Part shown: positions 1 through 31,362 of the stretch, piece by piece
How the letters are laid out: each line of letters begins with the position of its first letter
Numbering within the stretch: position 1 is the first letter of the stretch
Virus record (IMG/VR): IMGVR_UViG_3300005600_000064
Coordinates: 1-31,362 of that record
Strand: one strand, 5' to 3'
Source of the DNA: a virus
DNA length: 31,362 bases
The notes under the pieces: model-generated
Database searches by the model: none
Told to the model about the DNA's origin: nothing
Seen by the model: the letters and a program-made list of their open reading frames with translations, nothing else
Translations under genes and position numbers: made by a program

Positions 1-129
1 CATGCTTTCGTGGCACGCCGTCATCATCAGAAGCTTTTCCGCAGCCGCACCGTCCATCGCCATGTCCTTCAGGACTGGCTCAATCACGTCCTTCAGGAAA
101 TCATCTGCGTTGGTTTCTGGATCTGCCAT
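1..129 (-). CDS. Small phage-type protein, partial (runs off left edge)
   Basis: An open frame starts at an ATG at 129 with a GGGAGA ribosome site nine bases upstream and continues to the window edge, giving 43 residues that begin MADPETNADDFLKDVIEP. The pattern 'FL..VI.PVL..M.M...AAE.LLM.TA..ES' resembles short proteins found beside tail or lysis genes in many siphophages, but I cannot assign a function. It is on the same strand as the structural genes and follows the M15 peptidase after a 65-base gap, so it is probably part of the same late operon. Confidence 0.55.
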   Translation of the reverse strand, partial: MADPETNADDFLKDVIEPVLKDMAMDGAAAEKLLMMTACHESM

Positions 130-194
130 GGCTGCTCTCCCTTAGTGCATGAGGGTGTAAATTATACCAAAGATTGCAGAAGCGCCACTCCGCG

Positions 195-728
195 CTATTC
201 AGCGGCTGCCAGCGTGGTTGCACCCGCGCCCACAATGCCCGGCACGGCACGTACACAGCCCGCGTCCCGGAACAGGGTTTCCGCCAAACCGCGGTTACCA
301 CCCAGCCGCCGGTGCGACACATGGATGTGACTTTGAAGGACGTCGCCCGCCCCCTTCCTGTGAACCAGGCGGAACTGGTCGAACGGCAGGTCCGTTTGCG
401 CGGCCAGTGTGAAAGCGGCGTCGAAGCTGTTCATGCCTTCAACAATGAAATCAGCAGCCTCGCCAAACAGATGCTGGCTGTCCCGCGCGCCGCCAAGCAA
501 CCGGTTCAGCGTTTGGCTTCGAAAACCGGAAGTGATCCGGAGCCGCTTTCCCAAGCGATTTTGCATGGGTTCAAGTACGCGCTCGCACAGGGCTTTCAGG
601 TTCGCCACCTCCGCCACGTCGCGCGGTACATTCGGCAGGCCCAGCCTTGAGGCCGTAGCGCTGCGGGTAAAGAAGGGCAGACGGAAGTGATCTGACAGCG
701 CCATACGCGGGTGAATGCCGACAGTCAT
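195..728 (-). CDS. M15-family peptidoglycan peptidase (putative endolysin)
   Basis: The product is 177 residues. It carries the M15A zinc-peptidase signature: 'ITSGFRS' followed by 'SQHLFGEAADF' (His and Asp zinc ligands) and a later 'HIHVS' (third ligand). Family members cut peptide cross-links in peptidoglycan, and phage versions act as endolysins. There is no signal peptide, so export would depend on a holin; the two upstream genes encode small membrane proteins suited to that role. The ATG at 728 overlaps the TGA of the upstream gene (TGATG), which favours it over the GTG three codons earlier. The last ~25 residues (Ala/Gly-rich) are less typical. In GTA-like clusters the wall hydrolase is usually an NlpC/P60 protein before the tail-tip gene; that gene is absent here. 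Confidence 0.85.
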   Translation of the reverse strand: MTVGIHPRMALSDHFRLPFFTRSATASRLGLPNVPRDVAEVANLKALCERVLEPMQNRLGKRLRITSGFRSQTLNRLLGGARDSQHLFGEAADFIVEGMNSFDAAFTLAAQTDLPFDQFRLVHRKGAGDVLQSHIHVSHRRLGGNRGLAETLFRDAGCVRAVPGIVGAGATTLAAAE

Positions 729-970
729 CAGAACCACCCCAGCTTGTCAGTGATAAGAAACACCAGCAGCCCGCCAATCTGCGCGAGCGCGATCAGCAAA
801 AGCTTGACCACAAGGGCCCAGCGGCGGCCGCACTCGGCCTCGTGGCGCTCAATGCGGTCCAGCGCCAGCGTGGCCTTCAACAATGCCGCGTTGGCGGTTT
901 CGCTGCCGTCCTGCAACAGAGTGTGTGCGCCTGTGTGATACTCTTTCTTGAAGCCCTGCGCTGTCATCAC
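728..970 (-). CDS. Small membrane protein, XhlA-like (lysis accessory)
   Basis: This 80-residue protein has a charged, probably coiled-coil N-terminal half (about residues 25-50, 'ALLKATLALDRIERHEAEC') and one membrane segment near the C-terminus ('LLLIALAQIGGLLVFLI'). That layout matches the XhlA/haemolysin-type proteins encoded next to holins and endolysins. The start overlaps the stop of the upstream membrane protein gene, and its own stop overlaps the ATG of the M15 peptidase, so the three genes look translationally coupled. The lysis role is inferred from topology and neighbours; sequence similarity to a named family was not tested. Confidence 0.6.
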   Translation of the reverse strand: MMTAQGFKKEYHTGAHTLLQDGSETANAALLKATLALDRIERHEAECGRRWALVVKLLLIALAQIGGLLVFLITDKLGWF

Positions 971-1401
971 AGCGCCCCCGCGACTATGGCGAGCAAAAGC
1001 CCAAGCATCAGGGCAACCAGCACCGCGATGAAGCGCTTTTTCTCCAGCGCGTGCCAGCGCCAGAAATCAAACGCCTTCAGAGGCGGCAGGGCGAACACAT
1101 CGTCCCAATCCAGCGCCGCGCGCTCAGCGCCCATGCCCCAGAAAACGCCCATCAGAAAGACAGTCCAATTGAGGCACAGAAGCGCCGCCCAGATATCCAT
1201 AAGCCCAAAACCAGCACCAGATACGACCAGCCCAAGCGGCAGCACCACAAGCTGCTGCAGCACAAGCGCAAGCGCCCCGCGCTTGAGGGCCGGACGGGCA
1301 TAAAAAAAGCGGCCGATGGATGATGCCATGGCCGCCCGAATTGATCTCAAGGCGCACAAAGGCGCCGCCGCCCACGTTCGGGCGCGTTCGAATAGTTTCA
1401 T
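967..1401 (-). CDS. Multi-span membrane protein in lysis cluster
   Basis: The product is 144 residues. It has an N-terminal basic, amphipathic stretch and then about three hydrophobic segments: 'GALALVLQQLVVLPLGLVV', 'LLCLNWTVFLMGVFWG' and C-terminal 'FIAVLVALMLGLLLAIVAG'. An AGGGA site precedes the ATG at 1401, which I prefer to an upstream start nine codons earlier that lacks a site. It is followed by a coupled single-span protein and the M15 peptidase, so a holin-like role is possible, but it is longer than most holins and I do not recognise the family. Confidence 0.6.
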   Translation of the reverse strand: MKLFERARTWAAAPLCALRSIRAAMASSIGRFFYARPALKRGALALVLQQLVVLPLGLVVSGAGFGLMDIWAALLCLNWTVFLMGVFWGMGAERAALDWDDVFALPPLKAFDFWRWHALEKKRFIAVLVALMLGLLLAIVAGAL

Positions 1402-1417
1402 GATTTTCCCTAAATTT

Positions 1418-1906
1418 TTAAGTCGCACCGATCAGGGATCGGATTTCCGACCCCGCAGCCTGCCGCGCAGCCGCACCGACCGCTTTTTCGGCTTCCTCAC
1501 GGGCGATCTGGTCCCAAATGGCCAGCACCTCGGCCACGGCTTCACTCGCCGCCGGGTCGATCGGGCCCCGATGAATCCAGGCCGCATCTTCATCCGAATA
1601 CTGGTATAGCTGCCCGTCATGGCGGACCAGTTCACCGGCAATACCCGGGCTTTCCGGAACCGCCACGCCATCCGAAAAGATCGGGGCTGTCAATTCCGCC
1701 ATCTCAATCACCACAGAGCATGACGCCAGTGGGTCCTGCAACGCCTGTCCTGTCGCATCACACACTTGCGCGGCCAGGGAAAAACGATACTGGTTTTGCG
1801 CCTTGTCTGTCGGGCTTTCCGCCACCTTCACCCGTACAAAAATGCCGGTTGCAGCCTGATAGACCCGGTAAGCCGGGTCAAGCCCGGCGATCTCGATAAC
1901 ATTCAT
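1418..1906 (-). CDS. Phage protein downstream of the tail-tip gene (unknown)
   Basis: This 162-residue protein starts at the ATG at 1906, just after an AAGGA site, and lies 10 bases beyond the stop of the tail-tip gene. The first part looks beta-rich ('YRVYQAATGIFVRVKV', 'CSVVIEMAEL'). A middle segment reads 'HDGQLYQYSDEDAAWIHRG', and the C-terminal 50 residues are helical and Ala/Glu-rich. Small proteins in this position commonly act in fibre or tail-tip assembly; that is inference. Longer reading from 2086 is rejected because it lies inside the tail-tip gene. Confidence 0.6.
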   Translation of the reverse strand: MNVIEIAGLDPAYRVYQAATGIFVRVKVAESPTDKAQNQYRFSLAAQVCDATGQALQDPLASCSVVIEMAELTAPIFSDGVAVPESPGIAGELVRHDGQLYQYSDEDAAWIHRGPIDPAASEAVAEVLAIWDQIAREEAEKAVGAAARQAAGSEIRSLIGAT

Positions 1907-1916
1907 AACTGTGTCC

Positions 1917-4900
1917 TTACGGTATCTGATAATTCGGGTCGTATGTGCCGCCGCCGCCACCAGCCCCGCCGGTGTAGCCATAGTTGGTGCCGCTGCTATT
2001 GGGCAGCGTGACATACCCAAGATAGATGGCGTTCTCCGGAATGGACGTGCGGTTGGATTTGGTGATGTAGGAGACTTCCGCATCAATACTGTTCAGGAAA
2101 GGGTCCACCAGATAGACATGCCAGCTGGACCCGCCAGCTTTGGGGATATATGTCGTCCCATAGCTCACCGAATGGGTTTCATCCTGGTGGATCGTGAAAC
2201 TCAGCACTTTGATGCGGGGGCTGCCGCTATTCCATTCGCCGCGCAGGGGTTGGGATGGTTCGATGGCGATCACGCCTGCCTGCACCTGTGTGGGCAAGTC
2301 ACCACCCCCTTTCAATTCGCCCGGGATCGCCAGGCTATCGATCGCATCCAAAGGAACCGGCTCGGGATAAATACCAGCGGAAACGAATTTCCTGCGTTGC
2401 CGGTTCACCCAACCGATGATGAAATAATTGCCATCTTTCGGGGCCTTGAACCATCCAAGGTTGGCACGATAATATTCGAATTCGCTGGCATTGGGGAACG
2501 GGCGCCGGACAACACCCACGTGCGTATCAGCTGCCTGAGTGTGGACAAACCGGTTACCGCCTGAAGCATCCAGCACCAGCATGTGATAGCCGTTGGCGGC
2601 AATGCCAGCGAAACAGGTGCTTTCACCCAGATTAGTAGTGCCGCCAAATTCGAATTTGACACCGTTATCCTTGTAAAAAACAGCCTTTTGGGTCCGGTCT
2701 GGATAAAGCCCTGTTGCGCTATCAACACCAAAAAAGCGGATACGGTCATTGTTTGGGTTGCCATTGCTGTGCTCATTGATGGCCAGCGCAACAGACATCC
2801 GCCCGGATACGCTGTTCCACACCGCAGTGGTGCCCAGCCCGGCGTCATCCACCAGCTGGCTGGTGTTGGTCAGCATATTGCCGACCGCCTCCCAGATCAC
2901 ACCGTTGAAGCCATAGAGGATATTGTCATTGGTGTCGTACCACAGGTCACCCACCTTACCCGATGATGGAGCTGTATTATTATAGATGACAGTATTGGAA
3001 CTTGCCGCTTCTTCCCATACGCCCGCCGTAAGGACATACAGCTTCACATTCACCGTATCGAACCAGAAAGACCCTTCCGGCAGGTCCGCGGTTGCGGGGG
3101 CTGTGCTGGCGCGCAGCACCTCGATCCCCGCTGTCACTGACGCCAGCTTCGTCCAATAGGTGGTGTTGGTCGGCACAATACCCGAAATATCATAGTCCCA
3201 CTTCATCCAATAGCTGAAGCCCATATATTCCACCACATCGCCTTTTTTATAGCCGGTGGTGAGCTGAAAGTCGCCACGGTGTCGGTTGCTTGTTGCCTCG
3301 TCATCGATGTCCGAAAGCTTGGACACCGTCGGATTGATATAGATAGTATCGACAAGTTCGTCCGACTGTTGCCCGCGCTGGGTCCAATATACCAGACGCA
3401 CGTCATAACTCTTGTCATCTGCAAGACCGGAGATTCGGTAGCTGGTAACGTCGCGCGCCAGATACGCCTGATTGGTGTAGTCTGCGTCGCCGCTGTGATC
3501 CAGCAAATCGCCTCCATCGTGATTGTGTTCTACAGGCACAGGTCCGCTATGTTCGCGCCAACTGATCTCAATCCGATCAATCCCCACTGTTGCATCCGGC
3601 GCTTGCCATGACATCTCCAACCCTGTGATCACGCTACCGTCTGATTTGGCGTCATGGGTTTCAACATGCGCAAGGCCCGTAATCGCCGGTGGGTCCAGCC
3701 ACAGGTCGGCTGTGTCCATGCTGTTATCAAGCGGCTCTTCGGTGCGGGCGTCCGGGTTATAGACGCTGTCTTCATATTTCAGCAGGTCGACCTCGACCTC
3801 AAGCGTTGGGGAAATCTGAACCTTCTCGACAATGAAACGGCCTGCGTCCCCACTAAAGCCCTTTTCGGCATAATCGAGATCAATCACATCGCCGGGCTCA
3901 AGCAGCATGGCGTGGGGCGCCAGCCGCATACCCTGGATCTGATAGGCCACCCGGCTTTTGCGCACCAGATATTCGGCATAGGCCTGCGCACGGTAAAAGT
4001 CGGTGATGGTTTTCACCTGCTTGGTGGTGTGCAGCGCCTGGCCGCCATCTTCATTCACGAAACCCGTGTGGGTCTGGCTGCCCTTTTCGGGCCAGGAGAC
4101 TGTGTCGTCCTCGAAATTCTTGTTTTCGTTCTGGAACTCGATCGTGATCCGGTTCAGGCGGCCCTCACGGTTGCCGCGACGGCTGGTCCAGTCGCCAATG
4201 ATGCTGCTTTTATCAAAGGTTGCTATCGCCGTGGTCGTCGTGTCCTCAAGAACCAGCCGGTGCCGGCCATTGGACCAGCTGAGCGCCCAGCCGAACCCTT
4301 CCAGAAGCTGTTCCAGGTTTTTCACCACGCCGTCCTTGGGGTTCAGCACGGCAGCCCCATGCCAACGCGGCTGGGTAATCCCCACCTGGCGCGGTCGGAA
4401 AGTGGGGTAATACTGCCCCTGGCCGATGGTGATAAACTCGCCCAGCTCCCGGTCCCACCAGCCGTTAATCGGGCTGCCGCTATCGTTCGCCTGCCGCGGC
4501 GGGATGGTCATGGCCTGGTCGCACTGGTCCGCCGCCGTCATGAAGCTTTCAAAATCGATCTCTTCTTGCGCCGCGGCGAACCCATAGGAGGCCATGAGGT
4601 AATCCAGCACCAGAAGCGCCCGGTTCTCGCTATAAGTCCATGTAGACTCGTCAGCCAGCAACTGCGAACCAGCGCCATTTGGCTGATTGATATCCTGTCG
4701 CGGGTCGTAGACCCTGATACCCTTGATCTGCGCCTTCAGCTCTGGTTCAGCTGTGAATTGCGGTTTCTTGGATGAATTATAAAAACGCGACCATGTGTAG
4801 GCAACGCCCGACCCCTTATGGTTTGCCGTCCAGCGGCTGGAGGCCGCAGACAAGGCCGTCATGGCGGTCTGGGTGTCGCTGCCATAGTTGCTGAGCGCGC

Positions 4901-5258
4901 GAAAATAGGGGCGCTTCTTGAAGCGCGCCGCCGTCGCCGCGTCACCATCCAGCCAGAATTTTTCAATGGCCGAAATCTCGCCCTGCCCCCACACATCCAC
5001 CCGGTGCAAGAAGTCATAGTTGTCGCGCGTTTCTTCATATTTGCTGCCGATCTGGGTGATGAAGCTGTGATCATAGGCATACGTGCCTTCAGGCGCATTG
5101 CTCCTGGACACAGTCTTGAAAACCTTGATGGGGGTTACCCGCCTGCGGCCATAGATGATGGGCAGGCCCGCAGCCGCCGAGGCCTTCGACACCTGAATGC
5201 GCTGGCTGGGGACGCCCCCAAGGCCCAACAGCCCGCCAAGAAACGAAAATAGACCCAT
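1917..5258 (-). CDS. Tail-tip / host-attachment protein (phage lambda J-like)
   Basis: The 1113-residue product is the central tail-tip protein, expected to form the end of the tail and contact the host. It starts with a glycine-rich hydrophobic stretch ('LFSFLGGLLGLGG'), typical of J-like proteins. An N-terminal ~550-residue section resembles the hub domains of the lambda J/GTA gp15 group, a fibronectin-III-like region follows ('ITGLELSWQAPDATVGIDR'-type strands), then repeated 'GDLWYDTNDN' and 'GSFWFDTVN' type motifs typical of fibre proteins, and a glycine-rich C-terminus. The ATG at 5258 follows a GGAGG site and overlaps the stop of the upstream hub gene (TAATG). It is shorter than RcGTA gp15 (about 1300 residues). 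Confidence 0.85.
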   Translation of the reverse strand: MGLFSFLGGLLGLGGVPSQRIQVSKASAAAGLPIIYGRRRVTPIKVFKTVSRSNAPEGTYAYDHSFITQIGSKYEETRDNYDFLHRVDVWGQGEISAIEKFWLDGDAATAARFKKRPYFRALSNYGSDTQTAMTALSAASSRWTANHKGSGVAYTWSRFYNSSKKPQFTAEPELKAQIKGIRVYDPRQDINQPNGAGSQLLADESTWTYSENRALLVLDYLMASYGFAAAQEEIDFESFMTAADQCDQAMTIPPRQANDSGSPINGWWDRELGEFITIGQGQYYPTFRPRQVGITQPRWHGAAVLNPKDGVVKNLEQLLEGFGWALSWSNGRHRLVLEDTTTTAIATFDKSSIIGDWTSRRGNREGRLNRITIEFQNENKNFEDDTVSWPEKGSQTHTGFVNEDGGQALHTTKQVKTITDFYRAQAYAEYLVRKSRVAYQIQGMRLAPHAMLLEPGDVIDLDYAEKGFSGDAGRFIVEKVQISPTLEVEVDLLKYEDSVYNPDARTEEPLDNSMDTADLWLDPPAITGLAHVETHDAKSDGSVITGLEMSWQAPDATVGIDRIEISWREHSGPVPVEHNHDGGDLLDHSGDADYTNQAYLARDVTSYRISGLADDKSYDVRLVYWTQRGQQSDELVDTIYINPTVSKLSDIDDEATSNRHRGDFQLTTGYKKGDVVEYMGFSYWMKWDYDISGIVPTNTTYWTKLASVTAGIEVLRASTAPATADLPEGSFWFDTVNVKLYVLTAGVWEEAASSNTVIYNNTAPSSGKVGDLWYDTNDNILYGFNGVIWEAVGNMLTNTSQLVDDAGLGTTAVWNSVSGRMSVALAINEHSNGNPNNDRIRFFGVDSATGLYPDRTQKAVFYKDNGVKFEFGGTTNLGESTCFAGIAANGYHMLVLDASGGNRFVHTQAADTHVGVVRRPFPNASEFEYYRANLGWFKAPKDGNYFIIGWVNRQRRKFVSAGIYPEPVPLDAIDSLAIPGELKGGGDLPTQVQAGVIAIEPSQPLRGEWNSGSPRIKVLSFTIHQDETHSVSYGTTYIPKAGGSSWHVYLVDPFLNSIDAEVSYITKSNRTSIPENAIYLGYVTLPNSSGTNYGYTGGAGGGGGTYDPNYQIP

Positions 5259-5812
5259 TATGCCTTGCCTCCCCAACCCAGGTTGGTGCGCTCTTCGTAC
5301 GCGAATTCAAAGAATTTGTCGCCCGGATAATCCTGTGTCTGGGTGTCATTGCTGGTGACACGGCCCGCCGTCAGGTCGGGTTTCGACCAGGGGCTGGTGA
5401 TCTTGATGGACACGACAGAGGACCTGTCGCTTTCGCGTTCAGACCAGCTGTGAAAGGTGCCCTTATAAAGGCTGATCACTTCTGTCTCATCCAGCGGCCC
5501 ATCGGCTGCTGGAAACGCCAGATAGATAGCGCAGTCGCGGCCGGTCAGGTTAACCGCCCCAAGGCCCGCGGGGATGGTCCCGTCCACGCCCGAGAGGGTC
5601 ACGGTGTAGCTCTGCAGTTTGATGCCGCGTTCGCGCACAATGGAGGAAAGGCTCAGGATATCGCCCTGGCTTTGATAGGTAGCGCCGCCAAAACTAAGCG
5701 CCCGGTCAAAATCGGTCAGATACAGGCCACCCGCGATATCCACCAGCCAGGCAAAACGAAAGGCTTCTGATTGCAGCTTCAATAGGACAGCGTTTGGAAC
5801 ATTCTGCATCAT
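5258..5812 (-). CDS. DUF2163-like tail hub protein
   Basis: The product is 184 residues and resembles the N-terminal part of DUF2163/GTA gp13-type proteins: 'WLVDIAGGLYLTDFDRAL' followed by 'GATYQSQGDILSLSSI'. These proteins belong to the distal tail/baseplate hub. The ATG overlaps the previous stop by four bases, and the end overlaps the tail-tip start, so expression is coupled on both sides. Full GTA gp13 proteins are near 300 residues and are followed by an NlpC/P60 hydrolase; here the protein is short and the hydrolase gene is missing. Confidence 0.7.
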   Translation of the reverse strand: MMQNVPNAVLLKLQSEAFRFAWLVDIAGGLYLTDFDRALSFGGATYQSQGDILSLSSIVRERGIKLQSYTVTLSGVDGTIPAGLGAVNLTGRDCAIYLAFPAADGPLDETEVISLYKGTFHSWSERESDRSSVVSIKITSPWSKPDLTAGRVTSNDTQTQDYPGDKFFEFAYEERTNLGWGGKA

Positions 5813-6297
5813 ACCACTCTCTCCACCAGATCGATTTCAAGGCGGATCAGGCCGGACCGTCCAAGCTTGATAATCTGCGCGTCATTCCTGAGCGAACAGC
5901 GCATCATGACGCCCGAGGTGATGGGTGTTGCCCCGGGGGCTGAAGGCATCAGCCTGGGGGACGCACCGGCTTCCACAATCCGGTACAGTTTGTTACTGGC
6001 GTCACCGACAATGTTGGCGAAATTGCCCACCTCAAGGCCGGGGGTGCCCGACATATCGTCCGGCAACTGCACCCGGAAGATGCCAAGTTGGCCTTCCTGC
6101 TCTTCAAGAAAGGCAATGATGGGGGCCGCCTGATCGCGCCGCATGTCGGGATACACCAGCGTCATCTCATAATATTGCCCGCCATATTTGCGGCTCAGGA
6201 TCTTGCCGCTGATGGCCATGCTGGACTGTGTGCGATAGTTGGACCGAATGCGGTAAGACACCGGCGCTGGCGATGTCGGCAGGTAAAGGCTGGGCAT
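5809..6297 (-). CDS. Distal tail protein
   Basis: This 162-residue protein sits between the tape measure and the hub protein, the usual place of a distal-tail ring protein. It is beta-rich, with 'YEMTLVYPDMRRDQAAPIIA' followed by 'EGQLGIFRVQLPDD' and 'LEVGNFANIVGDASNKLYRI'. The ATG has an AAGGA site eight bases upstream. It does not show the typical DUF2460 (GTA gp12) pattern, so I name it from position and composition only. Confidence 0.6.
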   Translation of the reverse strand: MPSLYLPTSPAPVSYRIRSNYRTQSSMAISGKILSRKYGGQYYEMTLVYPDMRRDQAAPIIAFLEEQEGQLGIFRVQLPDDMSGTPGLEVGNFANIVGDASNKLYRIVEAGASPRLMPSAPGATPITSGVMMRCSLRNDAQIIKLGRSGLIRLEIDLVERVV

Positions 6298-6328
6298 GAA
6301 TGCGTCCTTGAAGTCGGGGAATGGGAGG

Positions 6329-7252
6329 TTAGTCGAACGGGGCCGCGAGCGCGTGGTCGGCGAAGATATCGCGGATCATGCTTTCAAGCGCGCCGCGGTT
6401 CTTCTCAATACTGTCGGCGGGTGCGTTGCCGTTGATCGTCAGGTTCACACTTGGGCTGTTGGTCACCGTACTCTCGCGGCTATTTACCGTGGTTTGCGCC
6501 CCCTTCAGGTAGGTGGAAAGATCGCGGTTCAGGCGCTTGTCCACCACCCGCTCTCCCTTTTCCAAAAGGTAGGTACCGGTGCTTGGAACCTTGTCGAGCC
6601 CGTCGTGCGCCTGGCCTTTGATGGCGGCAATTTGCTGAGCGCCTGTCGCTGCCACAAGCGCTGCCTGCGCGATATTCAAGGGCCACGGCGGACCGTTTGG
6701 CGGGCCGGAAAAGGCAGATGAAATCCCTTTCGCGGTGTCGATCACCACGGCTGCGATAGACGCAGCCTTATGAACCGCCGCAAGCTTCTTCAACCCCAAG
6801 ACCGAGTTGGCAAGCTTGGAGGCCCAGACCTTCTTGTCGCTATCGATACGCTTCTGGTCTTCTTCCTGCTGGGTTTGCGTGCGCTTCTTCTCGCCCGCCT
6901 CCAACTCTTCCCCTGTGCCGTCCGCCGCACCCGCCTTATTGGGGGCTTCGTCTTTGCCACCGCCAAACATAGCGCTGAAACCATCACCAAGCTCTGCAAA
7001 CAAAGCAGTCAGCACATCGACGTCCTTGGTCTTCGCCTCGCTGTCCTTAAAGAGTGCCGCGAAGGACGGACCACCGCCGCCACCGTCGTCAACGATAGAA
7101 GACCCCGAGCCGCCGCCACTGCCGGGCTTGGTGACGGTGGCAAGCGATTGCCCCAGCGTTACCAGCGACTGTCCAACCTGCCCCAGGGGCTGACCAAGCG
7201 CCGCCAACTGATCGGCAAGACTGGCTGTTTGCCCGGTTTCATTTTCTGTCAT
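6329..7252 (-). CDS. Short tail tape-measure protein
   Basis: The 307-residue protein ends with a sequence typical of siphophage tape measures: Ala-rich helices ('AASIAAVVIDTAKGISSAF', 'LNIAQAALVAATGAQQIAA') and then 'GQAHDGLDKVPSTGTYLLEKG'-like residues. The N-terminal half is low-complexity and helical with Gly/Ser linkers. Tape-measure length sets tail length; 307 residues implies a short tail, like those of GTAs (RcGTA gp11 is about 220 residues), compared with 800-1500 in most siphophages. The ATG overlaps the stop of the upstream chaperone gene by four bases. Confidence 0.85.
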   Translation of the reverse strand: MTENETGQTASLADQLAALGQPLGQVGQSLVTLGQSLATVTKPGSGGGSGSSIVDDGGGGGPSFAALFKDSEAKTKDVDVLTALFAELGDGFSAMFGGGKDEAPNKAGAADGTGEELEAGEKKRTQTQQEEDQKRIDSDKKVWASKLANSVLGLKKLAAVHKAASIAAVVIDTAKGISSAFSGPPNGPPWPLNIAQAALVAATGAQQIAAIKGQAHDGLDKVPSTGTYLLEKGERVVDKRLNRDLSTYLKGAQTTVNSRESTVTNSPSVNLTINGNAPADSIEKNRGALESMIRDIFADHALAAPFD

Positions 7253-7470
7253 GATTGATCATACCTTTTTGCTAGTGCGAGCAGGCGTTCCCTGGTCATC
7301 GGCTCGGGCGCGCCAGTCTGGTCAGACCCGGTATCCGGGTTGATGCCGTTAGCCCGCTGCCACCCCCGAAGCCGCAATTTCAACTCGGGCAATGTCTGGC
7401 GAAATGTCTGGCGCGGAGACTGGCCCAGCATGGCGCCAAGTTCCACCAGGCCACCCCAGTCAATAGACAC
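7249..7470 (-). CDS. Tail assembly chaperone-like protein (GTA g10.1 / DUF2376-like)
   Basis: The product is 73 residues. The pattern 'WGGLVELGAMLGQSPRQTF', then 'LPELKLRLRGWQRANG' and C-terminal 'LLALAKRYDQS', fits the small protein that follows the GTA tail chaperone (Phage_TAC/DUF2376 type). It starts with GTG three bases past the stop of the upstream gene, with only a weak ribosome site, so translation is probably by re-initiation. It sits directly before the tape-measure gene, as expected for an assembly chaperone. Confidence 0.7.
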   Translation of the reverse strand: MSIDWGGLVELGAMLGQSPRQTFRQTLPELKLRLRGWQRANGINPDTGSDQTGAPEPMTRERLLALAKRYDQS

Positions 7471-7472
7471 AC

Positions 7473-7862
7473 CTACAGTGTCTTTTGTACCGGTTCCGGT
7501 TTCGGCCTGCCCGCTGCCTGCTTTCCCGTAGGTTGCCCAGCCTTCAGTTGCTCTCCATCCGGCTGGAGCGTGGCCTCAAGGCAGCTTGAGATGGCCGTTG
7601 CGGCCTCTGCAAGCCCTGCCCGCACCAGCTTCTCTGCCGCCCGCCGACAGGCCGCTTCATCACCAAAATCCCCACCTGTCATGGCCAGGTACAGAACGGC
7701 CATATCCTTAAGGCGGAACTCGGGAAACCGGGTGCTCAGGAACGGTACAAGGCCCATGCCGAAATGGTCTTCAAGGTCCATCATGGTACCAATATCAAGG
7801 CGCAGGCGCACGGTTCGTGCACCCACGCGGAGGCTGGCTTCGCCACATAGTTTTCGTGCCAT
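7473..7862 (-). CDS. GTA gp10-like tail assembly chaperone
   Basis: The product is 129 residues. It begins with 'GEASLRVGARTVRLRLDIGT', like the 'G...L.LGGR...LR' opening of GTA gp10/Phage_TAC proteins, followed by a helical middle and a Gln/Lys/Pro-rich tail. It lies between the major tail protein and the tape measure, the conserved place for a tail chaperone. The ATG at 7862 has a TAAGG site. Confidence 0.75.
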   Translation of the reverse strand: MARKLCGEASLRVGARTVRLRLDIGTMMDLEDHFGMGLVPFLSTRFPEFRLKDMAVLYLAMTGGDFGDEAACRRAAEKLVRAGLAEAATAISSCLEATLQPDGEQLKAGQPTGKQAAGRPKPEPVQKTL

Positions 7863-7871
7863 GGAAATGCC

Positions 7872-8270
7872 TTAGGCGAAGGTAATGGGGCCGGCGGAGT
7901 CAAGGGTGATGTTGTAGGTCACCGCACCTTCGTGCGCGCCAGTCATCGAAAGCGCCGTGATGGCGAACGGGCCCGTGTAAGTGCCAAAGCCGGGCACGAT
8001 AATTTCGCAAAGCGGATGCGTGCCCGCCAGCACATGGGTGTGCGCCAGCGTAAAAGCGGCATCGTTCATAAACACGCCGTTACCATTTGTGCTGATAGAC
8101 CTGAGGCCCGCACCATCTAGCAGTTCCTTGAAGCCTGCACTGTCCTTGCTGGTAACATCCACGGTTTCACCATTGATGCTGAATTCGTTCGACTGAAAGC
8201 CTCCTATCAGTTGATAGTCCGTGCCGTCGTGGATCTTCAGCAGCAGCTCTTTACCTTGTTGCGCGGCCAT
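7872..8270 (-). CDS. Major tail tube protein (TP901-1/GTA gp9-like)
   Basis: The 132-residue protein begins MAAQQGKELLLKI and contains 'SFSINGETVDVTSKDSAGF'-type residues (here 'EFSINGETVDVTSKDSAGF') with 'ELLDGAGLRSISTNGNGVF', the hallmark of TP901-1-family tail tube proteins, which stack as hexamers. The ATG at 8270 has an AAGGAGAG site, so I prefer it to the earlier start six codons upstream. The gene is separated from the tail terminator gene by a 1.1-kb plus-strand insertion. Confidence 0.9.
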   Translation of the reverse strand: MAAQQGKELLLKIHDGTDYQLIGGFQSNEFSINGETVDVTSKDSAGFKELLDGAGLRSISTNGNGVFMNDAAFTLAHTHVLAGTHPLCEIIVPGFGTYTGPFAITALSMTGAHEGAVTYNITLDSAGPITFA

Positions 8271-8392
8271 GCACGCTCTCCTTTTCAAGTTGTTAAAGGT
8301 TTTCTGGGATACTGGTTGAATGCTTCGCCCGGTCCTGTGCCATTGGCGCAGCCGGGGCCAAGCAAAAGTGCTCCGCCGGGAAGCGACTTTTG

Positions 8393-8401
8393 TGCTATAG
8401 T
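8393..8401 (+). promoter_or_regulatory. Extended -10 promoter candidate
   Basis: TGCTATAGT is an extended -10 element 28 bases upstream of the plus-strand gene that starts at 8429. No good -35 is visible. The same string occurs at 21809 before another plus-strand insert gene. Confidence 0.35.
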
Positions 8402-8428
8402 TGCTGGTCTAAACTCAGGAGAATGCCA

Positions 8429-8779
8429 ATGACCGGGAAAGCTCGCTGGTTATCTCTTTGTTACGTTACGGTGGTGGCAATCACAATTGCTGCGCCCTTG
8501 CCTGCAGCCGCAACCACGCAACACACAGGCAGCCAGACCCAGTCCATGATTGGCGTGGCGTCCCGCTGCATCAGCACCATGAAAGCCTACAGGCAGGCCA
8601 TCGCCTTTATTGAAAAACGCCTTCAGCGCAGCCCAGCACAGGTAACCTATGAGCTTTCAGATGGTGAAAGCATCACGCTTCTGAACCGCACCCATACATT
8701 AATGCGCTTTGAAAAGCGGGTTCTTGAAGAAGGTATGCAGGCCCGCGAACGCGCCTGCACCGCCGCTCTTTTGGGTTAA
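8429..8779 (+). CDS. Small exported protein, insert in tail module (unknown)
   Basis: The 116-residue product has a basic start and a clear signal-peptide-like hydrophobic stretch with an Ala-rich cleavage region ('VVAITIAAPLPAAATT', about residues 14-29). The mature part is helical with two cysteines (about residues 47 and 110). The second ATG at 8429 is preferred because the AGGAGA site is six bases before it. It is opposite to the tail genes, has its own promoter candidate, and lies in an insertion between major tail protein and tail terminator. This is typical of a moron-type accessory gene. I do not recognise the family. Confidence 0.65.
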   Translation: MTGKARWLSLCYVTVVAITIAAPLPAAATTQHTGSQTQSMIGVASRCISTMKAYRQAIAFIEKRLQRSPAQVTYELSDGESITLLNRTHTLMRFEKRVLEEGMQARERACTAALLG

Positions 8780-8851
8780 CACCACACATTCAATCATTGT
8801 CATCCGCGACACGCCGCTATAGTCTTCGCCCATTGGGGGAATGGGGACATT

Positions 8852-8911
8852 ATGCGCCATTCGCAGACCAAAGCCGAACTTCAAACTCTTGAAGCCAAAT
8901 GCGGCGCTTGA
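8852..8911 (+). CDS. Very small ORF, 19 residues (doubtful)
   Basis: ATG at 8852 has a GGGGA site six bases upstream and encodes MRHSQTKAELQTLEAKCGA. A TATAGT hexamer at 8818-8823 could be its -10. It may be only a leader for the next gene, or chance. Confidence 0.2.
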   Translation: MRHSQTKAELQTLEAKCGA

Positions 8912-8970
8912 GCCTATGGGCCCATGTTGATATGGTCCCACCCAAGGGGTCCTGACCGAAGGAATAGTTC

Positions 8971-9360
8971 ATGTTGCGTTTTGTTTTTGCGCTTTCGCTT
9001 GGCGCTGCTTTCTTAACCCAGCCGGCCCTGGCCGCCACCGATGAAGCCGACAGGGCCCGCATCCAGCTGCTGGAAGACCAGGTTGTTGTGTTGAAGGAAG
9101 AGGTTCGCCGCCTGCGCCTGTTGACCAGCGAGATGCAGACCCGCCTCAATCAGGTCAATAGCGTCCTGCATGACCTGCAGAAGCCGCAGGTTGTTGAGGT
9201 GAAGGAAGAGCCGGACGAATGCACCACACGCATCAATGACCTGACCCAGAAGAAAGACATGATGCTGTCCATGGGCCTGAAGGAAAGCCATCCTGATGTC
9301 GTGAATATCTCGAACGTCCTACGGAAACTTTCCGTCACCTGCACGCCTGAGGGCCGCTGA
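8971..9360 (+). CDS. Small exported coiled-coil protein (unknown)
   Basis: The 129-residue protein has a signal peptide (hydrophobic residues 3-21, 'VFALSLGAAFLTQPALAA'). A coiled coil follows over about residues 25-70 ('IQLLEDQVVVLKEEVRRLRL'), then a C-terminal helical segment with two cysteines ('EECT'-like 'DECTTRIND' and 'VTCTPEG'), which could form a disulfide. An AAGGA site precedes the ATG. It meets the tail terminator gene tail to tail with only two bases between the stop codons. A periplasmic role is likely, function unknown. Confidence 0.7.
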   Translation: MLRFVFALSLGAAFLTQPALAATDEADRARIQLLEDQVVVLKEEVRRLRLLTSEMQTRLNQVNSVLHDLQKPQVVEVKEEPDECTTRINDLTQKKDMMLSMGLKESHPDVVNISNVLRKLSVTCTPEGR

Positions 9361-9362
9361 GC

Positions 9363-9776
9363 TTACACAGCCTCGAACAGGCGGGCGCTATAGTTCAGAC
9401 GTCCGCGATAGAGGCTGCCTGCTTCACTGAACTGGATAACCACGCTGGCACTCTGTAGCGTGATATCCACAAGCTCAAATCCCGGCACATCTGGCTTCGC
9501 ACCGGCCACAAGGCCGTCAACAAGCGCCATCAGCTCCTTGGCTTCCATCTGGCTGGGCTCCGCGGACCAGACAGTGATATCAAAACTGATTGTAGCCCCG
9601 TCCCGGCCCTTGACGCCCGTGTCCCGAAGCTGCGTTTCGCCGAACGCCACATAGGGCGGACGGGTGCCGAACGGCGGTTCGTCATAAATGCCTGTCAGGC
9701 GGGCCTTGAGGCCAGCGTCAGCTGACAGCAGGGCGAAGACGGCCTGCTGAAGCTGGTGCGCAGCAAATGCTGTCAT
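9363..9776 (-). CDS. Tail terminator/completion protein (DUF3168, GTA gp8-like)
   Basis: This 137-residue protein matches the DUF3168 pattern: 'LQQAVFALLSADAGLKARL', then 'IYDEPPFGTRPPYVAFGE' and 'DGATISFDITVWS'. These proteins cap the tail tube and join it to the head. It follows the head-tail adaptor gene in the standard gp6-gp7-gp8 order. In most relatives the tail tube gene follows at once; here a plus-strand insertion separates them. Confidence 0.88.
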   Translation of the reverse strand: MTAFAAHQLQQAVFALLSADAGLKARLTGIYDEPPFGTRPPYVAFGETQLRDTGVKGRDGATISFDITVWSAEPSQMEAKELMALVDGLVAGAKPDVPGFELVDITLQSASVVIQFSEAGSLYRGRLNYSARLFEAV

Positions 9777-9808
9777 GGGTATTTCCTTGGTGCTGATTGA
9801 ATTGGCTT

Positions 9809-10135
9809 TTAGTGAACTTCAAGGGCGCTGATTTCGATCTGGCGGTCCTTGACGCCGCTGGCCTTCAGGCTTGAGACCCGGTAGCGGCGGCCCTGCCATT
9901 CGATAAAGCGCGCGGCCAGATAGGGCCTGGCATAAGCAAGCGTGAAGCGTGCGGCATGAACCAGCGCCTGCCCACCCGCCCGTTCGCGAACGGCTACATC
10001 CTCATCCGCTTCCGCCCACGCGTCTGCGATGATCGGGCTGGTCTGGATTACGCGCCCGCCCGCGCCCTGGGTTCGGTCCTCGCCCATCAGTGTGATTCTG
10101 TGACGCCGCGCGCCAAGAGGTTGGCTTTGGCTCAT
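9809..10135 (-). CDS. Head-tail adaptor/stopper (gp7-like)
   Basis: The product is 108 residues and resembles the phage head-tail joining family: 'GARRHRITLMGEDRTQGAGG', 'ADAWAEADED' and 'FIEWQGRRYRVSSLKASG'. It overlaps the upstream connector gene by four bases (ATGA). Its role is to seal or extend the neck between portal/connector and tail. Confidence 0.85.
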   Translation of the reverse strand: MSQSQPLGARRHRITLMGEDRTQGAGGRVIQTSPIIADAWAEADEDVAVRERAGGQALVHAARFTLAYARPYLAARFIEWQGRRYRVSSLKASGVKDRQIEISALEVH

Positions 10136-10761
10136 ATCTGCAGCTTTCTGTATGGCTTCAGAATAGTGGCTGCGCCGCTTTCATTCATCGCCTGTGACCC
10201 CGTATCGCCCCGGTTTTCAAAAAGGTGTGCCATGAGCATCAGAAGGGCCTGCCGGATATCCGCCGGTACGTCGTTCCAGCTATCGCCAAAGCCGGCTGTC
10301 AGCTCAATCCGGATACCATCGAGCGTGCGCCCCGGCCTAGGCCAGCTGCCTTTGGTTCGGTAGAGCGCGGGCTCAAGGCCAGGTTTCAGGCCATAGTTTT
10401 CCGCGTCCCATATGGTTGGCGTACCGGCTGCGTCATAAATCTGGATCGTGCTGATACTGTCCACCGGGCGCACCGGCAAGGGCAGATATTCAGCCGTGCG
10501 CGCAAAGGCCGCCATGCTGCCGCACGCCACGCCCTGCCACCAGGGCATCCGCCCCATGGTGGCGGGCCAGGCGTCCAGATATAGCGCAAGCGACCGGTTC
10601 ATCAGGCACAGGCCAATATGGGTTTCAACCAGTTCCCGTGCGGCCACCAAGAGGGCCCCAAGACCCACATCGTCGGCACTGCCGTCAAGGCGAAGATGGT
10701 TCTTGATTTCGTCCAGCAGGAGCGGTTCGCTCGCTGGCGGTGAGAGCGTCTCAATGCGCAT
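10132..10761 (-). CDS. Head-tail connector (gp6-like)
   Basis: The product is 209 residues. 'EPLLLDEIKNHLRLDGSADD' followed by 'LLVAARELVETHIG' is the classic start of gp6-like connector proteins, which form the ring under the portal. I chose the ATG at 10761 because a GGAG site lies eight bases before it and the previous gene ends at 10763; a longer start 21 codons upstream would lie inside that gene. The C-terminal part ('DSWNDVPADIRQALLMLMAH') is also typical. Confidence 0.9.
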   Translation of the reverse strand: MRIETLSPPASEPLLLDEIKNHLRLDGSADDVGLGALLVAARELVETHIGLCLMNRSLALYLDAWPATMGRMPWWQGVACGSMAAFARTAEYLPLPVRPVDSISTIQIYDAAGTPTIWDAENYGLKPGLEPALYRTKGSWPRPGRTLDGIRIELTAGFGDSWNDVPADIRQALLMLMAHLFENRGDTGSQAMNESGAATILKPYRKLQI

Positions 10762-10762
10762 A

Positions 10763-11044
10763 TTACTGCTCCATGATCCGAAGGCTGAGGCTGCGTTCGC
10801 CGGTGCGACCGGCATCCGTTTCAATATGGCAGGTCAGCCGGTAGCGGTTTCCCACCTGCCCGCCGGACACATAGATGCCCTGCACAGTGCCTGCGTCTGT
10901 CTGGCTGCCCAGGCTTGGCGCGCCGCCATCTGACGGTGCGATCGTCCAGCTTGCCGCGGTGATTGTTTCGCCGCTTGTCAGCCAGGCGGCCCAGTCGAAG
11001 CTGTAGTCGACCGTGCTGTCCGGGTCTTTGGCATAAAAGGTCAT
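10763..11044 (-). CDS. Phage fibre adaptor-like protein
   Basis: The 93-residue protein begins 'KDPDSTVDYSFDWAAWL', continues 'SGETITAASWTI' and ends with 'RYRLTCHIETDAGRTGERSL', an Ig-like beta domain often annotated as phage fibre-tail adaptor. It lies between fibre-associated genes and the connector genes and is two bases from the connector start. A structural role linking a fibre to the particle fits the neighbouring 1197-residue fibre gene. Confidence 0.7.
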   Translation of the reverse strand: MTFYAKDPDSTVDYSFDWAAWLTSGETITAASWTIAPSDGGAPSLGSQTDAGTVQGIYVSGGQVGNRYRLTCHIETDAGRTGERSLSLRIMEQ

Positions 11045-11074
11045 GCATTTTTCCTGAAGGTATGGGGTGAAGGA

Positions 11075-11533
11075 TCAGTTGGCGCGCGTGAGCGAAAACC
11101 AGCCGCCCAAAGGCGACGACACACTGAAGCTTGACCGCACGGCCTCGACAGACGGCGCATCCCCAGCCAGGTTCATCACGCCCAGAAGTTGGCTGTCCGG
11201 CGCCAGAGTGCCCAGGGCGCCATAGCAAATGGCCAAATATTTCACGGGTGGCAGGGTAACCGGGTCGCCCCAGCTTATCGCATCTGTACTGAAGGCAGCA
11301 GCCCCAGTGGAAGCCAGGATAGTGCCGCCGGTCACAGAGCGCCGCCGGTAGTCGCCGCCCGACACTTCAAAGGCACTGACATCAGCCAGCACCCTATGGA
11401 CTGCCAGATCCGGCACATAATTCGATGACAGCAGAAGCGCTGTCAGGCTGGCTTCATCCAGAAGCTTGCGGCTGCCGTCCAGAAGCCCAACGAGTGAGCG
11501 GTCATACAATTGAAGCGGGCCTGTCGCGATCAT
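11075..11533 (-). CDS. Phage structural protein, unknown (fibre-associated)
   Basis: The product is 152 residues, beta-rich ('FEVSGGDYRRRSVTGGTIL', 'VKYLAICYGALGTLAPDS'). Proteins of this type are common beside the fibre adaptor and connector in siphoprophages and probably form part of a decoration or fibre. Its ATG overlaps the stop of the 84-residue gene upstream by four bases. I cannot name a biochemical role. Confidence 0.65.
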   Translation of the reverse strand: MIATGPLQLYDRSLVGLLDGSRKLLDEASLTALLLSSNYVPDLAVHRVLADVSAFEVSGGDYRRRSVTGGTILASTGAAAFSTDAISWGDPVTLPPVKYLAICYGALGTLAPDSQLLGVMNLAGDAPSVEAVRSSFSVSSPLGGWFSLTRAN

Positions 11534-11784
11534 GATGGTACCTCAGTGTTTGAACTGGCATTCGGCACGGCTGACAATGCGGCGCCAGACGACACCACAA
11601 CCGGCGCCCTGTTGCGGACGGCCTGCAGTTGCCGAACTCCTGCAAGGCCTGTTGTCTGGCGGGCCGTGACCTGGGTGGGTTGGCCATGAATACGGACGTC
11701 GGCGCCCTGCGCCGAGCCCTCGAAAGGCTGCAACTGGTCCCCGGCCATGGCAGCGCCACAGATGGGTGCGGAAGCAAGAAACAT
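11530..11784 (-). CDS. Small protein coupled to fibre-associated gene (unknown)
   Basis: The 84-residue product starts at 11784 after an AGAAGGA site and ends in an ATGA overlap with the next gene, which supports it as a real gene. It begins with a hydrophobic stretch ('MFLASAPICGAAMAG') and is otherwise Gln/Ala/Thr-rich. No family recognised. Confidence 0.5.
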   Translation of the reverse strand: MFLASAPICGAAMAGDQLQPFEGSAQGADVRIHGQPTQVTARQTTGLAGVRQLQAVRNRAPVVVSSGAALSAVPNASSNTEVPS

Positions 11785-11868
11785 CTGACGGTCCTTCTGC
11801 TAATGGGTGATAGGAAAAGAGGATGGGCCGCGCCCCGAAGGGCAGCAGCCCGCACTTTGAGGCTGTCT

Positions 11869-12066
11869 CTATGCGTCAGCGCCTACAGCCATGTCCTGCC
11901 CGCCAGACTGCTGCGGCTGGTCGTTTTCAGCCGATACGATGGCGCTCAGCACATTGAAAATTTCGACATAAGCCGGCATCTCAGCGCCCTGCATCTGTGT
12001 ACGGGACAGGAACTGAAGCGTTGCTGCGGCTTGTTTGGCATTAAGGGTTGGAACAGATTGCGTCAT
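11869..12066 (-). CDS. Small phage protein, 65 residues (unknown)
   Basis: The ATG at 12066 follows an AGAGGA site. The sequence has the pattern 'AAATLQFLSRTQMQGAEMPAY' then 'IFNVLSAIVSA', which is seen in small proteins beside fibre genes in other phages. It lies 94 bases past the fibre stop. Could be a fibre assembly factor; not shown by the sequence. Confidence 0.55.
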   Translation of the reverse strand: MTQSVPTLNAKQAAATLQFLSRTQMQGAEMPAYVEIFNVLSAIVSAENDQPQQSGGQDMAVGADA

Positions 12067-12159
12067 CGGAAATATCCTCTTCTATAGACGGAAAAAAGGA
12101 ACGCGTGCCACCTGGCCCCACGCCCCTTTGGGTTGAAAACGGCAGTTGTTGACTGGCAC

Positions 12160-15100
12160 CTAAACAGCAGTACCTGTCGCGTCCACCCACTGGCTGCCGT
12201 CAGACCTGATGGGTTTGCCAAGAGTGGTGTCGAACATGCTTGCCCCAGCACCAGCTGTAGCGGCGGGTGGGCGATTGGCCGTGATGTCGGCCATGCCCTT
12301 GATGTAGCTGGAGGCAATAATCTCGCCCGTCACTTCAAGGCCGCTCATGGCCTTGACAGTATTATCACCATAGACCCGAAGGGCGTTCGAGCCGGTACCG
12401 AAGCTCATGAAATCATCTGTCGGCCCGGTATCAAAGGAGACGAATATATTGAACACGCTGTCGACATTCAGGTCAGCCGTTCTATCAAAGGACAGCATGG
12501 TCGCGACCGGTTGTTCGATAGTGACCTGGCCGTAATGTGTCGCTGCCTTGGTGAGACGGTCGAGTCTCAAGATAGTTGAAAGCGAGCCGTCGCCGGTGTG
12601 GGTATCGAACGAAAAGCCGCCCGATGAGGTGTAACTCATCCGACCCACCGACGCCCCGGCGTGCCAAAGCTCGAACCACGGGTTCAACGCGCCGATAATC
12701 CGAGCGCTGCTGGCGAACGCGACCTTGTTGCCCAGATCGTCGCGCGCACCACTGGTGGTGTTGTAAATCGCGCCCGAGAAGACAGCATCCTTGGTGATGC
12801 CGTCGACGACAATCGCGCTATTGTTGATATCAAGGGCACCCCAAGTCGCGGCATCCCAGTCATAAGCGCCGATCCGGTTCACACCGCCGCTGATATCCAT
12901 AAAGGTGACACGCCCACCGATGTTTGCGACTGCAGCCCTAGACTGAATTCCCTGTGCTCCGACAATCTGACCACCAAAGCTCGCTAGCCCTATAGTGGAA
13001 ATGGACCCCAAATTAGCACTGCTCGAGGTTTCAAAGCCGCCAAACGTATAGAGCCGCCCCGTATCACCACCCAGAGACATAAGCGCTTCCTCCAGGTGAT
13101 TTTCCCAGATGAACCCCTGCTGCGCCCCATTTATGGCCCGGAACCTTACATGATGCGAGGTACGGCCATCCAAAGACGCGCACGCATCCCCGCCTGACAA
13201 TGACTTTCCAATCCCGGCAGTGGCTACGGTGATACCCCAATATGGGTTTCCAGTATCCCACAAGAAGAGGCCGTAATCCGACCCGCCGTCAACACCACCC
13301 ATAACGCTTAGCATCGTGCCGGATTTCGCAACTAGTTTGTCTGATAAGGTTACTTCGCTTCGACTATGATCCCGGTACAGCCATGGAGCGCTACCGGCTC
13401 GGAAAACCGTATCAAAAGCTGAAGCCCCGGCTTCTCCGTAGCACAGGATATTTGCGCCGTATCCTCCGGCATTGGTGCCCCCGCCAAATACTACTGCTCC
13501 AGCGGGGTTGAGTGCGCCAATACCACTGGAGTCCACCTTGAGGTTGTGGACAAAAAGGTCCGCTACGAAAGTTGCGGGGCCGTCAACGGTCAGGATATTC
13601 ACGCCCGTAACATTTCGGGCGTTCATGTCGATATTGACATACATGTCCAGCGCCGTCGCGTTCAGGAACATTCGACCCACGCCTTCAGTGGCCCACCCAA
13701 GCGTACCGGCAGCGGCCTGGTACATCTTTACATCCGTCCCTCCGGCGAAGATTGCGCCTTTTGTGTAAAGGTCTCCCGTGTCGGCGGTCAGGGACATCAG
13801 CATCATTTCCGCACTATTCTCCCAGCCAAAAAACCGCGTTGCGCCGTTTGTAATGCGGTGCCTGATACCCAAACCGGCCCGACCATCAAGCGAAGTCGCT
13901 GCCGTTTCATCGCTCAACGATTTCAGTGCGCCAGATGATGCCATATACGCGCCGTCTGTAGTCGCGTCTGTGTCCCAGAAAAAGATGCCGCGACCGCTGC
14001 CGCCATCAACCTTATTCTGAACGCTAATTTTTGCACCGCCGTCCACCGTGAGTTTGCCCGTGCCATTCGCAATCGTCAGGCCGAGGCCTTGAGTGTTAAA
14101 CAACTCAAGAGGCATTGAGCTTTGCGACTGGACCCGGAAGCTGGCGGAAAGTGCGCCTAGCGCACCTTTAGAGGTGCCGCTGTTCGTCTGGAAATAGGTA
14201 TAGTAATTATTGCCTGTACCGCCGATCCTTGTGTCGGTTGTCCCTTGGACGTGGAAGTCCCCAATGGGAATAACGCCAATTCCCAGTTTACTTGCGAAGG
14301 TGGCATTCTGGCTAGGGTCCCAGCTAACGGCCAGAGTGTTGTTGGTGTAAATACCAAACACATTCGCATCGACCGCGCCCGCCCGGACATCATAATCATT
14401 GACGCCTGTGGAGCCCTTGAAAGCAATTTGCGAGCTAAGACTGGCCACATTAATAAGTGCCGCAACGGTGGCGGAGCCTGACGCTTCTGTCACTTCAAGC
14501 ATACGTGTAACAGGGACTGCCCCAATCCCGACAGGGCCGTTCATGGTGATTGCTCCGGTGCTGCTTGCCGACAACCAGTTAATCCCGTTGGTCCAGAACG
14601 TCTGTGATCCATTCAAAGCATTCACAAACGCCATCTGCGTTGTACCGCCGGAAGTGTACCCGACGTAGCCGGAACGCGTGGTTGGTGTGGCTGTGCGTGC
14701 GTAGAACCCCATATAGGCATGGTCCTGCGAACCGGGCTTTACAGTCAGGCCTTCAGCACCAACATTTGTGGATAGTACACCCGCAAAGAACCCTGCGCCT
14801 GTGAAAGTGGCCTTGCCCGTTTCGAGAAGCATTTCGCCTTGACTACCGCCTACATCAAAGCGTAGTCCGCCCCCGGCCACACCAAGGCCCACAATCGCGT
14901 TAGGTACTACAGCCAAGCCGTCCCACCCGTTGAAGTTCATCGCGAAGCCCTGCGGCCCGCCTTCCTGAACCCCGCCAATAAAACTTGAACCATTCGAAAC
15001 AATCGAGCCCGAGAAGGTTGCGGATTTGTTCGAATTAAGCGTCAGCGCAAGCTCCATGGGGTCGGCACTAATTTGGCTTGGGTGAACATAGAAGTTCAAG

Positions 15101-15753
15101 CCGATCTGGTCGTTGTCATTGCTTTGCTGAACCGCCGCGATTGCCGCGCGAGCGCTTGACCCCTCTGAGCTACCCGATGGGGTCCAGCCGATAGCGCCAT
15201 AAACGAGGCCGTTTGCAGAGGTAACGCCGCTTGATGCGATCTTTATGGCGACGCCGGTGTCTGCGCCGGTCGTGGCAAAGCCGGCCAACACGCTGTTCGA
15301 TGCGATTTGACCACCGACCATCAGATCACCCGTGAATTCCCCGGCACCCGCAAACACACCACCATCTTTCAGAAGCACGCCATCCGCCGTCACGCCAGCG
15401 TCCGGCGTCACCTCGCGGATGACATCTGCCTCATGGGTGGGGGACAAGAGGAAATCTGCCGTAGCGGCACAATAGACACGCGCGTTGCCTGACAGGTTAA
15501 TCGCTGTTGCACCAACGTGCGCATACGCGCCGTCCACCAGCGTTTCAGCCACTTCCGTGCGCGCGAGCGTCATGACGTCCACAAGTGTGCCGGTGCCGAT
15601 CTCATAATTGTCGCCATCCTCGATCACATAAATGACGCCATCGCCTGGTGTGAAGGCATCGGAGAAACCGATATGACCCGGCAGCGCGCCTGCGAGCGTG
15701 ATGTCACCGGTGCCGGTGGTGGATGTGAGTTCGCGAACCCGGTTTGCCAGCAT
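12160..15753 (-). CDS. Very long phage fibre protein
   Basis: The 1197-residue product has an N-terminal domain ('LANRVRELTSTTGTGDITLA', then 'GDGVIYVIEDGDNYEIG') widely shared by phage fibres. A very long beta/Gly/Ser/Thr-rich shaft follows, then a C-terminal 'FDTTLGKPIRSDGSQWVDA' motif common at fibre ends. Two shaft segments of about 90 residues are clearly related, encoded near 13741-14019 and 13030-13302; both contain 'DGGS..G.F.WDT', 'SLDGR', 'WEN' and 'DTG.LYT'. The start at 15753 has an AGGGA site and is preferred to an ATG 12 codons upstream. Its place directly after the capsid gene, not after the tail-tip gene, is unusual and could mean a capsid-borne fibre. Confidence 0.85.
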   Translation of the reverse strand: MLANRVRELTSTTGTGDITLAGALPGHIGFSDAFTPGDGVIYVIEDGDNYEIGTGTLVDVMTLARTEVAETLVDGAYAHVGATAINLSGNARVYCAATADFLLSPTHEADVIREVTPDAGVTADGVLLKDGGVFAGAGEFTGDLMVGGQIASNSVLAGFATTGADTGVAIKIASSGVTSANGLVYGAIGWTPSGSSEGSSARAAIAAVQQSNDNDQIGLNFYVHPSQISADPMELALTLNSNKSATFSGSIVSNGSSFIGGVQEGGPQGFAMNFNGWDGLAVVPNAIVGLGVAGGGLRFDVGGSQGEMLLETGKATFTGAGFFAGVLSTNVGAEGLTVKPGSQDHAYMGFYARTATPTTRSGYVGYTSGGTTQMAFVNALNGSQTFWTNGINWLSASSTGAITMNGPVGIGAVPVTRMLEVTEASGSATVAALINVASLSSQIAFKGSTGVNDYDVRAGAVDANVFGIYTNNTLAVSWDPSQNATFASKLGIGVIPIGDFHVQGTTDTRIGGTGNNYYTYFQTNSGTSKGALGALSASFRVQSQSSMPLELFNTQGLGLTIANGTGKLTVDGGAKISVQNKVDGGSGRGIFFWDTDATTDGAYMASSGALKSLSDETAATSLDGRAGLGIRHRITNGATRFFGWENSAEMMLMSLTADTGDLYTKGAIFAGGTDVKMYQAAAGTLGWATEGVGRMFLNATALDMYVNIDMNARNVTGVNILTVDGPATFVADLFVHNLKVDSSGIGALNPAGAVVFGGGTNAGGYGANILCYGEAGASAFDTVFRAGSAPWLYRDHSRSEVTLSDKLVAKSGTMLSVMGGVDGGSDYGLFLWDTGNPYWGITVATAGIGKSLSGGDACASLDGRTSHHVRFRAINGAQQGFIWENHLEEALMSLGGDTGRLYTFGGFETSSSANLGSISTIGLASFGGQIVGAQGIQSRAAVANIGGRVTFMDISGGVNRIGAYDWDAATWGALDINNSAIVVDGITKDAVFSGAIYNTTSGARDDLGNKVAFASSARIIGALNPWFELWHAGASVGRMSYTSSGGFSFDTHTGDGSLSTILRLDRLTKAATHYGQVTIEQPVATMLSFDRTADLNVDSVFNIFVSFDTGPTDDFMSFGTGSNALRVYGDNTVKAMSGLEVTGEIIASSYIKGMADITANRPPAATAGAGASMFDTTLGKPIRSDGSQWVDATGTAV
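13030..14019 (-). repeat. Internal duplication in fibre shaft
   Basis: Two copies (about 13741-14019 and 13030-13302) share the order of motifs DGGS, WDT, SLDGR, a xWEN motif and an MSL.xDTGxLYT motif at equal spacing. They are diverged in sequence, so the duplication is old. Boundaries are approximate. Confidence 0.7.
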
Positions 15754-15781
15754 GAGAAAATCCCTGATCAAAGATGGAGAA

Positions 15782-15815
15782 GAAAACAAGAAAGGGCGGC
15801 GCCGAAGCCCCGCCC
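15782..15815 (-). terminator. Rho-independent terminator after capsid gene
   Basis: On the minus strand a 9-bp stem with one mismatch closes a TTCG loop (15794-15815) and is followed by TTTCTTGTTTTC. It lies between the capsid stop and the fibre start, so it would lower fibre transcripts relative to capsid. Confidence 0.7.
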
Positions 15816-15840
15816 CAAATCCAGAACAACCTGCGCGGTC

Positions 15841-16968
15841 TTACGCCAGGCCGAACTTCAGAAGCTTGAGCGCATGGTCATTGACCAGCGCACCGCCCAC
15901 GCGGCGGGTAGCATAGAAATGCACATACGGCTTGTTGGTGTATGGGTCGCGGAGCACGCGGGTGCCGGTGCGTTCCACCAGCGTATAGGCGCGCTCAAAA
16001 TTGCCGAAGGCGATCGAGAAGCTGTCGGACGCCATATCAGGCATGTCTTCAACTTCAAGAACGGGATAGCCCAGAAGCGTGTCCGGCTGGCCTTCCGCAA
16101 GGCCGGCGCGCCAGATGAAGTTGCCGTCTGCATCCTTGAACTTGCGGACCGTCGCCAGCGTTTTGGAATTCATCACAAAACGCGCACCTTGGCGGTACCG
16201 GGCAGAGAGCGCATGCACCAGATCAATCAGGATATCCGCTGGGTTGGACGCTGGGAAGGCAGCATCCACACCGGTCGGGATATACTGGACCTCGCCAAAG
16301 GTGCGGGTGTCATCATCGCTGGTGGACGGCGTGTAGGTCAGGAAGCCTTTCGGCATGTTGGTGCCCGTGCCGTTCACAATGGCCGCACCTTCCTGTGCCG
16401 CGAATTCCTCCGCCACCTCCTCATTTAGCCAGGCTTCGGCGTCAAACTGCATGTCATCAAGCGCGCGCTGGGTTGCGGCGGCGTTGGCATACAGCTCACT
16501 CGGCGTGATCAGCACCTGCTCAAGGCTTGGCGTGCCTGTCTCAGCCCGGGCGTCCGCTTCGCCCACCCAACCGGATGTGGCACCGCCGGTGTTCACCAGA
16601 CGCTTATAGTCTGACGTCTCGATCGTCTTGACCTTCACGACAGAGCGCAGCGGCGACAGGATGCGAAGCTGCTTTTCAATCTCGCTGTCGATCACGGTTG
16701 GCACGGCATAGCCGCCGTCACCGCCAGTGGAGGTGGAAAGCGCCTTGGCTTCAAGCGCCTTCAGGGCGTCGGTGTCACCCTTCTGGATGAAACCGCTAAA
16801 GAAAGCAGATTTGTGTTCGGTTACATCAGCACCACCGAAATCATAAGCCGCACCTGGGCGCGCCATCTTGGTTTCCAGCATATCCAGCCGGTCTTTCATG
16901 GCCATCAGGCCGCTTTCCGCCGTGTCGGTATAGTCGTCAATGGCGGCTTTCAGATCTGTCATTTCCAT
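15841..16968 (-). CDS. Major capsid protein (HK97 fold, GTA gp5-like)
   Basis: The 375-residue protein has a coiled, charged N-terminal scaffold-like segment (residues 1-~75), a possible processing region near 'EAKALSTSTGGDGGYAVP', and typical HK97 capsid features: 'IEKQLRILSPLRSVVKV', 'WVGEADARAETGTPSLEQV', 'YANAAATQRALDD' and 'FAAQEGAAIVNGTGTNMPKG'. The C-terminal motif 'PYVHFYATRRVGGALVNDHA' is also family-typical. The first ATG (16968) is used, with an AAGGACA site; a second ATG lies two codons in. Terminator-like hairpins lie on both sides of the gene, so it may have its own transcription unit. Confidence 0.95.
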   Translation of the reverse strand: MEMTDLKAAIDDYTDTAESGLMAMKDRLDMLETKMARPGAAYDFGGADVTEHKSAFFSGFIQKGDTDALKALEAKALSTSTGGDGGYAVPTVIDSEIEKQLRILSPLRSVVKVKTIETSDYKRLVNTGGATSGWVGEADARAETGTPSLEQVLITPSELYANAAATQRALDDMQFDAEAWLNEEVAEEFAAQEGAAIVNGTGTNMPKGFLTYTPSTSDDDTRTFGEVQYIPTGVDAAFPASNPADILIDLVHALSARYRQGARFVMNSKTLATVRKFKDADGNFIWRAGLAEGQPDTLLGYPVLEVEDMPDMASDSFSIAFGNFERAYTLVERTGTRVLRDPYTNKPYVHFYATRRVGGALVNDHALKLLKFGLA

Positions 16969-17079
16969 GACATCTGTCCTTTCGTCTCTTGGTCGTCTTA
17001 CTTGTGTTTTGCGTGAAATGCCGGTTGTCGCACCGGCGGGCGGGTGGCCGTGCCTGCCTCACGCAGACGAAAGTGGCCA

Positions 17080-17116
17080 AGAAAAAAGGGCCGCAAGCAT
17101 CCCGCTTCCAGCCCTT
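17080..17116 (-). terminator. Possible rho-independent terminator before capsid gene
   Basis: On the minus strand AAGGGC...GCCCTT encloses an inner GAAGC/GCTT stem and is followed by TTTTTTCTT. It follows the small exported-protein gene (stop at 17153) and precedes the capsid gene; it may isolate the inserted region from the capsid. Confidence 0.5.
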
Positions 17117-17152
17117 CAGAATTCTATGTCAAACGATTGGTGACGGTGCTTA

Positions 17153-17464
17153 TCAGGTGCACTGCCAGGAGTGGCTCACAGGTTTTATCTCCAGTGTGGT
17201 GCCATTATAGACATGATCGCCGCCGAGCGTTTTGTCACCGTTAAGCTTCCGCCCGCCCTTGACCAACTCAAATTTCTTCATCTCAAGATTGAACTTTTCA
17301 GAAACCATTCGTTTCACTGAACAAACAGATGCCTCATCAAGGTCACCAGTCTTAATTCTTTCCTTCAGCTCGCCAAAGGCCACATAGACAAAGTCGCTCG
17401 AGCCCGCAGCCACAGGGCCTGCCATCACCGCAGCAAGTGCCGTCGTCAAAACCAGTCTTTTCAT
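17153..17464 (-). CDS. Small exported protein with ubiquitin-like half
   Basis: The 103-residue protein has a signal peptide (about residues 1-20, ending AGPVAAG). Its second half aligns with ubiquitin without gaps over about 46 residues: 'VKRMVSEKFNL' with 'VKAKIQDKEGI', then L, GG(R/K), L, TL, V and 'TTLEI' at the same spacings as ubiquitin's L, AGK, L, TL, I and 'STLHL'. I aligned this by eye. The C-terminus (SHSWQCT) lacks a Gly-Gly, so conjugation is not expected. Two cysteines in the mature part could form a disulfide. It has an AAGGA site, and its upstream region contains a degenerate LexA-type site shared with the divergent gene at 17607. A beta-grasp fold is inferred; function unknown. 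Confidence 0.65.
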   Translation of the reverse strand: MKRLVLTTALAAVMAGPVAAGSSDFVYVAFGELKERIKTGDLDEASVCSVKRMVSEKFNLEMKKFELVKGGRKLNGDKTLGGDHVYNGTTLEIKPVSHSWQCT

Positions 17465-17517
17465 TTCCCCATCCTTTTCTCGGTTGCGATAAGCCTTGAC
17501 CCTAGCGGGAGAAAAAT

Positions 17518-17532
17518 GAATTGTAAATGAAC
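17518..17532. promoter_or_regulatory. Degenerate LexA-type site
   Basis: GAATTGTAAATGAAC is GAAC-N7-GAAC with one mismatch (on the minus strand GTTC-N7-ATTC). It lies 14 bases from the perfect box at 17547, between two divergent genes, so it could be a second operator serving the minus-strand gene. Confidence 0.35.
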
Positions 17533-17546
17533 AACCTAAGCGATAT

Positions 17547-17561
17547 GTTCACTTTTTGTTC
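17547..17561 (+). promoter_or_regulatory. LexA (SOS) box, copy 1
   Basis: GTTCACTTTTTGTTC is a perfect GTTC-N7-GTTC direct repeat, the operator bound by LexA in alphaproteobacteria. It is 45 bases upstream of the ATG at 17607 and overlaps a possible -10 (TATGTT at 17545). Confidence 0.75.
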
Positions 17562-17606
17562 ATATTGAAAACCGCACCATCCTGCTCAAAAGGAAAGGAC
17601 TCGACC

Positions 17607-18356
17607 ATGCGTTTTATCAGTGGCTTGATTTGCGGCCTTCTGGCATCTGCCAGCATCTTGGCTTTGGCAAATGATGACGAGAGCATTGTGGCGGAAAACT
17701 GGAACCGCGACTGGGACTATCCCTGGTCTTCTGCCGACGGCAATCCCAAGCTGGGCAATGAATCAGTCGTTCCGTTTCCGAGCCCCAATGAAGGCGACGA
17801 TTATCCCTACCTAGATCTAGTGGAAAGCAACCCGCTCCTTGAACTGAGCAGGAATGACATCAAATCTGTATGCATTTTTGGGTATTCTGGCGAGAACACA
17901 CCAATCTTTTCGACAGAAATATTCCTGACCCCGGATGCCCGTCAGCGCGTGGCGGATATCCTTGCCTCAAAAGACGGCGTCGAGGTCGCTTTCCGCTGGC
18001 TCGGAATTGAGGTCAACGCCTTCACCGTAGACGCCCGCAAACTGGAATATTTCAAGGAATTCGCAGACATTTATCCCGGCGCCCTCGATTGGAAGGAAAG
18101 AACATCCTCATTGGAAAATGAAGAGAATTACGCCTACTTGGACTTGGCCGATCTGTCCTTTTCATCCGGCCCGTCGTCCCTTTATATGGGTTATTATATC
18201 ACCAAGATCTTATCCGGCACCAATGAGCTTGAAGCTTGCGAGCATGGCAAGCCCCCTCATGAAATACCGGGCTACACAGAGCATCTTGAACTCTGGACCA
18301 AAACCAAAGAAATGTACGCCAGCGGCAAGATGAAACGTTATGGGTATGACTATTAA
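17607..18356 (+). CDS. Exported protein, SecDF P1-head-like family, paralog 1
   Basis: The 249-residue product has a signal peptide or anchor (residues 1-19, 'RFISGLICGLLASASILALA') and an acidic mature part. A central section 'DIKSVCIFGY', then 'STEIFLTPDARQRVADILAS' and 'VEVAFRWLGIEVNAFTV', matches the pattern of the other two plus-strand paralogs and resembles the SecDF P1 head (strand - helix with R.AD - strand - 'G..V'). A late Cys ('LEACEHG') is conserved in the family. The ATG at 17607 has an AGGAAAGGA site. It is under a LexA-type box, so SOS induction is predicted. It ends 21 bases from the stop of the displaced protease end on the other strand. Confidence 0.75.
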   Translation: MRFISGLICGLLASASILALANDDESIVAENWNRDWDYPWSSADGNPKLGNESVVPFPSPNEGDDYPYLDLVESNPLLELSRNDIKSVCIFGYSGENTPIFSTEIFLTPDARQRVADILASKDGVEVAFRWLGIEVNAFTVDARKLEYFKEFADIYPGALDWKERTSSLENEENYAYLDLADLSFSSGPSSLYMGYYITKILSGTNELEACEHGKPPHEIPGYTEHLELWTKTKEMYASGKMKRYGYDY

Positions 18357-18376
18357 TAGCCCATTATCGCGCCCAC

Positions 18377-18720
18377 TCAATATCTACAGAAACCCGTTGA
18401 GGGATTGATGGCGCCCGACCGCTTCCAAGATGACCAATGCCGGTTCAGGGACAGGCCTATTTTGCTCAGATTTTTCGTCTCACAAAGCAATCGTTGACGT
18501 TTGTACTCTATATTGGCGACCATCTGACTAATCGAACCAGCTTCAGGGGATGCAAACCCCTTGGCCGTGATGGCCTTCGCGCGGGAGCGGGAGAAGCCCT
18601 GTTCCCGCAGGAAGCGCTCAAAGTCACGCGGGGTTTCAAGATTGGCGCCCGCTGATTTCACGGTGGATACGCGGGCAAGTTCATTGGCTGGGAAAGTCAC
18701 GAGGGAAATCTCCATCAATT
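18377..18720 (-). pseudogene. Displaced 3' end of a prohead protease gene, copy 1
   Basis: The frame encodes 'LMEISLVTFPANELARV', then 'LETPRDFERFLREQGFSRSR' and 'AKAITAKGF', the same residues as positions ~139-184 of the intact protease, followed by a different, ordinary-looking C-terminus ending in FCRY. The catalytic His and Ser regions are absent, so it is not a functional protease. Homology to the intact gene starts abruptly at about 18720; upstream DNA is the SOS-box region of the next plus-strand gene. Its linker residues (STVKSAGAN) match copy 2 and not the intact gene (TGVKSTDYQD), so it comes from another protease allele. Confidence 0.8.
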
Positions 18721-18772
18721 CTTTTTCGCAATTGCGTAGAAACAACCATTGCGGTACGTTCACTTTTTGTTC
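18629..18772. repeat. Long direct repeat, copy A (protease junction plus SOS box)
   Basis: About 145 bases are nearly identical to 19757-19904. The repeat spans the protease fragment, the unrelated segment with TTGCGTAGAAACAACCATTG and the LexA-type box. It shows that whole cassettes were duplicated or share an origin. Confidence 0.85.
18758..18772 (+). promoter_or_regulatory. LexA (SOS) box, copy 2
   Basis: GTTCACTTTTTGTTC, identical to copy 1, overlaps a possible promoter TTGCGT-N17-TACGTT (18732-18760) and lies 56 bases before the ATG at 18829. Confidence 0.75.
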
Positions 18773-18828
18773 ATTTGCCGTATGCAACGGTGTCGGCATT
18801 GATCATTTGCTACTCGGGGGGGAAGTCT

Positions 18829-19491
18829 ATGTGGAAATATCTGGCCGGCATGGCATCAGGAATTATTCTCCTGCCCTTGGCCCTGTATCTGTTTTTGTCT
18901 CCGAAAGCATTCTGGCAATCCTATCATTACATCACGGACGACATCAGCCTCTATTGGGATGGTTCTGATGTCATGAGCACCTATACCTATGCCTTGGGTG
19001 AAGATTACAGCGACGACCCCAGCAGGTTCGAAACCGACACCCTCCAGTTGATGGAAAACACCCCGATCGAAACGCTGGAAGCAACAGATATCAAGCGTGT
19101 CTGCCTCGTCCCCACTTGGAACGGGGAAGACTTTTTAGCCAATTATTATGTCCAGGTGTTTCTCGCACCCGAGGCCAAAACCCGGATTGCTGATCGATTG
19201 GCCACAAAAGCGGGTAAACAGTTTTCTTTCCGTCTCAAAGGTACGGAACTATCCAGTTTCATCTTGGCCGCAGACCTGCTGCAGGGCTTTGCCAATGACA
19301 AATTGCCCGACAATGTAAACAGCGATTTCGAATTCACGGTACCGGAAGGTGCCACAATAGCGGGGCTTTATTATGCTCACACCCTTGCAGGCGGCAAGGA
19401 TCTGGAGATGTGTGAGCCTACAGACAGCCTTGATATGATCCCCTACTATCGGGACTTTGTGGAAACCATCAAACGCTCCCGCCAGGAATAG
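18829..19491 (+). CDS. Membrane-anchored protein, SecDF P1-head-like family, paralog 2
   Basis: The 220-residue protein has an N-terminal membrane anchor ('MASGIILLPLALYLFL', about residues 7-22) and a large outside domain. The section 'DIKRVCLVP', 'YYVQVFLAPEAKTRIADRLA' and 'QFSFRLKGTELSSFILAADL' aligns with paralog 1, and the SecDF P1-head pattern is clearest here, including a closing 'AGLYYAHTLAGG'-type helix. A late Cys ('EMCEP') is shared. The ATG at 18829 has a GGGGGGAAG site; a TTG start 18 codons upstream overlaps the operator region and is rejected. A LexA-type box predicts SOS control. It ends before a hairpin/pseudoknot-like sequence. Confidence 0.75.
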   Translation: MWKYLAGMASGIILLPLALYLFLSPKAFWQSYHYITDDISLYWDGSDVMSTYTYALGEDYSDDPSRFETDTLQLMENTPIETLEATDIKRVCLVPTWNGEDFLANYYVQVFLAPEAKTRIADRLATKAGKQFSFRLKGTELSSFILAADLLQGFANDKLPDNVNSDFEFTVPEGATIAGLYYAHTLAGGKDLEMCEPTDSLDMIPYYRDFVETIKRSRQE

Positions 19492-19496
19492 GAATT

Positions 19497-19542
19497 TGCC
19501 GCCAATCTCAAGGGTAAAAAACCGTTGGCGGCAGCCCTGAGA
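19497..19542. other. Pseudoknot-like or terminator structure
   Basis: TGCCGCCAA (19497) pairs with TTGGCGGCA (19525), and TCTCAAGGG (19506) pairs with CCCTGAGA (19535) with one bulge. The order stem1, stem2, stem1', stem2' is that of an H-type pseudoknot. It sits between two convergent genes and may act as a shared terminator; no U-run is present. Confidence 0.35.
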
Positions 19543-19546
19543 TATA

Positions 19547-19850
19547 TCAACGAAAAGCGAAGGTCACTTTCACTTCGTCAATCCCGCTTGATTTGCCACG
19601 AATGCTGATTTCCTGCATGCCCTCGGCAATGGCGAATTCGTTTTGGGCACCGTTGCCGTTCGATTGCCACCTTCCGATCTTCGGCCCTGTCGGAGAAACA
19701 TAGTCGACCTCAAGAAACACCGGCCCTTTAAAAGGATAGCGGGAAACGTTCAAAGTCACGCGGGGTTTCAAGACTGGCGCCCGCTGATTTCACGGTGGAT
19801 ACGCGGGCAAGTTCATTGGCTGGGAAAGTCACGAGGGAAATCTCCATCAA
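19547..19850 (-). pseudogene. Displaced protease 3' end, copy 2, with extra domain
   Basis: From about 19850 to 19752 the minus strand encodes 'LMEISLVTFPANELARV' and 'LETPRDFERF' in frame, then the frame closes at 19728. The frame shifted by +1 continues to 19547 as about 70 beta-rich residues ('GPVFLEVDYVSPTGPKIG', 'EISIRGKSSGIDEVKVTFAF'). So the protease fragment and the C-terminal domain are out of frame with each other: either a frameshifted fusion or a fusion point inside the repeat. The catalytic part is missing. The second domain is of a similar style to the 134-residue protein at 22559. Confidence 0.7.
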
Positions 19851-19904
19851 TTCTTTTTCGCAATTGCGTAGAAACAACCATTGCGATACGTTCACTTTTT
19901 GTTC
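19757..19904. repeat. Long direct repeat, copy B
   Basis: Second copy of the ~145-base repeat at 18629-18772, differing at only a few bases. It carries the same protease fragment border and LexA-type box. Confidence 0.85.
19890..19904 (+). promoter_or_regulatory. LexA (SOS) box, copy 3
   Basis: GTTCACTTTTTGTTC again, overlapping TTGCGT-N17-TACGTT, 47 bases before the ATG of a 35-residue membrane peptide at 19952. Confidence 0.75.
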
Positions 19905-19951
19905 GATATGTTTTGGACCAAAGAGCTGAACCAACGTTACGGGGGAATACA

Positions 19952-20059
19952 ATGAAGCACTTTATTCTCCGCTTCCCGGCCGGATGCATTGCCATTGCTG
20001 TGATCATGACTTCTGGCCTGTGGCGATTGGCTCCGGCAAGAAAAATTTGGTGTAAGTAA
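19952..20059 (+). CDS. 35-residue membrane peptide under SOS box
   Basis: ATG at 19952 follows a GGGGGAA site and encodes a basic, single-span peptide ('MKHFILRFPAGCIAIAVIMT' then a Trp/Arg/Lys-rich end). In position it corresponds to the anchor of the paralogous plus-strand proteins, so it may be a truncated relative. It could also be a true small membrane protein: SOS-induced inner-membrane peptides such as SidA of Caulobacter inhibit cell division. The sequence itself does not decide between these. Confidence 0.5.
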   Translation: MKHFILRFPAGCIAIAVIMTSGLWRLAPARKIWCK

Positions 20060-20093
20060 ATATGCTCTGCGGTGCAATTAGAAGGAACCCAAT

Positions 20094-20228
20094 ATGGAGA
20101 AGAAGGACGCCGATAAAAAAGAACTGACCTTTGGCATCGCCCGCGTAAACCCATTCGCCCGGGGCTGGGTGAACGGTGCCATTATCGTCATCATCTATTA
20201 TGAGTTCTTCGCTGACTGCGCCTGCTAG
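20094..20228 (+). CDS. 44-residue membrane peptide, overlaps protease stop
   Basis: ATG at 20094 has a GAAGGAA site and encodes a charged N-terminus (MEKKDADKKELTF) and one membrane segment ('GWVNGAIIVIIYYEFF') ending DCAC. Its TAG overlaps the protease TAG on the other strand: the palindrome CTAG (20225-20228) serves as stop for both genes. It probably forms an operon with the 35-residue peptide gene. No family recognised. Confidence 0.55.
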   Translation: MEKKDADKKELTFGIARVNPFARGWVNGAIIVIIYYEFFADCAC

Positions 20229-21385
20229 GAAACGGAAATTTCAAACCGCTCTTCACGGCGCGGCGCACCATCCATCGGGCGCTGTAAACCGCGGGGTTCT
20301 TGCCCTTTATGGTATGTAAGCGTGTATGAAATTCTTTTATCCACAACCAAACGACCCGCTGCTGTGCGCCAGTCGTCAAGATCAAACGGATTGAAACCAT
20401 CTTCGCTTGGGGTCGCCTTCTCGATCTCGGTCAGGGCCTTAAATTCATTTTGCCACAGCTCAATTTGACGCTGTTCATAGCGGCGACCATTCCAGGCCCA
20501 ATAGGTAATGACACAGTCGAAATAGGCATGCCGGTGCGGCGGTTTTACCTTAAACCGGGTGCGCCCTTTCGGCAGACCTGGGAACAACCAATTATCAGGG
20601 TTTGTCGAAGGACGGTTCAACAGCCCACGGGCAACCCGACCGGGCAGCAATCGCACCACCGCTGCCCCATATCCCTTCACTTCACGTCCTGCTTCACCGA
20701 GACCGGCAGCAATACCGTCCAAAAGCCTCTCGCGAGAGCAAAGGATCTGCGATACAGCCTCCGCGACATCAAGTTCCTTGCCGCCGTATAGCCGACTGCC
20801 ACCAAAACCCTTGGCCGTGATCGCCTTGGCGCGGGACCGGGAGAAGCCATGCGCGCGCAGCATGCGCTCAAAATCGCGCGGGGTTTCAAGGTCTTGATAG
20901 TCGGTGGATTTAACGCCCGTCACCCGCGCCAGCTCATTGGCTGGGAAGGTCACGAGGGAAATCTCCATCAGGTCTGCTTTGGTGATTGTACGGGTGCCGG
21001 TCGCGGCATTGCGGGAGGCTTCGCGGGTCACGAACCCGATCGAAAGCCCATCAAGCGCCCCCATTTTGAGTAACTCATAAGCCTCGCGCCCCCGCCCTTC
21101 CATCGACAGGCGGCCCTTCACATAAAGGCCCTTCTTGTCCTCGCGCACCACATCGAACCGGCCGATGGGTTCCTTGGCGTTATGCTGCCAGAGCAGCGCA
21201 GGCATGCGGCCTTTCAGGCTTTCGCTGAACGCGCCGCGGGATACCACATCGCCGTCCCGGTCCAGGTTGCCAAAAATGGCGCCATATCCTTCGAACGTGC
21301 CGTTCTCACCGCCGGCGTCACCGGCAGCTTTCAGTTCAAGCGGGACAGACGTCACCTCACGGGTCATCGTTTGGCTGGTCGCCAT
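20225..21385 (-). CDS. Prohead protease (HK97 family) with long C-terminal extension
   Basis: The 386-residue protein cleaves the capsid scaffold segment during head maturation. Residues 1-~150 have the family motifs: 'FEGYGAIFGNLDRDGDVV', the catalytic His in 'LLWQHNAKEPIGRF' (about 68) and the catalytic Ser in 'LDGLSIGF' (about 115), with 'MEISLVTFPAN'. The usual protein ends near residue 190-230. Here about 200 further residues follow: a helical part and then a basic, beta-rich domain ('RFKVKPPHRHAYFDCVITYW', 'RISYTLTYH') ending FEISVS. The ATG at 21385 has an AAGGAG site and is preferred to a start seven codons upstream. Two displaced 3' ends of related genes lie downstream. Confidence 0.85.
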   Translation of the reverse strand: MATSQTMTREVTSVPLELKAAGDAGGENGTFEGYGAIFGNLDRDGDVVSRGAFSESLKGRMPALLWQHNAKEPIGRFDVVREDKKGLYVKGRLSMEGRGREAYELLKMGALDGLSIGFVTREASRNAATGTRTITKADLMEISLVTFPANELARVTGVKSTDYQDLETPRDFERMLRAHGFSRSRAKAITAKGFGGSRLYGGKELDVAEAVSQILCSRERLLDGIAAGLGEAGREVKGYGAAVVRLLPGRVARGLLNRPSTNPDNWLFPGLPKGRTRFKVKPPHRHAYFDCVITYWAWNGRRYEQRQIELWQNEFKALTEIEKATPSEDGFNPFDLDDWRTAAGRLVVDKRISYTLTYHKGQEPRGLQRPMDGAPRREERFEISVS

Positions 21386-21500
21386 TTGTTGCTCCTTCTT
21401 GCGCACTGGACAGGCCCTCGGCCTGCTGCTACGACTTTTTGACTGAGAGGCGCCCCAAAGCTGATAATCACAAGGCGCCCTGTTTGCGAGGAAAACTGAA

Positions 21501-21776
21501 ATGTCTGATCAACAACCCCGGATGCCCCACAAGGCAGACCCAACAAGGCTTGCCAAATACCGGGCCTGGCTGTCTGTTGTCGCGCTGCTCGTTGCCGCCA
21601 TTTTCGGCACGCTGGCCATGGGGTCCTTCGCGGCAGGCGAAGGGCTGGCGGGTGAAAACGGCATGGACCATGTTGGCCGCGTCATCATCACCTTCAACAT
21701 GGTGGGCATTGTGCTTTTCGGCTTCGCCGCTGCCGCGCTTTATCTGGCCTGGCGCTTCCGCCCCGGCGGGGATTAG
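21501..21776 (+). CDS. Small two-span membrane protein (unknown)
   Basis: The 91-residue product has two hydrophobic segments ('LSVVALLVAAIFGTLAM' and 'IITFNMVGIVLFGFAAAALY') separated by a Gly-rich loop with an acidic residue. An AGGA site precedes the ATG. It is inserted head to head with the protease gene and in the same direction as the SOS-box gene downstream. No LexA-type box is seen before it. Family not recognised. Confidence 0.65.
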   Translation: MSDQQPRMPHKADPTRLAKYRAWLSVVALLVAAIFGTLAMGSFAAGEGLAGENGMDHVGRVIITFNMVGIVLFGFAAAALYLAWRFRPGGD

Positions 21777-21808
21777 GCGTGAGAATTAGCCCACGCGATC
21801 TTATGCTT

Positions 21809-21816
21809 GCTATAGT
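21809..21816 (+). promoter_or_regulatory. Extended -10 promoter before paralog 3
   Basis: TGCTATAGT at 21808-21816 is an extended -10. The LexA-type box lies 17 bases further, within the expected start of the transcript, where bound LexA would block transcription. Confidence 0.45.
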
Positions 21817-21832
21817 TGTCACGTCGAGATAA

Positions 21833-21847
21833 GTTCTTATTTTGTTC
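21833..21847 (+). promoter_or_regulatory. LexA (SOS) box, copy 4
   Basis: GTTCTTATTTTGTTC keeps the GTTC-N7-GTTC rule with a different spacer, so it is not part of the long repeat. That independent conservation supports function. It is 22 bases before the ATG at 21870. Confidence 0.7.
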
Positions 21848-21869
21848 TCAAAACGGCACGGGGCTCATC

Positions 21870-22550
21870 ATGGGCATCAAACTGTTGGCCAGCTTCCTGA
21901 CGGGGCTCATCCTTGGGCCTCTGGCCCTCTATTTCATCATCCTGCCATTCCCCATCCGCAATGCCATTTATGTCGAATATGAACCCGGCCCCATATCCGG
22001 CGCCGGAGGCGGCATGAACTTCCAATATGGCAGCGAATTCGCCCGCAACCCTGATGGTTCAGCGTTCGAGAAGGGCACCTTCTATCTGATGGCCCCTGAA
22101 GCCCTGGCCCCGACTGGCCTGAGCGAAGTCAAATCCGTCTGTGTGGAAGCCGCGTCATCCCACACGAGCAGGGATGGGCCCGCACAGTTGGATATCGCCC
22201 TCTCCTTCAAGGCTGAGGCAATCCAGCGCTTCACCGAAGCAACTGACCCGCTTACCGACGGCCCACTTTTACTGATGCTGGATGGCTATGTGATTGGCGG
22301 CGCGCCCCAGACCCGGTATCCAGATGGATCACCTGCATGGGATGCAACACTGACCTTTTCACGGCACAATATTGATGCCCTGGCACTGTTCACAGAGGCG
22401 CTTTCCCCCCTTGATCCATTAAAGCCGTGCGACCTGACGCCCTACGGTGTGGAAGACCCCAACACCGTCATCGAGCCCGAAGCTCTGGCCGACTTCAAGG
22501 CCTGGACAAACGCGCACAAGGAGGCATGGAACAACACCCCCTGGTGGTGA
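21870..22550 (+). CDS. Membrane-anchored protein, SecDF P1-head-like family, paralog 3
   Basis: The 226-residue protein has the anchor 'FLTGLILGPLALYFIIL' (about residues 7-24), close to that of paralog 2. Downstream, 'EVKSVCVEA', then 'AQLDIALSFKAEAIQRFTEA' and 'PLLLMLDGYVIGGAP', follow the same order as in paralogs 1 and 2; 'LLMLDGYVI' is particularly like the SecD head ('IVLDG.V'). A late Cys ('LKPCDL') is shared. The start at the ATG next to the anchor is supported by paralog 2. Ends 8 bases from the stop of the convergent gene at 22559. Confidence 0.75.
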   Translation: MGIKLLASFLTGLILGPLALYFIILPFPIRNAIYVEYEPGPISGAGGGMNFQYGSEFARNPDGSAFEKGTFYLMAPEALAPTGLSEVKSVCVEAASSHTSRDGPAQLDIALSFKAEAIQRFTEATDPLTDGPLLLMLDGYVIGGAPQTRYPDGSPAWDATLTFSRHNIDALALFTEALSPLDPLKPCDLTPYGVEDPNTVIEPEALADFKAWTNAHKEAWNNTPWW

Positions 22551-22558
22551 CATGCCCA

Positions 22559-22963
22559 TCAGTGTGTCGAAATTTCCATCCGGCTGCCAATGTCGGCACC
22601 ATCAATAATGACCTGAATTTTATCATAGCCTTGAACGCGAGGTTGATAGCCAGCTGGGATGTCCCATCCGCGTAGCACAAGGTTGGTCCCTGCCCGATAT
22701 CCGTTCGGCAGGGGTCTCACAGAAATTGATCCAGGTACCAGTGCATCACCTTGCCACTTCCACCAAGCCACTCGGATTTTTGCGGGGCCGATGCCGTGGT
22801 CTCCCAACCCTCGCAGATTCAGAACCGTGCGAGGCCGAATAAGATCAAAGAGTTCCACATGATGACTTCTTCGAATAGTGAACTGGCGCCACGCCTTGCA
22901 GGTCAGACGGACCTTGCAGGCCCCGATATGGTCGACGAGCGATTTGACTTCCACTTCACGCAT
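22559..22963 (-). CDS. Beta-rich protein coupled to portal gene (position of GTA g3.5)
   Basis: The 134-residue product starts at an ATG that overlaps the end of the portal gene by eight bases, with an AAAGGAAAG site, so it is translated with the portal. The second part is a beta-sandwich-like domain ('KIRVAWWKWQGDALVPGSI', 'TNLVLRGWDIPAGYQ', 'DKIQVIIDGAD'). Its style is like the out-of-frame domain at 19547-19771 and perhaps the protease extension. In GTA clusters a small gene (g3.5) occupies this place, but I see no clear sequence match. Structural, or part of the accessory array; unknown. Confidence 0.65.
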   Translation of the reverse strand: MREVEVKSLVDHIGACKVRLTCKAWRQFTIRRSHHVELFDLIRPRTVLNLRGLGDHGIGPAKIRVAWWKWQGDALVPGSISVRPLPNGYRAGTNLVLRGWDIPAGYQPRVQGYDKIQVIIDGADIGSRMEISTH

Positions 22964-24122
22964 CTTTCTTTCCTTTGCCAAACCCCAAAATCTTGCGTTT
23001 TTCCGGGTCGGTCAGGAAAGCGGCGTTTGCGATGCGGTCAAACCGCGCCGCGCGGCTTGAAGCGAGCGCTGGGACCTCATCAAAATCAGGCACAAGTTTG
23101 AGCCCACCGCCATACTTTGGCGCCAGCCAGTTGGTCAGTTCCTGCGCGATGTCCTGCGCCAATGGGATCACCGTGTCTTCCCACAGGCTGGCGCGGGCTT
23201 CCGCATAGTTTGAATAGGTCTGCGCGTCCGGCACACCCAGCATCTGGGGCGGCACACCAAAGGCCATGGCGATCTCGCGCGCGGTCATATTCTTGGCCGC
23301 CGTCCAGTCCATGTCCTTGGGGCTCATCCCCATGTCCTGCCACTTGAGGCCCCCTTCAAGAAGAAGCGGGCGCCCGGCGTTTGCGGGGCCGGTGTGGCGC
23401 GCTTCCACCTGATCCTTCAGGCTTTTGAACTGTGCGTCCGTCAGCGGCGCATCCGCGCCTTCCTGGTAAAGCACACCCGAGGGCGTGCCGCCGTTTTGGA
23501 TCAGCGCCAGGTTCCAGCGCGTGCCTTCATTAAAGCTGTCCACCGCCAGCGCGGCGGCTTCAAGGGGCGCAAGGCCATACCAGTCAGAAAGCGGATTGAA
23601 GCTTTTCCAGTGCAGCACGGAAGGCGCGTCAAAGCGCTGCTTTTTGCCGCCCACATTCTGTTCGAACCCGCGCGGCAGGCCGTCCTCGCCCGCAAGCACG
23701 CTCATGCTGTCTGGGCGCATCAGCCACAGTTCCTTGGGCAGGCCGCCATCAGGCCCGACCGAAAGCGCATAGGCATTGCCCGCAATCAGGTAATAGCCAG
23801 CCAGGTTATAGAAGAAATTCTCCCCGCTCACCCGCGGGTTGGGACGCGCCAGAAGCTTCAAGAGGTCATGCTCATCAATTCGCGCGTCGCCGCGGTAAAG
23901 CCTGAGCGGCACGCTCGCAATGGCGCGGGACAAGAGGTTAATAGCCCGGTAGGCGATGACGTTGTCGCGGTAGCCTTCCGCCGCCAGCGCGTCATAGCGC
24001 CGGGGTGTGGCCACCGCCTGACCGGGGGTGATGCGCGACAGGATCGGCCTTGATACAGACTTCTCTTCGCTTTGCGTTGCCGCGTGCTGTCGCGCACCTA
24101 AAAATCGGTTCCAGAATGCCAT
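22956..24122 (-). CDS. Portal protein (HK97 family, GTA gp3-like)
   Basis: The 388-residue protein forms the dodecameric DNA channel at one head vertex. Typical motifs are 'DNVIAYRAINLLSRAIASVP', 'HDLLKLLARPNPRVSGENFF', 'GNAYAL' and the C-terminal 'TAREIAMAFGVPPQMLGVPD' followed by 'YAEARASLWEDTVIPLAQ'. Length and order are as expected. The downstream gene overlaps its stop. A 183-base gap with a dispersed repeat separates it from the terminase. Confidence 0.93.
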   Translation of the reverse strand: MAFWNRFLGARQHAATQSEEKSVSRPILSRITPGQAVATPRRYDALAAEGYRDNVIAYRAINLLSRAIASVPLRLYRGDARIDEHDLLKLLARPNPRVSGENFFYNLAGYYLIAGNAYALSVGPDGGLPKELWLMRPDSMSVLAGEDGLPRGFEQNVGGKKQRFDAPSVLHWKSFNPLSDWYGLAPLEAAALAVDSFNEGTRWNLALIQNGGTPSGVLYQEGADAPLTDAQFKSLKDQVEARHTGPANAGRPLLLEGGLKWQDMGMSPKDMDWTAAKNMTAREIAMAFGVPPQMLGVPDAQTYSNYAEARASLWEDTVIPLAQDIAQELTNWLAPKYGGGLKLVPDFDEVPALASSRAARFDRIANAAFLTDPEKRKILGFGKGKKDA

Positions 24123-24177
24123 GGGATAATTTCCTAGCTAAGGTTGCTTTGAGGGCGTAGACACCCGCCCGACACTT

Positions 24178-24275
24178 CCGTCATGCTGAACTTGTTTCAG
24201 CATCCAAGAACACCATCAGCATTCGGTACGATGGACCCATGGACCCTGAAACAAGTTCAGGGTGACACCCTCAAA
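24178..24275. repeat. Dispersed inverted repeat (REP-like), copy 1
   Basis: TGCTGAACTTGTTTCAGCA (24184) and CCTGAAACAAGTTCAGG (24244) are each palindromic and inverted to each other. A similar unit is at 26030. Such elements are common between genes in alphaproteobacteria. It occupies the gap between portal and terminase. Confidence 0.7.
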
Positions 24276-24305
24276 GGAATGGCAGTTAACAGCGCACTGT
24301 AGTGC

Positions 24306-25628
24306 TTAAAGTGTTCGGATGTTTAACTGGGCGGTAGCACGGAGCATCAAGTCACTGAGCGCCCACACAAGAGCATCAACCCTGTCAGGGCTCTTGGCGG
24401 GGCTTTTGGCGGTGCTACGATTTGACCGCGTGCCCGTGAATTCACACATCTGGTCTTCAAGCTGCGCATGCGCCCCCACATGGTGCACCATCCCGCGTTC
24501 ATAAAGCGCGGCCACAGGTTCCGCCCGCACGGCTTTTGACCGCGTGGCGTGCACCGTGCGCACAGGCACAGAAACGTCTACCTGACGGATCAGGCTTTCC
24601 ACCATCGCTCCGCCCTGGTTTATTTCGGCAACGATACGGTCCGCCTGCAGGCTGTGATAGAGGCCCACAGCTTTGGACGCCCAAGCGTGCGGCGAAAGCC
24701 CCTGTGTGGTGCCATCCGCCAAAACGTAAGCATGACCGCGCGCGTCCTTGCCCACAGCCACCAGGCCGCATTCGTCCGCCTTCTCGCCCACTGTCGCCGG
24801 TGGGTCCACCGCCACGACGATGCGCTCTAGCTCAGGGGCGGTGCTTACGCGGGTGTCGTCGAGCATCGCGCGGGACCACAAGGCCCCAGGCACATCCTCC
24901 AAAATCTCGGCCATCAGCTCCTGCCGCCCAAGGCGCGTGCCTTCATATTTGGCGATGATCTCATCGCGGAAGCCGGGGGCCAGATTATCCAGATTGTCGA
25001 AGGTCGAACCCTTCGTGACTGTCACGTTCGTGGCCGCCACCAGCTTCTTGAGTAAGGCGGTCGGCTTCGGTGTGGTGGTGATCATGGTGCGTGGCTGCCG
25101 CCCCAGCCTGAGGCCGAACATCAGCATGTCCCATGTGTCCTCACAGCGCCGCCAGGCGCACAGCTCGTCTGCCCAGGCGGCGTCATGTTGGGGCCCGCGA
25201 AGGCGTTCGGGTTCTTCAGCGCCATAAAGCGTCGCCACCGCGCCCGATGGCCACTCAAGCGTACGGGTTGAGGACGTGAACTTGGGCCGCGCCCATGGCG
25301 GGCAAACGGCCATAAGGCCGCTGTCGCCTTCCACCATCACGGCGCGGGCGTCAGAAAGCGTGGGGGCAATCAGCGCAATGCGCTTAGCCTGCCCACCTTC
25401 CACAAGGCTGCGCACCCATTCAGCACCTGCGCGCGTCTTGCCAAAGCCGCGCCCGGCCAGCACCAGCCAGTGTGCCCAGGCACCATCAGGCGGCAGCTGG
25501 CTCGCACGCGCCCAGAAGCGCCAGTCATAAAGAAGCGCTGCGGCTTCAAGCTCTGTCAGGCTTCCGAGCAGCCTTAGCCGCTCCGCCGCCTTCAAGCGCA
25601 GAAGCGAATTTTTCGTATAGTGTTTCAC
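24306..25628 (-). CDS. Terminase large subunit (GTA gp2-like)
   Basis: The ~440-residue motor/nuclease packages DNA. The Walker A motif is 'LAGRGFGKTRAGAEW' (about residue 60), the Walker B region 'HDAAWADELCAW' (about 150), with 'TTTPKP' as the coupling motif. The nuclease domain has 'IVVAVDPPATVGEKADECG' (first Asp) and 'SPDRVDALVWAL' (last Asp). A GTG at 25628 with an AAGGG site is chosen; a GTG two codons earlier is possible. Its start overlaps the small subunit gene by 83 bases. Confidence 0.95.
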   Translation of the reverse strand: MKHYTKNSLLRLKAAERLRLLGSLTELEAAALLYDWRFWARASQLPPDGAWAHWLVLAGRGFGKTRAGAEWVRSLVEGGQAKRIALIAPTLSDARAVMVEGDSGLMAVCPPWARPKFTSSTRTLEWPSGAVATLYGAEEPERLRGPQHDAAWADELCAWRRCEDTWDMLMFGLRLGRQPRTMITTTPKPTALLKKLVAATNVTVTKGSTFDNLDNLAPGFRDEIIAKYEGTRLGRQELMAEILEDVPGALWSRAMLDDTRVSTAPELERIVVAVDPPATVGEKADECGLVAVGKDARGHAYVLADGTTQGLSPHAWASKAVGLYHSLQADRIVAEINQGGAMVESLIRQVDVSVPVRTVHATRSKAVRAEPVAALYERGMVHHVGAHAQLEDQMCEFTGTRSNRSTAKSPAKSPDRVDALVWALSDLMLRATAQLNIRTL

Positions 25629-26004
25629 GGGCACCCTTCACCTGGTCTTCAAGGGTTCCTTCCCCCGAAGCCCGCTCCCCGTGGCGCTTGAGAAGGAACA
25701 TCAGCATGCTGTCTGAATATTCGGTCACGTGGCCCACAAGCTCGCCACCCCGGTAAACCGGTTTCTTGGTGCCTTCAAGCGCGCGGCGCGCAGCCTCGCG
25801 CTCCAGCGCCGTCAAGCTGGTCTTAAGGGCCGTCTGCCATTCTTCGGCAAACAGCGGGTCCTTGTCCCGCCATTTATAGACCGTGCGCGGCTGCACACCG
25901 GCGGCCTTTGCGGCGTCCTTGACGGCCGCGCCGGTCGCCAACGCGCCCAGGAAATCAGCCTGGCGTTTCTTGCGCGCCTTTGTTGCCTGGGTTGGGAAGG
26001 TCAT
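25546..26004 (-). CDS. Terminase small subunit-like DNA-binding protein
   Basis: The 152-residue protein has an N-terminal helix-turn-helix ('RQADFLGALATGAAVKDAAK' then 'GVQPRTVYKWRDKDPLFAEEW'), as in small terminases that recognise the packaging site. The C-terminal half is helical. It is the first gene of the structural operon, right after the promoter at 26236-26264 with a ~225-base leader. Confidence 0.8.
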   Translation of the reverse strand: MTFPTQATKARKKRQADFLGALATGAAVKDAAKAAGVQPRTVYKWRDKDPLFAEEWQTALKTSLTALEREAARRALEGTKKPVYRGGELVGHVTEYSDSMLMFLLKRHGERASGEGTLEDQVKGARETLYEKFASALEGGGAAKAARKPDRA

Positions 26005-26029
26005 TCACTAGGCATCCATTTGGGCACGC

Positions 26030-26139
26030 CGTCACCCTGAACTTGGTTCAGGGTCCATCTGCATTTGACGAGCTGCGATTTGGTCAATTGGAGGCTGTTC
26101 GCGAAGCTGGCGGTACGCCAACCAAGTTCAGCATGACAC
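26030..26139. repeat. Dispersed inverted repeat (REP-like), copy 2
   Basis: CCCTGAACTTGGTTCAGGG (26034) and CCAAGTTCAGCATGACA (26123) form the same outer arrangement as the element at 24178. It lies in the leader of the terminase operon. The 26005-26324 gap holds this repeat, the promoter and the palindrome and no convincing gene. Confidence 0.65.
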
Positions 26140-26235
26140 GATATAAAAACCGCCGCAGGCACGATGCCCCGGCGGTCTGTTCAGTCTGTTGCCAGCGCCC
26201 CCTGCCCGGGGCACAAGTCTCGATTTGATGAAAAA

Positions 26236-26264
26236 ACTATAGCGAAACGCCGAATAGGGTGCAA
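26236..26264 (-). promoter_or_regulatory. Promoter of the phage structural operon
   Basis: On the minus strand TTGCAC (-35, 26264-26259) and TATAGT (-10, 26241-26236) are separated by exactly 17 bases. This is the best sigma-70-type promoter I found in the window, and it points at the terminase genes, with a start near 26229. Confidence 0.65.
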
Positions 26265-26272
26265 GCTAATTT

Positions 26273-26287
26273 TTACGAATATCGTAA
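26273..26287. promoter_or_regulatory. Palindromic operator/activator site candidate
   Basis: TTACGAATATCGTAA is a perfect 6+3+6 inverted repeat in an AT-rich stretch, nine bases upstream of the -35. At about -44 to -58 it is placed like an activator site for the operon; a repressor is also possible. Confidence 0.45.
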
Positions 26288-26324
26288 TTTTTATTCAATA
26301 GCTACCAGAGCCCAAACGTCCGCA

Positions 26325-27326
26325 CTATTCAGCCTTGATCTCAGTCCCACTCACGTCAAACCGCTTGATGCCGGTGCGCTTGCCTGTTTCGTCATAAATG
26401 AACCGCACTTCATGCGCGCCGCGGGCGTCCATGCCCGGTGTGCCGTCCAGCTTGAAGTAGCGCTGCCCGGCGCGTTGGCCAGATGGCAGGTAGCTGCGCC
26501 TGATCACCGGCATATCGCCGAACGGTTCGCCGGTTTCCGTTTTCACGTCCACCCGGTGCGGGCGGCCGAAACGGTCAAAATTGCTGTAGCGGATGTCAGC
26601 AAAGCCAGAGGGGAAATTCTTCGGGTTTCCGGCCGCGTCAAACACCTGTTCCGAGAGGAAATTGCCCTGCGCGTCAAAGCGGAAGCGGACTTCCGCGAAG
26701 CCGTTTTCGCCGTTCACCAGCGTGCCGTCAGGGGCCTGGTTCTGCCGGTAGGTGGCAAAATCATTTTCATCAAAAGCGAAGAAGGCCATGGCGAAACCAT
26801 TATGCTCTGCCACCTGTTCGCCTGATGCGCCAAATCGTATTTCATGCACCCGGCGACCTTGGCTGTCGCGCGTGACCATCAGCTTGGCATAGCCGCCCGC
26901 GTTCACCAGCTGGCCGTCCGGCCCCAACGTCCGCTTCGTGGTCCAATACCCGTGCCCGGTGCCTTCATACCGGGTTTCCCAAACGCCGCTTGCATTTGCC
27001 ACGCGCTCTCCCGCCACGTTCCGGTAGCTTTCAACCACGCTGGTCGCTGTCTTTTCGCGCACCAGGGCATGGGCGCCATAGTCGCCATGCGGGCTGGGTT
27101 TGCCGCCGTGGAAGAAGGTTACTTGCCTCAGGAAGCCATTTTCATAATCCAGAAGATAGCTGTCCATCACCCGCGCTTCCTCATCCGTCAGCGGATACAT
27201 CGGGCGGGGCGCGCGTTCTGTATGGTCACGGTTCCAGTAAAGGTAATAGCCGTCTTGGGCAGGTGCCTGAGACGCGTGCGCAAAAGGCGCCAGCACGAAT
27301 GCCAGCGCGATCAATAGTCCTCGCAT
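26325..27326 (-). CDS. Exported repeat protein (unknown)
   Basis: The 333-residue protein has a signal peptide ('LLIALAFVLAPFAHA', residues 4-18). The mature part contains about five degenerate repeats of 40-45 residues built on '(A/E)(V/I)RF.FD..G....E..FD..G.P', for example 'EVRFRFDAQGNFLSEQVFDA' and 'EVRFIYDETGKRTGIKRFDV', resembling YD/YwqK-type beta repeats. It would be periplasmic or surface exposed. It lies just upstream of the structural operon on the same strand, but after its own promoter region; it may be host or accessory. No named family. Confidence 0.7.
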   Translation of the reverse strand: MRGLLIALAFVLAPFAHASQAPAQDGYYLYWNRDHTERAPRPMYPLTDEEARVMDSYLLDYENGFLRQVTFFHGGKPSPHGDYGAHALVREKTATSVVESYRNVAGERVANASGVWETRYEGTGHGYWTTKRTLGPDGQLVNAGGYAKLMVTRDSQGRRVHEIRFGASGEQVAEHNGFAMAFFAFDENDFATYRQNQAPDGTLVNGENGFAEVRFRFDAQGNFLSEQVFDAAGNPKNFPSGFADIRYSNFDRFGRPHRVDVKTETGEPFGDMPVIRRSYLPSGQRAGQRYFKLDGTPGMDARGAHEVRFIYDETGKRTGIKRFDVSGTEIKAE

Positions 27327-27426
27327 AATCGTTTCCCGTTTTTACGGCCTGTTCTTTGGGTCAGGCTTTGGCGGACTTAAAGCCGAAATGAACGGCGCGC
27401 TCAAGTCACAAATGTGTCAGTCGATA

Positions 27427-27459
27427 CAAAAACGAAAAGGCAGGCGAAAACCGCCTGCC
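27427..27459 (-). terminator. Rho-independent terminator of the 933-residue gene
   Basis: On the minus strand GGCAGGCG-GTTTT-CGCCTGCC (27459-27439) is followed by TTTTCGTTTTT, 28 bases beyond the stop codon. Confidence 0.8.
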
Positions 27460-27486
27460 CCTGCACTCGCTGATTGGCCCCAGCCC

Positions 27487-30288
27487 CTAGAAGAACTGAA
27501 CCGGGCCGCCCGCCTGCTGGCGGTATTTCAGCACCGATACCGGCAGTTCCACGCCAGGTGCTGCACCAGCAAAACGGATCAGCGCGTCAAAGAAAGACAC
27601 CGTCACATCGCTTGCGACATAATTGCCGCCATAGGTTGGGTTGTTCCAGGGCTTGAGGCCTTTGGTGTAAAGCGCCACCTTGTCCGCAAGTTGATCCTTC
27701 GTCAGGCCTTTGGTGGTGACGATCTGGCCCAGGGCGCCGAAGGCGTTCGCAAGCTTGCCGGGCATTTCCTGCAGGTTCTGGAAGGTCTTGATCACCTGCG
27801 CGGCGTTCGCTGGGCTGGCTGAAATATCGTTCGCCATATCCTGGATCTGGAAGAAGCCGGCGTTCAGGAACTTGTTGACCTGCAGCACCTCAGGCAGCGC
27901 GGTTTCCCAATCGGCCCCGAACAACTGGCCCATGTAGGCGCGCAGATATTTATGGTTCGCCAGCAGCGCCTTGGCCGCACAGTCCACAGCAACTGCATAC
28001 TGGGCGTTCATGGCCGTGCAGAAGGCATCCGCGCTGGATTGATCGAACGACAGCAGCACCTCGAACTCCTCGCCCGGGCCGTTTGCCTTGCCGTAATCAA
28101 TCATGGCTTGCGCGCGGTCCTGAGGTACAAGCTTGATGCCCACGAGACGGGTCAGATAGCTTTGCATCTCTGCCGCCGTGATCTCGCCCTTGTCGGCATC
28201 GCCGCCCTCCATGGAGGTCAGAGTGAACTTCATACCATCAGTGTTTTCATCTGCCGCGCGGTCCATCGCGTAAGTGGACGCCGCGCTGATATCGAAAGTG
28301 CGGGTACCCCACCAACTTTTCTTCACCCGCGTGACATCGGCCGTTGCCACCATCTGAATGCCGGACGGCAGGCGCACCACCGAAACACCGGACTGGGCGG
28401 TGAGCGCGCTGTTGAAGTCCATATTCAGGAAACCGATGGCCGCCGTGTCCGTGCGGGTGTGCTGCCACAGACCTTTGAGCGACCCTTCAAGGAAGGTCAC
28501 CCCATCTGGCAGCGCGGCCAGGCTTGGGTTCAGCCATTCGCGCACCGTGGCGTGCGGCCGGGCCATAAGCGCATTATACTGCTGCTCGGCACCTGCAAGC
28601 GTGTTGGTGCCGTCTGCGGCTGTCGGGCTAAACTGGAATTTGCCAAGCCCGGTGATGAGCGACTTGTTCTCTGTCTGCCGGGCGATGGAGATGGCCAGCA
28701 ATTCGGAAGAATCGTCAGAGATATAGTCCGTTACCTTCTGCAACTGGCCGCGGATATCTTCAATCACGCCAAGGACCTTGTCGGCGAAATTATTGATATC
28801 CTTCAGGTGCAAGAGCTTGGCGATACCCTTTTGCACTTTCGCGTCCAGGCCATTCAGCTCGTTCGTGACCTTGGAGATCAGCTCCTGCTGCGCTTCGGTC
28901 ACGGCGGTGTCCACCTTCGATATCTGGCTGTTGATCTCTGTCCCCGCGCGGGAGACGAGCTCTTCCTTGATCTGGTTTGCAAGACTGGTGAGCGGCGTGC
29001 CCTTGAAAATGCCGACCGCGTCATCGGCAGCGTCGGCGATATAGGTTTCAAGGTCTGTTCCGAAATCCATGACCGTCCAGCCCGCGGGCTTGCCCAGAAG
29101 CTTGCCCAGAAGCGTGTTGAAATCTGTATCCGCGGCGAGTTTCGCCAGGACCGTCTTTTCGATATACTGGCCGGGCAGCAGGGTGTTGAGCTTGGTTTCA
29201 AGCTGCAGGCCCTTGTTGATGGCGGCTTCGGCCTCATCCAGTCCCTTGCCCACGTCGCCGAGCGCTGTCCTGATCGCCGACAGCACATTCTGGCCAAGGG
29301 CCGCAATGCCGACAGACAGGCCGAAGGTAAAGCCCGCTGTCTTGACGCTACTTTCATTCGAATTCAGGTCCACGATCAGCGATGCACCCTGGCGCGTCAC
29401 GCCCATGGTGACATGCTTGCCGTTCACCAGGCTGGCGCTGATGCCGAACTTAAGGTTGCCCACCTTGAAGGGGATGGTGGCGGCAATGTTGCCCCCCGCT
29501 GACATATCGACACCACGCTGAAGCGTGATGGTCTCAAGCGCCACATAGCCGTCCGATACGCCGATGGCCCCGCTGGTGGCCTGAAAGTTGGTGACATCAA
29601 ACCCGATCTGCGTCAGCCCCGCCGTCATGGCCAGCAGCATGGGCACCGCCGCGTCATTGGCGGCATCCACCTTGAAGCCGAAATCAACCGATTCCATGTA
29701 GGAAAACTTGGCCGACGCCCCAAGGCTGAAGACCGAAAAGCTGGCCTGCGCTTCCGCGCCCACGCCGATACGGCCCTGTGCTGTCAGGTGGAAGCTGGTG
29801 CCGGGGATGCTATCGGGTGCTGCGGGTGTATCTGCAGCGTCGACCACAAAGGCCATGCTGCCCGAGGCGCTGAGGTCAAGCGCGAAGGTGGCGAGCTTGA
29901 CAGTAGCCGGCAGCTCTTTTGAAAAATTCCCCACGTTCCATTCGAACGTGCGTTCCGCCAGGCTGCCTTCCGCCACCACACGCACGGGCTTGAACTTATC
30001 GGTGATGTTCTGGATGTCCGCCAGCGGTTTTGCGAATTCCTGCTCTGCCTTGTCCGTGAGTTCAGAGCCGATGGTGGCTTCAAGCTTGGCCTTGATGGCC
30101 GCCGCGTCGCCAGAGATGGCAGTAACGCTGGAGGAGACAGCCTTGACCACGTCAAATAGCGGTTCGGCCGCAACGCCCACGGCGGGGGCCAGCTTGCCGG
30201 CGATCAGCCAGGGGTTGCCGTATGATTTCTGCCAGACCTCGGTTGGGGCGGCGGCGGGAACGGTTCCTTGTTCATCTGGCGGGGTCAT
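27487..30288 (-). CDS. Large protein of unknown function (933 residues)
   Basis: The start at the ATG at 30288 has an AGGAG site; a start ten codons upstream does not. There is no signal peptide. Residues ~1-90 are helical; ~90-340 are beta-rich, with alternating hydrophobic residues ('GRIGVGAEAQASFSVFSLGA', 'GGNIAATIPFKVGNLKFGIS'). Residues ~340-560 are long amphipathic helices with many Leu/Ile heptads ('LDEAEAAINKGLQLETKL', 'INSQISKVDTAVTEAQQEL'), and the rest is mixed. A toxin-like or membrane-acting architecture is conceivable, but no motif shows it. It has its own terminator, so it is a single-gene unit. Confidence 0.75.
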   Translation of the reverse strand: MTPPDEQGTVPAAAPTEVWQKSYGNPWLIAGKLAPAVGVAAEPLFDVVKAVSSSVTAISGDAAAIKAKLEATIGSELTDKAEQEFAKPLADIQNITDKFKPVRVVAEGSLAERTFEWNVGNFSKELPATVKLATFALDLSASGSMAFVVDAADTPAAPDSIPGTSFHLTAQGRIGVGAEAQASFSVFSLGASAKFSYMESVDFGFKVDAANDAAVPMLLAMTAGLTQIGFDVTNFQATSGAIGVSDGYVALETITLQRGVDMSAGGNIAATIPFKVGNLKFGISASLVNGKHVTMGVTRQGASLIVDLNSNESSVKTAGFTFGLSVGIAALGQNVLSAIRTALGDVGKGLDEAEAAINKGLQLETKLNTLLPGQYIEKTVLAKLAADTDFNTLLGKLLGKPAGWTVMDFGTDLETYIADAADDAVGIFKGTPLTSLANQIKEELVSRAGTEINSQISKVDTAVTEAQQELISKVTNELNGLDAKVQKGIAKLLHLKDINNFADKVLGVIEDIRGQLQKVTDYISDDSSELLAISIARQTENKSLITGLGKFQFSPTAADGTNTLAGAEQQYNALMARPHATVREWLNPSLAALPDGVTFLEGSLKGLWQHTRTDTAAIGFLNMDFNSALTAQSGVSVVRLPSGIQMVATADVTRVKKSWWGTRTFDISAASTYAMDRAADENTDGMKFTLTSMEGGDADKGEITAAEMQSYLTRLVGIKLVPQDRAQAMIDYGKANGPGEEFEVLLSFDQSSADAFCTAMNAQYAVAVDCAAKALLANHKYLRAYMGQLFGADWETALPEVLQVNKFLNAGFFQIQDMANDISASPANAAQVIKTFQNLQEMPGKLANAFGALGQIVTTKGLTKDQLADKVALYTKGLKPWNNPTYGGNYVASDVTVSFFDALIRFAGAAPGVELPVSVLKYRQQAGGPVQFF

Positions 30289-30319
30289 GATTTCAGCTCC
30301 TGGATGGTTGCACGACAAA

Positions 30320-30340
30320 GCCGCCCATGGGCCGGGCGGC
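30320..30340. other. Hairpin in leader of the 933-residue gene
   Basis: GCCGCCC and GGGCGGC form a perfect 7-bp stem with a seven-base loop 32 bases upstream of the ATG. On the minus strand it is followed by only a short T run, so attenuation is possible but weakly supported. The rest of 30289-30630 holds no gene that I can support. Confidence 0.3.
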
Positions 30341-30630
30341 CATTTGAACGCATTACATGTATTTCATGGCAGGTGCCGGAACCCGGCAAAACGGAACTGC
30401 AAGAGACGGCGGAACGCCAAAGCCCCCGCCAAAACCCTTTATGAAACCCGCCCCCAACGGCCTGGCTGGCGCCCAAACAAAGGCGGCGCACCAAGCTGTC
30501 CCTGGGTTGTTATATTGCCATTTTCACTAGCACAAAATGCCCCAAAAGTCGAGCGTCATTGGTGTGGCGGCACCGTCTAATGGTTGTATTTTTTAAGTTG
30601 CATAAAATGTTACAACGTAGCTAGAGTTAG

Positions 30631-31125
30631 CGTAGTGGGGACGGAATTCAGGTGGTGACGGAACGCTTCCCCGACGTGAACGACCCGAAAATCGGCTGGC
30701 TGAGCGACGCCATCAGGGCGCACTACAACAAGTCTGAAACACTGGCGGAAGTGGTCGCGGTGATGGCTGGCCTGTGCCTTGTGCTGTGCATCGCCGCACT
30801 TTACAGCCTTGCCAGCCACTATGCCGCCACCCGCGCGCGGGAGATTGCGCTCAGGCGCGTTCTGGGTGCCGGGAAGCGGGAAATCAGCCAACTATTCCTC
30901 AGGAAAATGCTGTTGCCGGTGGCCATCGGCGGGTTGCTGGCGCTTGGCCCCATCTGGTGGCTGATGGCCCAGTGGATCACCAAATTTAAGGACCAGGCAC
31001 CGCTGCCATACGGGGCTTATGCGCTGGCGCTTGTGCTGGTGCTGGCGCTTGCTGCGGCTATGCTGCTGGGCCATGTGCGGCGGGTGCTGAAGCTTCGCCC
31101 GGCCAGCGTGCTCTATCACGAATAG
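30631..31125 (+). pseudogene. 5'-truncated FtsX/MacB-type ABC transporter permease
   Basis: The frame gives only the last ~165 residues of a permease: a periplasmic tail, a membrane segment ('VVAVMAGLCLVLCIAALYSL'), the family motif 'ATRAREIALRRVLGAGKREI' and two more membrane segments, ending 'LRPASVLYHE'. Complete members have 400-800 residues. A stop codon at 30628 closes the frame upstream, and no ribosome site is evident. So the gene is a remnant, cut at about 30630, possibly by the event that brought in the neighbouring DNA. Confidence 0.8.
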
Positions 31126-31206
31126 CGCATGTACCCCGCGCCAATTCGCCGCGCTTTTGTGATTGCGTTTTGACAACGCAACCCTTGGGCGTAGGGTGGC
31201 CCTGAG

Positions 31207-31362
31207 ATGGATTACACACTGGTCAAGACCCTGCATATCCTGAGCGCCACGGTGCTGTTCGGCACCGGGCTTGGCATCGCTTTTTTCATGGTGCGCAGCC
31301 ACTTCACAGATGACATCCAGCAAAAGCTTTATGCCGCCCGAAACACCGTGCTGGCGGACATG
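31207..31362 (+). CDS. DUF2269-like integral membrane protein, partial (right edge)
   Basis: The first 52 residues begin 'MDYTLVKTLHILSATVLFG' and 'GLGIAFFMVRSH', the standard opening of small multi-span DUF2269/CopD-like membrane proteins with a His in the first helix. The gene runs off the window. Likely a chromosomal gene outside the phage region. Confidence 0.7.
   Translation, partial: MDYTLVKTLHILSATVLFGTGLGIAFFMVRSHFTDDIQQKLYAARNTVLADM

What the first reader, a model, noticed from the sequence alone, without database searches (positions are those of the whole stretch)
17153..17464. Exported protein whose second half matches ubiquitin without gaps
About 46 residues align to ubiquitin without gaps by eye, with V-K, K, L, G, L, T-L and T-L at equal positions and conservative I/V/L changes at the other core sites. 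It has a signal peptide and no Gly-Gly end, so it would be a periplasmic beta-grasp protein, not a conjugated modifier. It is next to the SOS array and the capsid gene. Bacterial ubiquitin-like proteins in phage defence (Bil, CBASS-linked) are cytoplasmic, so an exported one on a phage cluster would be new.
Basis: partly seen in the sequence, partly recalled or inferred. Interest (0 to 1): 0.65.

Follow-up and report, generated by a model that had tools for sequence, protein, structure and literature searches.

The report
Exported ubiquitin-fold protein on SOS prophage
A phage-derived gene cluster carried by the marine bacteria Kordiimonadaceae encodes a small protein that is folded like ubiquitin, exported from the cell, probably stapled by two invariant cysteines and placed at a DNA-damage (SOS) promoter; it appears to be a non-conjugated, ubiquitin-shaped envelope or extracellular effector, a kind so far reported in bacteria mainly for a Bacteroides toxin.

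Summary
The 103-aa ORF (17153-17464, minus) is a real, conserved gene family. By itself it matches Pfam ubiquitin only weakly (E 0.03). I found 18 further copies, nearly all in Kordiimonadaceae prophage-like elements, at most loci directly upstream of the capsid gene. The family profile hits ubiquitins in the PDB. AlphaFold2 with the family alignment gives pLDDT above 90 for most of the mature domain, and that model matches ubiquitin/ISG15 at Z about 13, rmsd 1.4 A over 75 residues. Every member read complete has a signal peptide, no Gly-Gly and two invariant cysteines (Cys48, Cys102 in a C-terminal S-x-Q-C tail). An exact alphaproteobacterial LexA box lies within 200 nt upstream of 15 of 18 element-borne copies, usually shared with a divergent, fast-evolving membrane-anchored protein ("mor"). 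This family has only about 20% identity to it, two cysteines instead of one, and is phage-borne at SOS boxes. Function is inferred: an SOS-induced, non-conjugating envelope or extracellular effector. Toxin versus exclusion factor is undecided.

The parts
17153..17464 (-). Ubl gene: 103-aa exported ubiquitin-fold protein (CDS with stop)
   Evidence: ORF; 18 further copies; dN/dS about 0.1-0.3 between copies
17405..17464 (-). Signal peptide, residues 1-20 (MKRLVLTTALAAVMAGPVAA)
   Evidence: Hydrophobic core and small residues at the cleavage site, present in all complete members; by inspection, no SignalP available
17177..17395 (-). Ubiquitin beta-grasp domain, residues 24-96
   Evidence: AlphaFold2 with the family alignment; Foldseek and VIA-align
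17321..17323 (-). Invariant Cys48, at the position of ubiquitin Glu24, start of the helix
   Evidence: Invariant in A1 and in further copies
17159..17161 (-). Invariant Cys102 in the C-terminal tail motif S-x-Q-C
   Evidence: Invariant in A1 and in further copies
17547..17561 (+). LexA/SOS box GTTCACTTTTTGTTC between the Ubl gene and the divergent morA
   Evidence: the same motif lies upstream of lexA in three Kordiimonadaceae genomes
17607..18356 (+). morA: divergent exported/anchored protein, 249 aa, with the two family cysteines
17085..17117 (-). Terminator-like hairpin plus T run between Ubl and capsid
   Evidence: a hairpin in this slot is also present in relatives without Ubl
15841..16968 (-). 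HK97-type major capsid protein, directly downstream of the Ubl gene
   Evidence: PF05065 E 2e-88
18758..18772 (+). Second SOS box
18829..19491 (+). morB: second member of the mor family
19890..19904 (+). Third SOS box, inside a duplicated 166-nt unit
21833..21847 (+). Fourth SOS box
21870..22550 (+). morC: third, divergent mor-like protein with N-terminal membrane segment
   Evidence: shares the two cysteine positions; no significant pairwise score
18377..18799 (-). Duplicated C-terminal fragment of the prohead protease
20225..21388 (-). Prohead protease (S78), other edge of the accessory slot
   Evidence: PF04586 E 1e-31

Best explanation
The gene encodes a secreted, ubiquitin-folded, probably disulfide-stabilised protein that is an accessory (moron-type) gene of a vertically inherited, integrase-less prophage-like element of Kordiimonadaceae. 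It sits in the slot between prohead protease and capsid. SHOWN by computation: the family, the ubiquitin fold, a signal peptide in all complete members, no Gly-Gly, two invariant cysteines, a LexA box at most copies, a divergent membrane-anchored neighbour gene, purifying selection. INFERRED: on DNA damage LexA is cleaved and both the Ubl and the mor proteins are made. The Ubl is exported by Sec, oxidised in the periplasm, and released when the element's holin/endolysin lyses the cell. It cannot act as a conjugated modifier (wrong compartment, no Gly-Gly), so it acts by non-covalent binding or disulfide exchange on an envelope protein of the producer or of neighbouring cells. Most likely roles: an antagonism or exclusion factor, either a BfUbb-like bacteriocin released with the particles (about 0.3) or a receptor/entry-blocking factor protecting producer and progeny (about 0.3).
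For: Homologs at E 1e-25 to 3e-7. A1: invariant C48, F65, L67, G71, L74, Q101, C102 and signal peptides. Profile against PDB gives ubiquitins. AF2 pLDDT 86.5 overall, 78 of 103 residues at 90 or more, the last residues at 91. VIA-align Z 13.1, rmsd 1.4 A over 75 residues; Foldseek 198 hits at E<=1e-3, those listed being mainly ubiquitin-like folds. Exact SOS box within 200 nt of 15 of 18 element-borne copies, against 74 sites in 4.04 Mb of one genome; the same box upstream of lexA in 3 of 3 genomes. Divergent mor neighbour at the element loci read. Capsid in 24 of 29 family genomes, one copy each; early and flanking genes shared; no tyrosine integrase nearby in five genomes. M15 endolysin in the window, GTA-type holin in relatives. 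dN/dS about 0.1-0.3, but two- to tenfold faster amino-acid change than capsid.
Against: No experiment. Secretion beyond the periplasm, LexA binding and the disulfide are not shown. The box in the window is oriented for morA and lies 97 nt upstream of the Ubl start, so it may act mainly on morA (some relatives have a box at -64 to -72 oriented for Ubl; one has both). Ubl and mor do not co-diverge (partial Mantel -0.04, p 0.59), so they may not form a system. About half of the family's genomes lack Ubl.
Confidence: 0.6

Rival explanations
1. BfUbb-like bacteriocin: the exported Ubl is released by SOS-triggered lysis and inhibits related strains through an envelope target; the membrane-anchored mor proteins could be periplasm-facing immunity proteins.
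For: Same anatomy as BfUbb: signal sequence, no Gly-Gly, cysteine at or near the C-terminus (PMC3352274). SOS-associated, with a lysis module in the same element. BfUbb structure matches the model at Z 12.8, rmsd 1.2 A over 73 residues. Fast evolution. mor genes also occur without Ubl, like orphan immunity genes.
Against: Only about 20% identity to BfUbb. This family has a second invariant Cys that BfUbb is not reported to have. BfUbb needs no immunity protein (PMC5705921). No Ubl-mor co-divergence.
Confidence: 0.3
2. Exclusion or receptor-shielding factor: made on induction, it binds a surface or periplasmic receptor or entry channel, so that producer cells and debris do not adsorb progeny particles or competing phages; hypervariable mor proteins do the same at the inner membrane.
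For: Prophage-borne, exported and anchored proteins between structural genes, timed with induction by SOS boxes. Ubl distances follow the capsid (Mantel r 0.51, p 0.0004). mor arrays are strongly diversified.
Against: Exclusion genes are usually expressed in the uninduced lysogen. No similarity to known exclusion proteins.
Confidence: 0.3
3. Envelope or lysis helper: a periplasmic Ubl that binds the peptidoglycan machinery, a chaperone or the M15 endolysin to time lysis.
For: SOS timing; holin and M15 endolysin in the same kind of element.
Against: The gene is far from the lysis genes and absent from about half of the related genomes, most of which keep the element.
Confidence: 0.15
4. Host-derived domesticated gene: a periplasmic Ubl of Kordiimonadaceae captured by the element, with a housekeeping envelope function unrelated to the phage.
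For: One genome carries a Ubl on a contig without the phage genes (L216).
Against: All other copies found lie in the element and most carry SOS boxes; no convincing copies outside the family in about 800 sampled genomes of the class and phylum.
Confidence: 0.1
5. Chance similarity of a short orphan ORF to ubiquitin.
For: Single-sequence statistics are weak; the first direct tblastn scans found no relatives.
Against: Conserved family, purifying selection, family profile and structure.
Confidence: 0.01

Closest known systems
BfUbb of Bacteroides fragilis (ubb; PDB 8hm2 and related entries)
   Same: Ubiquitin fold, N-terminal signal sequence, secreted, no C-terminal Gly-Gly, cysteine at the end (PMC3352274, PMC5705921; Z 12.8)
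   Different: BfUbb is 63% identical to human ubiquitin and thought to be acquired by horizontal transfer, closest to an entomopoxvirus gene (PMC3352274); this family has about 14-20% identity to ubiquitins, a second invariant Cys48, sits in a prophage-like element at SOS boxes, and its toxicity is untested
Eukaryotic ubiquitin / ISG15 / NEDD8 / HUB1
   Same: Complete beta-grasp fold (Z about 13, rmsd 1.4 A); family profile hits
   Different: Exported, no Gly-Gly; the position of Ile44 is mostly K/R/T
Bacterial Bil and CBASS conjugation systems
   Same: Ubiquitin-like proteins or chemistry in bacteria in a phage context
   Different: Those are cytoplasmic conjugation systems (CBASS: PMC10097602; Bil from my own knowledge); here the protein is exported, without Gly-Gly, without a PADLOC match
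YukD-type ubiquitin-like proteins (PF08817)
   Same: Small non-conjugated bacterial Ubl; weak Pfam match in 2 of 13 members
   Different: YukD is a cytosolic component of a WXG100-type secretion system (own knowledge); no such system beside this gene
Alphaproteobacterial gene transfer agents (RcGTA-like)
   Same: TerL-portal-protease-capsid-tail order, short tape measure, GTA-gp10-type protein, GTA-type holin in relatives, vertical inheritance
   Different: GTA megatron model far below cut-off (28.7 against 800 bits); S24-type repressor module in relatives; SOS accessory array

Membership tests
Ubiquitin-like beta-grasp fold | beta-beta-alpha-beta-beta ubiquitin topology | tested here: met
   AF2 with alignment, DSSP E24-30 E33-40 H47-58 E65-69 E90-95; Foldseek and VIA-align Z 13.1
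Ubiquitin-like beta-grasp fold | Sequence relation to the ubiquitin family | tested here: met
   Profile against PDB; PF00240 in 8 of 13 members, best 9.4e-5; the window protein alone stays below the Pfam gathering score
Conjugated ubiquitin-like modifier | C-terminal Gly-Gly (or exposed Gly) in a cytoplasmic protein | tested here: not met
   Tails end in QC, QCT, QCR, QCTR or QCQGM and all complete members have signal peptides
Conjugated ubiquitin-like modifier | Neighbouring E1/E2/JAB genes | tested here: not met
   None among Pfam hits of window proteins or of neighbours scanned in relatives; genome-wide search not done
BfUbb-type secreted ubiquitin toxin | Signal sequence, no Gly-Gly, cysteine at the C-terminus | tested here: met
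   against PMC3352274
BfUbb-type secreted ubiquitin toxin | High identity to eukaryotic ubiquitin (63% to human) | tested here: not met
   About 14-20% identity in structural alignments to ubiquitin and BfUbb
BfUbb-type secreted ubiquitin toxin | Kills related strains | not testable with these tools
   Needs purified protein and sensitive strains
LexA/SOS regulon of Alphaproteobacteria | GTTC-N7-GTTC in the promoter region | tested here: met
   15 of 18 element-borne copies; the same box upstream of lexA in 3 genomes
LexA/SOS regulon of Alphaproteobacteria | LexA binding and induction by DNA damage | not testable with these tools
   Needs an in vitro binding assay and mitomycin C expression data
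RcGTA-like gene transfer agent | GTA baseplate megatron (g15) protein | tested here: not met
   NF048004 28.7 bits against cut-off 800, partial
RcGTA-like gene transfer agent | Vertical inheritance, no integrase | tested here: met
   One capsid copy in 24 of 29 genomes, shared flanks, no tyrosine integrase within the fetched 40 kb in five genomes; serine recombinases not searched

The most novel reading that the evidence does not exclude
The element carries an SOS-induced, ubiquitin-folded secreted weapon or shield that arose independently of eukaryotic ubiquitin and of BfUbb, released together with phage-like particles, with a hypervariable array of membrane-anchored two-cysteine mor proteins as its counterpart: a new phage-borne class of antagonism built on a ubiquitin scaffold.
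Probability: 0.25. Interest if true: 0.85.

Novelty: new variant of a known kind. Interest (0 to 1): 0.62.

Why it matters
Non-conjugated, exported ubiquitin-fold proteins in bacteria have been described mainly for one Bacteroides toxin thought to be borrowed from eukaryotic viruses. A second family, far from eukaryotic ubiquitin in sequence, carried by a phage-derived element at SOS boxes and marked by invariant cysteines, would show that bacteria and phages repeatedly use the ubiquitin fold as an extracellular binding module. The gene is small, single-copy and present in cultured environmental Kordiimonas strains, so its function can be tested directly.

Tried and rejected
Direct tblastn scans with the window protein found no relatives in viral contigs, genome contigs, phages or plasmids; relatives appeared only through the capsid loci and an unfiltered phmmer of their ORFs. 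A single-sequence AF2 model was poor (pLDDT 55) and was replaced. PHROG, NCBIfam and PADLOC gave no meaningful match for the Ubl. A structural (virion) role is unlikely because all complete members have a signal peptide. Toxin-immunity pairing of Ubl and mor was tested by co-divergence and not supported, though mor distances are near saturation. The Ubl-capsid terminator as proof of an autonomous unit was weakened, since relatives without Ubl also have a hairpin there. RcGTA membership was rejected at the megatron test. mor has no recognisable fold by sequence. The weak hits in G140, G304 and G011:C58 were set aside as partial matches. The literature library held no paper joining gene transfer agents with Kordiimonas or Kordiimonadales.

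Full report
1. The observation. The ORF lies where stated: 17153-17464, minus strand, 103 aa, starting MKRLVLTTALAAVMAGPVAA and ending ...SHSWQCT. Alone it matches ubiquitin without gaps over residues 46-92, but the statistics are weak (PF00240 E=0.03, below the gathering score). Direct tblastn scans of viral contigs, genome contigs, phages and plasmids found no relatives. On this evidence alone chance could not be excluded.

2. A real family. The window is a 31-kb IMG/VR record. Its closest capsid relatives in genomes come from Kordiimonadales. An unfiltered phmmer of all ORFs in the capsid loci found 14 homologs of the small protein, E 1e-25 to 3e-7, most of them just upstream of the capsid gene in the same orientation. 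Whole-genome searches found one copy in each of 14 of 29 genomes of the family, and no convincing copy outside that family among 196, 385 and 398 genomes sampled from the order, class and phylum. With four contigs not counted there, 19 copies in all were examined, the window's included. Between complete copies dN/dS is about 0.1-0.3, with two to ten times more amino-acid change than in the capsid: a functional, fast-evolving gene.

3. The fold. Alignment A1 (13 members) has invariant C48, F65, L67, G71, L74, Q101 and C102. As a profile it finds ubiquitin, ISG15 and viral ubiquitin in the PDB (E 1e-5 to 1e-3 for the singly matched chains), and 8 of 13 members match Pfam ubiquitin one by one. 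AlphaFold2 with this alignment gives mean pLDDT 86.5, with 78 residues at 90 or more and the low part essentially confined to the signal peptide. Foldseek finds 198 PDB matches at E<=1e-3, those listed being mainly ubiquitin-like folds; VIA-align gives Z 13.1, rmsd 1.4 A over 75 residues for ISG15 and Z 12.8, rmsd 1.2 A over 73 for BfUbb.

4. What marks the family. Every complete copy has an N-terminal signal peptide, most with an A-x-A type cleavage site (by inspection). No member ends in Gly-Gly; tails end in S-x-Q-C or a close variant with at most three further residues. In the complete copies the mature domain holds exactly two cysteines, both invariant (the third one counted for G008 lies in its longer signal peptide). 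In an oxidising periplasm a disulfide is the natural reading, and AF2's confidence in the tail (about 91) fits an ordered tail, but the Cys-Cys distance was not available to me and an intermolecular bond is not excluded. The position of ubiquitin's Ile44 is mostly K, R or T, so the usual ubiquitin recognition patch is not kept (inspection).

5. Where it sits. The window holds an HK97-type structural cluster on the minus strand: TerS, TerL, portal, protease, capsid, connector, tail and M15 endolysin. Between protease and capsid, and between portal and protease, are plus-strand accessory genes. Four exact GTTC-N7-GTTC boxes occur in the window, all in this stretch (expected 0.64). The same box lies upstream of lexA in three Kordiimonadaceae genomes, so it is very likely the LexA site there. 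It lies within 200 nt upstream of 15 of 18 element-borne Ubl genes (74 sites in 4.04 Mb of one genome). The genomes are related, so these are not 15 independent events, but the boxes fall into two position classes (about -64 to -72 oriented to Ubl, about -89 to -194 oriented to the divergent gene), and one copy has both.

6. The neighbour genes. Across the box from Ubl is a divergent gene, here called mor: an N-terminal membrane segment, two invariant cysteines, otherwise about 15-30% identity. It has no match in Pfam, PHROGs or the PDB. The window has three mor-like genes. They alternate with duplicated fragments of the protease gene's C-terminal part, a 166-nt unit being 97% identical between two places. 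Ubl and adjacent mor do not co-diverge once capsid distance is allowed for (partial Mantel -0.04, p 0.59), whereas Ubl follows the capsid (r 0.51, p 0.0004). Ubl therefore seems to be inherited with the element while mor genes are reshuffled.

7. The element. Capsid genes occur once in 24 of 29 family genomes. Relatives share upstream genes (S24/HTH-type repressor, DUF1376, DUF6362, PAS) and, in seven genomes, a downstream phosphopantetheinyl transferase gene. No tyrosine integrase lies in the fetched region of five genomes. It is thus probably a vertically inherited, integrase-less prophage-like element with GTA-like features (GTA-type holin in relatives), but the GTA megatron model fails clearly, so I do not file it as an RcGTA. 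The early module seen in relatives was not found in the window, whose right end (26.3-31.3 kb) encodes other proteins.

8. How it probably works. Shown: fold (predicted at high confidence), export signal, cysteines, SOS-box association, element linkage, purifying selection. Inferred: induction by DNA damage, export and oxidation, release by the element's lysis genes, action by binding or disulfide exchange at an envelope target. Conjugation is argued against by anatomy. The closest functional precedent is BfUbb: signal sequence, no Gly-Gly, C-terminal cysteine (PMC3352274), a secreted protein that inhibits other B. fragilis strains without a known immunity protein (PMC5705921). A toxin role here is plausible but untested; an exclusion or shielding role fits the prophage setting equally well.

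9. Novelty. Exported bacterial ubiquitin-like proteins exist, so the kind is known. This is a new variant: far from BfUbb in sequence, two invariant cysteines, phage-borne, at SOS boxes, in a lineage where I found no earlier report.

Noticed in passing
window 17519-22550: Array of SOS boxes, divergent mor genes and duplicated protease C-terminal fragments (166-nt unit at 18607-18772 and 19739-19904, 97% identical); resembles displaced C-terminal cassettes that could exchange the variable end of the prohead protease by recombination.
   Followed up: partly
L202-L220 (related genomes): mor family: hypervariable, membrane-anchored, two invariant cysteines, SOS boxes, no known relatives; also present in elements without Ubl (e.g. 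L211, L220).
   Followed up: partly
L216:9844-10140: Orphan Ubl in a MAG, on a different contig from the phage genes, no SOS box or mor beside it, but with the same signal peptide, SVCSLK and ...SKQC.
   Followed up: partly
L085 about 9470-9785 (G002): Ubl reading frame broken by a frameshift near the first beta-strand; decay or assembly error.
   Followed up: no
L208:9967-18228 and L209:11777-16780: Giant ORFs (2753 and 1667 aa) lie between Ubl and capsid in two relatives.
   Followed up: no
L201 (G050:C1:998395-998688): Remnant of the capsid gene with a stop codon, suggesting decay of the element in one species.
   Followed up: no
window 12160-15789: Large 1209-aa ORF directly after the capsid gene, without Pfam match, conserved at this place in 11 of 15 relatives compared; likely fibre or decoration protein.
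   Followed up: no
window 27487-30318: 943-aa ORF without clear family at the right end of the window, next to a permease-like gene.
   Followed up: no

Follow-up and report, generated by a model that had tools for sequence, protein, structure and literature searches.

In polymorphic toxins of the CDI/Rhs type (PMC3482391), a constant delivery part carries an exchangeable C-terminal domain with a linked partner gene, displaced orphan tips lie downstream, and the partner survives decay of its tip. In the MuF polymorphic toxins of temperate phages, the C-terminal domain of a phage head protein varies, and a small gene for a putative immunity protein comes next (PMC5576092). T-even internal proteins are diverse cargo with one common segment, which places them in the prohead, and their mature form is proteolytically processed (PMC3012670). 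Polyvalent and head-packaged effectors are inferred to travel inside the head and to reach the recipient together with the DNA (PMC5512222).

These are the points of likeness to the locus described here, which also departs from each system. Unlike in the CDI/Rhs type, a prohead protease encoded in a phage-like operon serves as the carrier, most partners are encoded on the other strand downstream of a LexA box, and no toxin domain is recognised. Unlike the MuF toxins, it combines a tag and a protease without a MuF domain, a multi-cassette array with orphans, and predicted SOS control. The T-even proteins belong to a T4-type head and protease and have no dedicated partner gene; the cleavage site of the T4 protease is also different. 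The polyvalent effectors are large multidomain proteins, whereas the cassettes here are small, exchangeable and carried on a prohead protease.

The window, that is, the whole stretch of 31,362 nucleotides that was analysed, is an RcGTA-like head and tail operon of Kordiimonadaceae, marine bacteria in which the protease was found in 25 of 30 genomes of the family. This phage-like element resembles RcGTA (the Rhodobacter capsulatus gene transfer agent, GTA) in its head and tail gene content, with Phage-tail_3 and a match to Phage_TAC_11 (GTA-gp10) above the curated cut-off, but its GTA_megatron match (28.6 bits) is far under the curated cut-off of 800. Such cassettes are not described in the GTA papers found. 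We compared the same interval in 27 related loci (labelled L005, L006 and so on).

Results

The features of the window are as follows (coordinates, strand, description).

17547..17561, plus: LexA-type box GTTCACTTTTTGTTC
17607..18356, plus: G3, G-family protein, partner of the now truncated class B domain; matches only class B-adjacent G genes (L006, L008, L009, L010, L013)
18377..18724, minus: cassette 3 displaced protease 3' end (tag, coil, truncated start of class B domain; W..W of class B aligned), encoding LMEISLVTFPAN...AITAKGF and a different tail
18607..18772, minus: repeat unit (SOS promoter - LMEISL - tag), copy 1, 97% to copy 2
18758..18772, plus: LexA-type box GTTCACTTTTTGTTC
18829..19491, plus: G2, predicted TM-anchored periplasmic protein, SecDF-P1-like domain, invariant Cys pair (AF2 model and alignment)
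19547..19771, minus: class B domain X2, remnant, 58% identical to the intact L013 orphan
19728..19850, minus: cassette 2 displaced protease 3' end (LMEISL...ETPRDFERF, then frameshift), from its 97% repeat with cassette 3 and reading frames
19739..19904, minus: repeat unit (SOS promoter - LMEISL - tag), copy 2, 97% to copy 1
19890..19904, plus: LexA-type box GTTCACTTTTTGTTC
19952..20059, plus: probable G-gene N-terminus remnant, 35 aa, hydrophobic, SOS box 19890 on its 5' side
20094..20228, plus: small single-TM partner of X1, 44 aa, ...IIVIIYYEFFADCAC; homologues adjoin class A/D domains in L005, L008, L009, L012, L013, L059 and L061
20225..20803, minus: X1, class A variable domain fused to the protease (76% protease identity with L005, X1 included)
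20804..20893, minus: conserved protease tag of about 30 aa, DLETPRDFERML...AITAKGF (HMM)
20225..21385, minus: prohead protease (Peptidase_S78) with C-terminal tag and X1; Pfam PF04586, E=9.5e-32, residues 26-163 only
21833..21847, plus: LexA-type box GTTCTTATTTTGTTC
21870..22550, plus: G0, G-family gene in the portal-protease gap (G profile E=3.2e-11)
22559..22963, minus: X0, 134-aa ORF, tagless, convergent with G0; possible further cassette, by position only

The original prediction placed two protease 3' fragments behind the intact gene, each beside an SOS box and a plus-strand gene, and held them to be closer to each other than to that gene. Repeats, reading frames and boxes confirmed both points: the displaced ends are 97% identical to each other and about 81% to the protease. 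The direct repeats 18607-18772 and 19739-19904 are 97% identical over 166 nt, SOS box included, and third copies within the intact protease reach 81% (20907-20975) and 86% (20803-20890). These values rule out a single tandem duplication of this strain's own protease as the source of the window fragments. The box and gene units are real but number four rather than two, the fourth being that of G0 between portal and protease; the convergent X0 gave no class B profile match and was rejected as a domain of that class. Because the intact protease itself ends in a variable domain, which matches the class A domains of 12 relatives and bears a cleavage-like motif (REVK before G, near 20675), it is one cassette of the series. 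Pfam recognises Peptidase_S78 alone in this carrier, and no MuF domain.

Both displaced copies in the window are damaged, the first by truncation and the second by a deletion and frame change; the X2 remnant holds a different tail, in another frame than 19728-19850. Such damage, together with an orphan end in L048 that is 95% identical to that locus's own protease, would fit ordinary decay, in which tandem duplication and recombination at a mosaic phage locus left the fragments behind as non-functional debris, beside unrelated morons. We regard this as very improbable, given the intact tagged orphan ORFs in L005, L006, L008, L009, L013 and L048, the linked partners and the motif enrichment described below. 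The equivalents of the displaced ends in these relatives are mostly intact genes with their own starts; the term displaced end therefore describes the window correctly but is incomplete for the relatives, which hold stand-alone genes.

Arrangements vary widely among the 27 loci, which contain zero (L056, L062), one or two extra cassettes. Of the two outcomes named beforehand as fatal to the original prediction, one invariant arrangement in the relatives and one tandem duplication of this strain's protease, neither applies. A typical cassette gene comprises a start codon, the tag of about 30 aa, a short coil and a variable domain, X. One X is also part of the protease, and five or more X classes stand behind the single tag. 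Comparison of the class A and class B profiles aligned only tag and coil. The sharpest case is the pair L051 and L052, which are 95% identical over 3.6 kb up to LE(G/E)K, then carry unrelated X and G, and are again 91% identical over 7.6 kb; their protease cores are 100% identical. The relatives thus support the predicted series, in which a new protease 3' end is linked to its SOS gene, and the likening of this series to polymorphic-toxin loci with displaced tips. The expected breakpoint region was also borne out, at LMEISL in the window and the L005 copies and at LExK just after the tag in L051/L052. The other comparison, with integrative elements that repair their target gene's end, was abandoned, since no recombinase-like gene was seen among the cassette ORFs and the breakpoints differ (LMEISL vs LExK). 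Homologous exchange via the shared tag and promoter repeats is enough for cassette movement. That new cassettes enter in front and push old ones downstream is only inferred, from the decay of the downstream copies in the window.

The window has four GTTC-N7-GTTC boxes (17547, 18758, 19890, 21833) against 0.64 expected, a number reached in 0 of 100 shuffles, and all four point to a plus-strand gene start close downstream. Such boxes occur 28 times in 91 kb of cassette intervals and 7 times in 271 kb outside, and an exact box lies 22-75 bp upstream of 17 of 25 G genes. From this close upstream box of the Alphaproteobacteria type, G is usually predicted to be under LexA/SOS control. The AF2 model of G2 (pLDDT 75, domain about 90) has SecDF P1 as its best PDB match; as modelled, G is a TM-anchored periplasmic protein with a SecDF-P1-like domain and an invariant Cys pair.

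An adjacent membrane-anchored partner, mostly on the strand opposite X and most often a G protein with a LexA box before its gene, was counted by hand beside all 33 intact X, and the partner is absent from tag-bearing proteases without X (L055, L056, L062, L072, L078). In six of the 33 the sole partner is a TM protein of about 40 aa; in L011 and L047 the partner is a membrane protein that is encoded in the same direction as X and lacks an SOS box. Class B X occurs with the G-I subfamily in 9/10 cases vs 1/17 for the others (p=2e-5, the later-found pair L068 included), and X and G co-vary overall (Mantel r=0.21, p=0.002). The exceptions are L051 (a B domain with another G) and L046 (another X with G-I). 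A strict one-to-one pairing of classes was ruled out: only class B/G-I is strong, class C X pairs with more than one G type, and classes C and A share G types. Partner genes outlast X in the window (G2, G3), and L049 and L061 seemingly have a partner without X. The co-assortment of X and G and their joint swap in L051/L052 argue for G belonging to X rather than being an independent moron.

Such pairing would also suit an ejection and exclusion pair without killing, in which X aids DNA across the periplasm and G is an SOS-induced, SieA-like factor blocking particles with the matching X. The membrane-anchored, periplasmic G, its co-assortment with X, the retention of partners after X decay and the ejection of RcGTA DNA into the recipient periplasm (PMC7296036) all agree with this. 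Ejection proteins are, however, usually essential and conserved, yet L055, L056 and L062 lack X, and a conduit needs no multiple X per element; we consider this explanation rather unlikely.

Neither X nor G matched a known toxin or immunity family in Pfam, PHROGs, PDB or phage records. Modelling gave class B a generic beta-sandwich fold, which resembles PirA (weakly), GOLD, PliG and tail-fibre domains and, as modelled, suits binding as well as toxicity. Class C X is helical in appearance, by eye. The likeness to binding-type sandwiches and tail-fibre domains raises the idea that X decorates the head or mediates adhesion, as a binder on or near the head that is swapped as host surfaces change, G being an assembly or secretion helper. 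Prohead proteases, as in HK97, work inside the shell, class C looks helical, and a helper would hardly be SOS-controlled, periplasmic, antisense and retained without X. We judge such a role unlikely.

The tag (consensus ETPRDFERFLRdaGFSRsRAKAITAKGF, about 30 aa) is also found in other phages, at the C-terminus of prohead proteases of the S78 and the ClpP-like type, although these proteases are unrelated. Orphans in L006, L008, L009, L013 and L048 share it at the N-terminus of diverse cargo; an X in L059 has no tag. The tag is a probable capsid-targeting signal, by which cargo may be trafficked. LExK occurs in 21 of 35 X proteins vs 2.2 expected from shuffles, counts that are not independent, as some X share ancestry, and in 0 of 20 protease tails without X. 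The break of the L051/L052 swap at LExK resembles the boundary between capsid delta and mature parts, which lies between LEAK and ALST. This enrichment suggests that the protease probably cuts after LExK, freeing X in the head. A common targeting segment on diverse, proteolytically processed proteins is also what T-even internal proteins show (PMC3012670), and X might, like T4 IPI, be an anti-defence cargo that counters a host barrier after delivery, G genes being independent SOS morons that share the site. The co-assortment and co-swapping of X and G speak against this, and we think it quite improbable.

Discussion

With modest confidence, we favour the reading that this GTA-like element holds an array of polymorphic head cargo, with X as probable cargo and G as its cognate antagonist. 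Architecture, variation, the precise swap, X-G linkage, SOS boxes, motif enrichment and the shared tag were read from sequence; capsid loading, cleavage, delivery, antagonism and insertion order are the parts that we infer.

In the head-cargo array, tag and coil at the end of the prohead protease would act as a procapsid-targeting signal, with X hung behind the tag, either on the protease or on separate small orphans in which the tag stands alone, without a protease. At head maturation the protease would cut after LExK, as at the capsid delta/mature site. This would free X inside the head, and X would pass with the ejected DNA into the periplasm of the recipient. G, expressed through SOS in cells that make or meet particles, would antagonise its cognate X. 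New X-G cassettes would enter by homologous exchange through the repeated segment of SOS promoter, LMEISL, tag and coil, and older ones would remain downstream and decay, X before G.

X and G would most likely be toxin and immunity protein, and otherwise an ejection protein and an exclusion factor. Toxin-immunity is the likeliest role, although no toxin fold was found. The fuller version is more tentative: a GTA-like particle might be loaded through the protease tail with exchangeable toxins that are freed at maturation, and periplasmic immunity proteins induced by SOS might in this way link DNA transfer to kin discrimination.

Should X prove to be head cargo with G as antagonist, polymorphic effectors and partners of the kind seen in CDI, Rhs and MuF would occur in phage-derived particles across a whole bacterial family, but here they would be loaded via the protease of head maturation and coupled to the SOS response. 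There would be a general procapsid-targeting tag of about 30 aa for HK97-type heads, with a cleavage rule for cargo release. The natural swap between L051 and L052 makes the modules easy to test, and with this system one could test directly whether gene transfer agents tell kin from non-kin.

Results

The window is a 31.4-kb IMG/VR contig. Its minus strand encodes the head and tail genes of an HK97/RcGTA-like operon.

Head and tail operon of the window
24306-25634, minus strand, terminase
22956-24122, minus strand, portal
20225-21385, minus strand, prohead protease
15841-16968, minus strand, capsid
Window, minus strand, connector, completion, tail and host-specificity genes of the same operon

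Closely related sequences belong to Kordiimonas, Pseudokordiimonas and unclassified alphaproteobacterial MAGs, and the protease is present in 25/30 genomes of that family. The element may be a true GTA or a prophage remnant: one match in the window, to GTA-gp10, lies above the Pfam cut-off and another, to megatron, far below the NCBIfam cut-off. The 1209-aa fibre-like ORF in the capsid-connector gap (12160-15789, minus strand) is mosaic, since only scattered blocks and the first ~130 aa match relatives. Directly upstream of the protease, in antisense, lies a 91-aa protein with two predicted TM segments (21501-21776, plus strand), conserved in L005, L006, L008, L012 and L013 (L numbers denote related loci).

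A 166-nt segment is present twice (18607-18772 and 19739-19904) at 97% likeness, and the protease holds copies about 81-86% alike; the displaced protease 3' ends are thus closer to each other than to the protease, as originally noted. Starting at the SOS box, the repeat takes in LMEISLVTFPANELARV and reaches the tag ETPRDFERF. Its junction, consisting of the SOS box, a short common leader and then TGATGGAGATTTCCC, is identical in both window copies and in the L005 orphan (a stand-alone protein of tag, coil and variable domain X); at that point the protease reads ...ACC and, past the junction, TGATGGAG. Four LexA-type boxes occur in the window against 0.64 expected, each shortly before a plus-strand gene.

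The first displaced end stops early within its class B domain, and in the second the tag lacks its end and the frame shifts, with the remainder of its class B domain still there; X1, on the protease, is therefore the sole intact X in the window, while three genes for the membrane-anchored partner G (G0, G2 and G3, one protein family) persist. After the portal, convergent with the SOS gene G0, lies a 134-aa ORF (22559-22963, minus strand), a possible fifth cassette that lacks the tag. Among relatives, too, the portal-protease gap varies.

Of 28 loci that we oriented, 27 were mapped between portal and capsid. The variation proposed for the protease-capsid interval was indeed found, with zero, one or two extra cassettes. 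In L056 and L062 the capsid directly follows the protease, and many loci have a single X, on the protease, with its partner. One extra cassette is present in L005, L009 and L048, and two in L006, L008 and L013; each comprises an ORF with its own start, tag, coil and X. The X domains were sorted by hand into class A, the commonest on proteases, classes B, C and D, and a few singletons. A tag search yielded two further contigs of viral origin, L067 with a class C X and L068 with a class B X. We infer the order of insertion solely from decay. In L055, whose protease is tailless, three other co-directional ORFs fill the same slot (3701-5163). In another alphaproteobacterium, a 132-aa ORF with no obvious tag (L112, 1396-1794, minus strand) is similar to the class B domain at E=1e-5. 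Most relatives (L006-L010, L013, L046, L048, L050, L052, L053, L058, L067) conserve, between array and capsid, a small secreted protein with paired Cys (17153-17464, minus strand), whose ubiquitin-like match is weak and falls below the Pfam cut-off (E=0.03).

Exchange takes place by whole cassettes. L051 and L052 share 95% identity over 3.6 kb, with identical protease cores; past this block X and G are unrelated, and 91% identity then resumes for 7.6 kb. The left breakpoint of this swap is LE(G/E)K, past the tag and coil. Common flanks and different interiors were also observed in window/L013, L009/L012 and L058/L061. In L006/L008, the ~200-bp segments of different cassettes spanning SOS box, start and tag are 84-92% alike and so able to serve homologous recombination.

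All 33 intact X domains (33/33, counted by hand) have an adjacent membrane-anchored partner, which is G for most. A ~40-aa single-TM protein is the sole partner in the window, L005, L009, L012, L013 and L059. In L011 (9229-9687) and L047 (3966-4424) a 152-aa multi-TM membrane protein, on the same strand after the class B domain, replaces the SOS-controlled G. Proteases ending after the tag (L055, L056, L062, L072, L078) have no such partner. The G-I subfamily accompanies 9/10 class B X versus 1/17 other X (p=2e-5, among related members that are not fully independent), and loci with such pairs also contain other types. Across all X and G, the Mantel test gives a modest correlation (r=0.21, p=0.002, with the same dependence among members), and G types are common to class C and class A X.

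G has an N-terminal TM anchor and invariant Cys92 and Cys195. Its domain model is confident and, in the PDB, best matches the P1 domain of SecDF, which is periplasmic (E=0.03, probability 0.98, TM about 0.31). An exact SOS box lies 22-75 bp upstream of 17/25 G genes, and box density in these intervals is ~12-fold that of the remainder of the same loci. G is present in 17/399 genomes of the order, and the protease in 17/17 of those.

Discussion

Judged from sequence, X and its partner appear to belong together. Partners persist longer than X in the window, and G genes seemingly without X also occur in L049 and L061; a partner outlasting X is the asymmetry that immunity or exclusion genes would be expected to show.

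The ~30-aa tag is a general feature of prohead protease C-termini, found on S78 proteases of many phages. It also ends the ClpP-like (S14-type) prohead proteases of L073, L074, L085 and L087, whose sequences seem unrelated to those of S78 proteases (fold assigned by eye). Where unrelated proteases of equal function share a peptide, the best explanation is a docking signal for the procapsid, which makes the tag a candidate general signal of this kind.

HK97 gp5 is cleaved after a Lys at the delta/mature boundary. At the place expected for this boundary, the capsid proteins of these loci show [LVIF]E[AT]K|[AGS]LS, and [LIVMF]ExK stands at the coil/X boundary of 21/35 X proteins versus 2.2 in shuffles (related members, not fully independent) and in 0/20 protease tails without X. 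Going by the likeness of these motifs, X would probably be set free as the head matures. In the model of class B, a beta-sandwich is joined to a helical tag, and its structural matches are generic. RcGTA DNA is ejected into the recipient periplasm (PMC7296036), the same compartment as G.

A literature search for GTAs with toxin/immunity cargo, or for Kordiimonas GTAs, found no description. The closest known kinds include MuF toxins of temperate phages (PMC5576092), head-packaged polyvalent proteins (PMC5512222), polymorphic toxins with orphan tips (PMC3482391) and T-even internal proteins, whose sole common part is the capsid targeting sequence (PMC3012670). By analogy, the cassettes would work like a blend of the last two, from which they differ in carrier, opposite-strand partner and SOS control.
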